In this document: positions 1-64,000 of the stretch, piece after piece | Numbering within the stretch: the first letter of the stretch is position 1 | Layout of the letters: every line of letters starts with the position of its first letter | Notes under the pieces: model-generated | Database searches by the model: none | What the model was told of the DNA's origin: nothing | What the model saw: the letters and a program-made list of their open reading frames with translations, nothing else | Source: Microbacterium sp. LWH7-1.2 | GTDB taxonomy: Bacteria; Actinomycetota; Actinomycetes; Actinomycetales; Microbacteriaceae | Reading direction: 5' to 3' | Assembly (NCBI RefSeq): GCF_038397755.1 | Contig: NZ_CP151637.1 | Location: 2,480,001-2,544,000, forward strand | DNA length: 64,000 nucleotides | Made by a program: the position numbers and the translations under genes

Positions 1-406
1 CGGTGCCGAGCACCTCGGGCAGGTGCTGGTGCAGCGTGCCGCCGCGTGCGACGTTCACGAGCTGCAGGCCGCGGCAGATCGCGAGCACCGGCAGCCGTCG
101 CTCTTCCGCGCCTCGGAAGAGCGCCAGCTCCCACGCATCGCGATCCGGGCGGGCAGCGTCCGTGAGCGGATGCCGCTCGGCACCGTAGAGCTCCGGCTGC
201 ACGTCGAGGCCGCCGGTGAGGATGAGGCCGTCGAGCCCGTCGAGCACCGCGTCGGCGGCGATCTCGGGATCCGGCTGCGGCGGCAGCAGCACCGCGATGC
301 CGCCCGACCCCGTCACCGAGTCGAAGTAGACCTCCGGCAGGAAGGCCGCCCGCACGTCCCACACCCCCTGCTTCGCCTGCTCGAGGTAGGTCGTCAGACC
401 GATCAC
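1..406 (-). CDS. gamma-glutamyl-gamma-aminobutyrate hydrolase family protein (partial, runs off window start)
   Basis: This is the N-terminal part of a class I glutamine-amidotransferase-like hydrolase of the PuuD/peptidase C26 type. The frame reads from a GTG at 406, eight bases after the stop of the upstream glutamine synthetase gene, with AGGAAG just before it. Visible motifs are the LILTGG strand-loop and ICRG(LQL), which holds the nucleophilic Cys of this family. The C-terminal His/Glu catalytic pair lies outside the window. Family members cleave gamma-glutamyl amides such as gamma-glutamyl-GABA. The tight coupling to a gamma-glutamyl-amide-forming synthetase suggests it removes glutamate again at the end of an amine-degradation route. 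The substrate is inferred from neighbours only. Confidence 0.85.
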   Translation of the reverse strand, partial: MIGLTTYLEQAKQGVWDVRAAFLPEVYFDSVTGSGGIAVLLPPQPDPEIAADAVLDGLDGLILTGGLDVQPELYGAERHPLTDAARPDRDAWELALFRGAEERRLPVLAICRGLQLVNVARGGTLHQHLPEVLGT

Positions 407-413
407 CGGCTTC

Positions 414-1769
414 CTAGAGGCGTTCGAAGCCACGGACCCTCTCCCAGTCGGTCACGGCGCCGTCATAGGCCTCGACCTCGATGCGCGCCTGGTTCAGGTA
501 GTGGTCGACCATGTCGTCGCCGAAGGCCGCGCGGGCGATGGCCGACTCGTCGAACAGCTGCGCCGCTTCGCGCAGCGTCGTCGGAAGGTGGTCGACGCCC
601 GCGGTATACGCGTTGCCCTCGAGTCGATCAGGCAGCGGCAGCTCGTGCTCGATGCCGTGAAGCCCTCCCGCGATGATCGCGGCGATGCCGAGGTACGGGT
701 TGACGTCGCCGCCGGGCACACGGTTCTCGACGCGCAGTGATGAGCCGCGGCCGATCACACGCAGCGCGCAGGTGCGGTTGTCGACACCCCACGCGATGCC
801 GGTCGGGGCGAACGAGCCCTTCGCGAACCGCTTGTACGAGTTGATGTTCGGCGCGTAGAGCAGCGTGAACTCGCGAAGCGTGGCGAGGATGCCGGCGATC
901 CAGTGCTCCATGAACGGGCTGAAGCCGTGGTCGCCTTCGCCCGCCATGACGGGATCGCCCGCAGCGGAACGCACCGACAGGTGGATGTGGCAGCTGTTGC
1001 CCTCGCGCTCGTTGAACTTCGCCATGAAGGTCAGGGACTTGCCGTGGTGCTCGGCGATCGCCTTCGCGCCGTTCTTGTAGATCGCGTGCTGGTCGGCGGT
1101 CTCCTGCGCCTCGGCGTAGCGGAACGCGATCTCCTGCTGACCGAGATTGCACTCGCCCTTGACGCCCTCGGTGTAGAGGCCGGCCCCGTCCATCGACAGG
1201 CGGATGTCGCGCAGCAGCGGTTCGAGACGGCCCGAGGCGAGCAGGTCGTAGTCGACGTTGTAGTCGGTCGACGGCGTGAGATCGCGATAGCCCTTGGCCC
1301 AGGCATCCCGATAGGTGTCGTCGAAGACGATGAACTCGAGCTCGGTGCCCGAGAAGGCGACGAGACCGCGGTCGGCAAGGCGCTGACGCTGGCGGTTCAG
1401 GATGTCCCGCGGAGACTGCACGACGGGCTCGCCGTTCTCCCACGTGAGGTCGGCCATGACGAGCGCCGATCCGGGAAGCCAGGGGATGCACCGGAGGGTG
1501 GAGACGTCGGGCTTCAGCATCATGTCGCCGTAGCCGGTCTCCCAGCTCGACATCGCGTAGCCGTCGACCGTGTTCATGTCGACGTCGACCGACAGCAGGT
1601 AGTTGCACGCCTCGGCGCCGTGGGGCAGCACCTCCTCCTGGAAGAGCCGCGCCGACACCCGCTTGCCGACCAGGCGCCCCTGCGCGTCGGCGAACGCGAC
1701 GACGACGGTGTCGATGTCTCCGGCGGCGATCCCGGCGTTCAGCTGCTCGACGGTGAGGTTGCCCGGCAC
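414..1769 (-). CDS. glutamine synthetase family protein, probable gamma-glutamyl-amine ligase
   Basis: A 451-residue ATP-dependent ligase of the glutamine synthetase superfamily. It has the beta-grasp N-terminal domain followed by the catalytic domain, with GTELEFIVF (metal-binding Glu), the HIHLS segment and the NRTCALRVIG/ENRVPGGDVNPYL region. Such PuuA/GlnA3/GlnA4-type proteins glutamylate amines rather than ammonia. The next gene in the operon is a PuuD-like hydrolase, and the divergent gene at 1960 is an ethanolamine-permease-like transporter. The best reading is a gamma-glutamylethanolamide (GlnA4-like) or gamma-glutamylpolyamine synthetase used to detoxify or assimilate the amine. It is not the housekeeping GlnA, which is longer in family comparison. 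Confidence 0.85.
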   Translation of the reverse strand: MPGNLTVEQLNAGIAAGDIDTVVVAFADAQGRLVGKRVSARLFQEEVLPHGAEACNYLLSVDVDMNTVDGYAMSSWETGYGDMMLKPDVSTLRCIPWLPGSALVMADLTWENGEPVVQSPRDILNRQRQRLADRGLVAFSGTELEFIVFDDTYRDAWAKGYRDLTPSTDYNVDYDLLASGRLEPLLRDIRLSMDGAGLYTEGVKGECNLGQQEIAFRYAEAQETADQHAIYKNGAKAIAEHHGKSLTFMAKFNEREGNSCHIHLSVRSAAGDPVMAGEGDHGFSPFMEHWIAGILATLREFTLLYAPNINSYKRFAKGSFAPTGIAWGVDNRTCALRVIGRGSSLRVENRVPGGDVNPYLGIAAIIAGGLHGIEHELPLPDRLEGNAYTAGVDHLPTTLREAAQLFDESAIARAAFGDDMVDHYLNQARIEVEAYDGAVTDWERVRGFERL

Positions 1770-1959
1770 CCGTTCCTCCTCCTGCTGTCGACGTGCGACG
1801 AGACTCGTGAGCGCGGTCCTCCCGAACCGCGCTCACCCGCACACTCTAACCAAAATCCGTTTCAAAGGTAGACACAGCCGACCAATAGGCACCACAATCG
1901 GCGAAAAGTGCATGAGCGCGACCCGAGCGCACCTCCCTTCGCGAATCCTTGGAGGACCG

Positions 1960-3528
1960 ATGTCCCAAGCGAGCAGTGCCACTCCGCCGGAATCCCCGGC
2001 ATCGTCCACCGCCACCTCAGCGAAGGTCGCGGGAGCGACCTATACGAGGGCCGGCCAGGACTACTTCGAGAAGCGCGGCCTGAAACGAACCGCCGGCGTG
2101 TGGGGTCTGTGGGGCCTCGCCGTCGCCGCGGTCATCTCGGGCGACTTCTCGGGATGGAACTTCGGCATCGACTTCGCCGGCTTCGGCGGCATGCTGATCG
2201 CCTTCGTCATCCTCGTCGCCATGTACTACGGCATGATCTTCTCGATCGGCGAGATGGCCGCCGCCATGCCCCACACCGGCGGCGCCTACTCCTTCGCGCG
2301 CTCCGCGATGGGTCCGTGGGGCGGCCTCATCACCGGCGCCGCCGAGACGATCGAGTACGTCGCGACGACCGCGGTCATCGTCTTCTTCTCGGCCTCGTAC
2401 GCCGACGCCATCACCTCCGAGCTGCTCGGGCTGTCACTGCCCGGCTGGGTGTGGTGGATCATCCTGTACGCGGTCTTCATCGCCCTGAACGCCGCCGGCG
2501 CCAGCATCTCCTTCACGTTCGCGATCGTGGTCTCGGTGATCTCGATCGGCATCATCCTGGTGTTCTCCGCGATGGCGCTGTTCTCGGGCGCCTTCCAGTG
2601 GGCGAACCTGTGGGACATCGTCCCCGACCCCGGCCAGACGGAGTTCCTGCCGCACGGCGTCCTGCCGATCCTGTTCGCCCTCCCGTTCGCCATGTGGTTC
2701 TTCCTCGGCATCGAGGAGCTTCCGCTGGCGGCAGAGGAATCGCACAACCCGGTGCGCGACATCCCGCGCGCAGGCTTCTGGGCGCGGGGCACGCTCATCG
2801 TCACCGGTCTGCTGGTGCTGTTCCTCAACACCGGCGTGCTGGGCGCCGAGGCGACGGGCGTGGCCGCCGAACCCCTGCTCGACGGCTTCCGCGCCATCGT
2901 CGGCGACCAGCTGGCGGCGCTTCTCGCGCTGTTCGCCCTCGTGGGCCTCCTCGCCTCGCTGCAGGGCATCATGTTCGCCTACGGCCGAAACATGTACTCG
3001 CTCTCCCGCGCGGGCTACTACCCGCAGTTCCTGTCGCTCACGGGAAAGCGCAAGACGCCCTGGGTGGCGCTGGTGGTCGGGGCGGTGATCGGCTTCATCG
3101 CGCTGGTCATCATCGAGTTCGCCGGCGGCTCGGGCAGTGTCGCGGGCGCCATCGTCCTCAACATCGCGGTGTGGGGCGCGGTGCTCGCGTACTTCCTCCA
3201 GATGGTGTCGTTCATCATCCTGCGCAAGAAGCTGCCGAACGTGGAACGCCCCTACCGCAGCCCGTGGGGCATCACCGGAGCGGTCATCGCGGCCGCGATC
3301 GCGCTCCTGATCTTCGTCGGATTCCTGCTCAACCCCACGTTCCTGCCCGCGATCATCGCCATCGCGGTCGTCTACGTCGTGCTGCTCCTCGGCTTCGGCC
3401 TCTTCTTCCGTCACCGCCTGGTGCTCTCGCCGGAGGAGGAGTACGCGATCTCGGGCGGCTCCCACGGCGACCCGCAGGCGGAGGGCTACGACGCGATGGA
3501 GACAGAGGTGTTCGGCGACAAGTCCTAG
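1960..3528 (+). CDS. APC-superfamily permease, ethanolamine permease type
   Basis: A 522-residue integral membrane transporter with about twelve hydrophobic segments. The region around GLWGLAVAAVISGDFSGWN is the conserved first helix pair of ethanolamine-type APC permeases, followed by GEMAAAMPHTGGAYSFAR. The start is set by GGAGG at 1951-1955, five bases before the ATG; the longer upstream open frame is not needed. It is transcribed divergently from the gamma-glutamyl-amine ligase across a 190-base intergenic region, so a shared regulator is likely. The role is inferred as uptake of ethanolamine or a similar small amine for the adjacent ligase/hydrolase pair. A perfect GC-rich hairpin lies just downstream. 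Confidence 0.88.
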   Translation: MSQASSATPPESPASSTATSAKVAGATYTRAGQDYFEKRGLKRTAGVWGLWGLAVAAVISGDFSGWNFGIDFAGFGGMLIAFVILVAMYYGMIFSIGEMAAAMPHTGGAYSFARSAMGPWGGLITGAAETIEYVATTAVIVFFSASYADAITSELLGLSLPGWVWWIILYAVFIALNAAGASISFTFAIVVSVISIGIILVFSAMALFSGAFQWANLWDIVPDPGQTEFLPHGVLPILFALPFAMWFFLGIEELPLAAEESHNPVRDIPRAGFWARGTLIVTGLLVLFLNTGVLGAEATGVAAEPLLDGFRAIVGDQLAALLALFALVGLLASLQGIMFAYGRNMYSLSRAGYYPQFLSLTGKRKTPWVALVVGAVIGFIALVIIEFAGGSGSVAGAIVLNIAVWGAVLAYFLQMVSFIILRKKLPNVERPYRSPWGITGAVIAAAIALLIFVGFLLNPTFLPAIIAIAVVYVVLLLGFGLFFRHRLVLSPEEEYAISGGSHGDPQAEGYDAMETEVFGDKS

Positions 3529-3560
3529 GTGTTCGGCCAAAACACCTGTGCAAGGGGAAC

Positions 3561-3592
3561 GGAGCGGGGCGCCCTGGGGGACGCCCCGCTCC
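3561..3592 (+). terminator. rho-independent-like hairpin after the permease
   Basis: GGAGCGGGGCG (3561-3571) pairs perfectly with CGCCCCGCTCC (3582-3592) over a ten-base loop, 32 bases after the permease stop. There is no clear T-tract, as is usual in high-GC actinobacteria. Confidence 0.7.
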
Positions 3593-3653
3593 ACTGCGTC
3601 ACGCGAACGCAGATCGGTTGCGCCCGCGGTCTTCCTGAAGCTCGGGGTTCGGG

Positions 3654-4349
3654 TCAGTAGAGCAGGAACTGCTTCGGCTCGGTCGAGGGGATGCCGCCGA
3701 TCTCGACGGAGAGATGGTACGAGGCACCGCCCCCGGGAGCCATCGGCCGGTTGCCGTCGGCGCAGGTGCCGACCGCGGACCGGGTCCGATCCCACGAGAG
3801 GGCGGTCGCGCTCGACACGGTCTGACCGGCGGCGATCAGCACGATCATGTCGCTGGGCTCGCTCTGGCAGTCGGTCGACCGCCACCAGATGTCGTCGCCG
3901 CTGGTGACCGTGAAGGACTGGGCGCTGGTGCCGACGTTCATCGTGCAGTCGGGGCCGTTGTTGGTGAGCTTGATGGTGAACTGCGGCTGCTGATCGCCCG
4001 CGTACGTGTCGGCGCTCGTGACAGGCTCGACTGTGATCTCGCTGGCGACACACGGCTGCGCGGAGGGGGTCGCCCCGGGAGTCGGGGTCTGACCCTCGAC
4101 GACCGCGCCCTCGACGGCGCCGGTGTCGGGTCCTCCCGTCGACGCCTGCGACGACGGGACCGGCAGCGACTCGGCGGTGTTCTTCGTCTCGGGCTTCTCG
4201 TCGGACGACGTGGTCGCCGCGCCCGCCCACGGTTGCGCGATGAGCAGCCAGACGATGCCGGCGATGACCAGCAGCCCCACGATCAGCACGAGCCGCCGGC
4301 GACGGTACACCGCCTTCGAGGGACGACGTCGGGGGGTGGTGCCGGTCAT
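3654..4349 (-). CDS. membrane-anchored hypothetical protein with extracytoplasmic beta domain
   Basis: A 231-residue protein from the ATG at 4349; a TTG two codons upstream is less likely. A basic N-terminus (RRRPSKAVYRRRR) precedes one hydrophobic helix at about residues 20-42. A Ser/Thr/Pro-rich linker follows, and then a C-terminal domain rich in beta strands. That domain has paired Cys and motifs such as FTIKLTNNGPDC and GCxSEPSD-like loops, resembling DUF4232-type secreted domains. It is predicted to be anchored in the membrane with its bulk outside. The gene stands alone between convergent and same-strand neighbours, and I do not recognise a specific function. Confidence 0.6.
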   Translation of the reverse strand: MTGTTPRRRPSKAVYRRRRLVLIVGLLVIAGIVWLLIAQPWAGAATTSSDEKPETKNTAESLPVPSSQASTGGPDTGAVEGAVVEGQTPTPGATPSAQPCVASEITVEPVTSADTYAGDQQPQFTIKLTNNGPDCTMNVGTSAQSFTVTSGDDIWWRSTDCQSEPSDMIVLIAAGQTVSSATALSWDRTRSAVGTCADGNRPMAPGGGASYHLSVEIGGIPSTEPKQFLLY

Positions 4350-4427
4350 GCTCAACAGGCTAACGGCGGGCGTCGCCTTCGCCCGTCGGCGCGCCCCGGA
4401 TGCCGCGACCCGGCGCGCCAGCGCAGA

Positions 4428-4931
4428 TCAGAGACGCTTCAGCATGCGGGTGTTGCCGAGGGTGTTCGGCTTCACGTGCGCGAGGTCGAGGAACTCCGCG
4501 ACGCCCTCGTCGGGCGAGCGGATGAGCTGAGAGTAGACGTCGGGGTCGACGACCTGCTCGCCGATCTGCTCGAACCCGCGGCGCGTGAAGAAGTCGACTT
4601 CGAACGTGAGGCAGAACAGGCGGGTGAGGCCGAGCGCGCGGGCGTTCGCCTCGAGACCCTCGACGATCGCACGACCCACGCCGTGGTGCAGCCAGCCGTC
4701 GGCCACGATCAGGGTGCGCACCTCGCCGAGGTCCTCCCACATGACGTGCAGCGCACCGCATCCGATGATGTCGCCGTTCGCATCCTCGGCGATGAGGAAC
4801 TGCTGAGTCGCCTCGTAGAGCACGACCAGGTCCTTGCCGAGCAGGATCCGCCGCTGCACGAACGGCTCGAGGAGCGCCTGGATGCGGCGGACGTCGCTCG
4901 TGCGCGCCGGCCTGACGGTGAACTCTGCCAC
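4428..4931 (-). CDS. argA: amino-acid N-acetyltransferase (short ArgA type, GNAT)
   Basis: A 167-residue stand-alone GNAT acetyltransferase. It matches the short actinobacterial N-acetylglutamate synthases that lack the kinase-like domain. Supporting features are the start (TVRPARTSDV), the acetyl-CoA loop region VRTLIVADGWLHHGVGRAIVEGL, and FEVDFFTRRGF near the C-terminus. It should transfer acetyl from acetyl-CoA to L-glutamate, the first step of arginine synthesis. No other arg gene is adjacent, which is common for this orphan type. The family call is secure; the glutamate specificity comes from similarity to the family as I know it. Confidence 0.8.
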   Translation of the reverse strand: MAEFTVRPARTSDVRRIQALLEPFVQRRILLGKDLVVLYEATQQFLIAEDANGDIIGCGALHVMWEDLGEVRTLIVADGWLHHGVGRAIVEGLEANARALGLTRLFCLTFEVDFFTRRGFEQIGEQVVDPDVYSQLIRSPDEGVAEFLDLAHVKPNTLGNTRMLKRL

Positions 4932-4954
4932 CCGTCAAGCGTAGATCCCCGCAA

Positions 4955-5003
4955 CGACGAGAGCGGATGCCGCGGCCCTGGGCCGCAGCATCCGCTCTCG
5001 TCG
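4955..5003 (-). terminator. long hairpin downstream of clpC
   Basis: A near-perfect inverted repeat with arms CGACGAGAGCGGATGC and GCATCCGCTCTCGTCG and an inner CGGCCC/GGGCCG pair. It lies immediately after the clpC stop, which is read leftwards, and before the argA coding start. Confidence 0.8.
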
Positions 5004-5011
5004 AATCGGGG

Positions 5012-7537
5012 CTAGGAGTTCGCGGCGAGGTCGGGCGTCGCGGTGATCTCGCCGTTGTGGACGACGCCCACCGCGACCTTCTCACCGCGCGGGCCGTGCT
5101 CGAACACGAACTCGCCGTTCTGCGCGTCGACCTTCACGTGGTCGCCGGGGTCGAGCTCGCCGTGCAGGATCTTCTCCGACAGGCGGTCCTCCACCTCGCG
5201 CTGCATGGCGCGACGCAGCGGCCGGGCGCCGAGTGCCGGGTCGAAGCCGATGTCGATCAGCTTGTCCTTCGCGGCATCCGTCAGCTCGATCGTCATGTCG
5301 CGGTCGAGCAGGCGCTCGCCGAGGCGCTTGGTGAACAGGCCCACGATCTGGCGCAGCTCGTCCTTGTCGAGCTGCGGGAAGACGATGATGTCGTCCACGC
5401 GGTTCAGGAACTCGGGCTTGAAGTTGCGCTTCAGCTCCTCGTTGACCTTGCCCTTCATGCGCTCGTACGTGGTGCCGCTGTTGCCCTCGACCTGGAAGCC
5501 CACCGGGCCGCCGGCGATCGCCGACGAACCGAGGTTCGTCGTCATGATGATCACCGTGTTCTTGAAGTCGATCACGCGACCCTGACCGTCGGTCAGGCGA
5601 CCCTCTTCGAGGATCTGCAGGAGCGAGTTGAAGATGTCGGGGTGGGCCTTCTCGATCTCGTCGAAGAGCACGACCGAGAACGGCTTGCGGCGCACCTTCT
5701 CGGTGAGCTGACCGCCCTCTTCGAATCCGACGAACCCGGGAGGGGCACCGAACAGCCGCGAGACCGTGTGCTTCTCGCCGAACTCCGACATGTCGAGCGA
5801 GATCAGCGCGTGCTCGTCATCGAAGAGGAATTCGGCGAGCGCCTTGGCGAGCTCCGTCTTTCCGACGCCCGTGGGGCCGGCGAAGATGAACGAGCCCGAC
5901 GGACGCTTCGGGTCCTTGAGCCCGGCACGCTGACGGCGGATCGTCTTCGAGAGGGCGGCGATCGCCTCCTCCTGGCCGATGACACGCTGGTGCAGCGCCT
6001 TCTCCATGAAGACGAGACGGCTCGACTCCTCCTCGGTGAGCTTGAACACCGGGATGCCGGTCGCCTGGGCGAGCACCTCGGCGATCAGGCCCTCGTCGAC
6101 CACGGCGTGGCTGGCGACGTCACCCGAGCGCCACTGCTTCTCGAGGCGCAGGCGCTCGGCGAGGAGCGACTTCTCCTCGTCACGCAGCGATGCGGCCTTC
6201 TCGAAGTCCTGCTCCTCGGAGGCGCGCTCCTTGTCTTCGCGGACCTTGGCGATCTTGTCGTCGAACTCGCGCAGCTCGGGCGGGCTCGACAGGATCGACA
6301 GACGCAGGCGGGCGCCGGCCTCGTCGATCAGGTCGATGGCCTTGTCGGGCAGGAAGCGGTCCGAGATGTACCGGTCGGCGAGGTTCGCCGCCGCGACGAT
6401 CGCGCCGTCGGTGATCTGCACCTTGTGGTGCGCCTCGTAGCGGTCGCGCAGGCCCTTCAGGATGTTGATCGCGTGGGGCAGGCTCGGCTCGGCGACCTGG
6501 ATCGGCTGGAAGCGGCGCTCGAGCGCAGCATCCTTCTCGAAGTGCTTGCGGTACTCGTCGAGCGTCGTCGCACCGATCGTCTGGAGCTCGCCGCGAGCGA
6601 GGAGGGGCTTCAGGATCGAGGCGGCGTCGATCGCGCCCTCGGCAGCACCCGCACCCACCAGGGTGTGGATCTCGTCGATGAAGACGATGATGTCGCCGCG
6701 CGTGCGGATCTCCTTGGTGACCTTCTTCAGGCGCTCCTCGAAGTCACCGCGGTAGCGGGAACCGGCGATGAGCGAGCCGAGGTCGAGGGAGTAGAGCTGC
6801 TTGTCCTTGAGCGTCTCGGGCACGTCGCCCTTGACGATGGCCTGGGCGAGGCCCTCGACGACCGCCGTCTTTCCCACACCGGGCTCACCGATGAGGACGG
6901 GGTTGTTCTTGGAGCGGCGCGACAGGATCTGCATCACGCGCTCGATCTCCTTCTCGCGCCCGATGACCGGGTCGAGCTTGTTGTCGCGCGCGGCCTGCGT
7001 GAGGTTGCGGCCGAACTGGTCGAGCACCTGCGAGCCGCCCTGCGTGGTGCCCTGGGTCTGCTCGCCCTGCCCGCTCGCGACGCCCGCGGGCTCCTTGCCC
7101 TGGTAACCCGAGAGCAGCTGGATGACCTGCTGGCGCACCTTGTTGAGGTCGGCGCCGAGCTTGACCAGAACCTGGGCGGCGACGCCCTCACCCTCACGGA
7201 TGAGGCCGAGGAGGATGTGCTCGGTGCCGATGTAGTTGTGGCCCAGCTGCAGCGCCTCGCGGAGGCTGAGCTCGAGCACCTTCTTGGCGCGCGGCGTGAA
7301 GGGGATGTGGCCGGTCGGCTGCTGCTGACCCTGGCCGATGATGTCCTGCACCTGCTCGCGCACAGCATCGAGCGAGATTCCGAGGCTCTCGAGGGCCTTG
7401 GCGGCGACGCCCTCACCCTCGTGGATGAGACCGAGCAGGATGTGCTCGGTGCCGATGTAGTTGTGGTTCAGCATCTTCGCCTCTTCCTGGGCGAGGACGA
7501 CCACACGACGGGCACGGTCGGTGAATCTCTCGAACAT
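5012..7537 (-). CDS. clpC: ATP-dependent Clp protease ATP-binding subunit ClpC
   Basis: A full-length 841-residue Hsp100 unfoldase. Two Clp-N repeats cover residues 1-150 (each with [12 protein letters not shown]). AAA1 has Walker A GEPGVGKT near 217, and a UVR-type coiled segment lies near 430 ([12 protein letters not shown]). AAA2 has [10 protein letters not shown] near 555 and Walker [11 protein letters not shown]. It feeds unfolded proteins to ClpP and is normally essential in actinobacteria. The gene is monocistronic, with a strong hairpin after it and a 214-base upstream region that it shares with the DUF2975 gene on the other strand. The start ATG at 7537 opens with the conserved [20 protein letters not shown]. 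Confidence 0.97.
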
Positions 7538-7666
7538 CGTTCACTCCTCCGGGGCGCCTCGGGTCGGATCACCCACTGCGCCTTACATCGAGGGTAGCCA
7601 GCGGCTCGTGAGCGCACGGCCGTGTTCGCCGTGGGCATAGCGCGCGCGGGCGGGCCTTGACAGGAG

Positions 7667-7693
7667 ACGGATGGCTTGCGCCGCAGCATCCGT
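7667..7693. other. GGATG/CATCC dyad in the clpC-DUF2975 intergenic region
   Basis: ACGGATG (7667-7673) is repeated inverted as CATCCGT (7687-7693) around a 13-base loop. It belongs to the hairpin type seen at gene ends elsewhere in this window, but here it lies just before the operator-like repeats of the DUF2975 gene. Confidence 0.4.
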
Positions 7694-7698
7694 TCGGT

Positions 7699-7730
7699 TT
7701 ATCGTTTTTCGATAACAACGTTTATCGATA
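7699..7730 (+). promoter_or_regulatory. operator-like TTATCG repeats before the DUF2975/XRE pair
   Basis: TTATCG-TTTTT-CGATAA (7699-7715) is a perfect inverted repeat. Seven bases later TTATCGATA (7722-7730) repeats the half site and is itself palindromic. This AT-rich block ends about 20 bases before the DUF2975 start region in otherwise GC-rich DNA. It is a good candidate binding site for the XRE-type regulator encoded as the second gene of the operon, which would make the pair autoregulated. The binding is inference. Confidence 0.6.
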
Positions 7731-7751
7731 TGTCGAGAGAAGGAGACGCGG

Positions 7752-8375
7752 ATGATCGACAGCACCGTCGAAAGACTCCCCGACCGTGCCGACCGCATCA
7801 CCATGCGGGTGATCGGCGGGCTTGTGGTGGCGATGGCCCTCGCGCTGGGGGCAGGCCAGGCCACGATCGCGGCGACGTACGCGTGGGCGGACGTCGTGAC
7901 GCTCTCGCTGCTGGCCGACCATCCGTTGCCGGTCGCGCCCGACCAAGGGGTCACGGCGGCAGCCGTCGAAACGGTCAGGCTGACCACCGACGCGCTCGCG
8001 GCCGGCACGCGCGCACTGCTCGCGGGCGGGGCCGCTCTGCTCGGGCTGACCGCACTCATCGTCGGCTGCGCGCTGGCGCTGTTGATGTTCGCGACGGCCT
8101 CCGGCCGCCCGTTCCGGCCGGCGCTGTACCGGTTCAGCCTCGTGGCGGGGCTCGCGCTCGTCCTCGGGCCTCTGCTGGCGACCGCTCTCACCGGATTCGC
8201 CTCGATGCAGGCAGCGTTCGCACTCGACGACTCCGTCGGCGGCATCCTGTTCCCGGGCTTCGCAGTGTCGTCGTGGGGCTTCGCGATCCCGATCGTCGGC
8301 CTCGGCGTCATCGCGCTCGCGTACCTGCTCCGCCGCATGGAAGGCCTCCAACGCGACACGGCAGGCCTCGTATGA
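7752..8375 (+). CDS. DUF2975 family membrane protein
   Basis: A 207-residue protein with four hydrophobic segments, in the arrangement of DUF2975 proteins: a short cytoplasmic N-terminus (from MIDSTVERLPDRADRITMR), helices near 18-45, 95-120, 130-150 and 175-195. The family's function is unknown to me. Members are nearly always paired with a small Cro/CI-type regulator, as here, where the stop overlaps the regulator's ATG. GAGAAGGAG precedes the ATG at a suitable distance. Confidence 0.75.
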   Translation: MIDSTVERLPDRADRITMRVIGGLVVAMALALGAGQATIAATYAWADVVTLSLLADHPLPVAPDQGVTAAAVETVRLTTDALAAGTRALLAGGAALLGLTALIVGCALALLMFATASGRPFRPALYRFSLVAGLALVLGPLLATALTGFASMQAAFALDDSVGGILFPGFAVSSWGFAIPIVGLGVIALAYLLRRMEGLQRDTAGLV

Positions 8376-8602
8376 CTCCGGCCGACGACGAGGGACCCTC
8401 CGGGGTCCACTGCCGGCTCGACGAGCTGCTCGAGTCTCGCGGGATGACGCTCACGCGACTCTCCGAGCTGGTCGGCGTCTCGGTCGTGAACCTGTCGATC
8501 CTCAAGAACGACCGCGCACGGGCGATCCGCTACTCGACGCTGTCGGCCATCTGCCGGGCGCTCGACTGCGAGATCGGCGATCTCCTGGTGCGGGCGGACT
8601 GA
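8372..8602 (+). CDS. small XRE/Cro-type transcriptional regulator (YozG-like)
   Basis: A 76-residue protein made almost wholly of one helix-turn-helix domain. It contains LDELLESRGMTLTRLSELVG and VNLSILKNDRARAIRYSTL, followed by ICRALDCEIGDLL. This is the signature of the small YozG-type regulators that accompany DUF2975 membrane proteins. Its ATG overlaps the DUF2975 stop by four bases, so the two are translationally coupled. The TTATCG repeats upstream of the operon are its likely target. Confidence 0.85.
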   Translation: MTPADDEGPSGVHCRLDELLESRGMTLTRLSELVGVSVVNLSILKNDRARAIRYSTLSAICRALDCEIGDLLVRAD

Positions 8603-8609
8603 CCGATTC

Positions 8610-8634
8610 CGGATGCCGCGACCCGCGGCATCCG
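8610..8634. terminator. bidirectional hairpin CGGATGCCGCG/CGCGGCATCCG
   Basis: A perfect 11-bp stem with a three-base loop between the regulator gene and the convergent DUF559 gene. Confidence 0.75.
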
Positions 8635-8645
8635 TCCCCACCCGG

Positions 8646-8704
8646 CTCCGCAGTCACTTTCGGCCAACTCACGGTGCGTCGATCGGCCCGAAGCGACTGC
8701 GGAA
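8646..8704. repeat. 59-bp palindromic element, copy 1 (3' side of the DUF559 gene)
   Basis: Begins CTCCGCAGTCACT and ends AAGCGACTGCGGAA, so its ends form an inverted repeat; inner GGCC blocks extend the dyad. Read on the minus strand its ends (TTCCGCAGTCG and AGTGACTGCGGAG) are identical to those of the copy at 9920-9978. All three copies in the window are exactly 59 bases long. Confidence 0.75.
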
Positions 8705-8730
8705 CTGCAGGAACGGAGATCGCAGGAAGG

Positions 8731-9711
8731 TCAGCGACGGGAGCGGACGGCCGACCGAACTCTGCGGATGAGGCCAGTCCGACCGTCGAACACGTCGCTC
8801 ATCGTGACGCGGATCACGAACCATCCGGCGCTGGCCAGCGCCTCGTAGCGAGCGATGTCCTTCGCCCATTGCTCGGGATCGCGCAGATGGTGTTCGCCCT
8901 CGTACTCGAGGGCGATCCTCAGCTCGGGATACGCGAGGTCGACGACTCCGATGAGTCTCCCGATCGCGTCGAACACCGCCTGGTTCAAGAGCGGCTCGGG
9001 CAGCCCAGCATCGACGATGATGAGCCGGCACCTCGTCTCCATTCGCGATGCCGAACGAGTGCGCACACGAGGAAGCGCCTCCCTCAGTGCCCTGATGCCC
9101 ACCCTGCGCCCGGACCGTACCGCCGACTCGAGCTGATCAAGCGTGCCGAGCGGCTGCGGATCCTCCCAGAACATCGGCTCGCGGACGACTCCGTCCGCAA
9201 TTGCCACCAGGTCATAGTCGTCGCGCACGAGGGCCGCCAGCATCACCCACGTGAACGCGGGAGTGGTCAGCGGCACACCGTGGGTCACGTGGTCGACGAC
9301 CGCGACGCTCCGTTGCTTCACCTGGTGACCGAGGACTCCGTCGCGCCGCGGATGCCGCAGCGGGGCCCGCACCGCGACATCGAGCAGGCGAGGGCGACCG
9401 AACGCGTCCGTCAAGATGCGGGACGGGAGCGGCAGCCCCCACAGCACCGCAGCGGTCACGTGCGAGAAGAACTGATTCCCGGGCATCACCCGTGCATAGA
9501 GGAGGGCGTTCGCGCGAATGGCTGCGGCGGCCACCTCTGCCTTGGGCCGCTCTGCCGGCAGCCGAGCAAGCTCGTCGCACACCACGCGGAGCCCGCGGAA
9601 CGGGGTGTCGAGATCGAGAGCCCGCAGCCTCGACCTCGGCACACCGGCTGTTCGGGCGTCCGCGATCGTGAAGACCTTCCCGAGAACCTCCGGCAACGGC
9701 ATTCTGCGCAT
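8731..9711 (-). CDS. DUF559 / AbiEi-antitoxin-like protein
   Basis: A 326-residue protein of a type common in Microbacteriaceae. It has an AbiEi-like winged-helix N-terminus (from MRRMPLPEVLGKVFTI, with DARTAGVPRSRLRAL) and a C-terminal DUF559 (Vsr/PD-(D/E)XK-like) domain. In that domain DLAYPELRIALEYEGEHH carries the nuclease-like Asp and Glu residues and FVIRVTMSDVF closes the fold. A TTG 16 codons upstream could also start it; I prefer the ATG at 9711. No partner toxin gene is adjacent. It is flanked by three 59-bp palindromic elements, one after the gene and two before it, which suggests a relation between nuclease domain and repeats. Confidence 0.7.
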   Translation of the reverse strand: MRRMPLPEVLGKVFTIADARTAGVPRSRLRALDLDTPFRGLRVVCDELARLPAERPKAEVAAAAIRANALLYARVMPGNQFFSHVTAAVLWGLPLPSRILTDAFGRPRLLDVAVRAPLRHPRRDGVLGHQVKQRSVAVVDHVTHGVPLTTPAFTWVMLAALVRDDYDLVAIADGVVREPMFWEDPQPLGTLDQLESAVRSGRRVGIRALREALPRVRTRSASRMETRCRLIIVDAGLPEPLLNQAVFDAIGRLIGVVDLAYPELRIALEYEGEHHLRDPEQWAKDIARYEALASAGWFVIRVTMSDVFDGRTGLIRRVRSAVRSRR

Positions 9712-9814
9712 GTCGACCGATCCTGACCCCTGGGTCACTCGCGGCGGAACCCGGTCCAACCTTCTGTGGACGACAACTCCACCGCTCCGCCTGGGGAGGA
9801 ACCAGCGCTCGCCG

Positions 9815-9873
9815 CTCCGCAGTCGTCAAGGGTGGGACTCCAGGCCAGGAACGCGCCAATAGCGACTGCGGAA
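9815..9873. repeat. 59-bp palindromic element, copy 2 (5' side of the DUF559 gene)
   Basis: Begins CTCCGCAGTCG and ends GCGACTGCGGAA. It shares AAGGG(T/C)GGGAC and GGAACGCGCCAA with the next copy at the same internal offsets. Confidence 0.8.
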
Positions 9874-9919
9874 CGCAATATGCCGGGCCCACGCGTCCGC
9901 ACACGACGCCGCCGCGACG

Positions 9920-9978
9920 TTCCGCAGTCGAAAAGGGCGGGACCTGCCGGTCGGAACGCGCCAAGAGTGACTGCGGAG
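9920..9978. repeat. 59-bp palindromic element, copy 3
   Basis: Begins TTCCGCAGTCG and ends GTGACTGCGGAG. It has the same orientation and length as copy 2, separated from it by 46 bases. Confidence 0.8.
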
Positions 9979-10004
9979 CAAAGGGGCGAGCGAGCGCTCA
10001 GGCC

Positions 10005-10033
10005 GACGGATGCCGCGAGCCGCGGCATCCGTC
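10005..10033 (-). terminator. hairpin GACGGATGCCGCG/CGCGGCATCCGTC
   Basis: A perfect 13-bp stem with an AGC loop, ten bases after the stop of the lipoprotein gene that is read leftwards. Confidence 0.8.
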
Positions 10034-10043
10034 GATCGTGGGG

Positions 10044-10781
10044 TCAGTTGGGGTAGATCGGGATGCGGATGTTGTCGAACTCGCCGCCGGTGAGGATCGC
10101 GAAGGTCTCCGCGTCCTCGTCCTCCAGCCCGTTCACCGCGGTCACGACGCCGCGCGGGGCCATGTCCATCGTGCAGACCTGTTCGGCGGGCGGGGTGACG
10201 AAGGTCACCGTGACCTCGGTGACGCTCGTCGGCTCGGCGCTCTCGACCTGCGGCGCGCAGGAGGAGGAGCCCCACGACAGGATCACGAACTGGCCGTCGA
10301 CATCGGTCCATCCCGCGCTGGGCATGTAGTCCGTCTCGCCGCCGACCGCGAGGCCCGCGACGCCCTCGAGATCGGTGTCGCCGTGCCAGCCGTCACCGGT
10401 CACCTCGATCTGCACGCCGTTGACGGGGTCGACGTCGGCAGGCGTGCCCACGAGGGTCACCCGCGGAACGAGGTCGGCCGTGCAGGCCTCATCGCCCTCG
10501 GCATCGACGAGGGTGACCATCATGACGCCGTCATCGTAGGTGGCCTCCTCGGCGACCGGGATGCACGTCGAGCTGCCCTGCGTGACGATGCCGATCATGC
10601 GGCCGCCGTCGAGCCAGGCCGCGCCGACCTCCTGCTCGTTGCTGCTGTCGTCGTCGTCACCGGTCGCGGCCGTCGTCGGGGTGGCGCCGCCGCTGCCGGC
10701 GGGCATCGCGCAGGCGGTCAGGCCTGCGGCGAGGAGCGCCAGGCCGAGCCCGGCGAGCAGTGAACGGGAGCGAACGGGCAT
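10044..10781 (-). CDS. putative lipoprotein of unknown function
   Basis: A 245-residue protein starting at the ATG at 10781, with AGGAGG seven to eight bases upstream. MPVRSRSLLAGLGLALLAAG is a signal peptide ending in the lipobox LTAC, so the mature protein is lipid-anchored outside the membrane. After a Gly/Thr-rich linker there are two beta-rich halves containing several Cys residues (SSTCIP, EACTADLVPRV, SSSCAPQV, QVCTMDMAPRG). The halves look like an internal duplication with one probable disulphide each. I do not recognise a function. Confidence 0.7.
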   Translation of the reverse strand: MPVRSRSLLAGLGLALLAAGLTACAMPAGSGGATPTTAATGDDDDSSNEQEVGAAWLDGGRMIGIVTQGSSTCIPVAEEATYDDGVMMVTLVDAEGDEACTADLVPRVTLVGTPADVDPVNGVQIEVTGDGWHGDTDLEGVAGLAVGGETDYMPSAGWTDVDGQFVILSWGSSSCAPQVESAEPTSVTEVTVTFVTPPAEQVCTMDMAPRGVVTAVNGLEDEDAETFAILTGGEFDNIRIPIYPN

Positions 10782-10907
10782 GCGAGGCCTCCTGGAGTTC
10801 CGCGGACGCCATCCCCCGCGGCATCCGTCACCCATATCGTGTCGCAAAACGGCCCGGAATCTCAGTGCTCCGGTCACGTCAAGGTCACGATCCGCCGGGA
10901 GAACGCC

Positions 10908-12374
10908 TTACTGCAGCGCAGACGTGAGACGCGCGAGATTGTCGAGCACCGTTGAGCGCAGCGGCTGCTTCTCCCACTCCTCGAGCGTGAGCTCGCTCGA
11001 GAGCGATCGGTACATGTCTTCCACCGCGCGCATCTGGCGCACGAACTCCTCACCGCGCACGAGCACGGAGATCTCCATGTTGAGACCGAACGAGCGCATG
11101 TCCATGTTGCTCGAGCCCATGATCGCGACCTCGTCGTCGATCGAGAGGCTCTTCGTGTGCAGGATGAACGGCTTCTTGTACATCCAGATCTTCACGCCCG
11201 CGCGCAGCAGCGCTTCGTAGTAACTGCGCTGCGCGTGGTACACGATCGCCTGGTCGCCCTCCTCCGACACGAACAGCTCGACATGGATGCCGCGCTGGCA
11301 TGCCGTCGTGATCGCGAGCAGCATCGCCTCGTCGGGCACGAAGTACGGGCTCACCACGATGATCTTGCGCTGCGCCGCGTAGAGGAGCCCGGCGAAGAGC
11401 TTGAGGTTGTTCTGGAACTCGAACCCGGGTCCCGACGGCACGATCTGGCAGTCGAGGTCGCCGGGCCCGCTGCGCACATCGAAGAGGTCGATCTGATCGG
11501 TGAGCACCTCGTCGGTCTCGCTGTACCAGTCGCTCAGGAAGACGGCATTGACGGATGCCACGACCGGGCCCTCGATGCGCGCCATGAGGTCGACCCAGTG
11601 CAGGCCGCGCTTGATGTTCTTGCGCAGGTTGTACGTCGAGTCGGTGACGTTCTGCGACCCGGTGAAGGCGACGCGGCCGTCGACCACGAGGAGCTTGCGG
11701 TGGTTGCGCAGGTCGGGCCGCTGGTACTTGCCGCGCAGCGGCTGCACCGGAAGCATGAGGTGCCACTGCGCGCCCATCGCGGTCAGGCGCTTGAGGGTGC
11801 GCTTGTAGAACGGCTTTCCGCGGTTCGCCCAGTGATCGAGCAGCACGCGCACGGTCACGCCGCGCGCCGCCACCTCTTCGAGAGCACGGAAGAAGTTGTC
11901 GGTCGCGGCATCCGCCTGGAGGATGTAGAACTCGACGTGCACGAACCGCTCGGCTTCGCGGATGGCGTCGGCCATCGCATCCAGGCTCTGCTGGTAGTCG
12001 GGGATCAGGTGCGCGGCGTTGTCGCCGGCCAGCGGCATCGCGCCGAGATTGCGGTTGAGCGTGACGAGCGACGTGAACCAGCTCGGCGCGTGCGGGCGCA
12101 GCGTGCCGAAGTCCAGCGACGCGCTCGTGTCGTGGATGTAGTCGTTGATGCGCTCCTGCTTGCGGCGGCGCTTGCGCGGAAGCCGGGGGTTTCCGATCAG
12201 CAGGAACAGGAACACCCCGATGATAGGGATGAAGTAGATCGCCAGCAGCCACGCCATCGCCGCGGTAGGGCGGCGATTGCGCGGAACCACGATGATCGCC
12301 GTGACACGGATGACGATGTCGAGGATGAAGACGAGCACCACCCACCACGTCGCGTCGAACGTGATGGTGATCAT
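10908..12374 (-). CDS. cls: cardiolipin synthase (phospholipase D superfamily)
   Basis: A 488-residue membrane enzyme that joins phosphatidylglycerol units into cardiolipin. Two N-terminal helices (about residues 8-28 and 38-60) are followed by two PLD domains. Their HKD motifs are NHRKLLVVDGRVAFTGSQN and LHTKSLSIDDEVAIMGSSN. The protein ends shortly after MRSFGLNMEISVLV and a conserved C-terminal tail. I use the ATG at 12374, preceded by GAGAGG at about nine bases; a start at 12443 would add a 23-residue extension without hydrophobic character. No operon partner is seen. Confidence 0.92.
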   Translation of the reverse strand: MITITFDATWWVVLVFILDIVIRVTAIIVVPRNRRPTAAMAWLLAIYFIPIIGVFLFLLIGNPRLPRKRRRKQERINDYIHDTSASLDFGTLRPHAPSWFTSLVTLNRNLGAMPLAGDNAAHLIPDYQQSLDAMADAIREAERFVHVEFYILQADAATDNFFRALEEVAARGVTVRVLLDHWANRGKPFYKRTLKRLTAMGAQWHLMLPVQPLRGKYQRPDLRNHRKLLVVDGRVAFTGSQNVTDSTYNLRKNIKRGLHWVDLMARIEGPVVASVNAVFLSDWYSETDEVLTDQIDLFDVRSGPGDLDCQIVPSGPGFEFQNNLKLFAGLLYAAQRKIIVVSPYFVPDEAMLLAITTACQRGIHVELFVSEEGDQAIVYHAQRSYYEALLRAGVKIWMYKKPFILHTKSLSIDDEVAIMGSSNMDMRSFGLNMEISVLVRGEEFVRQMRAVEDMYRSLSSELTLEEWEKQPLRSTVLDNLARLTSALQ

Positions 12375-12538
12375 CGAGCGGCGCCTCTCCCCGGTCGTCG
12401 GGCGGATCCGCCCGACGGACGCGCCGATCGAGCGTGAGCCCACACTATCGGGGGCGGCGGACGCGGCCCCGCATCCGGGAGCGGTCGGTGCGGCCGCACG
12501 CCCTCCGGTGCGGCGTCAGCCTCTGATGCCTGTGGCGA

Positions 12539-12733
12539 TCAGGCGTCGGTGGAGGCGGTGCCGGGCGCCACCGGCGGCAGCCCGCGCTTGGCGCGCTCCT
12601 CGGCCTCGATCTTCGCGTACACGCGGCGCTCGGTGCGGTCCGCACGGACGATGCTGCGCAGCACGAAGAAGAAGATCAGCGACACGAGGACAGTCGGCAA
12701 CAGCGTCCAGAGCGCCGCGACCCAGTAATCCAT
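12539..12733 (-). CDS. small single-pass membrane protein
   Basis: A 64-residue protein with one transmembrane helix at about residues 5-27 (WVAALWTLLPTVLVSLIFFF) and a charged, probably coiled cytoplasmic tail (RADRTERRVYAKIEAEERAKRG). The start MDYWVAAL is the only Met in a sensible place, although the Shine-Dalgarno is poor. Similar tiny lysyl-rich membrane proteins are frequent in Microbacteriaceae. The function is unknown. Confidence 0.6.
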   Translation of the reverse strand: MDYWVAALWTLLPTVLVSLIFFFVLRSIVRADRTERRVYAKIEAEERAKRGLPPVAPGTASTDA

Positions 12734-12904
12734 GCCTTCAAGGATACGCCGTGCCGGTATCGCCTCCTCCCCAGCGGTCTCGCCGGACCTCTGACCGCGG
12801 GTTCGTCCCGCGCCGCTTCCTCCCCAGGGCCCCCGTTCACACCCAGCCGATGCGATGTCTGTGGAGACTGCGGCGGAGGGCTCGGCCGCCACGACACTCA
12901 TCCC

Positions 12905-14215
12905 ATGACCCCCACCGTCGTGAAAGCCGCGGATGCCGCACAGTTCCTCTCCTTCGTCCCCCGCATGCTCGGCTACCACCCGACGCAGAGCCTCGTCGTG
13001 ATCCCGTTCCACGGCGCCCGCAGCCTCGGCGTGATGCGGTTCGATCTCCCCGGCGGCGACCGCGACGCCGTCGACCGGATCGCCGCAACGGTCACCGGCA
13101 TGGTGTGCCGGCTCGCCGAGGCCGACGCGGTAGCCGCGATCGCGTACACGGGCGCAAGGTTCTCAGAAGAGGGACGGATGCCGCATCGCGACCTCCTCGC
13201 CGCGCTCGAGCGCCGCGCCGATGCGTGCGGCCTGCGCGTCACCGATCTGCTGTGCGCCGCGGCGGACGGGTGGGGATCGTTCCTCGACGCCGAGTGTCCC
13301 GCCGCGGGCAGGCCGCTCGGCGACCTGGAATGGATGGGCTCGGGAGACATCCCGGAGCCCGACGGCGATCAGGCGACCGGCGCCGAACTGCCGGCGTGCT
13401 CGGCCGAGGAGCGGGAGCGGGTCGCGAAGGCGATGAACGCGCTCGACACCGCGGTCGCGGTGCTGTGCGGACCGCCCGCGGAAGGCGGCACCGCGTCCCG
13501 CGCCGCGCGGTCGGCTCGGACCGCCGCCGCGTGCGACGACTCGGTCGAGGGCTCCGCGCGAGCGACTGTCGCCGCGGACGGCGGATGGCCCGGCGAACCC
13601 GCGAGCGACCTCGGCCCCGTTCCCGCGCCGGTGTCGGGCGCGGCGGAGGACGAGGCATCCGTCACCGACGACGAGGCGCGGGTCGACCCGCAGGCGCTCG
13701 CCGCGGTGTGCCGGTTCGACGATCTGCCCGGGTTCTTCGAGGACGCCCTGGCGCGACCGCTCGACACGGCGGACGCGTACGACGTCGCCGCCCTCGTGTG
13801 GTGCCTCGCGCGCCCGTCGCTGCGAGATGTCGCCCTCGTGCAGTGGAGCGGCAACCTCGCCCAGGGCGACGAGGCCTTCGACGCGCAGCTGCGGTGGGAA
13901 TCGGGCGAGGACTACCCGGCGCATCTCGCGATGCGCATGTGGGGCGAGGGCGACCGGCCAGAGGTGTCGCGCCTCGAATCCGCGCTCGAGCTGGCGCGGT
14001 ATTCGGCCACCGTCGCGCCCCGCGACGCGCGGCCGGGGCCGCTCGCGATGTGCGCGTGGCTGTCGTGGGCTCTCGGCCGCTCGACACACGCAGCCGCCTA
14101 CGCCGACCGGGCGTGCGAGATCGAGCCCGAGCATGGGCTGTCGCAGATCGTGCTCTCGTTCGTGAACGCGGGGCACCTGCCCGACTGGGCCTTCCAGCGC
14201 ACGGACGCGCGGTGA
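12905..14215 (+). CDS. DUF4192 family protein
   Basis: A 436-residue cytoplasmic protein. The N-terminal block (FLSFVPRMLGYHPTQSLVVIPF and LGVMRFDLP) and the C-terminal block (HAAAYADRACEIEPEHGLSQIVLSFV) are the conserved parts of DUF4192. The middle (about 190-250) is an Ala/Gly/Asp-rich variable insert. The family is widespread in actinobacteria and has no established role that I know. The gene is transcribed convergently with lysS, with only 29 bases between the stops. Confidence 0.85.
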   Translation: MTPTVVKAADAAQFLSFVPRMLGYHPTQSLVVIPFHGARSLGVMRFDLPGGDRDAVDRIAATVTGMVCRLAEADAVAAIAYTGARFSEEGRMPHRDLLAALERRADACGLRVTDLLCAAADGWGSFLDAECPAAGRPLGDLEWMGSGDIPEPDGDQATGAELPACSAEERERVAKAMNALDTAVAVLCGPPAEGGTASRAARSARTAAACDDSVEGSARATVAADGGWPGEPASDLGPVPAPVSGAAEDEASVTDDEARVDPQALAAVCRFDDLPGFFEDALARPLDTADAYDVAALVWCLARPSLRDVALVQWSGNLAQGDEAFDAQLRWESGEDYPAHLAMRMWGEGDRPEVSRLESALELARYSATVAPRDARPGPLAMCAWLSWALGRSTHAAAYADRACEIEPEHGLSQIVLSFVNAGHLPDWAFQRTDAR

Positions 14216-14244
14216 TCCGCGTGCGGATCGATCCCGCCGGCGGA

Positions 14245-15768
14245 CTACTTGACGAGCGGGAAGAGGATCGTCTCGCGGATGCCGAGCCCGGTCACCGCCA
14301 TGAGCAGACGGTCGATGCCCATCCCCATGCCGCCGGTGGGCGGCATGCCGTGCTCGAGCGCGCGCAAGAACTCCTCGTCGATGCGCATCGCCTCGAGGTC
14401 GCCCTTGGCGGCGAGCTTCGCCTGCTCGACGAAGCGTTCGCGCTGGATCACCGGATCGACGAGTTCGGAGTAGCCGGTCGCGAGCTCGAAGCCGCGCACG
14501 TACAGGTCCCACTTCTCCACGACGCCGGCGATCGAACGGTGCTCGCGCACCAGCGGGCTCGTGTCGACCGGGAAGTCCATCACGAAGGTCGGGCGCACGA
14601 GGCCCGGCTTCACGAAGTGCTCCCACAGCTCCTCGACGAGCTTGCCGTGGATCGCGTGCGGCGGCAGGTCGACCCCCTCGGCCTCGGCGAGCGCGACAAG
14701 GTCCTCGAACGGCGTCTCGGGCGTGATCTCGCGGCCGGCCGCCTCCGACAGCGACTCGTACATCGACAGGCGTTCCCACTGGCCGCCCAGGTCGTACTCG
14801 GTGCCGTCCGCCCAGGTCACCGTGGTCGAACCCGAGATCGCGATCGCCGCGTTCTGGATCAGCTCCTGCGTGAGGTCGGCGATGCCGTTGTAGTCGCTGT
14901 ACGCCTGGTAGGCCTCGAGCATCGCGAACTCCGGGCTGTGCGTCGAGTCGGCGCCCTCATTGCGGAAGTTGCGGTTGATCTCGAACACCCGGTCGATGCC
15001 GCCCACGACGGCGCGCTTGAGGAACAGCTCCGGCGCGATGCGCAGATACAGGTCGGTGTCGAACGCATTGGAGTTCGTGATGAACGGCCGCGCGGAGGCG
15101 CCGCCGTGCTGCACCTGGAGCATCGGGGTCTCGACCTCGATGAAGTCGTGGGACGCGAACGTCTGCCGCAGGCTCGCGTTGACCTTCGCGCGGGCGACGA
15201 CCGTCTCGCGGGCCCGGTCGCGCACGATGAGGTCCAGGAAGCGGCTGCGGACGCGGCTCTCCTCGCTGAGCTCGGAATGCAGGTTCGGCAGCGGCAGCAC
15301 TGCTTTCGACGCGATGCTCCACTCGGACACCATGATGGACAGCTCGCCGCGCCGGCTCGAGATGACCTCGCCCGACACGAAGACGTGGTCCCCGAGGTCG
15401 ACGAGCTCCTTCCAGGCCTGGAGCGACTCGTCGCCGACGGCCGCGAGCGACACCATCGCCTGGATGCGGCTGCCGTCGCCCGACTGCAGCGAGGCGAAGC
15501 AGAGCTTGCCGGTGTTGCGGCTGAAGACGACGCGGCCTGCGACCGCCGCGGTGACGCCGCTCTCGGCGCCCGCCTCGAGGTCGGCGAAGCGCTCACGCAG
15601 CGCCGGGATCGTGTCGGTGATCGGCACGCTGACCGGATACGCCCCGCCCGCGGCATCCGTCCGCTCCGCGATCAGACGCTCGCGCTTCGCCAGTCGCACG
15701 GCCTTCTGCTCGAAGACTTCCTCTTCGGTCGGCTCGGCGGTCTCGGCGGGCGAGGTCGTGTCGGTCAC
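14245..15768 (-). CDS. lysS: lysine--tRNA ligase, class II
   Basis: A 507-residue class II synthetase that charges tRNA-Lys. An N-terminal OB-fold domain (about 60-180; VAGRVVFSRNTGKLCFA) is followed by the catalytic core. Motif 2 is seen in FEINRNFRNEGADSTHSPEF and motif 3 in GMGMGIDRLLMAVTG. The protein reaches LFPLVK at the very end, as usual. A 25-residue acidic Thr/Glu-rich leader precedes the conserved part. It is monocistronic here, divergent from the MFS gene. Confidence 0.96.
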   Translation of the reverse strand: MTDTTSPAETAEPTEEEVFEQKAVRLAKRERLIAERTDAAGGAYPVSVPITDTIPALRERFADLEAGAESGVTAAVAGRVVFSRNTGKLCFASLQSGDGSRIQAMVSLAAVGDESLQAWKELVDLGDHVFVSGEVISSRRGELSIMVSEWSIASKAVLPLPNLHSELSEESRVRSRFLDLIVRDRARETVVARAKVNASLRQTFASHDFIEVETPMLQVQHGGASARPFITNSNAFDTDLYLRIAPELFLKRAVVGGIDRVFEINRNFRNEGADSTHSPEFAMLEAYQAYSDYNGIADLTQELIQNAAIAISGSTTVTWADGTEYDLGGQWERLSMYESLSEAAGREITPETPFEDLVALAEAEGVDLPPHAIHGKLVEELWEHFVKPGLVRPTFVMDFPVDTSPLVREHRSIAGVVEKWDLYVRGFELATGYSELVDPVIQRERFVEQAKLAAKGDLEAMRIDEEFLRALEHGMPPTGGMGMGIDRLLMAVTGLGIRETILFPLVK

Positions 15769-15895
15769 GGGGTGTGCTCCTCGGTGGGGGTTCTCCGCAG
15801 AACGCGGACCCCTGAGTCTACCGAGGTGCTCCAGGGCGCGAGTAAGGTCGGGGACGGCTCATCGAACGCCCACCTCGACACGATCGGACGACGCG

Positions 15896-17125
15896 ATGTC
15901 GCAAACTCGTCGCACGATGTCGGATCTCGCCGGGTTCTGGGTCGTCGCCGCCGCCTTCACGACCGTCACCGCCTACGCCACGGTGCCCACGCCGCTGTAT
16001 CCGCTCTACCAGGCGGCCGACGACTTCCCCGTTCCGGTCGTGACCTTCATCTTCGCCGCGTTCGCGGTCGGAGTCGTCGTCAGCCTGTTCCTGATCGGTC
16101 ACATCAGCGACTGGGCAGGACGGCGCCGGATGGCCGTGATCGCGGTCCTCGTATCTGCGCTCGCGGCAGTCGTCTTCACCGTCTGGAACTCGGTTCCCGG
16201 CCTCATCGCCGCGCGATTCGTCGACGGGGTCAGCGTCGGCATGCTCAGCGCCGCGGCGACGGCTCATCTCGCCGAACTGCGCTTGAAGGCGCGCCCCGCG
16301 GAGACGCCGGTCGTCGCAGCGTCGGTGGCCGGAGCAGCCAATCTCGGCGGGCTCGCGCTCGGACCACTCCTGGGCGGCCTGTTCGCCGAGTTCGCTCCCG
16401 ACCCGCTGGAGCTGCCGCACCTCGTGTTCCTGGTCCTCTTCGTCGCGGCCGCGCTCGCGCTGCGCGCCGTGCCCGAGACCGTCGACACCTCGGCGCCGCA
16501 CACGGCCTATCGCCCACAGCGGCTGGCACTCCCTGCCGGGTCCGGCGCGGCCTTCGCCGCGGCGAGCACCGGCGCGGCGGCCTCGTTCGCGCTCTTCGCG
16601 CTGTTCACGTCGCTGGCTCCGACCTTCCTTCACGACACCTTCCAGGTCTCCGATCACCTGGTGGACGGTGCGACCGTCTTCGCCGTCTTCGGCGCCGCGA
16701 CGGTCGCGCAGGTGCTTCTGGTCCGCGTCGCGCAGCGGGCGCAGCTTCTCATCGCGATCCTGTGCTTCGCGGCGGGTCTCCTGTCCATCGCCGCGGGCGC
16801 ACTGATCCCCGCTCTCGCGCTCTTCATCGCGGGCGGCATCGTCGCCGGCGCCGGCGCCGGCATCATGTTCCGCTCGGCGCTCGCCGCGGCGAGCGCGCTC
16901 GCGGCACCCGATCGCCGAGGCGAGACTCTCGCGCTGCTCTTCCTCATCGCTTACGGGGGCCTTGTCGCACCGGTGCTCCTCGTGGGTCTCGCCCTTCCCT
17001 TTGTGGGCGAGACGGCCGTGCTGCTCGTCTTCTCGGCCGTCGTCCTCGCTGCGACGCTCGGCGCGGGTATCGCGATGCGGCGCCACTCGCTCCAGGCGGC
17101 CGCGCAGGACGACCCGGCAGGCTGA
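15896..17125 (+). CDS. MFS transporter
   Basis: A 409-residue transporter with about twelve membrane helices. The loop 2-3 motif HISDWAGRRRM is the MFS signature GxxxDRxGRR, and FVDGVSVGM together with GPLLGGLFAEFAP marks helices 4-5. The ATG at 15896 is the first plausible start; MSDLAG at 15917 is an alternative. It is probably a drug or metabolite exporter; the substrate cannot be read. It lies divergent from lysS and convergent with the broken metallo-hydrolase gene. Confidence 0.85.
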   Translation: MSQTRRTMSDLAGFWVVAAAFTTVTAYATVPTPLYPLYQAADDFPVPVVTFIFAAFAVGVVVSLFLIGHISDWAGRRRMAVIAVLVSALAAVVFTVWNSVPGLIAARFVDGVSVGMLSAAATAHLAELRLKARPAETPVVAASVAGAANLGGLALGPLLGGLFAEFAPDPLELPHLVFLVLFVAAALALRAVPETVDTSAPHTAYRPQRLALPAGSGAAFAAASTGAAASFALFALFTSLAPTFLHDTFQVSDHLVDGATVFAVFGAATVAQVLLVRVAQRAQLLIAILCFAAGLLSIAAGALIPALALFIAGGIVAGAGAGIMFRSALAAASALAAPDRRGETLALLFLIAYGGLVAPVLLVGLALPFVGETAVLLVFSAVVLAATLGAGIAMRRHSLQAAAQDDPAG

Positions 17126-17153
17126 GCCGGGCTCGACGCGAGTCGGATCGATC

Positions 17154-17453
17154 TCAGCCGAGCTCGATCGGCACGCCCAGCGGTGCCCAGCGCACCCGTT
17201 CCCGCACGTGTCCCGGAGCAGCGTCGAAGACCGCCGCGGCGGCCTCCTCCTGCTGGGAGAAGTGGCTCAGCAGCACCACGTCGACCGGGCCGATCTCCTC
17301 CAGCGCGATCGCGGGATCGGTGGTCTTGCGCGACGACGTCCCCGCTGCGAAGGAATATGTCCGCCCCGGCGGGTCGAATGTGGGTTCCGTGAGGATCCGC
17401 CACCCTTCCCATTCGACGAGGGCGGTCGGACCGCCTATCCGTGTGACGCGCAT
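17154..17453 (-). pseudogene. MBL-fold metallohydrolase remnant with internal in-frame deletion
   Basis: A 99-residue frame that keeps both ends of an UlaG-like metallo-beta-lactamase-fold protein but not its middle. The start (MRVTRIGGPTALVEWEGWRI, TEPTFDPPG, SSRKTTDPAIALEEIGPVDVVLLSH) is typical of the N-terminus. The rest (SHF...VFDAAPGHVRERVRWAPLGVPIEL) is typical of the C-terminus. The join falls at Ser-His, which occurs both in the N-terminal LLSHDHH motif and in the C-terminal WSHF motif. The metal-binding HxHxDH is therefore gone and about 110-130 residues are missing. It should be inactive as a hydrolase. The length estimate is from memory of the family. Confidence 0.75.
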
Positions 17454-17480
17454 GTCGCCCTCCCCGCCCGCCGACCCGGG

Positions 17481-18326
17481 TCAGCCCAGGTAGATCTCGG
17501 CGTTGTCGATGAACCGGTGCCCCGCCACCGAGGCGGCGATGAGCGCCAGTGCCGGTCCGCTGCTGCCTTCGTCGACCGGCAGGAATGTGGCCGGGTCGAC
17601 GACGCTGAGGTACTCCAGCTGGATGCGCGGCTCTCCCATGAGCGCAGACTGTGCGGCGGCGATGCACGCGTCCACGCCGCGGTCCGCGTTCGCGGCGGCC
17701 GCGTCGAGCGCGGCCGGGAGGAGGGCGGCGGCAGCGAGATCGCGGTCCTCGAGCATTCCGACGCGCGTCGACACCGGCAGGCCGTCATCCCCGCGCACGG
17801 TCTCGACCGTCGCGACCTCGACGTCGAAGAACAGGTCGCGGATCATGCGGCGCACGAGGAACACCCGCTGCCGGTCGCGGTCGCCATAGACGGCGACATC
17901 GGGGTCGACGAGGTGCAGAAGCTTCGCCTCCACCGTGAGGAGCCCGTCAAAGTAGAACGGACGCGCACGCCCCTCGTAGCGAAGGCCGAGGTCACCAGCG
18001 GTGACCTTGGTCGTCGCCGAGCCGTCGGGGAGCAGCTCGCTCGCCTCCGGGGCGAACACGACCTCGACGCCGAGCGACTCGAGCAGGCGCTCGTCCTCGT
18101 CGGGCGTCCGGGGATACGCCGCGAACTCCGCTGGCGATGCGAAGCGCAGCGGGTTGACGAACACCGAGACGACGACGATGTCCGCCACCTCGCGCGCGCG
18201 GTGGACGAGGTCGATGTGTCCGTCGTGGAGAGAGCCGATGGTGGAGATGAGGGCGATACGCGCTCCGGGGGCGGCGGCGCGGACCTCGGCGAGCCGAGCC
18301 CGCAGCTCGTCGACGGTGCTGATCAT
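17481..18326 (-). CDS. panC: pantoate--beta-alanine ligase-like protein with altered pantoate pocket
   Basis: A 281-residue protein with the full PanC fold: nucleotide-binding HxGH as LHDGH near residue 36, FVNPLRF, YPRTPDEDERLL, and IDNAEIYLG at the end. PanC makes pantothenate from pantoate, beta-alanine and ATP. Several usually invariant positions differ: PTMG is STIG, the Gln of FVNPxQF is Arg, GxKDxQQ is GDRDRQR and SSRN is STRV. Two Gln side chains that bind pantoate in known PanC structures thus appear as Arg. It may use another acid, or be a divergent true PanC. The ATG overlaps the stop of the upstream gene (ATGA). Confidence 0.75.
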   Translation of the reverse strand: MISTVDELRARLAEVRAAAPGARIALISTIGSLHDGHIDLVHRAREVADIVVVSVFVNPLRFASPAEFAAYPRTPDEDERLLESLGVEVVFAPEASELLPDGSATTKVTAGDLGLRYEGRARPFYFDGLLTVEAKLLHLVDPDVAVYGDRDRQRVFLVRRMIRDLFFDVEVATVETVRGDDGLPVSTRVGMLEDRDLAAAALLPAALDAAAANADRGVDACIAAAQSALMGEPRIQLEYLSVVDPATFLPVDEGSSGPALALIAASVAGHRFIDNAEIYLG

Positions 18327-19036
18327 CCTTGGATCGTAGCGGGGGGCTCGGCTGCGGGACCGGAGCCCGCCTCCGCCAGCGCGTGCTCGATCGTCGTGTG
18401 CGCGAGGGCGGAGAGGAAAGACCCCGGCTGCGGCACGCCCGCCTCGGCGAGCAGCGCTGTCGCCTGCCGCACGATCGAGCGGGAGAAATCGCGAGCGGTC
18501 GCGATCGCCTCCGCATACGCGGGCCTGGCCGACTCCTCGACCACGACCGGCTCGCAGCCGAGCTCGACGGCGAGCGCCTGCGCGATCGGCAGGACGGGGC
18601 CGGGGGCGGTCACGGCGGCGTACGCGCTCGAGAGCGCCCGCAGATCCATCGAGGTCCCGCTGAACTCGATCGCGGGGTGCACGGCGAGCGGGATCGCCCC
18701 CTTCGCGACGGCGGCCGACAGGATGCCGGTGCCCCAGGCCGGATCCGTGTGCAGCACGAGCTGCCCTGGCTGCCACGCGCCGACCTCCGCGAGACCACCG
18801 ACCAGTCCTTCGAGCTGGTCGTGCGGTACTGCGACGATCACCAGCTCGCTGCGGCGGACGACCTCGGTGGCGTCGAGGACGGGAACGCCGGGAAGCATCG
18901 CCTCGACGCGCTCAGGGTCGGAGCCCTGCGTGATCCCCACGAGTGCGTGCCCCGCTCCGCCCAGCGCTGCGCCCAGCACCGGCCCGACCCGTCCGGCGCC
19001 GATGATGCCCACGCCGAGGCGGCCGTCCCGGCTCAT
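18323..19036 (-). CDS. Rossmann-fold / DUF2520 family protein
   Basis: A 237-residue protein. An N-terminal NAD(P)-binding Rossmann domain has GIIGAGRVGPVLGAAL, followed by SELVIVAVPHDQL. The C-terminal half belongs to DUF2520 (HPAIEFSGTSMDL, ARPAYAEAIATARDFSRSIVRQATALL). The family resembles 6-phosphogluconate or ketopantoate reductases in fold, and it commonly lies next to panC in actinobacteria. A reductive step linked to pantothenate is therefore plausible but unproven. It overlaps both neighbours by four bases, so it belongs to the same transcript. Confidence 0.85.
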   Translation of the reverse strand: MSRDGRLGVGIIGAGRVGPVLGAALGGAGHALVGITQGSDPERVEAMLPGVPVLDATEVVRRSELVIVAVPHDQLEGLVGGLAEVGAWQPGQLVLHTDPAWGTGILSAAVAKGAIPLAVHPAIEFSGTSMDLRALSSAYAAVTAPGPVLPIAQALAVELGCEPVVVEESARPAYAEAIATARDFSRSIVRQATALLAEAGVPQPGSFLSALAHTTIEHALAEAGSGPAAEPPATIQG

Positions 19037-20850
19037 CGGCGGTCCTCCCCCGGTCGGGCGACGACCGTGTACCCCGCAGGCGGAGGGGGAACGGATGCTG
19101 CGGCGTGAGCGTCTGCGTCGGCCGCAGGTGGCGCGGGGGACGCGGCAGCGGGCACGTACGCCTCGGGCGTCACAGCGACGGAGGCGGAAGCATCCCTCTC
19201 GTCCTCTGCCCAGCGGTGAGTACGGTCCGCGAGCGCGGCGCGTACCGACCCGCGGGCGACGTCGTCGAAGAGGGCGAGTGCGCTGTCGCGGTCGACGGCC
19301 GCGAGGAACGGCGAGACCGGCCCGGTCACGACGTGCGCGCGCACGTTGGTCACGCGCGACGCGCGGTCGAGCGGCCCTTGATACAGCCCGAGGCTCTGCA
19401 GCCGCGCGAGAGGCAGGATCACGAGCTTGCGCCACACCACGCCGCGCCGCATCAGGAGCACGTCCTCGGTGAGGCGGAAGCCGTTGCGCCGGTAGGAGAA
19501 GGGCCGGATCCACCACGCGCGCTTCGGCGTGTTCGTGAAGGTGTCGCCCTCGGTCGGCCCGAGGATGCCCTGCTGGACGATGAGCGCGCGCTCCTCGTCG
19601 GACAGCGACGGCTGCAGAAGGCGCAGCACCCGCTCGACGTCGGCCGCGGTGCCGACGGGCAGCACCGTCGTGAACTGATCGGTCGTGCTGTCTGCGGCGC
19701 TGCGGCCCGTGAGTCGGTTGATCCGGATCGTCCACCATCCGGCGGGGCGCCAGAAGATCCCCTGCGTCACCTCGACGGCGTGCACGCGGCCGGGCGGGAC
19801 GATCTCGGTGATCGTCGTGAAGAGCCCGAACGTGATGCGCACGCCGTCGGGCGTCGGCGCGATCGAGTAGCGCAGCGAGCGGACGATCGAGCGCACCCAG
19901 TACGCGCCGAAGCCGATGATCGCGGGCACGAACCCGAACAGCAGCCAGGTCACGCCCTGGCTGACGCCGATCACGATCGCGACGATCGCGAACAGGAGGC
20001 CCAGCGTCGAGGTGCTGAGGACATGCGATGCCACGAGCCGGCCGAGGGGGATGTGCACGACCGATTCGAGTTCGTCGATGGGGGCCTCGGGCCCCTCGAT
20101 GAGTCCGGTGATCTCGCGACCGACGGTCTGACCGAGAGAGGCGACCCTGCCGGGCTGCCGCGGTGCGGCCGCGCCGGCTGGGCCCGCCATCGCGAGCCGG
20201 CGCCCCGACGCGAGGCGCAGGATGTCGGCGCGGACGGCCTCGGCGTTGGCGGTCGAGAGGTACTCCAGCTTGACGTTCGCGTCGGTGCCCGCGCCGACGA
20301 CCTCGAGCTTGGCCATGCCGAGCAGTCGGGCGATCATCGGCCGCGTGAGGTTGACGCCCTGCACGCGGTCGAGCGGGGCACGCCGTTGCGTGCGGAACAG
20401 GATGCCGCTGCGGACCTCGACGTCGTCATCCGTGATGCGGAACGTGTGGAAGCGCCACGACGTGTAGAACACCGCGACCAGCACGATGAGGGCCGCGAGC
20501 ACCGCGACGGCGGCCAGCACGTAGAGGTTGTTCGCGATGATGAAGTCGACCGGGTCGCCGCCGACCTGCTCCCACTCCACCACCTCGTCCCCCACGCCCG
20601 GCGCGAGCCATGGCAGGAAGATGTACACCAGACGATCGCGCAGGTTCGCGAGGACGATGCCGATGACGACGATGAGGAACAGCCCGCCGCGCAGCAGCGG
20701 GGTGAGCGGATGCAGGCGGTGCCATTCGCCGTCGCTGAGCGGCGAGCGCACGAGCTGCGGCGGCGGCGCACCGGGGCCGGCAGGAGCGGCGGCCGGCGTC
20801 GCACCGGGCCCCGCGGGCGCCGGTTCCGACGGCGGAAGCGGATCGCTCAT
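19033..20850 (-). CDS. PH domain-containing membrane protein (YdbT-like)
   Basis: A 605-residue membrane protein with three bacterial PH (bPH2) domains separated by pairs of hydrophobic helices. The domains are recognisable by FRITDDDVEVRSGILFRTQRRAPLDRVQGV, ITFGLFTTITEIVPPGRVHAVEV and FRLTEDVLLMRRGVVWRKLVILPLARLQSL. The N-terminus is Pro/Ala-rich and the C-terminal tail Ala/Pro-rich. The pair YdbS/YdbT is known in many Gram-positives without a firm function. The start at 20850 overlaps the upstream PH gene. Confidence 0.88.
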   Translation of the reverse strand: MSDPLPPSEPAPAGPGATPAAAPAGPGAPPPQLVRSPLSDGEWHRLHPLTPLLRGGLFLIVVIGIVLANLRDRLVYIFLPWLAPGVGDEVVEWEQVGGDPVDFIIANNLYVLAAVAVLAALIVLVAVFYTSWRFHTFRITDDDVEVRSGILFRTQRRAPLDRVQGVNLTRPMIARLLGMAKLEVVGAGTDANVKLEYLSTANAEAVRADILRLASGRRLAMAGPAGAAAPRQPGRVASLGQTVGREITGLIEGPEAPIDELESVVHIPLGRLVASHVLSTSTLGLLFAIVAIVIGVSQGVTWLLFGFVPAIIGFGAYWVRSIVRSLRYSIAPTPDGVRITFGLFTTITEIVPPGRVHAVEVTQGIFWRPAGWWTIRINRLTGRSAADSTTDQFTTVLPVGTAADVERVLRLLQPSLSDEERALIVQQGILGPTEGDTFTNTPKRAWWIRPFSYRRNGFRLTEDVLLMRRGVVWRKLVILPLARLQSLGLYQGPLDRASRVTNVRAHVVTGPVSPFLAAVDRDSALALFDDVARGSVRAALADRTHRWAEDERDASASVAVTPEAYVPAAASPAPPAADADAHAAASVPPPPAGYTVVARPGEDRR

Positions 20851-21446
20851 AGCCCGGTGCGCCGGCTCTCGGCGACCTCGACGAGGTGATCGCGCAGCGT
20901 CTCGGCAGTGGACTGGGCGAGGCCGGGGATCACCACGCCGGTCGCGGCGGCGGCGGTCACGAACTTGAGCTGCGCGATGCCGAAGCCGCGGTCGAGCGGG
21001 CCGTGCGTGATGTCGATGAGCTGCATGCGGCCGTAGGGCACGGCGACGAAACGCTGCCACAGGATGCCGCGGCGGAAGACGAGGTCGTCGTCGCGCAGCT
21101 GGTATCCGATCGCGCGCGCCTGCCGGGGAAGGATGGCGAGCGTCCACGCGAGGATCACCGTCATGATGCCGCCGGGGATCCACGCCCACAGCTGATGCAT
21201 CAGCAGCGTGAGCACGAGCGTGGCCGCGATGACGACCAGCAGGAACGATCCCGTCGAGATGAACTGCACGATCACGTACTTCGGCGAGATCTGGTGCCAC
21301 ACCCCGCTCTCGAGGGCGAGCCGGTTCTCCGACCGCGGCTCGACGAGCCGCTCGAACTCAGGGGCGGCGTCAGGTGCCGCCGCCGCGTCAGTGGTTGTGG
21401 ATTCTCGGCTCGAGTCCGGGGTCGTCGCCTCCGGGCTGTTCGTCAT
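20847..21446 (-). CDS. PH domain-containing membrane protein (YdbS-like)
   Basis: A 199-residue partner of the next gene. It has a Ser/Thr/Ala-rich cytoplasmic leader, two hydrophobic helices (about residues 60-110) and one bPH2 domain (YQLRDDDLVFRRGILWQRFVAVPYGRMQLIDI). Its start lies 59 bases inside the 3' end of the DUF3180 gene, in another frame, so the first ~20 residues are dual-coding if this ATG is right. A later start would lose only the disordered leader. Function is unknown. Confidence 0.85.
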   Translation of the reverse strand: MTNSPEATTPDSSRESTTTDAAAAPDAAPEFERLVEPRSENRLALESGVWHQISPKYVIVQFISTGSFLLVVIAATLVLTLLMHQLWAWIPGGIMTVILAWTLAILPRQARAIGYQLRDDDLVFRRGILWQRFVAVPYGRMQLIDITHGPLDRGFGIAQLKFVTAAAATGVVIPGLAQSTAETLRDHLVEVAESRRTGL

Positions 21447-21885
21447 CGTCGTCCTTCCGGATGGTGCACAGGTGCTCCGCGACCAGACCTGCGACGACCA
21501 GCAGGACGCCGCACACGGTCGTCGCGATGACCGTCCCCAACGAGCCTAGCGAGGGCGTGACCGGTCGGGTCGCGAGAAAGATCCACAGCCCCGCACCCAT
21601 TCCACCGATCGCGGCGCCGACGATGCTCGACGCCTTGGCGAGCATCGCGATGCGCACCGCGCGGAACGGATCGACCTTCGCCTTCGATGTGCCGCGCGTG
21701 GCCCGGCGGATCGGGATCGCGAGCCCGACCACGACCGCGCCCAGCAGCACGAGAAGGATCGGGAGCGTCACCGCGGGGGTGAACGTGGGTCGCCCTGCCG
21801 AGGTCAGCAGCTGATCCACGAGGAACCCCGCCGCGACCCCGAGGACCGCCGCGATGACCAGCACTCCCGCACCCGTGCGCTTCAT
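21388..21885 (-). CDS. DUF3180 family membrane protein
   Basis: A 165-residue protein with four hydrophobic segments (about 6-28, 40-62, 85-108 and 120-142) and an acidic C-terminal tail rich in Asp. DUF3180 proteins follow folK in many actinobacterial folate clusters, exactly as here, but have no assigned role. The ATG at 21885 overlaps the folK stop by four bases. Confidence 0.85.
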   Translation of the reverse strand: MKRTGAGVLVIAAVLGVAAGFLVDQLLTSAGRPTFTPAVTLPILLVLLGAVVVGLAIPIRRATRGTSKAKVDPFRAVRIAMLAKASSIVGAAIGGMGAGLWIFLATRPVTPSLGSLGTVIATTVCGVLLVVAGLVAEHLCTIRKDDDDEQPGGDDPGLEPRIHNH

Positions 21886-22439
21886 CGAGCCTCCGACCGC
21901 AGCCGGCGCAGCGCCTCGTCCACACGGCCGACGCCGGGGAGCACCGCGTCGGGGTCGACCGCCAGCCATGGACCCAGCACGAAGTCGCGCTCCGCCGCGC
22001 GCGGGTGCGGGAGGAGGAGCCGCGGGTCGTCGCTGACGACGTCGTCGTAGGTGATGAGGTCGAGGTCGAGCGTGCGGTCCTCCCAGCCTCCTTCGCGCGC
22101 GGAGCGCGCCGCCGACCGCACCCGGCCATGCCGCTGCTCGATGGTGTGGAGGTAACCGAGCAGCACCGACGGCGCCAGGCGTGTGGTGAGGATCGCGACG
22201 GCGTTCAGGTAGGCCGGGGCCGAGGCATCCGGTCCTTCCGGCTTCAGAGCGACCGACTCGATCGGCTCCGAGACCCGCACCGCGTCGACGAGAGGCACCC
22301 GCGCGAGATCCTTGATGGCCGCCGCCATCGTCTCGGCGCGATCGCCGAGGTTGGCACCGAGCGCGACGACGGCTTCGACCGCTGCACGCGGGTGACGCTC
22401 GACGTTACCGTCGAACCCCTGAGCGAGACGGCGGTTCAC
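21882..22439 (-). CDS. folK: 2-amino-4-hydroxy-6-hydroxymethyldihydropteridine diphosphokinase
   Basis: A 185-residue enzyme that transfers pyrophosphate from ATP to 6-hydroxymethyl-dihydropterin in folate synthesis. Motifs are VVALGANLGDR near the start, YLNAVAILTT, and DRTLDLDLITYDD with the metal-binding DxD, then LPHPRAAERDFVLGPW. I place the start at the GTG at 22439, which overlaps the folB stop as GTGA. An upstream GTG at 22454 would add five residues. Confidence 0.95.
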   Translation of the reverse strand: MNRRLAQGFDGNVERHPRAAVEAVVALGANLGDRAETMAAAIKDLARVPLVDAVRVSEPIESVALKPEGPDASAPAYLNAVAILTTRLAPSVLLGYLHTIEQRHGRVRSAARSAREGGWEDRTLDLDLITYDDVVSDDPRLLLPHPRAAERDFVLGPWLAVDPDAVLPGVGRVDEALRRLRSEAR

Positions 22440-22831
22440 GAGCCCGCCGTCCACGCCGGGTCCGCGGGGCGGCCGCGGCGGATCGTCACCGACACGTCGG
22501 AGAACGGGACGGTGATCGGGGCCTGGGGCTTGTGCACGGTGACCGCGACCATCCGCACGAGGTCGTACGAGAGGAGGTCGTCGGCGATGCGCGCCGCGAC
22601 GCCCTCGATCAGGTTCAGCGGCTCACCGCCGACGAGCTCGACGATGCGCTCGGCGACCTCGCCGTAGTGCACGGTGTCGGCGACGTCGTCGGTCTCGGCA
22701 GCCTCCGCGGTGCTGAGGTACAGAGTCACGTCGACGACGAACTCCTGGCCCTCGCGCCGCTCGTCCTCGAATACCCCGTGGTACCCGTAGGCGCGCACGC
22801 CGGTGAGCGTGATCTCGTCGATGAAGTCCAT
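22436..22831 (-). CDS. folB: dihydroneopterin aldolase
   Basis: A 131-residue enzyme that cleaves dihydroneopterin to 6-hydroxymethyl-dihydropterin and glycolaldehyde. ITLTGVRAYGYHGVFEDERREGQEFVVDV holds the conserved Tyr/His/Glu stretch, VHYGEVAERIVELV the next block, and VTVHKPQAPI contains the catalytic Lys. The ATG shares one base with the folP stop (TGATG), so the fol genes are translationally coupled. Confidence 0.95.
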   Translation of the reverse strand: MDFIDEITLTGVRAYGYHGVFEDERREGQEFVVDVTLYLSTAEAAETDDVADTVHYGEVAERIVELVGGEPLNLIEGVAARIADDLLSYDLVRMVAVTVHKPQAPITVPFSDVSVTIRRGRPADPAWTAGS

Positions 22832-23658
22832 CAGCCCTCCCGGCCGCCTGATCGATCCGCGCCCGCCCAGCGCCGGGCGACCACCAGAGCATCTCGCGTG
22901 GCGGCGACATCGTGGACGCGCACCGCCCACACCCCCGCCTGCGCCGCGAGCGCGCTCGTGACCGCGGTGGCGAGGTCCCGCCGGGCCTCGGAGGCATCGG
23001 CGGGGTCCTCCGCGAGCGCCTCGGCGAGGAACCGCTTGCGGCTCGTGCCGATCAGCACGCGCTGACCCATCGCGACGAAGCGGTGAAGCCCCCGCAGCGT
23101 CTCCCAGTTCTGCTCGCCGCGCTTGCCGAAGCCGATGCCGGGGTCGACGATCACCCGCGAGGGGTCGATGCCCGCCGCCGCGGCCGCCTCGACGCGGGCG
23201 GCGAGCTCGCCGGCGACGTCCGCGACGACATCGTCGTACACGGCGCCCGCGTACATGTCGGCGGAGTGGCCGCGCCAGTGCTGCAGCACCACGTCCGCGG
23301 CGGTGGAGGCGACGGTCGCCAGCATCGCGGGATCCGCCATACCGCCCGAGACGTCGTTGACGATCCGCGCGCCCGCCTCGACGGCCGCGGCGGCGGTGGA
23401 GGCGTTCATGGTGTCGATGCTGACCACGACCCCGGCGTCCGCCAACGCCCGCACCACCGGGAGCACGCGCTCCTGCTCCACCTCGGGGCTCACGCGCTCC
23501 GCGCCCGGCCGCGTGGATTCGCCGCCGACGTCGAGGATGTCGGCGCCCTGCGCACGAAGCCGCAGCCCGTGGCCGACGGCGGCTTCGGCATCCACGTAGC
23601 GTCCGCCGTCGCTGAAGGAATCGGGCGTCACATTGACGACCCCCATGATGAGGGTCAT
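22831..23658 (-). CDS. folP: dihydropteroate synthase
   Basis: A 275-residue TIM-barrel enzyme that condenses the pterin pyrophosphate with p-aminobenzoate; it is the sulfonamide target. MGVVNVTPDSFSDGG, DVGGESTRPGA, VSIDTMNASTA, INDVSGG (as VNDVSGG) and DPGIGFGKRGEQNWETL are all present in order. The Ser-Arg-Lys-Arg segment GTSRKRFL follows. It starts at the ATG at 23658, which overlaps the folE stop. Confidence 0.96.
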   Translation of the reverse strand: MTLIMGVVNVTPDSFSDGGRYVDAEAAVGHGLRLRAQGADILDVGGESTRPGAERVSPEVEQERVLPVVRALADAGVVVSIDTMNASTAAAAVEAGARIVNDVSGGMADPAMLATVASTAADVVLQHWRGHSADMYAGAVYDDVVADVAGELAARVEAAAAAGIDPSRVIVDPGIGFGKRGEQNWETLRGLHRFVAMGQRVLIGTSRKRFLAEALAEDPADASEARRDLATAVTSALAAQAGVWAVRVHDVAATRDALVVARRWAGADRSGGREG

Positions 23659-24245
23659 CCGCGACCAGCTCCGATCAGGGCGACCAGCTCGGCCCGCGCG
23701 GCGGGATCGGCGAGCTCGCCGCGTGCCGCGATCGTCACGGTCGAGGCATCCGGCTGGCGTCCGCCCCGCATCGTGACGCACTCGTGCGACGCGTCGAGCA
23801 CGACCAGCACGCCGCGGGCGTCGAGGGACCCGGCGATCACGTCGGCGATCTGCTCGCCCAGGCGCTCCTGCACCTGCGGACGCGACGACAGGATGTCGAC
23901 GACTTTCGGCAGCGCGCCGAGTCCGACGACCTGCTCCCCGGGGAGGTAGGCGAGGTGAGCGTGCCCGCGGAAAGGGAGGAGGTGATGCTCGCACACCGAG
24001 CGGAAGATGATGTCGCGCAGGATCACCGCTCCCGACGGCAGCGTGTCGGGCGCCGGCCCGCGCGACACCGAGATGGTGTGCGCGAGCGGGGCCGCGGCAT
24101 CCGTCCCCACTCCCGCGAAGAACTCGGCATAGGCGTCGGCGACGCGCTCGGGCGTCTGCTTCAGTCCGGGGCGCTCGGGGTCTTCGCCGATCGCCTCGAG
24201 CAGTTCGCGCACGAGCGCGGCGACGCGCTCACGATCGACGGCCAT
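23655..24245 (-). CDS. folE: GTP cyclohydrolase I
   Basis: A 196-residue enzyme that opens folate synthesis by turning GTP into dihydroneopterin triphosphate. ICEHHLLPF appears as VCEHHLLPFRGHAHLAYLP with the zinc Cys and His residues. VVGLGALPKVVDILSSRPQVQERL and the second zinc Cys in SHECVTMRGG complete the site. It begins nine bases after the ftsH stop, so ftsH and the folate genes form one transcript, a common actinobacterial order. Confidence 0.97.
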   Translation of the reverse strand: MAVDRERVAALVRELLEAIGEDPERPGLKQTPERVADAYAEFFAGVGTDAAAPLAHTISVSRGPAPDTLPSGAVILRDIIFRSVCEHHLLPFRGHAHLAYLPGEQVVGLGALPKVVDILSSRPQVQERLGEQIADVIAGSLDARGVLVVLDASHECVTMRGGRQPDASTVTIAARGELADPAARAELVALIGAGRG

Positions 24246-24254
24246 AGGCCGAGC

Positions 24255-26264
<2,010 letters not shown>

Positions 26265-26497
26265 GGCGCGGGCGCGAGCCCGACCCCTTTCGTCGACGTG
26301 CCGCCGCGGACGGGAATGCCCCCGTCGACGGTTGAATCAGGGTATCGCGCGATTCCTCGGCGCCGTCTGTGCATTCGCCCCGGGCGTAATCACAGTCCGC
26401 CCCGACAGCGTGGGGCGAAGCGCTGCACGAACCCGACGATGCGAGAGGCTGCGCCCGTGCGCGGCGATCGCCACGATCGCGCCGCAGATCTGGCTGA

Positions 26498-26522
26498 CGG
26501 ATGCTGCGGGCCGAGGCATCCG
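26498..26522 (-). terminator. weak GGATGC/GCATCC hairpin after hpt
   Basis: CGGATGC (26498-26504) pairs with GCATCCG (26516-26522) around an 11-base loop. It lies 34 bases after the leftward hpt stop and upstream of ftsH. Confidence 0.45.
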
Positions 26523-26555
26523 CGTCCGCTATCCGGGCGACGGCTGCTGAGGGCG

Positions 26556-27107
<552 letters not shown>

Positions 27108-27121
27108 GGAGAAGAGTCTAT

Positions 27122-28120
27122 TCAGAGGCGGGACGAGAACTCGATCCGTCCGCCGATCCGGCGGGCGCGGCATCCGGGCAGGTCGATGGGTCCCTGACCC
27201 GACCAGTCGGTGACCAGGCGCGCCACCTCGAGCGTCTGCGTCCGCGTGAGGCTCTCGTGGAACTCGCTCGCCACGACGTGCCGGATGATGCGGTTCCGCA
27301 GCGCCGCCGGATTTGCGGCGAGCGCGGCCACCGACACCGAGATGCCCGCCTCGGCGTGCTCGACGATGTCTTCGATCGTCTCGTCGATCATCTGGTCGAA
27401 GGCCTCGGCGTCCTCGCGCAGCTGCGCCGCGGTCCGCGCGAGCGCCTCGGCGATTCCCGGCCCGAGCTCGGACTCCAGGACCGGCAGCACGGCGTCGCGC
27501 ACGCGCACGCGCGCGAAGCGCGGGTCGGCGTTGTGGGGGTCGTGCCACGGCTCGAGGCCCTCGGCCGCACAGGCGGCCGAGGTGATGGCGCGGCGCACGC
27601 CGAGCAGCGGACGCAGCAGGGTGACCTCGTCGAGGACGGATGCCTCGGCCATGCCCTGCAGGCTGGTCGCACCCGCGCCGCGGGCGAGGCCCAGCAGCAC
27701 CGTCTCGGCCTGGTCGTCCAGCGTGTGGCCGGTGAGGATGGCGGCCGCGCCGATCGCCCTGGCACCATCGGCGAGGGCGCGGTAGCGCGCGTCGCGCGCT
27801 GCGGCCTCGGGACCACCCGCGCCGCCGACCTCGACACGGACGACGCGGGCATCGAGCCCGAGGGCCTCGGCCTTCGCGGCCGCGGAGGTGGCGGCATCCG
27901 TCGATCCGTCCTGGAGACCGTGGTCGACGGTGAGCGACGCGGCGCGGAGCCCGAGCTTCGGGGCCTCGAACGCCGTCGCCGCAGCCAGCGCGAGCGAGTC
28001 GACGCCGCCTGACAGGGCGACGAGCGCGGTCGTGCCGGGTTCGAGGCCGGTGAGGACCCGGCGCACGGCGAGCCGCACCTCGGCGACAGCGGGGTCGAGT
28101 CCGGGTCTGCGCTCCTCCAC
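27122..28120 (-). CDS. tilS: tRNA(Ile)-lysidine synthase
   Basis: A 332-residue PP-loop ATPase that converts the CAU anticodon of a minor tRNA-Ile to lysidine. The PP-loop SGGVDSLALA is at about residue 40, HTLDDQAETVLLGLARG and RPLLGVRR follow, and the C-terminal half is the helical TilS substrate domain. The actinobacterial form lacks the long C-terminal domains of E. coli TilS, matching this length. The start is GTG at 28120. Confidence 0.94.
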   Translation of the reverse strand: MEERRPGLDPAVAEVRLAVRRVLTGLEPGTTALVALSGGVDSLALAAATAFEAPKLGLRAASLTVDHGLQDGSTDAATSAAAKAEALGLDARVVRVEVGGAGGPEAAARDARYRALADGARAIGAAAILTGHTLDDQAETVLLGLARGAGATSLQGMAEASVLDEVTLLRPLLGVRRAITSAACAAEGLEPWHDPHNADPRFARVRVRDAVLPVLESELGPGIAEALARTAAQLREDAEAFDQMIDETIEDIVEHAEAGISVSVAALAANPAALRNRIIRHVVASEFHESLTRTQTLEVARLVTDWSGQGPIDLPGCRARRIGGRIEFSSRL

Positions 28121-28211
28121 CCGCCCACCGTACCCGCGGCGTGCGCTCTTAACTCAGGAAGAACCGCGGCGCCGGCCTCTCAGCCCGCACTTTCGCGGGG
28201 ATCCGCCTGAG

Positions 28212-28242
28212 TTGTGGACCGCGGTGAGGCGAGAACTAGGCT
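28212..28242 (+). promoter_or_regulatory. possible ppa promoter
   Basis: TTGTGG (28212-28217) and TAGGCT (28237-28242) resemble -35 and -10 boxes, but the 19-base spacer is long. They lie 38 bases before the ppa ATG. Confidence 0.3.
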
Positions 28243-28279
28243 GGTCGCGGCAATCCACAGTCTTCGAAGGAGCACCACT

Positions 28280-28813
28280 ATGGGCGCGTACGACGCCGTC
28301 ATCGAGATCCCGCGCGGCAGCCGCGTGAAGTACGAGGTCGACCACGGCACGGGCCGCGTGTTCCTCGACCGCATCCTCTACACGCCCATGGGCTACCCCA
28401 CCAATTACGGGTTCTTCGAGAACACCCTCGGTGAGGACGGCGACCCGCTCGACGTGCTCGTGATCCTCGACGTCGACCTGGCGCCCGGCATCCTCGCGAG
28501 CGTCCGTCCCGTCGGCGTGCTCAAGATGAGCGACGAGGCCGGCGGCGACGACAAGGTCGTCGCGGTGCTCGCCAAGGACCCGCGGTGGGCCCACATCCAG
28601 GACGTCGGCGACATCTCCGAATACCTGCAGAAGGAGATCGCGCACTTCTTCGAGCACTACAAGGACCTCGAGCCCGACAAGTGGGTCAAGGTCGACGAGT
28701 GGGCGAACGCCGCCGAGGCCGAGCGCCTGGTCGACGAGGCCTTCGCGCGCTTCGCCGAGCACGAGGGCCAGACCGCGACCCAGGGTGAGGGCATCGCGCC
28801 GAGCACGCTCTGA
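28280..28813 (+). CDS. ppa: inorganic diphosphatase
   Basis: A 177-residue family I pyrophosphatase that hydrolyses PPi and pulls biosynthetic reactions forward. EIPRGSRVKYEVD, YGFFENTLGEDGDPLDVLV (with the catalytic DxDPLD Asp residues) and FFEHYKDLEPDKWVKV are present in order. AAGGAG lies eight bases before the ATG. The tail after residue 160 is lineage-specific. It is monocistronic and ends in a perfect hairpin. Confidence 0.97.
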   Translation: MGAYDAVIEIPRGSRVKYEVDHGTGRVFLDRILYTPMGYPTNYGFFENTLGEDGDPLDVLVILDVDLAPGILASVRPVGVLKMSDEAGGDDKVVAVLAKDPRWAHIQDVGDISEYLQKEIAHFFEHYKDLEPDKWVKVDEWANAAEAERLVDEAFARFAEHEGQTATQGEGIAPSTL

Positions 28814-28828
28814 CCTGTCGATTCATGC

Positions 28829-28858
28829 GAGAACCGGATGCCTCGGCATCCGGTTCTC
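28829..28858. terminator. bidirectional hairpin GAGAACCGGATGCC/GGCATCCGGTTCTC
   Basis: A perfect 14-bp stem with a two-base loop between the convergent ppa and M23 peptidase genes. Confidence 0.85.
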
Positions 28859-28883
28859 GTCGTTTGTGAGGCGTGCGACGCGC

Positions 28884-30281
28884 TCAGACGGAGATGCCTC
28901 GCGCCGCCATGAAGTTGATGGGGTTGGTCGTGCCGCCGTTGACGTAGGTCTCGAAGTGGAGATGGCAGCCGAACGAGTTGCCGGTGTTGCCCTCGCTCGC
29001 GATGAGCTGCCCGGCACCGACCCACTGGCCGACGCCGACGAAGATGCCACCGTTGCGGATGTGGCCGTAGCCGGTGCCGATGCCGCCGCCGTGGTCGATC
29101 TTGATGTAGTTGCCGTAGCCGCCGTTCGGGCCGGCGTAGACGACGCGCCCTGCCGAGGCGGCGTAGATTCCGGCGCCGCAGCCGGCGGCGAGGTCGACTC
29201 CGTAATGGAAGCCGCTGGAGCAGTAGCTGTTGCCGCACTGCACCGTGCGTGGCCCATAGCCCGAGCTGCGCCAGCCGGACGAGGGACGCGCCCAGCCCGA
29301 GCCGACGACGGATCCACCTCCGCCGCTGCCTCCACCGCCGCCCTGGTTCTGCTGGGCGAGGCGCTCCGCCTCGGCCCTCGCCGCCGCGGCGGCCGCGGCG
29401 GCCGCTGCCGCTTCGGCCTCCTTGCGGATGCGCTCGCCCTCCTGGTAGTCCGCGATGGTCTTCGCCGTCGCGTCCTGCAGGGCGGCCAGCTGCGCCTCGA
29501 GCTCGCCGCGCTTGGCGTTCTGCGCGTCGAGGGCGGCCTGCGCCTCGTCGGCGGCCTTCTGCGCGGCGACCATCTTCTCTTCGGCGATCTTCTGCAGCCG
29601 GTCGCGCTCGGCGCGCTGCACGGCCGCCTGGTCGCTCAGGCTCTGCGCCGAGTCGCGCGCGGTGACGGCCTGCGCGTACACGTCCTGGTTGCGCTGGACG
29701 AGCTTGTCCATCGTGCCCAGGCGCGCCAGCAGGTCGTCGGCGCCCGCGGCGGAGCCCGCGAAGAAGAGTTCCAGCGACGTGTCGTCGCCGCCATTGCGAT
29801 AGAGCTGTGCCGCGACCCGGCCGGCCTTGTTCGCCGCGTCGATCGCCGCGGCGGCCTGTTCGTCGGCCTGCTGCTGCAGCTGGTCGGCACGGAGGGCCGC
29901 GTCGAAGTACGCCTGCTGCGCGACGTAGAACTCGTCGGCCAGCTGCTGCGCGACCTGCTGCTTCGCGGCGACATCGGCCTCGAGCCCGGCGATCAGCTGC
30001 TGGATCTTGGTGATCTCGGCGGCTTTGGCCGCCTCGTTGTTCTTGGCGGCGACGACGTCGTCCCACGACGGATAGTCGGCGGCGAACGCGGGAGCGACGA
30101 GCGGGCCGAGTGTTCCGCCGGCGGCGCCGAGCGCCGCGACACCGAGGATGCCGAGCCCGAGCGCCGTGCGCCGATTCATCGACGGCCAGAGCCGCCGCTG
30201 CTCACGGGCAGATGGAGCGCACCCGCAGTCCACGGAGGTGTCGTCGGACACGGCCTGATCAGTGACGTTTTCGGGCTGCAC
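28884..30281 (-). CDS. secreted M23 family metallopeptidase with coiled-coil domain
   Basis: A 465-residue exported protein of the EnvC/NlpD kind. I start it at the GTG at 30281, preceded by GAGGGAGGGA at good spacing; a TTG eight codons upstream is weaker. NRRTALGLGILG inside the N-terminus looks like a twin-arginine signal, ending near AFAADYPSW. Residues ~75-310 form a long Ala/Gln/Glu-rich coiled coil. A Gly/Ser linker leads to the M23 domain with HYGVDLAAGCG and HLHFET zinc ligands and a GHIRNGG-like loop. It probably cleaves peptidoglycan peptides or regulates amidases during growth. Confidence 0.9.
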   Translation of the reverse strand: MQPENVTDQAVSDDTSVDCGCAPSAREQRRLWPSMNRRTALGLGILGVAALGAAGGTLGPLVAPAFAADYPSWDDVVAAKNNEAAKAAEITKIQQLIAGLEADVAAKQQVAQQLADEFYVAQQAYFDAALRADQLQQQADEQAAAAIDAANKAGRVAAQLYRNGGDDTSLELFFAGSAAGADDLLARLGTMDKLVQRNQDVYAQAVTARDSAQSLSDQAAVQRAERDRLQKIAEEKMVAAQKAADEAQAALDAQNAKRGELEAQLAALQDATAKTIADYQEGERIRKEAEAAAAAAAAAAARAEAERLAQQNQGGGGGSGGGGSVVGSGWARPSSGWRSSGYGPRTVQCGNSYCSSGFHYGVDLAAGCGAGIYAASAGRVVYAGPNGGYGNYIKIDHGGGIGTGYGHIRNGGIFVGVGQWVGAGQLIASEGNTGNSFGCHLHFETYVNGGTTNPINFMAARGISV

Positions 30282-30500
30282 CGGATCCCTCCCTCGCGGC
30301 GTCAACTCGTTTCACACTAGCAACATCAGTAACATGTGCAACCCCCCAGAGGTGCACGGCGACCGCCGCCTCGGGTAGCGGTCACCCGGTCAGTGTGCGC
30401 CTCAGCGCAGAGTTGCACAAGGGCGGCGCGCCCTCGATTCGCGTTTTCCCGAGGAGTTACGTATGCTTGGTCCTCGGCAGTGAGCCCCAAAGGTTCACCC

Positions 30501-30573
30501 GGCCCCATCGTTTAGCGGCCTAGGACGCCGCCCTTTCACGGCGGTAGCACGGGTTCGAATCCCGTTGGGGTCA
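30501..30573 (+). tRNA. tRNA-Glu (anticodon TTC)
   Basis: The acceptor stem GGCCCCA pairs with TGGGGTC (one G-U) and the discriminator is A. The anticodon loop is CTTTCAC and the T-arm GGGTTCGAATCCC is canonical. The CCA end is not encoded. Confidence 0.96.
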
Positions 30574-30593
30574 CTCCATAATTCAATAAGCAT

Positions 30594-30667
30594 GGCCCTG
30601 TAGCGCAGTTGGTTAGCGTGCCGCCCTGTCACGGCGGAGGTCGCGGGTTCAAGTCCCGTCAGGGTCG
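30594..30667 (+). tRNA. tRNA-Asp (anticodon GTC)
   Basis: Acceptor stem GGCCCTG/CAGGGTC, anticodon loop CTGTCAC, T-arm CGGGTTCAAGTCCCG and G discriminator as expected for Asp. It follows tRNA-Glu by 20 bases. Confidence 0.96.
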
Positions 30668-30744
30668 CTCCGAGCGACGGGCCCTTTTTTCGAAGAGGGC
30701 CTTTCGTCTAGGACGCGGCAGGTCTTGTCTGAAAGATGCCGCGA

Positions 30745-30817
30745 GGCTCTGTAGCTCAGTTGGTAGAGCGTTCGACTGAAAATCGAAAGGTCACCGGATC
30801 GATGCCGGTCGGAGCCA
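30745..30817 (+). tRNA. tRNA-Phe (anticodon GAA); probable integration site
   Basis: Acceptor stem GGCTCTG/CGGAGCC, D-arm GCTCAGTTGGTAGAGC, anticodon loop CTGAAAA and T-arm CCGGATCGATGCCGG. The integrase gene lies directly downstream, so its 3' part or flank is the likely attB of the accessory element. Confidence 0.95.
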
Positions 30818-30819
30818 CT

Positions 30820-30860
30820 GAAACCCCCGCGTAGCTTCTACATCGCGGGGGTTTCGCTTT
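30820..30860 (+). terminator. terminator of the tRNA cluster
   Basis: GAAACCCCCGCG (30820-30831) pairs perfectly with CGCGGGGGTTTC (30844-30855), followed by GCTTTT. This is a classical intrinsic terminator three bases after tRNA-Phe. Confidence 0.9.
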
Positions 30861-30940
30861 TCCCAGGTCAGGGCCGGTTTTCAGACCCCAACAAACTCCT
30901 CCCGCGGACCCCCGAGCCGCGCCGCGATCCGGGTCTCGAC

Positions 30941-32065
30941 TTAGGCCGAGGGGCCGTTTGCCCACATTTTGCCCACATCTGAATCGCGTGCGGCCCGATC
31001 GAGAGCGATCGAAACGGATGTCAGATCCTCGGGAAACAGGTCTGCGTAGACGTCCAGCGTCATGGCAGCTGAGGCGTGGCCGAGCATCCGCTGGAGGATC
31101 TTGACGTTCGCGCCGGCCGAGATCGCGAGACTTGCCGCGGTGTGCCGGAGGTCGTGCGGCGTGACATCGGGGAAGGCGCCGTTCGAGATGATCTTGAGAC
31201 GGGCTATCGCGGGACCGAAGACTCGACGCCGGAAGTTTCCGCCGCGCACGGGTGCACCTGAGGAACCTGCGAACACCAGACCGACCCGCGCGCCAGCGGA
31301 GACATGGGCGGCGAGGTCGTTGTCGAGGATCGAAGGGAATGGAACTGTGCGCTGCTCGTGGGTCTTGGGAGTCCCCCACACCAACGTGCCGCGCACGTCG
31401 GCAACCGCCCGGCGCACGTGCACGAGCCGATTGGGCAGGTCGACGTCCGCTGGGCGCAGCGCTGTGGCTTCACCCCAGCGCAGGCCGGTGTAGGCGAGGA
31501 ATCTGACCAACGTCTGCCAGTCCCCCACCTCGTTGGCGAGCGCATGAACCTGTGCGTGACTCAGATACTTGCGCTCGGAAGCGACAAGCCGCGGCAACTC
31601 GATGTCTGACGCAGGATTGCGCGCCAGCCGCCCATCGCGGACTGCGAACGCGAGCACGCCCGACAGCACCAAGTAGATCTGTCGGGTCGACGACGGCGAA
31701 AGGGTCTCCGAGAGTTGGGCAACCCACGCCTGTACACCCGAGTGCTCGATGTCGGCGATCCGGATGCGCCCCCACGCCGGCAGGACGTGCTTATCCAGCG
31801 AGTTCCGGTAGCCCGATCGCGTCGTGGGCTTTACACGCACCTTTCCGGCGTACCAGGCCTCGGCAACCTCCCCGAAAAGGACGCGGGACCGGGATGGATC
31901 GATCCATTCGCCGCGAAGCTTCGATACCTCGACCGTGGCAAGGAAACCCTCGGCGTCGCGCTTTGTGCGAAACCCACGCTTGTCGGTCTGCGTGTTGTCC
32001 GGCCGCCGATACCGCACCCGATAGCGCCTGCCCGACGCGGTTTCATACGCCTCGATGGTAGCCAT
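30941..32065 (-). CDS. tyrosine recombinase / phage-type integrase
   Basis: A 374-residue site-specific recombinase. It has an N-terminal arm-binding domain (YRVRYRRPDNTQTDKRGFRTKRDAEGFL), a SAM-like core-binding domain (about 70-150) and a catalytic domain. The active-site residues are Arg in TGLRWGE, His and Arg in HDLRHT, the LGHAS motif and Tyr in MTLDVYADLF. Its 3' end faces tRNA-Phe with about 120 bases between, the usual position for an integrase using a tRNA as attachment site. I use the ATG at 32065; a GTG two codons upstream is possible. No excisionase gene is visible beside it. Confidence 0.93.
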   Translation of the reverse strand: MATIEAYETASGRRYRVRYRRPDNTQTDKRGFRTKRDAEGFLATVEVSKLRGEWIDPSRSRVLFGEVAEAWYAGKVRVKPTTRSGYRNSLDKHVLPAWGRIRIADIEHSGVQAWVAQLSETLSPSSTRQIYLVLSGVLAFAVRDGRLARNPASDIELPRLVASERKYLSHAQVHALANEVGDWQTLVRFLAYTGLRWGEATALRPADVDLPNRLVHVRRAVADVRGTLVWGTPKTHEQRTVPFPSILDNDLAAHVSAGARVGLVFAGSSGAPVRGGNFRRRVFGPAIARLKIISNGAFPDVTPHDLRHTAASLAISAGANVKILQRMLGHASAAMTLDVYADLFPEDLTSVSIALDRAARDSDVGKMWANGPSA

Positions 32066-32259
32066 GACCACAGTTTATGTGTAATGCATCGCCAGTTCAG
32101 CAAGATCTCTGAGCCGTCAAGCGGAGACTGAGCGCGAGCGACTTGAGACGCTAGTCGGCTCCGCTTCACACATACGTGCACACATGTCGATGGGGAGCTT
32201 GACCCGCCTTTCCGGACACCTGAGTTGAGGCGATGATCGTCTCGGAAGGAGTCCGTGAG

Positions 32260-32544
32260 ATGCCTGCTGCCCACCCGCCGGAGTTCCGGCGTCGAGCCCT
32301 GGATCTGGTCGCGCAGGGCAACCCTGTCGGCCAGACCGCCCGTGATCTCGGGATCAGCGAGTCCTGCCTTCGGAACTGGATGAACCGCGACGCCATCGAC
32401 GGCGGCCGCAAGCCAGGTCTGACGACCGATGAGCACAAGGAGCTTGTCGAGCTTCGCCGCCGGTTGCGTGTGCTGGAGATGGAGAACGAGATCCTCAAGC
32501 GGGCGTCGGCATACTTCGCCAGGGAGAACGTGCTCCCAAAATAG
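32260..32544 (+). CDS. IS3-family transposase OrfA (copy 1)
   Basis: A 94-residue DNA-binding subunit. The helix-turn-helix PPEFRRRALDLVAQGNPVGQTARDLGISESCLRNWM is followed by a leucine-zipper-like helix (LRRRLRVLEMENEILKRA). The ATG at 32260 follows GAAGGAG at proper distance, so I prefer it to the ATG at 32233. It ends in C CCA AAA TAG, a canonical -1 slippery heptamer (32535-32541) that lets ribosomes enter orfB and make the OrfAB transposase. Confidence 0.93.
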   Translation: MPAAHPPEFRRRALDLVAQGNPVGQTARDLGISESCLRNWMNRDAIDGGRKPGLTTDEHKELVELRRRLRVLEMENEILKRASAYFARENVLPK

Positions 32545-32591
32545 GGTTCCGGCTGGTCCAGGAGCTCGCCGCGGACGGTGTCCCCGTCGCG

Positions 32592-33415
32592 GTGGCCTGC
32601 CGGTTCCTCGGGGTCTCGACCTCCGGCTACTACGACTGGCGAGACCGATCATCCTCGCTGCGCGCCATCACGGACGCGGAGCTGACAACAACGATCAGGC
32701 GCATCCACGCCGACTCCAGGGAGACGTATGGTGCGCCGCGGGTGCTGGCCGAGCTGCGGCTCGGGCTCGGCGTTCACGTCGCACGCAGCCGTGTCGCTCG
32801 GTTGATGCGGCTGGACGGCCTGGTCGGGGTCTCCCACCGCCGGAAACGCCGCGGCTGGAAGCCGGACACCGCGACGCACGAGGATCTCGTGAAGCGGCAG
32901 TTCCGCGCCGACGCCCCGAACCGGCTCTGGTTCTGCGACATCACGCAGCATCGTGCAAGAGACGGGTGGGTGTACTGCGCGGCCGTCATCGACGCCTTCA
33001 GTCGGCGGATCGTGGGATGGTCGATCTCGGATCGGATCACCGCGGAGATCGTCGTCGACGCGCTTGAGATGGCCCGCTGGCGACGTCGACCCGAACCCGG
33101 GACCGTGGTTCACGCGCACAGGGTGCGCAATACACCAGCTGGATCTTCGGGCACCGGCTCCGCCAGGCCGGACTGCTCGGATCGATGGGCAGAGTCGCTT
33201 CCAGCGTCGACAACGCACTCATCGAGAGCTTCTGGTCAGTCATGCAGCGCGAGCTTCTCGACCGCACGAGCTGGGACTCGAGGACGCAACTCGCGTCGGC
33301 CATGTTCGAGTGGATCGAAGGCTTCTACAACCCCCGCCGCCGGCACTCCGCCCTCGGCTACCTCAGCCCCGCCGACTATGAAGCACTTCACACCGCCGCA
33401 GAGATCGCGGCATGA
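32592..33415 (+). pseudogene. IS3-family transposase OrfB, frameshifted (copy 1)
   Basis: The DDE integrase-core subunit in the -1 frame after orfA. The GTG at 32592 is nominal; expression normally comes from frameshifting. It has the HTH_21-like part (SRETYGAPRVLAEL), then FCDITQ with the first catalytic Asp and VIDAFSRRIVGW. At 33,111-33,123 the expected VVHADRGAQYTSW reads VVHAHR and then shifts frame: one G is missing from a run (GGG instead of GGGG) and the second catalytic Asp is His. The C-terminal part with the catalytic Glu (DNALIESFW) continues in another frame to 33415. It should be inactive. Confidence 0.85.
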
Positions 33416-33455
33416 TCAACACACAAGAACCGTCCGGGAAACCGGGTCAAGCTCC

Positions 33456-33816
33456 ATGGCGCGCTGTACCGCCGTGTGCCGTTCAACGATACGTCGACGT
33501 GGTCCCCGCGTTGCAGCCGGCTGGCAACGTCGGGCGCGGTGCGGAAGTAGCCGCGGTTGAGGATGTCGATGGTGGCGCCGTCGTCGGCTTGGAGCAGATA
33601 GCGGGCCTCGAGTCGCGACGTTCCGGATCTGTCGACTCCCCAATCTCCGCCACCGGGCAGGACTTTTCCGTGGAGCCTGGGGCCCTGGACGGTTCCGCCG
33701 CGGATGGGTGTGAAGGAGAGCACCTCGCCTGTGCCGCGACCGACGTGGACCGGGTCGTCGATATTGACGTCGATGGTGAAGACCAATTCGAGGCCGGGTT
33801 CGAAGCGGCCGGTCAC
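33456..33816 (-). pseudogene. DUF3237 family protein, 3' end cut off by the IS
   Basis: About 120 residues of a DUF3237 protein from a GTG at 33816: FEPGLELVFTIDVNIDDPVHVGRGTGEVL, GGGDWGVDRSGTSRLEARYLLQADDG and NRGYFRTAPDVASRLQRG are typical. The reading frame runs straight into the IS right end, where the protein's last strands are lost. The DNA on the other side of the IS (left of 32,194) does not continue the DUF3237 sequence even after removing the IS and one ATGG. The gene was therefore truncated by more than a simple insertion. Confidence 0.8.
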
Positions 33817-33887
33817 GATACGTCCTGTCTGCTGCTCATGATGGAGATGAGCGGCTGCTGGGCCCTCGACGAGACGGTCGATTCCAG

Positions 33888-34132
33888 ATGATCGGATCTC
33901 GGATCGAGCCTGGCGGCGACGGCGGTGAGACGCTCTATACCATCGGGGCAGAGATCAAACTCGTCCACGTGATCAGCGGATCGGTACGAATCGAGTTCAG
34001 CGACCGCTCGTGGAATCTCGACAAGGAGACACCCTCACCTTTGAGGCACACGAGCCCCATAACTGGCACGCGAGCTCCACCGTCGGCGCAGACCTCGTCT
34101 GGGTCCTGGTACCAGCGGCCTGGACCCCCTGA
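33888..34132 (+). pseudogene. cupin domain of an XRE-cupin type regulator, frameshifted fragment
   Basis: The frame SRIEPGGDGGETLYTIGAEIKLVHVISGSVRIEF is a typical cupin C-terminal domain of HTH-cupin regulators. At about 34,022-34,028 one base is missing (AAGGAGACACC instead of a frame giving KGDTLTFEAHEPHNW), after which the domain continues in the next frame to VLVPAAWTP and a stop at 34132. The N-terminal helix-turn-helix is absent. It lies divergent from the DUF3237 fragment, so both are relics of one former locus. Confidence 0.65.
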
Positions 34133-34590
34133 CCCCACCCGGTCGTCCTGCGCGCATGAATGTTGTCGTGGATCGCACCGCACGGCACCGCACGGCACCG
34201 CACGGCACCGGCGCGATCCGATCGTAAACTCCGCCGGGTGAATAGTCCGGTGGCGGCATCAAACGAACACAGACGTGCTGACCGGCGCAGTCGTCTGTCG
34301 GACACCACCTGTGCGGGGTGTTGCTCCCCGCGAGGGCGGGCCCGGGTGCCGCCGCGGAATTTCGCCTGATAAGGCCGCGGCGAGGACCACCCCTTGCAGG
34401 GGCTCTGCGAGGGTGGGGTTGCGTCCGCTTCAACCTCACACGACCTTGCGTTCATGCTTCCCAGTAAGACCGCGGCACGACTAACCGACCCTTGCCGCGG
34501 AAGGGGAGCTCAGTCCCGGTCGCCGTTAGCACAAAGGGTTGAGGCGGCCGTGGGCGTCGGCCGACCGGCGTAGGTGACGTCGTTCCCGCA
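34133..34590. other. non-coding stretch with a 10-bp tandem repeat
   Basis: I find no convincing gene in these ~460 bases. The only structure is the CACGGCACCG tandem repeat described separately. Confidence 0.5.
34175..34210. repeat. tandem repeat of CACGGCACCG
   Basis: Three exact 10-base units at 34181-34210, preceded by a partial unit (GCACCG). The array is bracketed by GGATCGC (34170-34176) and GCGATCC (34213-34219), an inverted pair. Confidence 0.85.
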
Positions 34591-34914
34591 CTAGAACTCG
34601 CCGATCGCGAGGCCGAGGCGAAGGTACAGGTCGGTGACGGCTTCGTTGTTTGTGCGGTAGGTGATCCACACGCCGCGGCGCGGTTGTCCTGCTGATGCGG
34701 GCGGGTCGGAGATCACGAGGCCGGCCTCTTCGAGCTGGTCGAGTCGTGGCTTGATGGTGGTGGGTCGGAGTTCGAGTGCGGCGGCGATGGGCCCGACCGT
34801 GGAGTTTGGGTGAGCGCGGAGGTAGCGAAGAATGCCGGCGTTGATGAGGTTGCCCAGATGGGCGATGGGATCTTCGGCGTCTTCCGACCCGGCAGGTTGC
34901 GCTAGTCGCGGCAT
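34591..34914 (-). CDS. winged-helix (ArsR-like) DNA-binding protein
   Basis: A 107-residue protein from the ATG at 34914; a GTG at 34932 would add six residues. Residues ~15-90 form a winged helix: LINAGILRYLRAHPNSTVGPIAAALELRPTTIKPRLDQLEEAGLV, then a wing PPASAGQPRRGVWITY. A final amphipathic helix may dimerise. No metal-binding Cys is present. It is probably a small transcriptional regulator; its target is not evident because the flanking regions hold no genes. Confidence 0.65.
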   Translation of the reverse strand: MPRLAQPAGSEDAEDPIAHLGNLINAGILRYLRAHPNSTVGPIAAALELRPTTIKPRLDQLEEAGLVISDPPASAGQPRRGVWITYRTNNEAVTDLYLRLGLAIGEF

Positions 34915-35603
34915 GCGCCCAGTCTTGCGCACCGCCGCTTGATGCGTCCAGGACGAGAAACCTCTTTACATGTTTACTTCGTACCCTAACTGCTATACGG
35001 TTTGGGCATGCGCTTCTGGCTTGCGACTCCGGCACCTCCATCGGGAGGAGTGGGATCGCGCGTGTCCCCCGAAGGGACTACAGACAAAAGCCAGATGGTG
35101 GGTCTAAGTTGTGCGCGCACGCGCCTCGTGGTGTGCGGTTCCTCCCCAGCGAGCATCTCCGCCCGAGTTATCCACAGATTCTGCGAAACATCGTGTGTTA
35201 ACCGTTGTGGGGTGCTTAGGATGCCGCCACGGCGACCTTCGCGCGAGCCGCTGACTGCGTGCATTGCGGTTCTTGGTGGGTTGCTCTGTCGGCGGTCTCG
35301 TTTCGAGGTCCGTCCTCGGTCGCGGATCGGGTATGGCGGTTGAGGCGCCGCGATCGGGCATCGCATCGCGCTGGCTATACGAGCCCGCTATGCCTCGCGC
35401 TTCGCTGTAGGGATCGAACGAATGCTCCCGCATCCCCTGAACGACCGACTTCGGGGCACTGCTCACCGACCAGTTCCGTCCTAAGGAAACGCTCGACGAC
35501 GAGCCCGGCTGCTGGCACGCGGATGCCGCCAACGAATCAACTCCGGCGGCACCGCTCCCCCGACCATGCGACGGTGTAGCAGCCTCTCGGTAGAGTCACG
35601 AAA
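34915..35603. other. ~690-base stretch without a recognisable gene
   Basis: Short frames exist on both strands but none has a family signature or a good ribosome-binding site. A single DnaA-box-like TTATCCACA occurs at 35168-35176. Probably decayed DNA of the accessory region. Confidence 0.5.
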
Positions 35604-36215
35604 GTGACCAACCTGCAGTCGCTGGAGCTTCTCGTCGCCGTTGCCGTCGCTTCGCTCACAGGAGAGCGCTGGGCGATCATGGATGCCTCTTCGCATGTTC
35701 CCCCTCGGCCCGGCTTGTACGCGATCTACGGCGACGAGCAAGCGTGGACCGATTTAGGACTCGATCCGGAAACACATCGACCGCTGTACGTCGGGAAAGC
35801 CGAGGAGAGCCTTGTCTCTCGGGATCTGAACGGGCACTTCGCCACGAACCCGAGCTCCAAGCCCCGCACGGGCGGGTCCACGGTGCGCCGCTCCTTCGCA
35901 GCTCTCCTACGCGAGGAACTGGACCTGCACGCCGTGCCCCGGAACCTCATCAAGCCCGAACGTTTCGCGAACTACGCTCTTGCCGACGGCGGCGACGCGA
36001 GGCTCAACGACTGGATGCACGCCCGTCTGACGCTCGCGGTCTGGCCGGCACCCGCCGGTATGGGCGTGCAACTCGGCGACGTCGAGACACACGTCATCGT
36101 CCGTTTCACGCCGCCGATCAACCTAGACAAGAACCCCGGCAAACTCGCTCGACTCAGCCGTGCCCGCGCAGACATGGCGGCCGAGGCGTCACGTTGGCGA
36201 GCGGAGAGCCAGTGA
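35604..36215 (+). CDS. GIY-YIG nuclease superfamily protein
   Basis: A 203-residue protein from a GTG at 35604. RPGLYAIYGD and RPLYVGKAEESLVSRDLNGHF supply the GIY-like and YVG-like strands and the Arg/His region of the GIY-YIG fold (about 35-95). The catalytic Glu candidate lies later and cannot be fixed by eye. The C-terminal half (LARLSRARADMAAEASRWRAE) is helical. Similar stand-alone proteins occur on mobile elements and in defence loci. Whether it cuts DNA is open. It stands alone, with 267 bases of non-coding DNA after it. Confidence 0.7.
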   Translation: MTNLQSLELLVAVAVASLTGERWAIMDASSHVPPRPGLYAIYGDEQAWTDLGLDPETHRPLYVGKAEESLVSRDLNGHFATNPSSKPRTGGSTVRRSFAALLREELDLHAVPRNLIKPERFANYALADGGDARLNDWMHARLTLAVWPAPAGMGVQLGDVETHVIVRFTPPINLDKNPGKLARLSRARADMAAEASRWRAESQ

Positions 36216-36482
36216 ATCGGTCAACGGCCTCATTCAATTCCTGACCGCCACTGAAGGCGGACGGACAAGCCCACCTCGGGACCTGAGCGCAACGCGCAGT
36301 GGCGTCGATCGCCGGCCACCAGATCGGCCTCTCGCGACGCGCGGTTGAGCGATCACAGCCGCTTCCACAAGGCTCCTGAGGAGAGAAGCGTTCGGCGGCC
36401 GCACACGACCGCCCGGCGAGCGACCGGCATTCGAGCGGTGGTCGAGAGTTTCGAGGTTCTCTTGCGAGAGCCAGGGTGAGTG

Positions 36483-37079
36483 ATGATTGTGCGTGTGGCC
36501 AGTATGAAGAAGATCCGAGCAGCGCTGCACGACGCTATCGGTAGCGAGAAGCTGGTCCGTCTGGACCGCGCCTCCCGCCCCTCGCAAGTCATCGATGGCT
36601 TTGTCGTTGCCGTCGGCCGAGGATGGGCACTGCTGCAGCGCACCATGGACGGTGGTTTCTTCGACGGACACCTCGCCATCCGGTTGGACGAAATCCGCGG
36701 CGTCCGAGAGGACTCGAGCTTCGAGTCGACGTTCGCTCGCAGCCGACCGGAATGGCCGCCCGCACCGCCGGTGCCCGACACCGAGCTCGACCTCGACTCA
36801 ACGACTCGGATGCTGACATCGCTGCTTCGGGCCGGGGAGCTCTTCGGCATCGAACGAAACAGGAAGTACGACGCCAAATGGATCGGCGTGCCCAACGAAC
36901 TCACTCGACACTGGTTGTACATGTGGGAGGTGCGTCCAGACGCGAGTTGGCACGAGAAGCCACTCGGCTACCGCATCCGAACAATCACGATGGTGACAAT
37001 CAACGATCACTACCAGCGGGCACTCGCGGTCGTCGCCGGACAGCCGCCCGCCGACCCCTCAGACCCCGCGTGGGGATAA
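36483..37079 (+). CDS. hypothetical protein
   Basis: A 198-residue soluble protein, not recognised. The N-terminal half has an SH3-like barrel flavour (VRLDRASRPSQVIDGFVVAVGRGWALLQRTMDGGFFDGHLAIRLDEIRGV). The C-terminal half contains IRTITMVTINDHYQRALAVV. The ATG at 36483 is preceded by an in-frame GTG. It carries no signal peptide or membrane helix. Codon use agrees with a real gene (third positions rich in G and C). Cargo of the IS-flanked region. Confidence 0.55.
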   Translation: MIVRVASMKKIRAALHDAIGSEKLVRLDRASRPSQVIDGFVVAVGRGWALLQRTMDGGFFDGHLAIRLDEIRGVREDSSFESTFARSRPEWPPAPPVPDTELDLDSTTRMLTSLLRAGELFGIERNRKYDAKWIGVPNELTRHWLYMWEVRPDASWHEKPLGYRIRTITMVTINDHYQRALAVVAGQPPADPSDPAWG

Positions 37080-37194
37080 GTCCGCTCCCCATCGAAGGCC
37101 CGGCGACCTGCCCGCTGGCGGACCGCCATCCGCGCGAGGAAGGGCGTTTGCGGCCCTCGCGAATGGGTAACACAACCTCGCCTGAGTCCGCGCG

Positions 37195-38190
37195 TCAGGC
37201 GTCCCGTTCAGCGATGAGTCGCGCGAGCTGCTTGTCGCGCCGATCGCTATCGGGGCCAAGATCGCGCAACGTTGAGTGGTACACGGCGGTAGCCAGCTTC
37301 TCGTCCACGCCGAGGATTCGACTGATGCTGGCGATCGCATCAGGGTCAGCTTCCGCCGCCAGGACAGCGGCAGCGAGTCGATCGAGGGCGTCGCGGGCGG
37401 AACTCTGCGCCTGGACGTGGGCGGTCTGCTGGTCCAGCATCCGGCGACGATGCGCAGCACTCGAACTCGGGCGGGCGCTCCGCTTCCGGTTCCGTGCGAT
37501 GGTCTCGGCGGACAGCTGAACCCTGAGCGGGTCCGCCGTACGCAGGCCGAGACTGACCAGCACGGCATGCAACTCGTACACGCCGGGCTCGAGGGTATTC
37601 CAGACCCCAGGGTTGATGGAGACACTCACGCGGGCATATTCGCCCGGATCCAACGGCACCGACTTGTACTGGTCCGACCCCATCCACCCGAACGCGAAGT
37701 CAGTCCCTCCCTGACTGGTGAACGCTCCGGCGACGTAAAACCCGTCTGCGGCTGACCCCCACCGCGTGGAACCGGTGTTCAGGATGTCGACAACGAAGTC
37801 CTGACTCGGTGGTTCGGAACTCATCAGCGCTGGCCATCGCAGTTCCAACCCGCGACGCCGTTCGGCGCGACTGGGGCGCAGCGGCAGCGGATCTGGCTGC
37901 ACGATCGTCAAGGAGCCGGCAACTCGAGCCTCGACGTGAGCGACCCGCCACATATCGCCGGATGGATCGACCGGCGCTCCAATCACCATCGCGCCAGACT
38001 GGTAGCTCTTCAGCACCCGCCACCCGTCCGTCGGTGCGTCACCTGCAGACGACGCGTCCAACGCGACACCCAACTCGGCGGTGAGCTCCGTCAGAGCAAT
38101 CCCGCGCCCCGCGAGTGCCTCCCGATCCACATCGGCCAGTCCCAACTGCGGAGCATCGTCGGAGAAGTCCATGTTCCGATGCTCACACAC
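37195..38190 (-). CDS. hypothetical protein with beta-sandwich middle domain
   Basis: A 331-residue protein. I use the GTG at 38190, which has GAGGA at six bases, rather than the ATG at 38172. The middle (about 120-235) looks like an Ig-like beta sandwich: DFVVDILNTGSTRWG, FAFGWMGSDQYKSVPLDPGEYARVSVSIN and LEPGVYELHAVLVSLGL. The C-terminal ~90 residues are helical (AHRRRMLDQQTAHVQAQSSARDALDRLAAAVL, then a DEKLATAVYHSTLRDLG motif). No signal peptide. It is divergent from the ATPase gene at 38,328, and the two could form a unit. Function unknown. Confidence 0.6.
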   Translation of the reverse strand: MCEHRNMDFSDDAPQLGLADVDREALAGRGIALTELTAELGVALDASSAGDAPTDGWRVLKSYQSGAMVIGAPVDPSGDMWRVAHVEARVAGSLTIVQPDPLPLRPSRAERRRGLELRWPALMSSEPPSQDFVVDILNTGSTRWGSAADGFYVAGAFTSQGGTDFAFGWMGSDQYKSVPLDPGEYARVSVSINPGVWNTLEPGVYELHAVLVSLGLRTADPLRVQLSAETIARNRKRSARPSSSAAHRRRMLDQQTAHVQAQSSARDALDRLAAAVLAAEADPDAIASISRILGVDEKLATAVYHSTLRDLGPDSDRRDKQLARLIAERDA

Positions 38191-38327
38191 CAGACATCCT
38201 CGCGCCCGCTGAGCGACCGTTCACGCGCGAACCGGCGCCGTACGCGGCTCACGGTGACCGCGACTCTTCCGGGGAGTTCGGTCGACCGCTCGCGGTGGGA
38301 ACGTGCCCACCGTGCAAGACTGCCAAG

Positions 38328-39065
38328 GTGCGTCGCGATATCTTTCGCCAGCCTCCGGTCGTTGGGCTTAGCCCCCGCGACGATGCCGTCGCCGCCGACC
38401 GCAGCCGCTGGCCCGCCACGATTCCCGCGGTCGCGCAACTGCTCGAGGAAGGACTCACACTTGACCCGGGTGTCACGTTCCTGGTGGGCGAGAACGGCTC
38501 GGGCAAGTCCACCATCGTCGAGGCGGCGGCCATGGCGTATGGCTTCTCGGCGGAAGGCGGCTCGGCATCCGCTCGCCACAGCACGCGGCCCAGCGAGTCG
38601 GACCTTTCGGAGCGGCTGCGCCTGCATCGTGGCATCGGAGCTCCGCGGTGGGGCTACTTCCTGCGCGCCGAGACGATGCACTCCTTCTATACGTACCTCG
38701 AGGAGAACCCCTCGAACCGCCCGGAGCCGACATTCCATGAGATGAGCCACGGCGAGTCCTTCCTCGCCATCCTCGACACGCGCTTCGATTCTCCCGGCTT
38801 CTACTGCCTGGACGAGCCCGAGGCGGCGCTGTCGTTCGGGTCGACGCTCACTCTCATCGCGACGCTGCACCGAATCGCCGCCGACGGCGGCCAGGTGCTG
38901 TGCGCGACACACTCGCCCGTCCTCGCTTCCGTTCCCGGCGCCAAGATCATCGAAGTCGGGGAGTGGGGCATGCGCCAATCGCGCTGGGAGGACCTCGAAC
39001 TGGTCGCACAATGGCGGTCGTACCTCGCGTCTCCGGAGCGATATCTCCGCCATCTGCTCGACTGA
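38328..39065 (+). CDS. small ABC/AAA-type ATPase
   Basis: A 245-residue stand-alone nucleotide-binding protein. Walker A is GENGSGKST near residue 55, the ABC-like signature region is MSHGESFLAIL, Walker B is GFYCLDEPEAALSF and the H-loop is ATHSPVL. It has no membrane domain and no substrate-binding lobe. It resembles SMC/Rad50-like or OLD-type ATPase heads in short form. I start it at the GTG at 38328, close to family starts (RRDIFRQPPVVGL); the in-frame region upstream lacks family character. Role unknown; repair or phage-defence functions are known for related heads. Confidence 0.8.
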   Translation: MRRDIFRQPPVVGLSPRDDAVAADRSRWPATIPAVAQLLEEGLTLDPGVTFLVGENGSGKSTIVEAAAMAYGFSAEGGSASARHSTRPSESDLSERLRLHRGIGAPRWGYFLRAETMHSFYTYLEENPSNRPEPTFHEMSHGESFLAILDTRFDSPGFYCLDEPEAALSFGSTLTLIATLHRIAADGGQVLCATHSPVLASVPGAKIIEVGEWGMRQSRWEDLELVAQWRSYLASPERYLRHLLD

Positions 39066-39159
39066 GCGGAACCCGGACGTGCGTTGGAGGACCGGGACAC
39101 GTACGCTGATCTAGCGGGCTCGCGAGCTCTGATTCGGCGATTGCGGCATCATCGTGTGC

Positions 39160-39588
39160 ATGCCTGAAGCGCGCATCGGCGGCCAGTCCGAGTACCTCCT
39201 CCTCACGCCACCCGCACCCGGCACTCCGACGCAAGCGGCCGCCACTCTGGCTCTCAGCGGACTGCACGCGGTGACCGCGATCCAAGAGCACTGGAGCGGA
39301 GGGTTCGAGTACCTCGCCAAGTTCTTTGCGTCGATGGAGAAGTCGTGGCGCGGCTGGCGAGGGACGCGGAGCTGGAAGTCGTTAGAGGGTGAGCTACGCC
39401 TGAACGCGACACACCACGGCGGCGTCATCCAGCTGAAGGTCACGATTCGAAGGTTCGCCTTCGATCGGGGAAACGAGGGTTGGACTGTTGAAGGCGACCT
39501 GCTCATCGAACCGGGCGAAGAACTGACGAGGATAACGCGAGAGGTCGCGGCGTTCGCCCGCCCGGATCCAGGACATCGCGTGCACTAG
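39160..39588 (+). CDS. DUF6228 family protein
   Basis: A 142-residue cytoplasmic protein. FASMEKSWRGWRGTRSWKSLEGELRLNATHHGGVIQLKVTI and LIEPGEELTRITREVAAF match my memory of the DUF6228 pattern (a WRGW..W.SLEGE..L core). I choose the ATG at 39160; a GTG at 39154 precedes it. The function of the family is unknown. It lies in a rightward run of small unknown genes. Confidence 0.6.
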   Translation: MPEARIGGQSEYLLLTPPAPGTPTQAAATLALSGLHAVTAIQEHWSGGFEYLAKFFASMEKSWRGWRGTRSWKSLEGELRLNATHHGGVIQLKVTIRRFAFDRGNEGWTVEGDLLIEPGEELTRITREVAAFARPDPGHRVH

Positions 39589-39634
39589 CCCGGTGAACGA
39601 CCGTCCGCGAGCGGGCGCTCGCTACCGTGGATGC

Positions 39635-40186
39635 ATGACGCTGGTGTGGCTGACGGAGTGCGAGTGGGCATGCTGCGGCGACGCGTTTGCGGTCGGCGAC
39701 GAGGTCGACTTCGGCGTCGAATCGCGACACCCAGGTTCCTCGCTCGATGAACTGCTCGGTCCCTCGCTGGCCGCGACAGTGGACGCAGTCGAGTCACACC
39801 ATGAAGAGGAGTTTGCCGATCGCGTTCGTGGTCGCGTAATCGCCGTCCATGCCGTGACCCACGAAGTCGCGGAACGTAGCTCCCTGCGCCGTCCAGGTCA
39901 CGGCGCGCCGCTGGACGCCGTCATGCCTCCTGACGGAGAGGAATGGCCGGTCGTCCGGCACGAGCTCGCTGGTGGCGTGTCCATGGGTTCGCGGCCGTCT
40001 CGCTATGTGATCGAGGTCACGCCGGTACGCGGCACCGCCTTGCTCGAACCAGTTCGCGGCGTTCGGCTGCCTCCGGCCGAGAATGAAGCTGAGCCGCCAC
40101 CGGCTCTCTCCGATAGCGGCGATCCGCCCATCGAGCGGAGAAGGCGTTGCCTAGCGGGCTGGCTGGTCGACATCGAGGACCGCTGA
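39635..40186 (+). CDS. DUF6578-like protein
   Basis: A 183-residue protein from the ATG at 39635, opening with TLVWLTECEWACCGDAFAVGDEVDFGV, a pattern seen in DUF6578-type proteins (a Trp/Cys-rich WxCCGDxFxVG start). LLGPSLAATVDAVESHHEE follows. The Cys pair near residue 12 could bind metal. Function unknown. Confidence 0.55.
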   Translation: MTLVWLTECEWACCGDAFAVGDEVDFGVESRHPGSSLDELLGPSLAATVDAVESHHEEEFADRVRGRVIAVHAVTHEVAERSSLRRPGHGAPLDAVMPPDGEEWPVVRHELAGGVSMGSRPSRYVIEVTPVRGTALLEPVRGVRLPPAENEAEPPPALSDSGDPPIERRRRCLAGWLVDIEDR

Positions 40187-40253
40187 TCCGGACGGGTTGA
40201 CGCGCGTTCGAGGACCGTTGTCGCGCCGTGGGTGGACGCGAGAATATCGAAGC

Positions 40254-40826
40254 GTGGACGCTCACCTCGAACCGCAGGCTCTCGCGGATCTCATTTGCAC
40301 TGAGCTGGATCCGGTGATGACCGCCAACGGATTCCAAGCGGGGCAGTCCGGGGTCGGCGACGACATCGGGATCATCTACTGCGCGCCGCATGTCGAGTTC
40401 CGCCGCCGGTTTCCCGGGCTCGGCCCAACAATCCAATACGACGATGCCGGCGCCTGCACGGATCTGAACATTTACGCCGGCATGGGAGTGGGTGGGAGGC
40501 TCCACGAGATCCGCTTTGACGGCGTCACGCTTCACGAATTGCTTGCCGAGGAGGGCATTGAGTACGCGAGCGAGGCGGACGCGATTGCAGCTCTGCCCGC
40601 AGCTGCCGGGGTTGTGCGGCTGCGGTCGGTTCTGAGCGAGCTGTTCTCTCGCCACGCAACAGCCCGACCAATACGCGGGCAGCAGCGGGTCTCCCTGGTC
40701 GGTGTTGGCGTGGTCGCCAACCTGTCCGCGGCGATTCGCGGAGCCACTTCGGCACCAATGAGCGCGCTCATCCTGGACCGTGCGCTTGGCGAGGCCGCAT
40801 ACGCGCATGTGCGCACCGCGCAATGA
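40254..40826 (+). CDS. hypothetical protein
   Basis: A 190-residue protein from a GTG at 40254 (VDAHLEPQALADLICTELDPVMTANGF). The first 60 residues resemble the start of small immunity-type or DUF-type proteins (ADLICTELDPVMTANGFQAGQSG followed by a beta strand IIYCAPHVEF), but I do not recognise a family. The C-terminal third is Ala-rich and helical. It is the last gene of the rightward run and is convergent with the next gene. Confidence 0.5.
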   Translation: MDAHLEPQALADLICTELDPVMTANGFQAGQSGVGDDIGIIYCAPHVEFRRRFPGLGPTIQYDDAGACTDLNIYAGMGVGGRLHEIRFDGVTLHELLAEEGIEYASEADAIAALPAAAGVVRLRSVLSELFSRHATARPIRGQQRVSLVGVGVVANLSAAIRGATSAPMSALILDRALGEAAYAHVRTAQ

Positions 40827-40965
40827 GGCAGCTTCCAGCTGACATGGTGCCATTTCGGAGAATATTTCAGATCAAGGCTCGTATCCGATATGCGCGTGTC
40901 GGAACTGAATCCGCCATCAACGCGACCTGGTTGTGCCGCAGCTTGCGCTGGCAGAACCGAGTTGC

Positions 40966-41562
40966 CTATTCCTTTCCCAGAATCCCGCGGACCTCCCATG
41001 CGAGATCTGGATCGCGCCGACTGTGCTCCAGGAACTGTCTGCCGCGCGCTCCGCCCAGCTCATGGATCGGCCGGAGGAGGAGCACACGAGATGCGCCCAG
41101 CTCTCGTCGACTGGCGAGCGCAAGCAGATCGTCGAGATGATCAGCATCCGCCGCGCCAGCGAGCGCTACCGCAAAGCTGTCCCTATCTCTATCCGAGGAC
41201 GTGGTCAGGTAGAGACGCTCGAGGTCGGCCCACCAGCGAACGGCCGGCTTCACCGCGAGTGCGCGGGCTAGCCCTTCGGTGACCGCGTCGGGATGCGGCC
41301 CGTTGAGAAGATGATGCATCAAGATCGGTAGCGCCGTTGGGTATGGATCCGAGGTGTTGACGAGATCCCACACGGAGTCGACGTGCACGCCGGCAGCTCG
41401 AAGGTCACTCACGATGTGACGCTCAGCTTCGCTGTAGAACCGTGCACGCGCTGCGAGCTCATCGTCCTGCTGTCGAATCATCGCTTGATAGTCCGCGTCT
41501 TCAGCAAGGGCGGTCATAAGCTCCGCCGCAGTGATCCGCTCTCGTGCCCTCTTTTTCACCAC
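40966..41562 (-). CDS. hypothetical helical protein
   Basis: A 198-residue protein. GGGAGG before the GTG at 41562 fixes the start (VVKKRARERITAAELMTALAED). It is mainly helical: AEDADYQAMIRQQDDELAARARFYSEAERHIVSDLRAAGV, then repeated Leu-rich helices that look HEAT-like (LPILMHHLLNGPHPDAVTEGLARALAV, DDLLALASRRELGASRVLLLRPI). Such short HEAT-like proteins occur as orphans next to mobile elements. Function unknown. Confidence 0.6.
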   Translation of the reverse strand: MVKKRARERITAAELMTALAEDADYQAMIRQQDDELAARARFYSEAERHIVSDLRAAGVHVDSVWDLVNTSDPYPTALPILMHHLLNGPHPDAVTEGLARALAVKPAVRWWADLERLYLTTSSDRDRDSFAVALAGAADADHLDDLLALASRRELGASRVLLLRPIHELGGARGRQFLEHSRRDPDLAWEVRGILGKE

Positions 41563-41831
41563 GGGATCGGCCTCCCTCGAATGGGTTCCACTCCGGATCT
41601 GGCGCTCGAGCGGATCAGACGGGCGCGCTCCCGAACGGATGTAGAGACAGAAAGTGCGTTGGGTCGTACGCGCGTAGTCCAAGCTATCCCGACGTTGCCG
41701 CGTAAGGGACAGCCTGGCGACGTTCCTCACCCCACTTATGGATGTCGCGGTCATGCCATCCGCGATGCGTGAGCGACCGTTGATAGAGAAGGGAGCTTGA
41801 CCCGGTTTCCCGGACGGTTCTTGTGTGTTGA

Positions 41832-42655
41832 TCATGCCGCGATCTCTGCGGCGGTGTGAAGTGCTTCATAGTCGGCGGGGCTGAGGTAGCCGAGGGCGGA
41901 GTGCCGGCGGCGGGGGTTGTAGAAGCCTTCGATCCACTCGAACATGGCCGACGCGAGTTGCGTCCTCGAGTCCCAGCTCGTGCGGTCGAGAAGCTCGCGC
42001 TGCATGACTGACCAGAAGCTCTCGATGAGTGCGTTGTCGACGCTGGAAGCGACTCTGCCCATCGATCCGAGCAGTCCGGCCTGGCGGAGCCGGTGCCCGA
42101 AGATCCAGCTGGTGTATTGCGCACCCTGTGCGCGTGAACCACGGTCCCGGGTTCGGGTCGACGTCGCCAGCGGGCCATCTCAAGCGCGTCGACGACGATC
42201 TCCGCGGTGATCCGATCCGAGATCGACCATCCCACGATCCGCCGACTGAAGGCGTCGATGACGGCCGCGCAGTACACCCACCCGTCTCTTGCACGATGCT
42301 GCGTGATGTCGCAGAACCAGAGCCGGTTCGGGGCGTCGGCGCGGAACTGCCGCTTCACGAGATCCTCGTGCGTCGCGGTGTCCGGCTTCCAGCCGCGGCG
42401 TTTCCGGCGGTGGGAGACCCCGACCAGGCCGTCCAGCCGCATCAACCGAGCGACACGGCTGCGTGCGACGTGAACGCCGAGCCCGAGCCGCAGCTCGGCC
42501 AGCACCCGCGGCGCACCATACGTCTCCCTGGAGTCGGCGTGGATGCGCCTGATCGTTGTTGTCAGCTCCGCGTCCGTGATGGCGCGCAGCGAGGATGATC
42601 GGTCTCGCCAGTCATAGTAGCCGGAGGTCGAGACCCCGAGGAACCGGCAGGCCAC
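41832..42655 (-). pseudogene. IS3-family transposase OrfB, frameshifted (copy 2)
   Basis: Mirror of the orfB in copy 1, with the same missing G and the same Asp-to-His change at the second catalytic position (around 42,124-42,136). It is therefore not an independent loss. Confidence 0.85.
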
Positions 42656-42702
42656 CGCGACGGGGACACCGTCCGCGGCGAGCTCCTGGACCAGCCGGAA
42701 CC

Positions 42703-42987
42703 CTATTTTGGGAGCACGTTCTCCCTGGCGAAGTATGCCGACGCCCGCTTGAGGATCTCGTTCTCCATCTCCAGCACACGCAACCGGCGGCGAAGCTCGA
42801 CAAGCTCCTTGTGCTCATCGGTCGTCAGACCTGGCTTGCGGCCGCCGTCGATGGCGTCGCGGTTCATCCAGTTCCGAAGGCAGGACTCGCTGATCCCGAG
42901 ATCACGGGCGGTCTGGCCGACAGGGTTGCCCTGCGCGACCAGATCCAGGGCTCGACGCCGGAACTCCGGCGGGTGGGCAGCAGGCAT
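42703..42987 (-). CDS. IS3-family transposase OrfA (copy 2)
   Basis: Identical in protein sequence to OrfA of copy 1 (94 residues). The slippery heptamer CCCAAAA lies at 42706-42712 on the minus strand directly before its stop. Confidence 0.92.
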   Translation of the reverse strand: MPAAHPPEFRRRALDLVAQGNPVGQTARDLGISESCLRNWMNRDAIDGGRKPGLTTDEHKELVELRRRLRVLEMENEILKRASAYFARENVLPK

Positions 42988-43198
42988 CTCACGGACTCCT
43001 TCCGAGACGATCATCGCCTCAACTCAGGTGTCCGGAAAGGCGGGTCAAGCTCCAGGCGTGCGAACGCTGCTTCGCTTCTGTAGCGGCCTGGGTGAGACCA
43101 GGAGACGAGCAGCTGCGGTAGACCCCGAACCGCTCGGGCGCCGTTAGCCGATCTGCGGTGTAGTCCTCGGCCGGAGGGCGAGGCGACTCGTCGTTCGC

Positions 43199-43609
43199 TC
43201 AGGCGGCGGGAGCGGTGCTGCTCCCCCGTACGGCGGTTGCTTGGACCTCGACCCGGATCTCGTCCTTCGCAAGCGCTGCCACTTCCACGAGCGCACAGGT
43301 GGGGAAGTCGCCGGTGAAGAACTCGCGCCGGGCTCTCCACACCTGGGCGTTCTCGGACATGTCGGTGACGAAGATCGTCATCTGGACGACATCGTCCATC
43401 GCTGCGCCCGCGGCCTCGACGAGTGCGCGCATCTTGCGGAAGATCACCCCGGACTGTTCATAGGAGTCCGAGCCCAGGATGGTCGAACCGTCGGTACCGC
43501 GGGCGGTCAATCCTGAGATGAAGATGAATTCACCCACGCTGAGGCAGTTCGACCACATACCGGCCTCCGGCTCGCGGACGTCGGGTGAGGTGTGGCGGAT
43601 CTTCTGCAT
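43199..43609 (-). CDS. Rid (YjgF/YER057c) family protein
   Basis: A 136-residue trimeric-fold protein with VGEFIFISGLTARGTDGST, FRKMRALVEAAGAAMDDVVQMTIFVTDM and PTCALVEVAALAKDEIRVEVQATAV. In RidA the Arg in PARSCVEVA binds the substrate carboxylate; here the position is Cys (PTCALVEVA). Imine deamination of the RidA type is therefore doubtful. Rid relatives serve as 2-aminomuconate deaminases or lyase partners in ring-degradation pathways. It is the last gene of a leftward catabolic run and begins one base after the cupin stop. Confidence 0.88.
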   Translation of the reverse strand: MQKIRHTSPDVREPEAGMWSNCLSVGEFIFISGLTARGTDGSTILGSDSYEQSGVIFRKMRALVEAAGAAMDDVVQMTIFVTDMSENAQVWRARREFFTGDFPTCALVEVAALAKDEIRVEVQATAVRGSSTAPAA

Positions 43610-43610
43610 A

Positions 43611-44048
43611 TCAGTCAGTTCCTTCGTCTGCGCGCTTAGCCACGAAGTCACCGATCGTGTCGGCGGTGTGGAACTCGGGGATCTCGTAGTAGTGGGGTCC
43701 GTCATAGATCTCGATGAGCATGCTATGAGTGTGGGCCAGCGTCGGACCGTGCGGGTGGTCCTTCGGGTTCATGTAGAAGGAACCGGGGCGCAGGCGGATC
43801 TCGGAGTCGACGTACTCGTAGTCGCCCTCGAGGCAGTACATGAACTGATTCGACGCGTGCGTGTGCTTGATGGGGATGCGACCGCCCGGCGCGAATTCGA
43901 GGAGGGCGATGCTGGCCCCCGTCTCCGGATTCTTGTGCAGGAAGTACTGCCGCAGCCCGTACTCGGGGAAGTCGATCCACTGGGACTCTTCGAGATCCGT
44001 GTCGTGGATAAGACGTTCCAGCGACGGAAGGGACGGTGTCGATTCCAT
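43611..44048 (-). CDS. cupin domain protein
   Basis: A 145-residue single-cupin protein. ALLEFAPGGRIPIKHTHASNQFMYCLEGDYEY carries motif 1 with His/His/Glu-type metal ligands, and RLRPGSFYMNPKDHPHG carries motif 2. Cupins of this kind act as small dioxygenases, isomerases or hydrolases of ring-cleavage products. The ATG follows the RraA stop by one base, so it is translationally coupled. Confidence 0.85.
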   Translation of the reverse strand: MESTPSLPSLERLIHDTDLEESQWIDFPEYGLRQYFLHKNPETGASIALLEFAPGGRIPIKHTHASNQFMYCLEGDYEYVDSEIRLRPGSFYMNPKDHPHGPTLAHTHSMLIEIYDGPHYYEIPEFHTADTIGDFVAKRADEGTD

Positions 44049-44049
44049 A

Positions 44050-44778
44050 TCACTCCAATTCCGGACGGCCCGCTGCCGACCATTGTTCGTATAGTTCCCG
44101 CGTGGCGGGTGTCGGTGGCAGCACGTCGAGGATGGACGCGCCCCGGCGGATTTCCGCGGAGGCGAACACCTCGTAGTCCTCGGCATCCGCGGTGGCCTCG
44201 GCCACCGACTCCGCCAGGTGACGCGGGATGACCACCACACCTTCTGTGTCCCCGACGATGACGTCCCCTGGGTAGACGGCCACGCCCCCGCATCCGATCG
44301 GCTCTTCGAGTGCCACCGCGTGGAACGCGAGCGGCGTCGCCGGCCCCGCATTCGCGCGCTGGAACGCGGGAAGACCCGTCGCGCGGATACCCGCGGTGTC
44401 GCGAAATCCCCCGTCCGTCACAACACCCGCGGCTCCGCGCGTGCGCAGCCGAAGCGCCATCAGGTCTCCCATGGACGACGCCGCAGGGGACCCCTGCGCA
44501 TCGATGACGAGAACGCCGGACTCGGGGCACTCCTCGATCGCTCGGCGGTGCAGGTTCTCCGGCTGCGCGTAGCTCGCCATCGAGTCCAGGTCCTCCCTCG
44601 AGGGGATGAACCGGAGAGTGTACGCCTCCCCCACCATCGACGGCTGACTGCTGTCCAACGGTGCGACGTCGCGCATCATCGTCCGACGCAGACCCCGCGC
44701 CAGCAGGATGTTGGCGATGGCCGGCGTGCTCGCGCTCGCGAGGATCGAGCGCGTTCGTTCATCGAGCAGCGCCGTCAT
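44050..44778 (-). CDS. RraA family protein (HMG/CHA aldolase or oxaloacetate decarboxylase type)
   Basis: A 242-residue RraA-like protein. The core GVLVIDAQGSPAASSMGDLMALRLRTRGAAGVVTDGGFRDTAGI has the G-D-Lx4-A-x-RGAxGxxxDGxxRD pattern of class II pyruvate aldolases of the LigK type. In those enzymes Asp and Arg bind the metal and pyruvate. VYPGDVIVGDTEGVVVIP is the other hallmark. In meta-cleavage routes such enzymes split 4-hydroxy-4-carboxy-2-oxoadipate-like acids into pyruvate and a second keto acid. It fits the last step of the cluster. Confidence 0.9.
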   Translation of the reverse strand: MTALLDERTRSILASASTPAIANILLARGLRRTMMRDVAPLDSSQPSMVGEAYTLRFIPSREDLDSMASYAQPENLHRRAIEECPESGVLVIDAQGSPAASSMGDLMALRLRTRGAAGVVTDGGFRDTAGIRATGLPAFQRANAGPATPLAFHAVALEEPIGCGGVAVYPGDVIVGDTEGVVVIPRHLAESVAEATADAEDYEVFASAEIRRGASILDVLPPTPATRELYEQWSAAGRPELE

Positions 44779-45179
44779 CCGGTACCCGACCCCGTGCGTT
44801 TTACCGGGATGGACGCCCACTCCCGGAGCATCCATCCACCGTCGGGCGAGACCCACACCGCCAGGAATGCCAGGTCGAGCACGCGGCGCGCGCCGCCGAT
44901 CTCCAGGTCGAGGACGACGCGTCCGCGGATGGTGGCCGTGTCGCCGAAGACCCACGCAGCGTGGCGCGTGAGGTCCACTCCGTGGTACCCGGTACGGCCG
45001 GACGCGATCGACTCCACGAAGGAGTCCTTCGCCTCCTCCACTCCCGAGGAATGGATGTATACGAAGTCGTCGTCGAGTAGCGATTCGAGGACGACGGCGT
45101 CTCCCGCCGCAAGGGCGTCGAGCCGCAGGTCGTCGCGCGCGATAAGCGCGGTGACGACGTCTTCCGAATCGGAGGTCAT
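44775..45179 (-). CDS. NTF2-like / DUF4440 family protein
   Basis: A 134-residue cone-fold protein. RDDLRLDALAAGDAVVLESLLDDDFVYIHSSGVEEAKDSFVESI and ATIRGRVVLDLEIGG..VLDLAFLAVWVSPDGGWMLREWASIP show the DUF4440 pattern. Such proteins can be isomerases or dehydratases of ring-cleavage products. It overlaps both neighbours as ATGA, so it is part of the operon. Confidence 0.85.
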   Translation of the reverse strand: MTSDSEDVVTALIARDDLRLDALAAGDAVVLESLLDDDFVYIHSSGVEEAKDSFVESIASGRTGYHGVDLTRHAAWVFGDTATIRGRVVLDLEIGGARRVLDLAFLAVWVSPDGGWMLREWASIPVKRTGSGTG

Positions 45180-46132
45180 GCCGATCCCTGCCGTTCCGCG
45201 ACGTAGGGCGTCGCCTGCGTCTGCCACGACAACGGAGGCGGCGTTCCCCAGCCGCCCAGCCCGGAGAGGGAGAGGGAGGACTTCAGCCAGCGTACCGGTT
45301 CGACTTCCAGGTCCATCGACTGGTAATGGTCGGTGAACAGTTCTACCCGGTGGCCGTCGGGATCGCGGAGATAGAGGAACGGCGCATTGCTCGGACCGAA
45401 GTGACGCTCCGGACCGTACTCGACGTTGGCGCCGAATCCGTTAGCGGCCGCCACATCCGCAGCCCGGAATAGTCCCGCGACTTCGGGGACGAGCACGCCG
45501 AAGTGATGCAGCTTAGGGCCGTCACCGGCGACGATGGCGACATCATGCGGGTTGCCCTTGCGCTGCATGAAGGCGAACAGCATCTCGGCGTCGTCGTCGT
45601 CCTCGACATACTCGGTCAGACGGAATCCCATGGACCCGTAGAACTGAGCAGTCACGGGCACGTCCCCGGTCAGGATCTGCACATGGTCGAATCGCTGGAC
45701 CGCCGCACCCCGGAACAGGTCGTACCTCTCGGACAACCGGGGCGCCACGTCCATCGACGCGCAGAACTCGAGCGGGGTGCCTGCCGCATCCTCGGTGTGG
45801 AGGGTGCGTCCCTGGAAGGGCCGATCCACCCACTGCACGGGGGCCCCGACGGTGTACAGGTGATCCGCGAGATGGTCGAGGTCCCCATCCATCATGACCC
45901 GATAGCCGACGCGGGCACAGCCGATATCTCTTCCGGCCGTCAGGACCAGGCTGTGGTGCGCGGTCTCGCCCAGGCCCCGGAGATACAGCGTGTCCGAGTC
46001 CTGGCAGGTGAGGATGTAGCCCATCGTCTCGACCCAGAACGCCTGCGCCGCCGCGAGGTCGCTCACATGCAGAACGACATGGCTCGCCCGGGTGATGAGG
46101 AATCTCGGTCGGAGGTTGATGGTGGGAAGCAT
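45176..46132 (-). CDS. extradiol ring-cleavage dioxygenase, homoprotocatechuate 2,3-dioxygenase-like
   Basis: A 318-residue type I extradiol dioxygenase with two vicinal-oxygen-chelate domains. The iron ligands can be placed at His150 (FDHVQI), His210 (LHHFGV) and Glu264 (GHRVELFTDHY), close to the spacing in Brevibacterium homoprotocatechuate dioxygenase (155/214/267). HDVAIV supplies the second-sphere His near 197. The C-terminal lid (WGTPPPLSWQTQATP) also matches that enzyme. It cleaves a catechol next to the hydroxyls. The exact catechol is unknown. It overlaps the upstream monooxygenase stop. Confidence 0.9.
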   Translation of the reverse strand: MLPTINLRPRFLITRASHVVLHVSDLAAAQAFWVETMGYILTCQDSDTLYLRGLGETAHHSLVLTAGRDIGCARVGYRVMMDGDLDHLADHLYTVGAPVQWVDRPFQGRTLHTEDAAGTPLEFCASMDVAPRLSERYDLFRGAAVQRFDHVQILTGDVPVTAQFYGSMGFRLTEYVEDDDDAEMLFAFMQRKGNPHDVAIVAGDGPKLHHFGVLVPEVAGLFRAADVAAANGFGANVEYGPERHFGPSNAPFLYLRDPDGHRVELFTDHYQSMDLEVEPVRWLKSSLSLSGLGGWGTPPPLSWQTQATPYVAERQGSA

Positions 46133-47709
46133 CACCGCAGAGCCGACCTGTTCGTGAGGATGCTGACGTCGTCGGGGTTGATGAGGTCGGGCACGGTCCA
46201 GCCGTCGAGATCGTACTCGTCCATCGCCGACTGCGCGAAGTCTTTGCAGTGCTGCAGGACACCCGTCGACATCGCGTCGAACAGTGCGAGCTGGCGGGTC
46301 GTGTCGTTGCTGCCGATGTAGTTGATCTCGTACAGCTCGTGCCGGGATCCGAACTCCGTGCCGATCGCGTCCCAGAGCAGCTTCATGACCTTCACCCGCT
46401 CTTCCGCGTCGATGCCGTGGCTCCCGCGCAGATACGTGTCGAGGTATCCGCGGATCTCCGCGGATTTGAAGTCACTGGTGTGCGAGTTCAGATAGATCAG
46501 CCCGCTCGCCACCACCTGCTCGATGATGTTCTTGATGATGGGCATCGCGATTTGATTGATCACCCGGTACGCGCCCACAGGGGCCGGATCCGGGAGCACC
46601 ATGCCCTGATGCCAGTGCACGGCGCTCTTGGCCATGGCGTCGGAGAGCGCCCAGAAGGTGTTGCGCCATGCGATCACCTCGCCGAGCTGCGACTTCACTC
46701 CGTGAAACTCCCCGGCTCCGGTGATCTCAAGCGCCTTCGACAGCGCCCCCACCAGGAAATCCAGCTTCACTGCGAACCGTGTGCACCCGTGGAGCGCGGC
46801 GCGCTCGGCCTGGCCGGACTTGGCGGTGAACCTGTTCGCCTGCTCCAGGTCGTTGTGGATGAAGACGTCTTCCCAGGGAACGAAGACGTCGTCGAGCACG
46901 AGGATCGCGTCGTTCTCGTCGAGCCGGCTCGACAGCGGGTAGTCGAACGGGCTGCCCAGCACCGCCGCCCGGTACTCGTTCGACACCCGGCCTATCAGCT
47001 TCACCCCCGGCGCATTCGTCGGCACGATGAACACCGGCGCATACGCCGGATCCTGGACGGCCACCGGACCGATGTGTCCGACATAGATGTACTGCGTGAG
47101 GGCGGCTCCGGTGGCGACCACCTTCGCGCCCGACACGTAGATGCCCTCGGCGGTCTCCCGCGTCACGTGCATGAACACGTCCTTGCCCGCATCCGGGCCC
47201 GAATGCCGATCCACGGGAGGGTGGATGATGGCGTGTCCCATGAACCAGGTGCGCTCCTGCGCCTTCCGGTACCAGCGCTCGGCGTTCTGCTGGAAGCGGC
47301 CGAAGAACGCCGAGTTCGGACCTAGTGTGGCGAGGAAGTAGCTCTTGTAGTCGGGGGAGCGGCCCATCCATCCCCACCCGATCCGCTGCCACTCCGCGAT
47401 CGCATCCCGAGACGCGACCTGCTCCTCGATCGATGACGGCGCCCGATAGAACCGATGCGTGAACCCACCCCACTCCGTCGGCACCGTCAGAGTGTCCTTG
47501 CGCAGCGGATCATGCAACGCGTCATACATCCGCGCGATCATCCGCGCCGAGTTCCGAAACGCCGGATGCTCCGCAACGTTCTCCACCCGCTCGCCGTAGA
47601 TCCACACCTCACGCCCGTCATTCAGGCTCCGCAGATACTCCTCCCCCGTGAAAGGAACAAAGCTCTCCGCGGACCCCATCGCCTCCGTGGACACCAACGC
47701 ATCTGTCAT
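46132..47709 (-). CDS. HpaB-type flavin-dependent monooxygenase, paralogue A
   Basis: A 525-residue large component of a two-component monooxygenase of the 4-hydroxyphenylacetate 3-hydroxylase family. It has an N-terminal helical/beta domain (TGEEYLRSLNDGREVWIYGERV) and the FADH2 region (GVKLIGRVSNEY, LDDVFVPWEDVFI). The C-terminal four-helix part has GEVIAWRNTFWALSDAMA. GGAGAG precedes the ATG. It introduces a hydroxyl group into a phenol, giving the catechol for the next gene. Paralogue B at 51,744 has the same length and is identical for residues 1-122. It then differs in blocks at about 123-144, 158-163, 206-218, 290-306, 362-391 and 470-490. Confidence 0.92.
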   Translation of the reverse strand: MTDALVSTEAMGSAESFVPFTGEEYLRSLNDGREVWIYGERVENVAEHPAFRNSARMIARMYDALHDPLRKDTLTVPTEWGGFTHRFYRAPSSIEEQVASRDAIAEWQRIGWGWMGRSPDYKSYFLATLGPNSAFFGRFQQNAERWYRKAQERTWFMGHAIIHPPVDRHSGPDAGKDVFMHVTRETAEGIYVSGAKVVATGAALTQYIYVGHIGPVAVQDPAYAPVFIVPTNAPGVKLIGRVSNEYRAAVLGSPFDYPLSSRLDENDAILVLDDVFVPWEDVFIHNDLEQANRFTAKSGQAERAALHGCTRFAVKLDFLVGALSKALEITGAGEFHGVKSQLGEVIAWRNTFWALSDAMAKSAVHWHQGMVLPDPAPVGAYRVINQIAMPIIKNIIEQVVASGLIYLNSHTSDFKSAEIRGYLDTYLRGSHGIDAEERVKVMKLLWDAIGTEFGSRHELYEINYIGSNDTTRQLALFDAMSTGVLQHCKDFAQSAMDEYDLDGWTVPDLINPDDVSILTNRSALR

Positions 47710-47892
47710 TCGAACTCTCCACTCCCGGCGAAACCGCCGCCCGCACACCCTCGGACCACACCAACCCGGCCCGTCGCGCCCATCATCACCAGAGCACCAC
47801 CCCCTCCGAAACACCGATCCGCCCCACAACCCCGAAGTGTGCGCGCAACGGACGACACCCAACGCGAAATGGATCGCACCCCGAAGGGCGCT
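46132..47892 (-). repeat. left arm of ~1.76-kb inverted repeat
   Basis: Contains paralogue A and the 183 bases before its ATG. The upstream 183 bases are the same in the arm at 51,561-53,321, after which similarity stops abruptly. A base-level mosaic of identical and diverged blocks runs through the coding part. Confidence 0.9.
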
Positions 47893-47909
47893 TCAGCAGA
47901 CTCGTGACG

Positions 47910-48827
47910 ATGATCGTCTTCCGCGACCCCGACACGGTGCCGCGCGACTTCGGTCCGTCGATCGTCGTCGTCGGCAAATTCGACGGCGTGCACGCCGGCC
48001 ATCGCGCGATGATCGATCACGCCCGCGCACTCGGGGATCACCGGCGCGCGCAGATCGCCGCCGTTACTTTCGACCGCAATCCGCTGCGGACGCTCCGCCC
48101 CGAGTCCTGGCGAGGCGACCTAGTGACGCCCGAGCAGAAAGCCCGATTGCTGGCGGATGCGGGAGTGGATGCGACGCTGATGCTGCGGTTCGATCACGAC
48201 CTCGCGGCCCTGTCTCCCGGCGAGTTCGTCGAGAGGTTCCTCGTCGAGGGGGTGCACGCGTCCCATGTCGTGGTGGGACACGACTTCCGTTTCGGAAAGG
48301 GCGGAGCGGGCGACGCGAAACTGCTGCGTCGCGCAGGAAGGACGTTCGGGTTCGGTGTCGACGTGATCGAGAACGTCCGAGTCGTGGGCGTTGACCGACG
48401 CGTGTCTTCGACCTGGATTCGGTCACTCGTGCGTCAAGGAGACGTGGATCTGGCCGGTCGCCTGCTCGGACGACCGCCATCGGTGTCCGGTGAGGTCTCG
48501 CGCGCGCGTCGGAGCGGCACCGAGTCTCGGTTCAGCGTCGCACAGCTGTCGACATCCATGGACGGCATTCCTCCGGCCGAGGGCGTCTATGCCGGTTGGC
48601 TCGTCGGCGGCTGCGCAACCTGGCCCCGCGGTGACGATCATCGCGCGGTGATCACCGTGAGCAACCCGAAGTCCGTTGCCGCATCCGGGGATGGCCCCGT
48701 GATCCGTGCTCGCGTGCGCGGCCAGGCCGCGGTCGACCTGCTCGGACAGCGGGTGGATGTGCGGTTCACGGAGCGTCTGACGGATGTACGGTCATCCGTT
48801 CCCTCGCCGTCCGGCCGCAGCACGTAG
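47910..48827 (+). CDS. RibF-like FAD synthetase with degenerate flavokinase domain
   Basis: A 305-residue protein. The N-terminal FMN adenylyltransferase half is intact: VVVGKFDGVHAGHRAMI (HxGH), AAVTFDRNP, VVGHDFRFGKGGAGD and the end motif STWIRSLVRQGDVDLAGRLLGRP. In the flavokinase half, GVYAGWL is present, but the usual GxPTANL and NxGxxPT segments are not recognisable. It may supply FAD only, or feed flavin to the monooxygenases around it. Its location in the spacer of the monooxygenase inverted repeat supports this. The start is uncertain (GTG at 47904 or ATG at 47910). Confidence 0.8.
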   Translation: MIVFRDPDTVPRDFGPSIVVVGKFDGVHAGHRAMIDHARALGDHRRAQIAAVTFDRNPLRTLRPESWRGDLVTPEQKARLLADAGVDATLMLRFDHDLAALSPGEFVERFLVEGVHASHVVVGHDFRFGKGGAGDAKLLRRAGRTFGFGVDVIENVRVVGVDRRVSSTWIRSLVRQGDVDLAGRLLGRPPSVSGEVSRARRSGTESRFSVAQLSTSMDGIPPAEGVYAGWLVGGCATWPRGDDHRAVITVSNPKSVAASGDGPVIRARVRGQAAVDLLGQRVDVRFTERLTDVRSSVPSPSGRST

Positions 48828-49796
48828 CGTGTCTGAGGGCGACTCACCGAACTTCTCCCGGTAGGCGGCGGCCATCCGGCCGAGGTGGGTGATGCCGTGC
48901 CGTGCCGCAACCGCGTACACGGACGTGTCTGCGGAACCGACGTAGAGATCCCGATACACGGCCTCGAGCCGGCGATTGCGCACGTAGGCGATCGGACTGA
49001 CGCCCAGTTCCCGCTGGAAGCGAATCTGCAGGGCACGAATGCTCATATGCGTCGCGGAGGCGATGTCGAGCACGCCGATCGGAGAGTCGAGATGTGCGTC
49101 GATGAACTCGAGCGCGCCCCGCATCGACGGCACCGCCTCCACGTCGGCGGGTGCGTGCCCGTCGCCGCGCACGACCAGTAGCCCGTCGACGATCAGGTTC
49201 TCGAAGTAGCCGATCGCACTCGGCAGCGACAGCATGAAAGCGCCCGCGTCGAGGTCGGCGACGCCGGTACGCACCAACTCCATCCACGTGCGGCCGGCAC
49301 CGTCGGTGACATCCAGCACACCGGGAAGGGCTCGGCCGAGCTCGTCCGCCCTTCCCGTCCCGGCGAACTCGTGCAGCCTCTGCTCTACTAGGGCCGGGGG
49401 AATCTTCACCAGCAACCGGGCGCAGTTCGCGCTGTACTGGAGGCGGCTGGTCACGTGGCCCGGTTCGGTGATGACGGCCGTGCCGACCTTCGCCTCGAGA
49501 CGTTCACCGTCCCTCAAAATGCGCATGGAGCCCTGGAGGGGAATCTGCACGAGGTAATAGGGCTCGTAGGGAGACTGCAGGTGGATCGTGAGTTCCGCCC
49601 CGTAGTTGATGTAGAGGAGCGTGAGACCGCCGACGCGCACCGCGTTGTGGGTCAGATCCAGGTCCCCGCTGACGTCGACGACGCGGTGAAGGGAGAGCGT
49701 GCGAGCGACGCTCTGCTCGGCTTCCTGGACATGGCCGGTTCTCGCTCGCTGGTACGCAGCGAGCAACGGCGGCCCTGGATCTACGTGAGTGTTCAT
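48792..49796 (-). CDS. AraC family transcriptional regulator
   Basis: A 334-residue regulator of the AraC/XylS, AraC-binding-like type. Residues 1-210 form the effector and dimerisation domain (YYLVQIPLQGSMRI is typical). The C-terminal double HTH has GVLDIASATHMSIRALQIRFQRELGVSPIAYVRNRRLEAV and YAVAARHGITHLGRMAAAYREKFGESP. It probably activates the flanking catabolic operons in response to the aromatic substrate. Its 3' end overlaps the ribF-like gene convergently by 36 bases. Confidence 0.92.
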   Translation of the reverse strand: MNTHVDPGPPLLAAYQRARTGHVQEAEQSVARTLSLHRVVDVSGDLDLTHNAVRVGGLTLLYINYGAELTIHLQSPYEPYYLVQIPLQGSMRILRDGERLEAKVGTAVITEPGHVTSRLQYSANCARLLVKIPPALVEQRLHEFAGTGRADELGRALPGVLDVTDGAGRTWMELVRTGVADLDAGAFMLSLPSAIGYFENLIVDGLLVVRGDGHAPADVEAVPSMRGALEFIDAHLDSPIGVLDIASATHMSIRALQIRFQRELGVSPIAYVRNRRLEAVYRDLYVGSADTSVYAVAARHGITHLGRMAAAYREKFGESPSDTLRAAAGRRGNG

Positions 49797-49969
49797 ATCG
49801 CCATCTGTCTGGAGCCGGTGGGAGTCCGGACGGTGAGGCAGAGCTGCGCGAATGCGTGCGGAAAGGATAACCCCGCTGGATGAGAAGCACCACCGGGCGC
49901 TGGCCGCCGAGGCGAGGGGCCCCGCACCGAAGACGATGCGAAGCCCCTACGGCCGGATCCGTCGAGCCC

Positions 49970-51463
49970 TTACGCCTCGGTGAGGGCCGTCTTCTCGTCG
50001 GTGAACGCGGTACCGGTCCCCTCCGGCAGGATGCGGCGGAGGATCGGGTAGACCACGATCGTCGCCGCGAAAGAGGCAAGGAACCCGAGCGGCCAGATGT
50101 TCGCCACCATGAGGACGATGCCGAGCACCGCGGCGCCCACGAGTGTGATGATCCCCGCCCAGTTGAAGCTCTCGATCCGGTGCGTGCTCCTGTCGAACTT
50201 CCCTCGCCGGACGATGTAGTAGTCGGCGATCATCACCCCGCACAGGGAGAACGTAATCGCTCCGAGGTACGCCAGCCAGGCGACGAACGAACCCAGGATG
50301 CCGGCGCCGATCATGATCAGCGCGATGATGTTCCCGACGATGACCATGGCCGCCCGGGGCACTCGCCGGTTGGTGACGGTCTGGACGAGGTTCACCAGAG
50401 CGAGCGAGCCGCTGTATGCGTTCATCGCCTGCGCTTTGGCCTGTGCGGCGAAGATCGTCACGAATCCGAGCCACCCTGCGACGACGACGAAGAACGCGCC
50501 AGTGTTGCCCATCGCGTATCCGCCGGCCATCACTGCGGCCTCCTCGACGGTGAGGCCGGGCTGCTGCGCCATCAGGAACTGGATCATGGTGGGCATCGCC
50601 GCGACGACGACCACGGCGCCGAGGACACTCATGACCAGGCTCTGCACGGCAGGTCCGGATGCGGCGAGGATCGTCACGTCCCTGCGGGTGCGCGCGAAGC
50701 GAGCCATGTCGGTCGTCACCAAGGCGACCGCGGCTCCCGTGGCGCCGGCGAGGGCCACGACGGCCTCGATCTGAGCCCAGGCACCTCCGGGGACGATGCC
50801 TGGTGTGGTGAATACGGCCTCCCACGTCGCTCCGCCGGAGGTGAAGTTCTGAACGGCGACGATCACCGCGACGACGAGCGTGATGACGATGAGGATTCCC
50901 GAGGCGCGAAGGGCGAGCCTGAGGCCGAAGATGGCGAGCAGGATCCACGCGATCGTCAGGACGGCGTAGACACCGATCTTCGTGACCCAGGTGTCGTCCC
51001 AGCCGAAAGCCACGAGAGTTCCCTCGTAGAGGAGGGAGCTCTCCAGCGCTAGGAAGCCCAGGACCATGAAGGCGAAGATCCCGGCGGCGAGAGCCGACCC
51101 CCGGAACCCCAGGCCGAAGTAGCGGGCGGTGATGGTGCTGGAGACACCGGTCCGGTGCGCCATCCGTCCGAGGAGATCGCCGAGGATGAATCCCATCGCC
51201 CCGACGATGAGGCCTCCAATGAAGGCGTTCCAGAACCCGGCGAGGATGACCGAAAAGCCGGCGATGGCGAAGATCACGAGCGCGGTGACGACACCGATCG
51301 TGCTGAGCGAGAGCTGCCATCCGCTCTGTCGGTGCTCGGCGGGAACACTGACCAGCGCATGGTCTTCCGCGGTCTCCGCGAGGGTTCGCTTGGTCGGGGG
51401 CGTTGGCTGACGCGATGAAGCGTCGCCGGTGCCGTCGAGCGGCTTCCGAATGGGTGCGGACAT
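49970..51463 (-). CDS. NCS1-type (cytosine/purine/allantoin) permease
   Basis: A 497-residue transporter with about twelve membrane helices. A hydrophilic 50-residue start leads to GWQLSLSTIGVVTALVIFAIAG. Other marks are TGVSSTITARYFGLG and TTDMARFARTRRDV, followed by a late FSLCGVMIADYYIVRRGKF, which is the hallmark loop of NCS1 carriers. GAGAGGTGG lies before the ATG at 51463. NCS1 members take up nucleobases, hydantoins and small ring compounds, so it may import the pathway's substrate. It is transcribed towards the araC gene. Confidence 0.9.
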   Translation of the reverse strand: MSAPIRKPLDGTGDASSRQPTPPTKRTLAETAEDHALVSVPAEHRQSGWQLSLSTIGVVTALVIFAIAGFSVILAGFWNAFIGGLIVGAMGFILGDLLGRMAHRTGVSSTITARYFGLGFRGSALAAGIFAFMVLGFLALESSLLYEGTLVAFGWDDTWVTKIGVYAVLTIAWILLAIFGLRLALRASGILIVITLVVAVIVAVQNFTSGGATWEAVFTTPGIVPGGAWAQIEAVVALAGATGAAVALVTTDMARFARTRRDVTILAASGPAVQSLVMSVLGAVVVVAAMPTMIQFLMAQQPGLTVEEAAVMAGGYAMGNTGAFFVVVAGWLGFVTIFAAQAKAQAMNAYSGSLALVNLVQTVTNRRVPRAAMVIVGNIIALIMIGAGILGSFVAWLAYLGAITFSLCGVMIADYYIVRRGKFDRSTHRIESFNWAGIITLVGAAVLGIVLMVANIWPLGFLASFAATIVVYPILRRILPEGTGTAFTDEKTALTEA

Positions 51464-51560
51464 GGTCCACCTCTCTTGCCTGGATGGTGCTTCTGGTGGG
51501 ACTTCTTTCGGGTACCCCTGGACGTCATCGATCACAGGTGTTTAGCGGGACTCTAGGGAC

Positions 51561-53321
51561 AGCGCCCTTCGGGGTGCGATCCATTTCGCGTTGGGTGTCG
51601 TCCGTTGCGCGCACACTTCGGGGTTGTGGGGCGGATCGGTGTTTCGGAGGGGGTGGTGCTCTGGTGATGATGGGCGCGACGGGCCGGGTTGGTGTGGTCC
51701 GAGGGTGTGCGGGCGGCGGTTTCGCCGGGAGTGGAGAGTTCGAATGACAGATGCGTTGGTGTCCACGGAGGCGATGGGGTCCGCGGAGAGCTTTGTTCCT
51801 TTCACGGGGGAGGAGTATCTGCGGAGCCTGAATGACGGGCGTGAGGTGTGGATCTACGGCGAGCGGGTGGAGAACGTTGCGGAGCATCCGGCGTTTCGGA
51901 ACTCGGCGCGGATGATCGCGCGGATGTATGACGCGTTGCATGATCCGCTGCGCAAGGACACTCTGACGGTGCCGACGGAGTGGGGTGGGTTCACGCATCG
52001 GTTCTATCGGGCGCCGTCATCGATCGAGGAGCAGGTCGCGTCTCGGGATGCGATCGCGGAGTGGCAGCGGATCGGGTGGGGATGGATGGGCCGCTCCCCC
52101 GACTACAAGGGAGCCCTGCTCGCCACCCTCGGCGCCAACGCGCAGTTCTACCGCGGTTTCGAGGATAATGCGCGGCGCTGGTACCGCAAGGCGCAGGAGC
52201 GCACGTGGTTCATGAACCACGCCATCATGAACCCTCCCGTGGATCGGCATTCGGGCCCGGATGCGGGCAAGGACGTGTTCATGCACGTGACGCGGGAGAC
52301 CGCCGAGGGCATCTACGTGTCGGGCGCGAAGGTGGTCGCCACCGGAGCCGCCCTCACCCACTATTCGCACATCGCGCACATCGGCCAGGTCGCGATCCAG
52401 GATCCGGCGTATGCGCCGGTGTTCATCGTGCCGACGAATGCGCCGGGGGTGAAGCTGATAGGCCGGGTGTCGAACGAGTACCGGGCGGCGGTGCTGGGCA
52501 GCCCGTTCGACTACCCGCTGTCGAGCCGGCTCGACGAGAACGACGCGATCCTCGTGCTCGACGACGTCTTCGTTCCCTGGGAAGACGTCTTCATCCACAA
52601 CGATCTCGAGCGCGCGAATCGCTACGGCGTCGAATCAGGGATGCTTGAGCGTTCGTCGATCCACGGGTGCACACGGTTCGCAGTGAAGCTGGATTTCCTG
52701 GTGGGGGCGCTGTCGAAGGCGCTTGAGATCACCGGAGCCGGGGAGTTTCACGGAGTGAAGTCGCAGCTCGGCGAGGTGATCGCATGGCGCAACACCTTCT
52801 GGGCGCTCTCCGACGCCATGGCGAAGGGGGCTGTGGAGTGGAACGGGATGATCCTCCCCGACCGCGAAGCGGCCGGGGCATATCGCGTGCTGAATCAGAT
52901 CGCGATGCCGAAGATCAAGAACATCATCGAGCAGGTGGTGGCGAGTGGGCTGATCTATCTGAACTCGCACACCAGTGACTTCAAATCCGCGGAGATCCGC
53001 GGATACCTCGACACGTATCTGCGCGGGAGCCACGGCATCGACGCGGAAGAGCGGGTGAAGGTCATGAAGCTGCTCTGGGACGCGATCGGCACGGAGTTCG
53101 GATCCCGGCACGAGCTGTACGAGATCAACTACATCGGCAGCAACGACGCCACACGGCAGACCAACTTGTTCTCGGCGATGGGAACGGGTCTGCTCGAGCG
53201 CTGCAGAGACTTCGCGCAGTCGGCGATGGACGAGTACGACCTCGACGGCTGGACCGTGCCCGACCTCATCAACCCCGACGACGTCAGCATCCTCACGAAC
53301 AGGTCGGTGAACCGTGTCTGA
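51561..53321 (+). repeat. right arm of ~1.76-kb inverted repeat
   Basis: Mirror of 46,132-47,892. The boundary lies at the bases GCGCCCTTCGGGG (from 51562), matching the complement at 47,879-47,891. Confidence 0.9.
51744..53321 (+). CDS. HpaB-type flavin-dependent monooxygenase, paralogue B
   Basis: A 525-residue paralogue of the enzyme at 46,132, opening the rightward operon with the flavin reductase. Residues 1-122 and several later blocks are identical to A. The blocks GALLATLGANAQFYRGFEDNA, NHAIMNPP, THYSHIAHIGQVAI, ERANRYGVESGMLERSSI, GAVEWNGMILPDREAAGAYRVL and ATRQTNLFSAMGTGLLERC are different. These are the regions around the active site and helical core by position. The two enzymes therefore probably use different phenols but share a fold and regulation. 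The stop lies eight bases inside the flavin reductase gene. Confidence 0.92.
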   Translation: MTDALVSTEAMGSAESFVPFTGEEYLRSLNDGREVWIYGERVENVAEHPAFRNSARMIARMYDALHDPLRKDTLTVPTEWGGFTHRFYRAPSSIEEQVASRDAIAEWQRIGWGWMGRSPDYKGALLATLGANAQFYRGFEDNARRWYRKAQERTWFMNHAIMNPPVDRHSGPDAGKDVFMHVTRETAEGIYVSGAKVVATGAALTHYSHIAHIGQVAIQDPAYAPVFIVPTNAPGVKLIGRVSNEYRAAVLGSPFDYPLSSRLDENDAILVLDDVFVPWEDVFIHNDLERANRYGVESGMLERSSIHGCTRFAVKLDFLVGALSKALEITGAGEFHGVKSQLGEVIAWRNTFWALSDAMAKGAVEWNGMILPDREAAGAYRVLNQIAMPKIKNIIEQVVASGLIYLNSHTSDFKSAEIRGYLDTYLRGSHGIDAEERVKVMKLLWDAIGTEFGSRHELYEINYIGSNDATRQTNLFSAMGTGLLERCRDFAQSAMDEYDLDGWTVPDLINPDDVSILTNRSVNRV

Positions 53322-53883
53322 CATCGCGTGGAATCAGGAGATCTACGATTTCGCGGACCTCGCTCTCGCCGGGCACGAGCCGGAGGCGGCGGGAGAGTTC
53401 GACGTCCGCGCCTTCCGTCGGATGATGGGGGGCTTCGCGACCGGAGTGGTGGCGGTGACGTATGAGTCCGACGGGCAACTGTACGGAATGACCGCCAATT
53501 CGTTCACCTCGATCTCTTTGACCCCTCCGCTGGCGATGGTCTCGCTGATGCGGTCGTCCCGGTCGCTTCAGTACCTGCTGGATCGCCCGTTCGCGATCAA
53601 CGTGCTCGCCGCAGTTCAACTCGACGTCGCGCTCCACTTCGCCCGCAAGGAGAACGGCGCAGAGCCGCTCTGGCTCACCGACGGCCGCGCGCCGCGACTG
53701 GCCGGCGCGGTGGCGACCATGCAATGCACGCCGTGGGCTGCGTACCCAGCGGGCGACCACATCCTCGTCCTCGGGCGGATCGCGGAGTTCGAGGACAATG
53801 AGGAGCTGGCTCCGCTGGTATACCAGCGCGGCTCGTGGACGGGCCTCACCGCTCGGACAGCGCAGACGGAGGCCACGACGTGA
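53314..53883 (+). CDS. flavin reductase (HpaC-like small component)
   Basis: A 189-residue flavin reductase domain protein. FRRMMGGFATGVVAVTYESDGQLYGMTANSFTSISLTPPLAMVSL is the classical FMN/FAD-binding block. SRSLQYLLDRPFAINVLA and GDHILVLGRIAEFE follow. It should reduce flavin with NAD(P)H for the monooxygenases. The N-terminus has an extra 30 residues (SDIAWNQEIYDFADLALAGH). The GTG start overlaps the monooxygenase by eight bases, and its stop overlaps the next gene as GTGA. Confidence 0.93.
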   Translation: MSDIAWNQEIYDFADLALAGHEPEAAGEFDVRAFRRMMGGFATGVVAVTYESDGQLYGMTANSFTSISLTPPLAMVSLMRSSRSLQYLLDRPFAINVLAAVQLDVALHFARKENGAEPLWLTDGRAPRLAGAVATMQCTPWAAYPAGDHILVLGRIAEFEDNEELAPLVYQRGSWTGLTARTAQTEATT

Positions 53884-55082
53884 GTACGCTCGCCTCCTCG
53901 GTCGACTCCGTCGACGGACTCCGGGACTCGCTGGCGGGCCTCAGTCTTCTCTTTAGGTCGGAGGCCGACGAGAGCGATCGGATCCACCGCCCCACGCCCC
54001 TCGTCCAGCAGGCGCTTCGCAGGTCGGGCGTGCTCCGCCTCCTGCTCCCGAAGGAGTTCGGCGGCCTCGAAGCGAGCCCGCCCGTGATCGTTGAGGTCAT
54101 CGAGACCATCGCCCATGCGGACGCATCCGTCGCGTGGCTCGTGCGCGCTCTGATCAGCGAGACGGCGGTCGCGGCGTCCCGGTTGACGTTCAGCACGGCT
54201 GCCGACCTGTTCAGCACGCCGGGGTCCGCGGTCATCGCGGGAGTGTCGCGGGGCGAGTCGGGCGTGGGCGCCCTCCTCGACGACGGGAGCGTGCGCATCA
54301 GCGGACGATGGCGATACGTGCCCGGCATCTCGATGGCGAGCCACGTCAACCTGCCAGTCCGCGTGCCCGGCGTCCCGACCCTCGTGTGCGTGGTTGCGCG
54401 TTCGGAGGTCACCGTCAACGACAACTGGGAGATGCTGGGACTGAGCGCCTCGGGCGCCTTCGACGTCGAGGCACGCGATGTGGTCGTGCCGGGCCATCTG
54501 ACATTTCCGCGAGACGGTTCGTTCGTGTCCCGGGGAAACCACGTCGACCGGTTGGGTGCGCCGATCCTCGCCAGTATCAATCAGGCGGCATGGGCACAGG
54601 GGATCGCGCGTCGGCTGCTCGACGAGCTCGCGAGCTACGTGGAGCACCGGCCGCAGGGCAGGAGCGGTGTACTGCCCGAGGAGTTCTTCGTCGATTTCGC
54701 GCGCCACCACGCGCAGGTCCGGTCGAACCGCATCCTGCTCGAGGATTCGTTGCGCTCCGCCCAGGACGCCCTCGAAACTGGCAAGAAACTTCCGGACGAG
54801 GTCGAGACGATAATCCGACTGGCTGGAGGACTCTCGACGCAGTCGGCGGTCGACATCAGCCAGTTCGCCCACCGCTTCGCCGGCGTTCACATCGTGCGCA
54901 ACGGTCCGCTTCAGCGCATCTTCCGGGACGCCCACACGGGCGCGCAACACCGGGGATCGAGCACAGCCGTGGCTCGCCACGCGGGGATGCTCCTCTCGGG
55001 GAGCCTCGCATCGGGGAGCGGCTGGTCGCGATTCGACGCGGTGCACACCTCCGGCCCGGACGCGGACGAGGTCGGGGAGTGA
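53880..55082 (+). CDS. acyl-CoA dehydrogenase-like flavin-dependent monooxygenase
   Basis: A 400-residue protein of the acyl-CoA dehydrogenase fold. SGVLRLLLPKEFGGLEASPPVIVEVIETIAHADASVAW is the N-terminal helical domain. ISGRWRYVPGISMASHVNL is the beta domain, and ARHHAQVRSNRILLEDSLR with FAGVHIVRNGPLQRIFRDAHTGAQHRGSS is the C-terminal helical bundle. The last motif is like those of the HsaA/DszC/SadA group D monooxygenases rather than true dehydrogenases. With the reductase next door it probably hydroxylates a ring or cleaves a heteroatom bond. The GTG overlaps the reductase stop by four bases. Confidence 0.87.
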   Translation: MSTLASSVDSVDGLRDSLAGLSLLFRSEADESDRIHRPTPLVQQALRRSGVLRLLLPKEFGGLEASPPVIVEVIETIAHADASVAWLVRALISETAVAASRLTFSTAADLFSTPGSAVIAGVSRGESGVGALLDDGSVRISGRWRYVPGISMASHVNLPVRVPGVPTLVCVVARSEVTVNDNWEMLGLSASGAFDVEARDVVVPGHLTFPRDGSFVSRGNHVDRLGAPILASINQAAWAQGIARRLLDELASYVEHRPQGRSGVLPEEFFVDFARHHAQVRSNRILLEDSLRSAQDALETGKKLPDEVETIIRLAGGLSTQSAVDISQFAHRFAGVHIVRNGPLQRIFRDAHTGAQHRGSSTAVARHAGMLLSGSLASGSGWSRFDAVHTSGPDADEVGE

Positions 55083-55924
55083 AGCTCGCGACGGTCCGAG
55101 TCGGTGAGACCACGACCGCCGCACGTGCGACGGAAGACGGATTCGCGCCGATCGAGGGGTATCCCGATCTCAGCACGCTCCTGCGGGATCCCGACTGGAT
55201 GGACCGCGCACGTGCGGCAACGGTGGTTTACGAGTACGGGAATGCGGGTGAGGGGCTGGGCCTGCCACTGCCGACGCCTGGGAAGATCATCTGCGTCGGA
55301 CACAACTACCGCGGTCACATCCTGGAACTCGGCCGGCAGCTGCCGACCCATCCGACCCTCTTCGCCAAGTTCCCGGAGACGCTGACCGGACCGGGCGAAC
55401 CGATCGTGATTCCCGAAGAGGATCCCCAGACGGATTGGGAGGGCGAACTGGCGGTCGTCATCGGCGCGGAGGCATACCGGGTCCCGGTGGAGAGGGCGAG
55501 CGACGCGATCGGCGGATACACGATCGCCAACGATGTGTCGATGCGTGGATGGCAGAACCGCACGATCGAATGGCTGCAGGGCAAGATCTGGTACGGTTCG
55601 ACGCCGCTCGGGCCCCTCATGGTCACCCCCGACGAGTTCGACGCGACCGACGCGTTCATCAGCACTCTCGTGAACGGCGAACGAGTGCAGCACCATGCCA
55701 TCTCCGACATGGTGTTCTCCCCCGCCGCCCTCGTGTCCTACATCTCGACGATGCTGCCGCTGCATCCCGGCGACGTCATCCTCACCGGCACACCGGGCGG
55801 AGTAGGGCATGCGCGGACCCCTCCCGTGTACCTGCAACCTGGAGACCGCGTCGAGGTGACGATCGACGGGATCGGCACACTGTCCAACCTGATGGTGCGC
55901 GCCAACGAGGCGAAGCCGGTCTGA
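55079..55924 (+). CDS. fumarylacetoacetate hydrolase family protein
   Basis: A 281-residue FAH-family enzyme. KIICVGHNYRGHILELG opens the catalytic domain. The metal ligands lie in EGELAVVIG (Glu), GYTIANDVSMRGWQ (Asp) and further acidic residues. The end has LHPGDVILTGTPGGVGHARTPPVYLQPGDRVEVTIDGIGTLSN. FAH-fold enzymes in aromatic pathways hydrolyse acylpyruvates or act as decarboxylases/isomerases of the HpaG kind. The GTG overlaps the previous stop, so four genes from 51,744 on are one coupled operon. Confidence 0.92.
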   Translation: MKLATVRVGETTTAARATEDGFAPIEGYPDLSTLLRDPDWMDRARAATVVYEYGNAGEGLGLPLPTPGKIICVGHNYRGHILELGRQLPTHPTLFAKFPETLTGPGEPIVIPEEDPQTDWEGELAVVIGAEAYRVPVERASDAIGGYTIANDVSMRGWQNRTIEWLQGKIWYGSTPLGPLMVTPDEFDATDAFISTLVNGERVQHHAISDMVFSPAALVSYISTMLPLHPGDVILTGTPGGVGHARTPPVYLQPGDRVEVTIDGIGTLSNLMVRANEAKPV

Positions 55925-55937
55925 CCCTGATCGTGCG

Positions 55938-56282
55938 CTACACGAGATGGAAGTACTGCTCGAGCCTCTGTACCGCCTGATCGGGACGCCCCGAGTCGAA
56001 GTACGGAGCCATGGTCTCCTGCCATCGGGTGTTCACATCGCGTCGTCCCATTTCGGCCACCGACATCTCATAGTCGGCTGTCTCGACATAGCCGACGACA
56101 AGTCCATCGTCCGGCCGGACGAAGAGGGAGAAATTCGTCCACCCGGTCTCTCGGAGCGCGTCGAGGACCTCCGGCCACACAGACGCGTGCACGGCGAGGT
56201 AGTCCGTCACCCGTTCGGGTTTGAGGTGCATCACGAAGCAGACTCGCTGCATCTTATCGGCGGTCGTGCCCTCGTCGGTCAT
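55938..56282 (-). CDS. L-rhamnose mutarotase family protein
   Basis: A 114-residue RhaU-like ferredoxin-fold protein: RVCFVMHLKPERVTDYLAVHASVWPEVLDALRETGWTNFSLFVRPDDGLVVGYVET is diagnostic, with the family His and Tyr residues, ending in MAPYFDSGRPDQAVQRLEQYFHLV. In sugar pathways it interconverts anomers, but the family also occurs in aromatic clusters with unknown duty. Its ATG overlaps the end of the hydrolase remnant upstream, and its stop faces the FAH gene. Confidence 0.88.
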   Translation of the reverse strand: MTDEGTTADKMQRVCFVMHLKPERVTDYLAVHASVWPEVLDALRETGWTNFSLFVRPDDGLVVGYVETADYEMSVAEMGRRDVNTRWQETMAPYFDSGRPDQAVQRLEQYFHLV

Positions 56283-56959
56283 GTCTCTGCTCTCTCTGAC
56301 GTCGACTCGCCACCGCGGACGAGGGCGCGGATCGCCGCCACCCTTTCGTCGATGGCGGTCTGGGTGATGCGTGCCTCGGACGCCTCGTATTCGAAGCCGT
56401 GATAGCCGCGGGGAAGGAATCGGGCGGTGACCTCCACCCCGTCGGCTCCCAGGCGTGACGCGTACCGCCACCCCTCCTCCGGAGCGGGTCGGCGGAGGTG
56501 GTGAAGATGTAGGTCGGGAAGCCCCTCCAGCGAGGCGGCTCGCTCCGGCGCTGCACAAGAGTCCGCAGGCCCCGCGCCCAAGTACTCGGCCCAGCACGCG
56601 TCCAGATCGGCGCGCCGCAAGGGACCGGCATCGTCGTCCGCGGCGGTGTCGCTGAGCGCAGGGCTGATCAGCAATTGTCCGATGGGCTTCACTCCAGCAT
56701 GGTCGCGGATGTACAGACACACCTCTTGCGGCGATGGTGGCGCCCGCGCTCGCCCCTGCGACAGCACCGGGCGGCCGCGGTCGACGACCGCTCGATGCAC
56801 GGCGAGAGCATCCTGCACGGCGGCAGGGTAGGGTTCCTCTGGGGCGAGTCGGTAGTCCATTCCCCACCAGATCGACGCGCTGCTCGGCGAATCGTCGAAG
56901 CATCGGATCGTCCCCTTCAGGTTCCCCATAGACCCATCCTCGTACGGGCGATCTGGCAA
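56279..56959 (-). pseudogene. alpha/beta hydrolase (fold-3) remnant
   Basis: One frame reads WGMDYRLAPEEPYPAAVQDALAVHRAVV, clearly the acetyl-esterase HSL family. Then the nucleophile block GDSAGG is absent, replaced by unrelated residues. The family resumes with GVKPIGQLLISPALSDTA and later with GADGVEVTARFLPRGYHGFEYEASEARI, which holds the catalytic His. Around 56,480-56,520 the TYIFTTSADPLR strand lies in another frame. The HGGG oxyanion region at the N-terminus is missing as well. The gene is broken by at least two frameshifts and two deletions. Confidence 0.75.
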
Positions 56960-56973
56960 GCCGACTTACCATC

Positions 56974-57310
56974 GTGAGAGCAGCCGGAGGTCCATCGCCC
57001 GAGATCGTCGAGGTGGAAGCAGCGGATGACCTAGACGTCGCGATTGTGCGCTACGAGGCCATTGCTGAGGAGCAGAGTCTGCAGCAGATCGAGGTCTCGA
57101 GGGTCGACCGGACGGTGGCCGGTCGGTACGAAGATTGCACCGCGATCGGCTATTCCGACGCGATGCGCGACTCCACAGCGCATGTGCGGGCTGAGCACGA
57201 ATTCCACGGAACCATCTACGCGACGGATGATCACGCACTTGGGTATCTGCTCGCAACGGAGGCTCTCAAGGCGACCGGGATGGCCGGCGGCAGCTCCGAC
57301 GGCAGCCAAG
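56974..57310 (+). CDS. unrecognised frame of doubtful coding status
   Basis: A frame of about 110 residues (EIVEVEAADDLDVAIVRYEAIAEEQ...AGRYEDCTAIGYSDAMRDSTAHV...ATDDHALGYLLATEALKATGM) has plausible composition but no family I can name. It overlaps the decayed end of the livF remnant, so it may itself be a gene fragment brought in by the same rearrangement. Confidence 0.3.
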
Positions 57311-57808
57311 CCTGGGGAGGCTACCGTCGACGATGAGGACCTTTGGTTCGGCGGCCAGAGCGCGTCCGATCGCCACCATTTGCTGCTGCCCGCCGGAGAG
57401 CGATCCGGCGCGATTGTTGCGCAGTGGCGCGAGCAGCGGGATGAGTTCGAAGATGCGCTCCACCGCGCCCTTTCGCGCCGATGCCGGGCGGGTGAGTGCA
57501 CCGAGTCGGATGTTCTCGGCGGTGGAGAGCGCAGGGAACACCTCACGCCCTTGCGGACACAACACGATTCCGTGCCGCGAGCGCTGATGTATGGGGCTTT
57601 TCGTCACGTCTCCGCCGTCGAAGTGGATCTGCCCTGAGGAGGGAATCACTCTCCCGGCCAGGACGGACGCGAGGGTGGTCTTGCCTGCCCCGTTCACCCC
57701 CGTCAGCGCTGTGACCTGCCGGCGGCGAGACTGAGACTCACCCCGTGAAGGACGACGTCGCCGGCGCCGTAGCCCGCGACCAGATCCAATGCGTCAAGAA
57801 CTGACATG
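57300..57808 (-). pseudogene. livF-like ABC transporter ATPase, broken
   Basis: The start MSVLDALDLVAGYGAGDVVLHGVSLSLAAG lies at 57,808. After a frameshift near 57,720 the gene continues with GVNGAGKTTLASVLAGRVIPSSG, CPQGREVFPALSTAENI and LSGGQQQMVAIGRALAAEPKVLIVD, where the Walker B ends. Instead of EPSLGLAP the frame runs into unrelated sequence, so about 90 C-terminal residues are gone. LivF is one of two ATPases of a branched-chain amino acid or aromatic acid importer. Confidence 0.85.
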
Positions 57809-58410
57809 ACTTCTCCCAAGTAGCATTCCATAACCTGCGGGTCGGTGAATGCCTCCGCAGGCCTGCCGTCGAAGATGAGTTCGCCTTGGCGAAGGACGGG
57901 CACGCGCGAGCAGACTCGAGCGATCAGCGACATGTCGTGATCGACCAGCAGCGTGCCCACGCCGTGCGCCGTGAGATCGGCAATGATGCCGGGAAGCCTT
58001 TGCCTCTCCGACAGGTCCAGGCCCGCTCCCGGCTCGTCGAGGAGGAGGTAGCGCGGCACGCCGTTGATGACGCGCGCCAGTTCCACCCGGCGTCGGTGAC
58101 CCCAGGAGAAGGTCACCGACGCGGGCGTCGAGATCGCTATCGAGACCGAACATGCGAGCGGTCTCTGTGACGGTCTCCTCGGAACTACGGTGTCCGCCGC
58201 GGGCCAGCGCAGCCGACATCGCGATGTTCTCGCGAACCGTCAGCGTGTCGAAGAGCCTGAGATTCTGAAAGTTCCGGGCCAACCCAGCCTTCGCCCTCGC
58301 GCGCATCGACGATCGGCCGAAATCCTTACCCTCGAAGGTCACCGACCCCGTGGTCGCTTTCAGCAGACCGGAGAGGCAGTTGACAAGGGTGCTCTTGCCG
58401 GGACTGGAGA
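57805..58410 (-). pseudogene. livG-like ABC transporter ATPase, broken
   Basis: Begins abruptly inside Walker A (PGKSTLVNCLSGLLKATTGSVTFEGKDFG) at the boundary with the metallo-hydrolase gene. It goes on with AKAGLARNFQNLRLFDTLTVRENI. It shifts frame near 58,115, within DARVGDLLLG. The rest is readable in the next frame: RRRVELARVINGVPRYLLLDEPGAGLDLSE, TLLVDHDMSLI and VMECYLGE. The N-terminal Walker A Gly residues are lost. Together with livF this is the relic of an importer of the HAAT family. Confidence 0.85.
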
Positions 58411-59172
58411 TCAGCCGTTGAAATGCTTGAGATCGAGCTTGTCCGCGAAAACTGCGTCGGCTGCGGCGTCGGTATCGGTCGGCTCCGGTCCCTCGATGAC
58501 GTCGGTCTCGCCGACCGCGAGGTCGGTGAGCCGCACACCATGCCGATCCGCGAACATTTGGGCGCGCTTGATGTAGAGCGGACGGCCGACGGAGTCATTG
58601 AGCAGCGCGTCGTGCACCGGAATCGCCTGTCGTGGACGCACGCCGACGATGAAGTCCACCATCTCGGCCATCTTGTTCCACGGAGCGCTCAGCGGCACCA
58701 GAAGGGTGTCGGGGGCCGGTCCAGCGGGGACGATGAAGCTGTCACCCGGGTGGTATACCAGCCCGTCGATAATGTATCCGGTGTTCGCGACCACAGGGAT
58801 GTAGGCGTGGATCACCGCGTGCTGGCCTCCGACCGTTCGCACCGAGAATCCCGCGCATTCGAACTTCTCACCAGCGCCGGTGGCGATGATCTGAATCGCG
58901 TCTACTCCTGCGTCCGCCGCCCGGGCGGCGAGGCGAGCAGCTGGCACTTCCGGTGCGCGTACGGTGGCCGAGCTGTTCGCTGCCAGGAATGCCAGGACGG
59001 CGCCCTCGTCCAGGTGGTCAGGATGCTGGTGCGTGATCAGAACGTGCTCGGCGCCCTCGAGTGCGGGGGCAGGATCGCTGTACTCACCCGGATCGATGAC
59101 GATCCGGCGGCCTTCCTTCTCGAGACGGACACACGCGTGACCGAACTTCGTCAACTCGATGCTGATTGTCAT
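58411..59172 (-). CDS. UlaG-like MBL-fold metal-dependent hydrolase
   Basis: A 253-residue protein. LTKFGHACVRLEKEGRRIVIDPGEYSDP and ITHQHPDHLDEGA supply the metal-binding HxHxDH. TVGGQHAVIHAYIPVVANTGYII, YHPGDSFIVP (Asp) and PVHDALLN (last His) complete the site. These cytosolic enzymes hydrolyse lactones or phosphodiesters; its substrate here could be a lactone or enol-lactone of the pathway. The last codons (LKHFNG) abut the livG remnant directly, so the boundary may be a rearrangement joint, though the protein seems complete. Confidence 0.88.
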   Translation of the reverse strand: MTISIELTKFGHACVRLEKEGRRIVIDPGEYSDPAPALEGAEHVLITHQHPDHLDEGAVLAFLAANSSATVRAPEVPAARLAARAADAGVDAIQIIATGAGEKFECAGFSVRTVGGQHAVIHAYIPVVANTGYIIDGLVYHPGDSFIVPAGPAPDTLLVPLSAPWNKMAEMVDFIVGVRPRQAIPVHDALLNDSVGRPLYIKRAQMFADRHGVRLTDLAVGETDVIEGPEPTDTDAAADAVFADKLDLKHFNG

Positions 59173-59271
59173 AACAGTTCCCATTCTCGAAACGCTGCCC
59201 TGAGCCGTGCGGCAGGTGCCGGACGGCAACGACAGGTACTCACCTGCAGCGCGAGGTGAACCCTGCGGTGA

Positions 59272-60048
59272 TCAGTCGCGCTCGACGAGCGCCAGCACTC
59301 GCGCGGGGCTCCCTGTTCCGCCCACGATCGGAAGGGGCGCCACCACGATCACCGCGCCCGTTGCCGGAAGCCGATCCAGGTTCTGCAGCGAGGTGATGCC
59401 GTACTTGTCATGGCCAAGCAGGTACCAGTGCATCGGCATCTCGGGGTCCATGCTGTGGCCCAGCCCCGCGTCGAGACCCATCGTCTCCACCCCGACACCC
59501 GAGATACGCGTCTCCTCGGCCAGCCAGCAAGCGCACTCGGGGGTGAATCCCGGCGTGTGCATTCCCTCGCTGTCCGCGTTGATGAACCTCTCGGCGTTCT
59601 GACTGTGCACAGCCCATCCGGTCCGAACCAGCACCCAGCCGTTTTCAGGGAAGTCTCCGTGCTCCGCCTGCCAAGCCTTGAGATGGTCCACCGTCACCAG
59701 GAAGTCGGAGTCCGCTGCGGCCTCAGCCGTGAAGTCCACGACCACCGCCGGCCCGATGAGCCGAGGCAGGGGCGTCTGAGAGACATCGCGGCCCTGGCGT
59801 CCCGTGATCCAGTGGATCGGCACATCGAGATGAGTACCCGTGTGCTCGCCGATGTGGATGTCGTTGGCCCGCCAGACGGGACCCCGCTCGTCGTAATGGG
59901 CGATCTCCTCGAGCGCGAATGGAGCGGGGCTCGGAAACGGGTCAGGCAGGGTCAGACTCGGCGTGTTCGCCGTCAGCTTGTTCGTCAGGTCGATGATCTC
60001 GACGGTGCCGTTCGAAATCGCTGCGATCAGATCGCCCAGTTGCGTCAT
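59272..60048 (-). CDS. cyclase family protein (kynurenine formamidase-like)
   Basis: A 258-residue metal-dependent amidohydrolase-like protein. DIHIGEHTGTHLDVPIHW is the HxGTHxDxPxH metal motif. VRTGWA and TPECACWLAEETRISGVGVETMGLDAG follow, as does LLGHDKYGITSLQNLDRLPATGAVIVVAPLPI, typical of the family. These enzymes open formamides, lactams or lactones. GAGG lies seven bases before the ATG at 60048, which decides the start against the ATG at 60054. Confidence 0.92.
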   Translation of the reverse strand: MTQLGDLIAAISNGTVEIIDLTNKLTANTPSLTLPDPFPSPAPFALEEIAHYDERGPVWRANDIHIGEHTGTHLDVPIHWITGRQGRDVSQTPLPRLIGPAVVVDFTAEAAADSDFLVTVDHLKAWQAEHGDFPENGWVLVRTGWAVHSQNAERFINADSEGMHTPGFTPECACWLAEETRISGVGVETMGLDAGLGHSMDPEMPMHWYLLGHDKYGITSLQNLDRLPATGAVIVVAPLPIVGGTGSPARVLALVERD

Positions 60049-60180
60049 CACCATGCCTCATCTCGTCAATGCGGCGAAGGAAACCTCGCCGAGCAACCAC
60101 CGCGGCCTCTGGTTCCACACGAACCGGCCCGCACATGTTCGCCAATACTCACCACCGACGACGCTTCTGTCAATTCTGGC

Positions 60181-60837
60181 TTACCGCGATACCTCCCCTT
60201 GCTCCGCCGACGGGGTCCAATCGATGTCTGCGAGCGTGGCGAAGAACGTGCGCAACTCCCCAGCCATGTCGACGCCGTCGCGATCGAGCAGCCACTGAAT
60301 CTGCAGGCCGTCCATCATCGCGAGAGTGGCGACAGCAGCGTTGTGCGGAGTGAGTCCCGGCTTCAGGCGCCCCTGCCGCTCCAGGTCCTCGAACGCCCCG
60401 ATGAGGTGGGTGCGAGCCACCTCGTATCGGCTGACGAAGTAGCCGCGCGCCGGGTGATCGAGGGCGGTCGCCTCGGCAGACAGGATGCAGTAAAGCTCCA
60501 CGACGCCGGGTGCGGAGGAGTTGTGGTTCGCGGTCTCCACCAGTCCACGGAGCGTCACATCACCGTTGCCATCAGCCATCCGGGTCCACTGGAGCGAATG
60601 CTCGTCGCGGCGACCGAGCACAGCCGCGAGAAGAGCAGGCTTGTTCGGAAAGTGATGCACGAGCCCCGCTTCGGTTATTCCGACTCGCTGCGCCACCTCG
60701 CGCAGCGATCCTGATCGATAGCCTGCCTCCGCGAACACATCGAGTGCCGCGTCGAGAATCGCGGCGCGTGTGATCCGTGACTTCGCATACTCCCCTCGCG
60801 GTCCGCGCTTACTGGGCCTGACCATGCCATTCATCAT
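60181..60837 (-). CDS. TetR family transcriptional regulator
   Basis: A 218-residue repressor. SRITRAAILDAALDVFAEAGYRSGSLREVAQRVGITEAGLVHHFPNKPALLAAVL is the N-terminal HTH. The C-terminal part (residues 85-200) is the ligand-binding helical domain. It is divergent from the ABC importer operon over a 297-base region that holds no other gene, and it lies upstream of the cyclase run, so it may control both. Confidence 0.92.
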   Translation of the reverse strand: MMNGMVRPSKRGPRGEYAKSRITRAAILDAALDVFAEAGYRSGSLREVAQRVGITEAGLVHHFPNKPALLAAVLGRRDEHSLQWTRMADGNGDVTLRGLVETANHNSSAPGVVELYCILSAEATALDHPARGYFVSRYEVARTHLIGAFEDLERQGRLKPGLTPHNAAVATLAMMDGLQIQWLLDRDGVDMAGELRTFFATLADIDWTPSAEQGEVSR

Positions 60838-61134
60838 CTACTCCGAACCTCCGTGGACAGCTTCGCCGCCCACTCTCATTCTGGCGGGTTGCTGCAGTTC
60901 ACCGACGTGTATCAGGACTTAAACTTCCCAAAACCTAGTGAACAGTCATTTTCTTTGCTACGGTCACGGTCACGGCGGGGAAGCCCCCCTGCGGGTCTCG
61001 AAAGATGCGCCCACGGCGAAACGGCCGCCGACGAATACGAACAAGAGTTACCTAGCATCGCGATCGATCAGGGGCCACCCCGACGCTTTCCGAACGCCAC
61101 CCCGCAACATCTTTCACAGCAAAGGAAGCCATCC
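60838..61134. promoter_or_regulatory. intergenic region between tetR and the ABC importer
   Basis: 297 bases without a convincing gene. It must hold the promoters of tetR and of the importer. Its less GC-rich part at about 60,915-60,965 (with AAACTTCCCAAAA and ATTTTCTTTGC) is the likely promoter/operator zone. I found no clear palindrome. Confidence 0.4.
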
Positions 61135-62727
61135 ATGAGAATCAGATCACGCGCCCTTGCGGCCAGCGCATCGCTGAGCAGGAACGGGCCCCGCGGGCTC
61201 CGTTGGAAGGTCTCGGCGGCCACCGTCGCGATCGCCGCTCTCGCCCTGACCGGCTGCGCCGGTGCGGGCGAGGACGGCTCGGCCAGCAGCGGTTCGGGTC
61301 GCGCCGACCAGCTCACCATCGCGACGTCCGCCGCCCCCGCGAGCTACGACATTTCAGAGGGTGGCGACTACGGCAACCGCAGCCCGTTCTTCCAGGCCGT
61401 GTTCGACACGCTTCTGCAGAAGGACTCCTCGGGTGAGATCGAGCCCTGGCTCGCGACCGAGTGGAGCTACAACGACGACAACACGGTGCTGACGCTCACG
61501 CTCCGCGACGATGTCGAGTTCACCGACGGCACCAAGCTCGACGCCGACGCGGTGGCCGCGAGTCTGGCGTATGTACGTGACGGGTCCGGGCCGCTGGCAT
61601 CCGGACTGGCCGGCAAGGAGTTCACTGCCCTCGACGCGACCACAGTGGCCATCTCCCAGCCCGCACCGGACCCGTCACTGATCGACCAGTTGTCCTTCGC
61701 CCCGGGCCTCATCCAGGCTCCCTCCACGTTTGACGACCCCGATGCAGCGACCGAGCCGGTCGGCTCCGGCCCGTATGTCCTCGACACGACGTCCACGGTC
61801 ACCGGCTCGACCTACATCTACACGGCCAACCCCGACTATTGGAACCCGGACGCGATCAAGTACGACAACCTGACAATCCGCGTTCTGGAAGATCCCACGG
61901 CGACGCTCAACGCGATCAAGGCGGGGGAGATCAACGGTGCACGGCTGAAGGACAACGTGACGATCCCGCAGGTTGAGGCTTCCGGATGGACGGTCGAGTC
62001 CAACCAGCTGGATTTCCAAGGTCTGCTCCTCTTCGACAGGGCCGGGACGATGGCTCCCGAGCTGGGCGACGTCAGGGTACGGCGCGCGATCAACATGGCC
62101 TTCGATCGTGAGGCGCTGCTCGAAGCGCTGCAGGATGGCCATGGCACCGTCACGGAGCAGGTCTTCCGGCCGGCATCCGTCGGGTTCGACGAGTCCCTCG
62201 ACACCACCTACGCGTACGACCCGAAGGGAGCGAAGGCGCTGCTCGCCGAGGCCGGCTACCCCGACGGGTTCACCCTTGATATGGGGTCCACTCCCCTGTT
62301 CCAGACCACCAACGCCCTCGTCGCACAGCAACTGGCCGACATCGGCGTCACGGTGAAGTACGACGAGGCGCCCACAGCCCAGTGGTACAGCGACATGACG
62401 GCTGGGAAGCACCCCGCGGAGTGGATGAGCCTCGGCCAGGAGCAGGACTGGATGCAGATCAGGGCATTGATCGCGCCCGACGCGCCCTGGAACCCGCTCC
62501 ACTCGCAGGACCCGCAGGTGGACGAGTACATCAAGACCATTCAGATGGGCACGAAGGACGAGGCAGATCAGGCCACGAAGGACCTCAACGCCTACCTGGT
62601 CGAGCAGGCGTGGTTTGCGCCCTTCTTCCGAGTCGACCTGCCTTACGCGGTTGACGCGAAAACGAACCTGGAGTTCTGGCCCACCAACGCCTACCCGTCG
62701 ATCTTCGGCTTCTCGCCGAAGGACTGA
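61135..62727 (+). CDS. ABC transporter substrate-binding lipoprotein, family 5 (peptide/opine type)
   Basis: A 530-residue lipoprotein. AAAGGAAG lies before the ATG at 61135. The signal peptide ends in the lipobox LTGC at about residues 38-41, with an unusually long 25-residue basic start. The mature part has the SBP_bac_5 pattern: NRSPFFQAVFDTLLQKD, WSYNDDNTVLTLTLRDDVEFTDGTKLDADAV, VRRAINMAFDREALLEAL and NPDYWNPDAIKYDNLTIRVLEDPTATLNAIKAGEIN. It captures a peptide or another small polar solute for the DppBC-like permeases that follow. Confidence 0.94.
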   Translation: MRIRSRALAASASLSRNGPRGLRWKVSAATVAIAALALTGCAGAGEDGSASSGSGRADQLTIATSAAPASYDISEGGDYGNRSPFFQAVFDTLLQKDSSGEIEPWLATEWSYNDDNTVLTLTLRDDVEFTDGTKLDADAVAASLAYVRDGSGPLASGLAGKEFTALDATTVAISQPAPDPSLIDQLSFAPGLIQAPSTFDDPDAATEPVGSGPYVLDTTSTVTGSTYIYTANPDYWNPDAIKYDNLTIRVLEDPTATLNAIKAGEINGARLKDNVTIPQVEASGWTVESNQLDFQGLLLFDRAGTMAPELGDVRVRRAINMAFDREALLEALQDGHGTVTEQVFRPASVGFDESLDTTYAYDPKGAKALLAEAGYPDGFTLDMGSTPLFQTTNALVAQQLADIGVTVKYDEAPTAQWYSDMTAGKHPAEWMSLGQEQDWMQIRALIAPDAPWNPLHSQDPQVDEYIKTIQMGTKDEADQATKDLNAYLVEQAWFAPFFRVDLPYAVDAKTNLEFWPTNAYPSIFGFSPKD

Positions 62728-62732
62728 ATCCT

Positions 62733-62769
62733 CTCCCCGCTCGCTCGCCTTGCGCGGGCGGGCGGGGAG
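62733..62769 (+). terminator. GC-rich hairpin between binding protein and permease
   Basis: CTCCCCGC (62733-62740) pairs with GCGGGGAG (62762-62769), and the stem continues inward with G-U pairs. It may reduce read-through so that more binding protein than permease is made. Confidence 0.6.
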
Positions 62770-62789
62770 ACACCACCCACGGGAAAGTC

Positions 62790-63731
62790 ATGTTTGCATT
62801 CATCCTTCGGCGCGTGCTGTCGGGCGTCATCCTCATCGCCGTGATCTCATTCCTCGCATTCGCGCTGCTCCACATCAGCGGTGGCGACATCGCCCGCCGC
62901 CTCCTCGGCAAGAATGCGACCGCCGAGACAGTCGCCCAGAAGGCCGAGGAACTCGGCCTCGACCGGCCACTGCTCGCACAGTACAGCGATTGGGCGACCG
63001 GGGTGCTGACCGGCAATTTCGGCCGCAGCTGGTCAAGCGGCGAGCTGATCTCCGTGAGCCTCGGCAACCGCCTCGCGGTGACGCTCTCTATCGTGATCGG
63101 CGCCACGATCGTATCGGCGATCGTCGCGGTCGTCCTCGGCATCCGCGCTGCCCGCCGCGGCGGATGGGTCGACGGCAGCGTCCAGGTGATCTCCCTCATC
63201 GGCTTCGCGATCCCCGGCTTCCTGATCGCGCTCGGGCTCGTGCTCGTGTTCGCGATCAACCTGGGCTGGTTCAAGGCGACCGGCTACGTGCCGATCACCA
63301 CCTCGGTGTCGGGCTGGCTCTCGTCCGTCACGCTCCCGGTAGTGGCGCTGTCGATCGGCGCGATCGCCGCGGTGTCGCAGCAGGTGCGCGGCTCGGTCAT
63401 CGACGCGATGTCGCGGGACTACGTCCGCACCCTCCGCTCACGCGGTCTCAGTACGAACTCGGTCGTGTACCGGCATGTGCTGCGCAACGCCGGAGGCCCG
63501 GCCCTGGCGGTCCTCGCCGTCCAGTTCATCGGCCTCCTCGGCGGCGCCGTCATCGTCGAGCAGATCTTCGCGATCCCGGGCATCGGCGAACTCACGGTGC
63601 GTGCGACGACGGTTGGCGACATCCCCGTCGTGATGGGCGTGGTGATCGCGTTCGCGATCATCGTCGTCATCGTGAACCTCCTCATCGACCTCGCCCAGGC
63701 GGCGCTGAACCCGAAGGTGCGACTCTCATGA
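62790..63731 (+). CDS. ABC transporter permease, DppB type
   Basis: A 313-residue membrane protein. FILRRVLSGVILIAVISFLAFALLH is the classical DppB start. VRGSVIDAMSRDYVRTLRSRGLSTNSVVYRHVLRNA holds the EAA-like loop that contacts the ATPase. Six membrane helices are seen. Its stop overlaps the next ATG. Confidence 0.95.
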   Translation: MFAFILRRVLSGVILIAVISFLAFALLHISGGDIARRLLGKNATAETVAQKAEELGLDRPLLAQYSDWATGVLTGNFGRSWSSGELISVSLGNRLAVTLSIVIGATIVSAIVAVVLGIRAARRGGWVDGSVQVISLIGFAIPGFLIALGLVLVFAINLGWFKATGYVPITTSVSGWLSSVTLPVVALSIGAIAAVSQQVRGSVIDAMSRDYVRTLRSRGLSTNSVVYRHVLRNAGGPALAVLAVQFIGLLGGAVIVEQIFAIPGIGELTVRATTVGDIPVVMGVVIAFAIIVVIVNLLIDLAQAALNPKVRLS

Positions 63732-64000
63732 CCGCCATCGACGTCCCCCTCGACGTGCCGGTCGCCCCGGTACGCGTCTCGCTCTGGCGCCGGCTGCTGC
63801 GACGCCCCGTCGGCCTCGGTTCGCTGATCTTCCTCGTCTTCCTCGGGATCATCGCGATCATCGGCCCGTGGATCGCCCCACAGGACGCGAACTACGCCGA
63901 CATCCGCAACGTGCTCGCCCCGCCCAGCGCCGCGCACCTCCTCGGCACGGACGGCAGCGGCCGCGACGTCTTCTCGCGCCTGCTCGTCGCCACGCAGACG
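63728..64000 (+). CDS. ABC transporter permease, DppC type (partial, runs off window end)
   Basis: The first 91 residues of the second permease. A short N-terminus leads to RRLLRRPVGLGSLIFLVFLGIIAIIGPWIAP, then HLLGTDGSGRDVFSRLL, the signature of DppC-type permeases. The ATG overlaps the DppB stop (ATGA). Confidence 0.93.
   Translation, partial: MTAIDVPLDVPVAPVRVSLWRRLLRRPVGLGSLIFLVFLGIIAIIGPWIAPQDANYADIRNVLAPPSAAHLLGTDGSGRDVFSRLLVATQT

Follow-up and report, generated by a model that had tools for sequence, protein, structure and literature searches.

The window, a 64,000-nt stretch of the Microbacterium sp. LWH7-1.2 genome, carries two hpaB genes for the oxygenase component of a two-component flavin monooxygenase, copy A on the minus strand (46132-47709) and copy B on the plus strand (51744-53321). 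Each consists of 525 codons plus a stop, and the Pfam domains HpaB_N and HpaB cover nearly the full length of both products (E values of 1e-60 to 4e-86). Against the equivalog model TIGR02310 (HpaB-2), copies A and B scored 652.6 and 661.3 bits, both under the cut-off of 885.2, and they are therefore relatives of 4-hydroxyphenylacetate (4-HPA) 3-monooxygenase that are not assignable to 4-HPA. The catalytic residues of Escherichia coli HpaB, given as R113, Y117 and H155 in an excerpt of PMC6506529, are all retained in both copies as R117, Y121 and H159.

The two genes head outward-facing operons. Copy A is followed on the minus strand by an overlapping gene for an HpaD-like extradiol dioxygenase (45176-46135; TIGR02295 score of 280.4 bits, under the cut-off of 321.4) and by DUF4440/SnoaL-like, RraA-like, cupin and RidA-like genes (43199-45227). 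The B-side operon (53314-55924, plus strand) encodes a flavin reductase, an acyl-CoA-dehydrogenase-like protein and an FAA-hydrolase-like protein. As befits a two-component system, the flavin reductase gene (Flavin_Reduct; 53314-53883) overlaps the end of copy B, and its product is a candidate partner of both oxygenases. Three main open reading frames occupy the spacer: a RibF-like FAD synthetase/riboflavin kinase (47904-48827, plus strand; Pfam FAD_syn and Flavokinase), an AraC-family regulator (48792-49796, minus strand), whose best NCBIfam match, AndR, fell below its cut-off, and an NCS1-type permease (49970-51535, minus strand). Breakdown of riboflavin or lumichrome, a pathway brought to mind by the RibF and NCS1 neighbours, gained no support: the main text of PMC12746152, as far as it was available, has 0 occurrences of hpab, rida and permease. 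A search of 51500-51760 for a sigma-70-type consensus gave no hit, which is little informative.

Clusters with a single hpaB occur in Streptomyces, Arthrobacter, Nocardioides and others (L007-L011, L013, L015, L018, L019, L051 and L057). In these, hpaB is followed by RraA-like, cupin, RidA-like and NCS1 permease genes, and most also have flavin reductase, acyl-CoA-dehydrogenase-like and FAH genes, as here. Whereas these clusters have one hpaB within the fetched stretch, here there are two outward operons, with hpaB and its upstream region duplicated. A VOC-family gene behind hpaB in L057 encodes a distant match to the HpaD-like protein of the window (29% over 108 amino acids).

The original prediction described the two 525-codon genes and the 183 bases before each as mirror images, and both lengths and coordinates proved right. 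Upstream identity extends for exactly 183 bp on either side and, together with codons 1-122, which had been claimed to be identical also in DNA in the parts compared, forms a single exact tract of 549 bp (47344-47892, minus strand, in arm A; 51561-52109, plus strand, in arm B). Up to the stop codons, the arms are identical in 1624 of 1764 aligned columns, and 3668 nt separate them. Six shared blocks total 1382 bp and contain 2 mismatches; between them lie five islands, each 38-121 bp long. Downstream of the 549-bp block lies island 1 (codons 123-163; B 52110-52230, A 47223-47343), followed by shared block 2 (127 bp; B 52231-52357, A 47096-47222), island 2 (codons 205-218; B 52358-52395, A 47058-47095), shared block 3 (208 bp; B 52396-52603, A 46850-47057) and island 3 (codons 287-306; B 52604-52659, A 46794-46849). 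Shared block 4 (163 bp; B 52660-52822, A 46631-46793) precedes island 4, which contains a 3-bp indel (codons 360-391; B 52823-52913, A 46537-46630). Shared block 5 (234 bp; B 52914-53147, A 46303-46536) and shared block 6 (101 bp; B 53207-53307, A 46143-46243), with one silent mismatch each, enclose island 5 (codons 469-489; B 53148-53206, A 46244-46302). The variable blocks sit where the original prediction had placed them, although its list needed refinement to five islands and a 3' tail: segments 123-144 and 158-163 form one DNA island, since the stretch between them, although identical in amino acids, has silent differences in codons 148 and 154. An assembly artefact is thought unlikely, as the genome is a single contig.

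The islands and the rest of the genes differ sharply at silent sites. In the islands dS was 1.18 and dN 0.30, whereas in the rest of codons 19-505 dS was 0.008 and dN 0, a roughly 150-fold silent-site contrast; dN/dS in the islands was about 0.25 and did not exceed 1. An even spread of synonymous differences, named beforehand as speaking against the proposal, was not seen: among codons specifying identical amino acids, silent changes affected 34 of 77 in islands versus 3 of 394 outside (Fisher p = 6e-27, with island limits taken from the same A/B comparison). In 20000 shuffles of the 90 differing codons, neither the longest run nor the sum of squared runs ever came up to the value in the real pair; restricted to silent changes, 11 of 20000 shuffles matched the longest run and 0 the sum of squares. 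The clustering is thus non-random, far beyond chance. The longest exact in-gene run between A and B is 366 bp; in 33 pairs of relatives with comparable overall identity (0.88-0.95), the longest such run was at most 275, with a median of 64. Two complete tandem hpaB pairs in other genomes showed an even dS (island/scaffold 0.61/0.66 and 0.85/1.10) and exact runs never longer than 33 bp.

Because silent sites in the islands are nearly saturated, a recent duplication followed by point changes or point selection is ruled out. A dS of 1.18 in the islands against 0.008 elsewhere instead marks an old gene pair with a recently homogenised scaffold. Blocks of silent-site identity alternate with diverged blocks, as gene conversion predicts, and conversion between the arms, as originally proposed, is the simplest reading of the contrast; the tandem pairs elsewhere lack such a contrast. 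A similar mosaic would arise if the duplication were recent and one or both copies had received their islands as short pieces of a diverged homologue, through transformation or another kind of transfer, with no continuing conversion between the arms. Such import predicts the same pattern and accords with a scaffold almost unchanged (2 silent differences). It also gains from the silent sites of the A islands, where dS was 0.64 to Arthrobacter L007, 0.83 to Streptomyces L051 and 1.18 to B, distances that derive from about 88 sites and to which a common C-ending codon habit may contribute. The A islands are closer at these sites to L007 and L051 than to B, a misfit with simple duplication within the lineage. 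In addition, codon habit alternates inside both copies, which, with segment limits chosen after looking at the data, hints at older recombination with another, outside sequence.

Other observations weigh against import. One genome-collection scan gave 48 loci, none of which qualified as an island donor, and as to silent donor cassettes of the antigenic-variation style, the genome itself showed, besides A and B, only 32 short matches with E values of 0.01 or weaker (40 of 175 candidates scored). An amino-acid tree of the islands alone, computed without L037_13027 and L041, set A and B together apart from the others (99% ultrafast bootstrap; branches of 0.50 and 0.18), although long-branch attraction may account for this grouping of two long branches. 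We also considered copy A as a member of a second hpaB class, which stands beside class I in loci of Paracoccus, Nitratireductor and Rubrivivax. At all 14 strict diagnostic positions copy A lacks the residue of class II, which speaks against import as well, and the island tree joining A to B contradicts this assignment, too. At the variable sites 133, 294, 305, 370 and 477, copy A has residues typical of class II. Moreover, selection would still be needed for imported pieces to land in specificity segments, and we consider import an unlikely origin of the pattern. Genome-collection searches (48 loci from one scan) returned no second genome with the gene pair; the identical scaffold is an observation from this one genome, for which concerted evolution would be a candidate reading.

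Divergent islands could also persist with no selection at all if conversion starts only in stretches that are already similar and the islands resist strand exchange. We assessed this, like the class-diagnostic positions above, with 33 relatives, drawn from 54 extracted genes after removal of L031, L035, the partial L037_13027 and genes below about 66% identity; several of the 33 are near-identical. Family-wide entropy was 0.70 in the islands versus 0.48 elsewhere (10 of 487 rotations as high), and comparisons between class I and class II, labels that we set from identity and island residues, showed the same trend (identity of 0.586 versus 0.739). The islands are thus more variable across the family, and such a mechanical barrier could contribute. 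Accordingly, the very variable 20-residue windows 279-298, 359-378 and 479-498 (0.74-1.17) contain 5, 8 and 5 A/B changes. Yet five other variable windows (59-78, 79-98, 219-238, 319-338 and 419-438; 0.61-0.76) contain none and window 159-178 (0.71) only 2; by contrast, 9 and 5 changes fall in windows 119-138 (0.32) and 299-318 (0.34), which are conserved. Furthermore, 43 of the 209 residues invariant in the relatives fall in islands, and all breaks at such residues, 10 in A and 5 in B, lie within islands, whereas a leave-one-out analysis over the relatives gave 41 breaks, only 5 of them in islands. A barrier of this kind seems to us an improbable sole explanation, on a par with import.

The placement of the islands relative to published pocket and specificity positions points to selection. 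Of 13 such positions, 12 lie inside islands (rotation mean of 3.3), a number reached in 9 of the 499 rotations, among them the true one. Positions 376 and 377 are one residue numbered both ways in a review, and 292 and 376/377 are Pseudomonas aeruginosa numbers read as E. coli numbering; dropping 377 left 11 of 12 positions in islands, again with 9 of 499 rotations. Copies A and B differ at 6 of the 13 (hypergeometric 0.0008) and agree at 7, six within islands and one outside. The equivalents of E. coli V158 and N159 (162 and 163, island 1) and of 292, M293 and Y301 (island 3) differ, and island 2 overlaps the counterpart of the E. coli substrate loop, residues 207-217 in the excerpt of PMC6506529. 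Island 4 spans the equivalents of 376-379, at which A and B are alike. The equivalents of I157 and A211, which had the strongest effects in an alanine scan of pocket sites, are the same in both copies, and as 5 of 7 pocket sites in that scan gave no clear change (PMC10384689), not all 13 are proven specificity sites. The proposal that selection keeps blocks touching the substrate or flavin different therefore fits segments 158-163, 205-218 and 287-306 well; the published positions in 360-391 do not differ between the copies, and codons 123-144, half of island 1, and island 5 hold none of the 13 positions. That selection maintains the island differences is supported but not proven.

The spacer is flanked by 549 bp of perfect inverted identity, a length that suffices for homologous recombination. 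The arms had been suggested to flip the 3.7-kb spacer and thereby change which operon lies beside the regulator. With the identical 183-bp upstream regions inside the arms and travelling with them, a flip would leave either operon behind the sequence it had before, and the AraC protein would act in trans, so that inversion would be nearly silent for regulation; we regard such a switch as very improbable. Crossovers in the internal shared blocks would, besides inverting the spacer, swap upstream islands between the operons, so that chimeric pockets could be tried while conversion holds the upstream region and scaffold identical. A device of this sort is only slightly less doubtful. Under it, islands 123-144 and 469-489 might prevent subunit mixing of the two enzymes; segment 469-489 lies in the region of the E. 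coli HpaB C-terminal arm, which wraps the dimer partner according to the excerpt of PMC6506529.

Collectively, we favour, with a probability of roughly 0.6, old HpaB-type duplicates whose scaffold has been homogenised by conversion while the islands were protected by different substrate specificity. An ancestral gene for a flavin-dependent HpaB-type ring hydroxylase would have been duplicated long ago, and the duplicates would have come to head two outward-facing operons within one aromatic-degradation cluster. The inverted arms would recombine, one being repeatedly copied onto the other, and the upstream region and protein scaffold would thereby stay identical. Conversions overwriting certain short segments would be lost, presumably because these segments give the enzymes different substrate specificity.

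Duplicate genes homogenised by conversion except at selected sites are known from theory and from animal cases, such as the opsin and Rh blood group pairs. The duplicate aromatic-catabolism genes catIJF and pcaIJF of Acinetobacter are likewise kept alike by conversion, with near-uniform identity, the same reaction and no known protected islands; the hpaB pair resembles them as duplicate catabolic genes and differs in its islands. Mammalian duplicate pairs of the former kind are covered in PMC2720389. As in converted animal duplicates, identical stretches are broken by short divergence peaks where the jobs of the copies would differ; unlike them, the present case concerns a bacterial catabolic enzyme with inverted arms, five islands per 1.6-kb gene and near-saturated silent divergence in the islands. 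Swaps of the Acore subdomain of NRPS adenylation domains, hormaomycin included, as outlined in an excerpt of PMC8097286, are similar in that recombination holds part of an enzyme constant and varies the substrate-specifying part. There, to judge from that excerpt, the Acore stretch is exchanged, whereas in the hpaB pair several islands are left untouched and the scaffold between them is exchanged. Gene conversion that spares protected patches is a process already known, and the A/B pair would be a clean example of it. If selection protects the islands, recombination marks the scaffold segments that set substrate choice, and these would include 123-144 and 469-489, for which the literature used gives no pocket position. 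The pair is also a compact test of enzyme specialisation against homogenising gene conversion.

Two outward-facing hpaB-type genes of 525 codons each, copy A (46132-47709, minus strand) and copy B (51744-53321, plus strand), lie within a single-contig genome of 4,446,169 bases, in the window spanning positions 2480001-2544000 (G+C content of 67.7%). Both products contain the Pfam HpaB_N and HpaB domains, and their TIGR02310 (4-hydroxyphenylacetate 3-monooxygenase) scores of 652.6 (A) and 661.3 (B) bits fall under the curated cut-off of 885.2. With B as the query, the closest solved structures by sequence were chlorophenol 4-monooxygenase (4oo2) and E. coli HpaB (6qyh, 6eb0). A repeat search placed the inverted arms 3668 nt apart; the 183 bp ahead of both start codons are exactly identical, and the identity extends no further. 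In the base-level alignment of the arms, 1624 of 1764 columns were identical, and the perfectly matching tracts 25 bp or longer measured 549, 127, 208, 163, 32, 201, 33, and 67 bp. Merging these tracts across single silent changes yielded six shared blocks (1382 bp in total, 2 mismatches), separated by five DNA islands of 121, 38, 56, 91-94, and 59 bp. The alternation of identical and diverged blocks described in the original prediction is thus real and unusual; however, its variable blocks at codons 123-144 and 158-163 are not separate but form one island, because codons 148 and 154, which lie between them, differ silently.

The synonymous differences were concentrated in the islands and not spread evenly along the genes: among codons for the same amino acid, 34 of 77 carried a silent change in the islands compared with 3 of 394 elsewhere. 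Nei-Gojobori estimates for A versus B were dS 1.18 and dN 0.30 in the islands and dS 0.008 and dN 0 in the rest of codons 19-505. When the 90 differing codons were shuffled over 526 columns, none of 20000 shuffles gave the 122-codon run (the longest seen was 71); with silent changes only, the longest run was reached in 11 of 20000 shuffles and the sum of squared runs in none. The island dS between B and the Streptomyces (1.02) or Arthrobacter (1.24) gene was comparable to that between A and B, and the scaffold, the remainder shared by both copies, showed dS of 0.97 and 1.01 to the same genes. The islands therefore diverged long ago, whereas homogenisation of the scaffold is recent. Tandem hpaB pairs from relatives lacked this contrast, with dS of 0.61 in island and 0.66 in scaffold columns in Paracoccus (locus L028; longest exact run, 27 bp) and of 0.85 and 1.10, respectively, in Nitratireductor (L030; 33 bp). 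The remaining same-locus pairs reached 41 bp (L037, one gene partial) and 32 bp (L044), and the longest exact run inside the A and B genes is 366 bp. Among pairs of relatives, the longest run was 275 bp (two Advenella genes; median, 64) in 33 pairs with an overall identity of 0.88-0.95 and 68 (median, 25) in 339 pairs with an identity of 0.65-0.75. Collectively, the silent-site contrast and the tandem-pair controls argue for gene conversion between the arms, as had been proposed, and make this sequence-based reading well supported. The process behind the mosaic is of a known kind, and our literature search, mostly outside subscription journals, found no described case for a bacterial aromatic hydroxylase.

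To relate the islands to the substrate pocket, we mapped 13 positions linked to the pocket or to specificity (157, 158, 159, 210, 211, 212, 292, 293, 301, 376, 377, 379, and 462 in E. coli numbering) in PMC6506529, PMC10816480, PMC10384689, and PMC7201708. Twelve of these 13 positions lie inside the islands, which cover 128 of 499 positions; a rotated island pattern reached 12 in 9 of 499 rotations, the true one counted, and dropping 377, a doublet of 376, left 11 of 12, again with 9 of 499 rotations. None of the 13 mapped to codons 123-144 or 469-489. A and B differ at six of them (158, 159, 212, 292, 293, and 301) compared with 51 of 499 positions overall (hypergeometric, 0.0008), and at three of the seven non-catalytic pocket residues given in PMC10384689 (0.026). 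The other seven of the 13 are the same in both copies, including 157 and 211, the two sites that mattered in the alanine scan of that study, and the catalytic trio is kept in both. Across positions 19-505, 209 residues do not vary in a set of 33 relatives, and 43 of these lie in the islands. A breaks 10 and B breaks 5 of the 209, all in the islands (Fisher, 5e-8 and 3e-4); omitting each relative in turn gave 41 departures, 5 in the islands. By these island-only departures, both pockets have diverged from the family, with A further removed than B. That selection on specificity keeps the islands different, as originally predicted for the pocket blocks, is likely in light of the 12 positions and the broken invariant sites, but it is unproven, and positive selection is not demonstrated by dN/dS because the island value for A versus B is about 0.25. 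Resistance of divergent DNA to recombination, by which the islands would have escaped conversion, is a fair rival because variability across the family is higher inside the islands than outside them (0.70 versus 0.48; 10 of 487 rotations as high); it is weakened, however, by variable windows that lack A/B changes and by conserved windows that are full of them.

A tree of island residues set A and B apart from 52 others (99% ultrafast bootstrap), on branches that are both long (0.50 and 0.18, respectively), and this grouping may reflect long-branch attraction. Fitting this history less neatly, A's islands were nearer at silent sites (about 88) to the Arthrobacter (0.64) and Streptomyces (0.83) genes than to B's islands. 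Mosaic import of the islands would also produce this nearness; however, a search of the own genome, with 40 of 175 candidates scored, gave, besides A and B, short weak matches only and no donor fragment. The habit of C-ending codons common to A's islands and these two genes would reduce the dS figure. Along both copies, stretches rich in G-ending codons take turns with C-ending ones: the block variance exceeded the shuffled mean 2.5-fold and 3.2-fold, a level that none of 2000 shuffles attained, and a second test gave 0.0012 and 0 of 5000 shuffles for the two copies. Inside the shared blocks, this second-level mosaic shows at fourfold codons as a G share of 0.75-1.0 in some stretches and 0-0.6 in others. 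Such alternation (<0.01) was found in 1 of 15 other window genes, by a runs test also in the cupin gene, and in 3 of 53 relatives. One possible reason is older recombination with a third sequence.

Searches of overlapping samples turned up no second genome with the A/B pair: among other genomes, matches were found in none of 365 from the genus (E value of 1e-190), none of 397 in the family sample (1e-200), 1 of 393 in the class sample (1e-200), 2 of 395 in the order sample (1e-190; 57-58% identity), and 2 of 147 relatives (1e-100; 51-54% identity). A genome-collection scan, which may omit entries for this genome or ones close to it, returned 48 loci with 52-83% identity, the top ones from Streptomyces and other actinobacteria, followed by proteobacteria. 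Two hpaB genes of different classes, as assigned from identity and island residues, lie close together in Paracoccus (L028, 8003-11515), Nitratireductor (L030, 6970-11512), and Rubrivivax (L037, 10001-13938). In many relatives, hpaB is followed by RraA-like, cupin, RidA-like, NCS1 permease, flavin reductase, acyl-CoA-dehydrogenase-like, and FAH genes, and a Streptomyces plasmid record is annotated with this order, including genes for a VOC-family protein and for an aldehyde dehydrogenase. In the window, by contrast, the gene set is divided between the two hpaB copies: HpaD-like dioxygenase, DUF4440/SnoaL-like, RraA-like, cupin, and RidA-like genes lie downstream of A; flavin reductase, acyl-CoA-dehydrogenase-like, and FAH genes lie downstream of B; and the permease, RibF-like, and AraC regulator genes lie between the arms. 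The cupin and RidA-like ORFs adjoin (43199-44351), and the aldehyde dehydrogenase found between them on the plasmid is missing there. Just past the RidA-like gene is a transposase-like ORF (41684-42655; HTH_21 and part of rve), presumably of the IS3 type. Another ORF (40966-41835) weakly matches Tox-REase-7, a restriction-endonuclease-fold domain, and short adjoining ORFs at 57266-58342 contain ABC ATPase pieces, one of the branched-chain-amino-acid type, that are perhaps decayed or frameshifted.

The 549-bp perfect inner tracts could invert the spacer. The suggested role of this inversion as a regulatory switch is not supported and is unlikely, because the identical 183-bp upstream regions sit inside the arms, so that a flip would give neither operon a new upstream sequence, and because AraC works in trans; a crossover in an internal shared block would also swap islands between the copies. 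The dioxygenase behind A (45176-46135) is a distant relative of the plasmid VOC gene, sharing 29% identity over just 108 residues, and at a threshold of 1e-15 it matched nothing in the Streptomyces or Arthrobacter loci, which suggests that A is coupled to a different ring-cleaving enzyme. Judging from the paired hpaB genes of Paracoccus, Nitratireductor, and Rubrivivax, some hpaB clusters seem to use two hydroxylases. A different ring-cleaving enzyme would suit a different substrate, and the A operon may lead into another type of ring cleavage.
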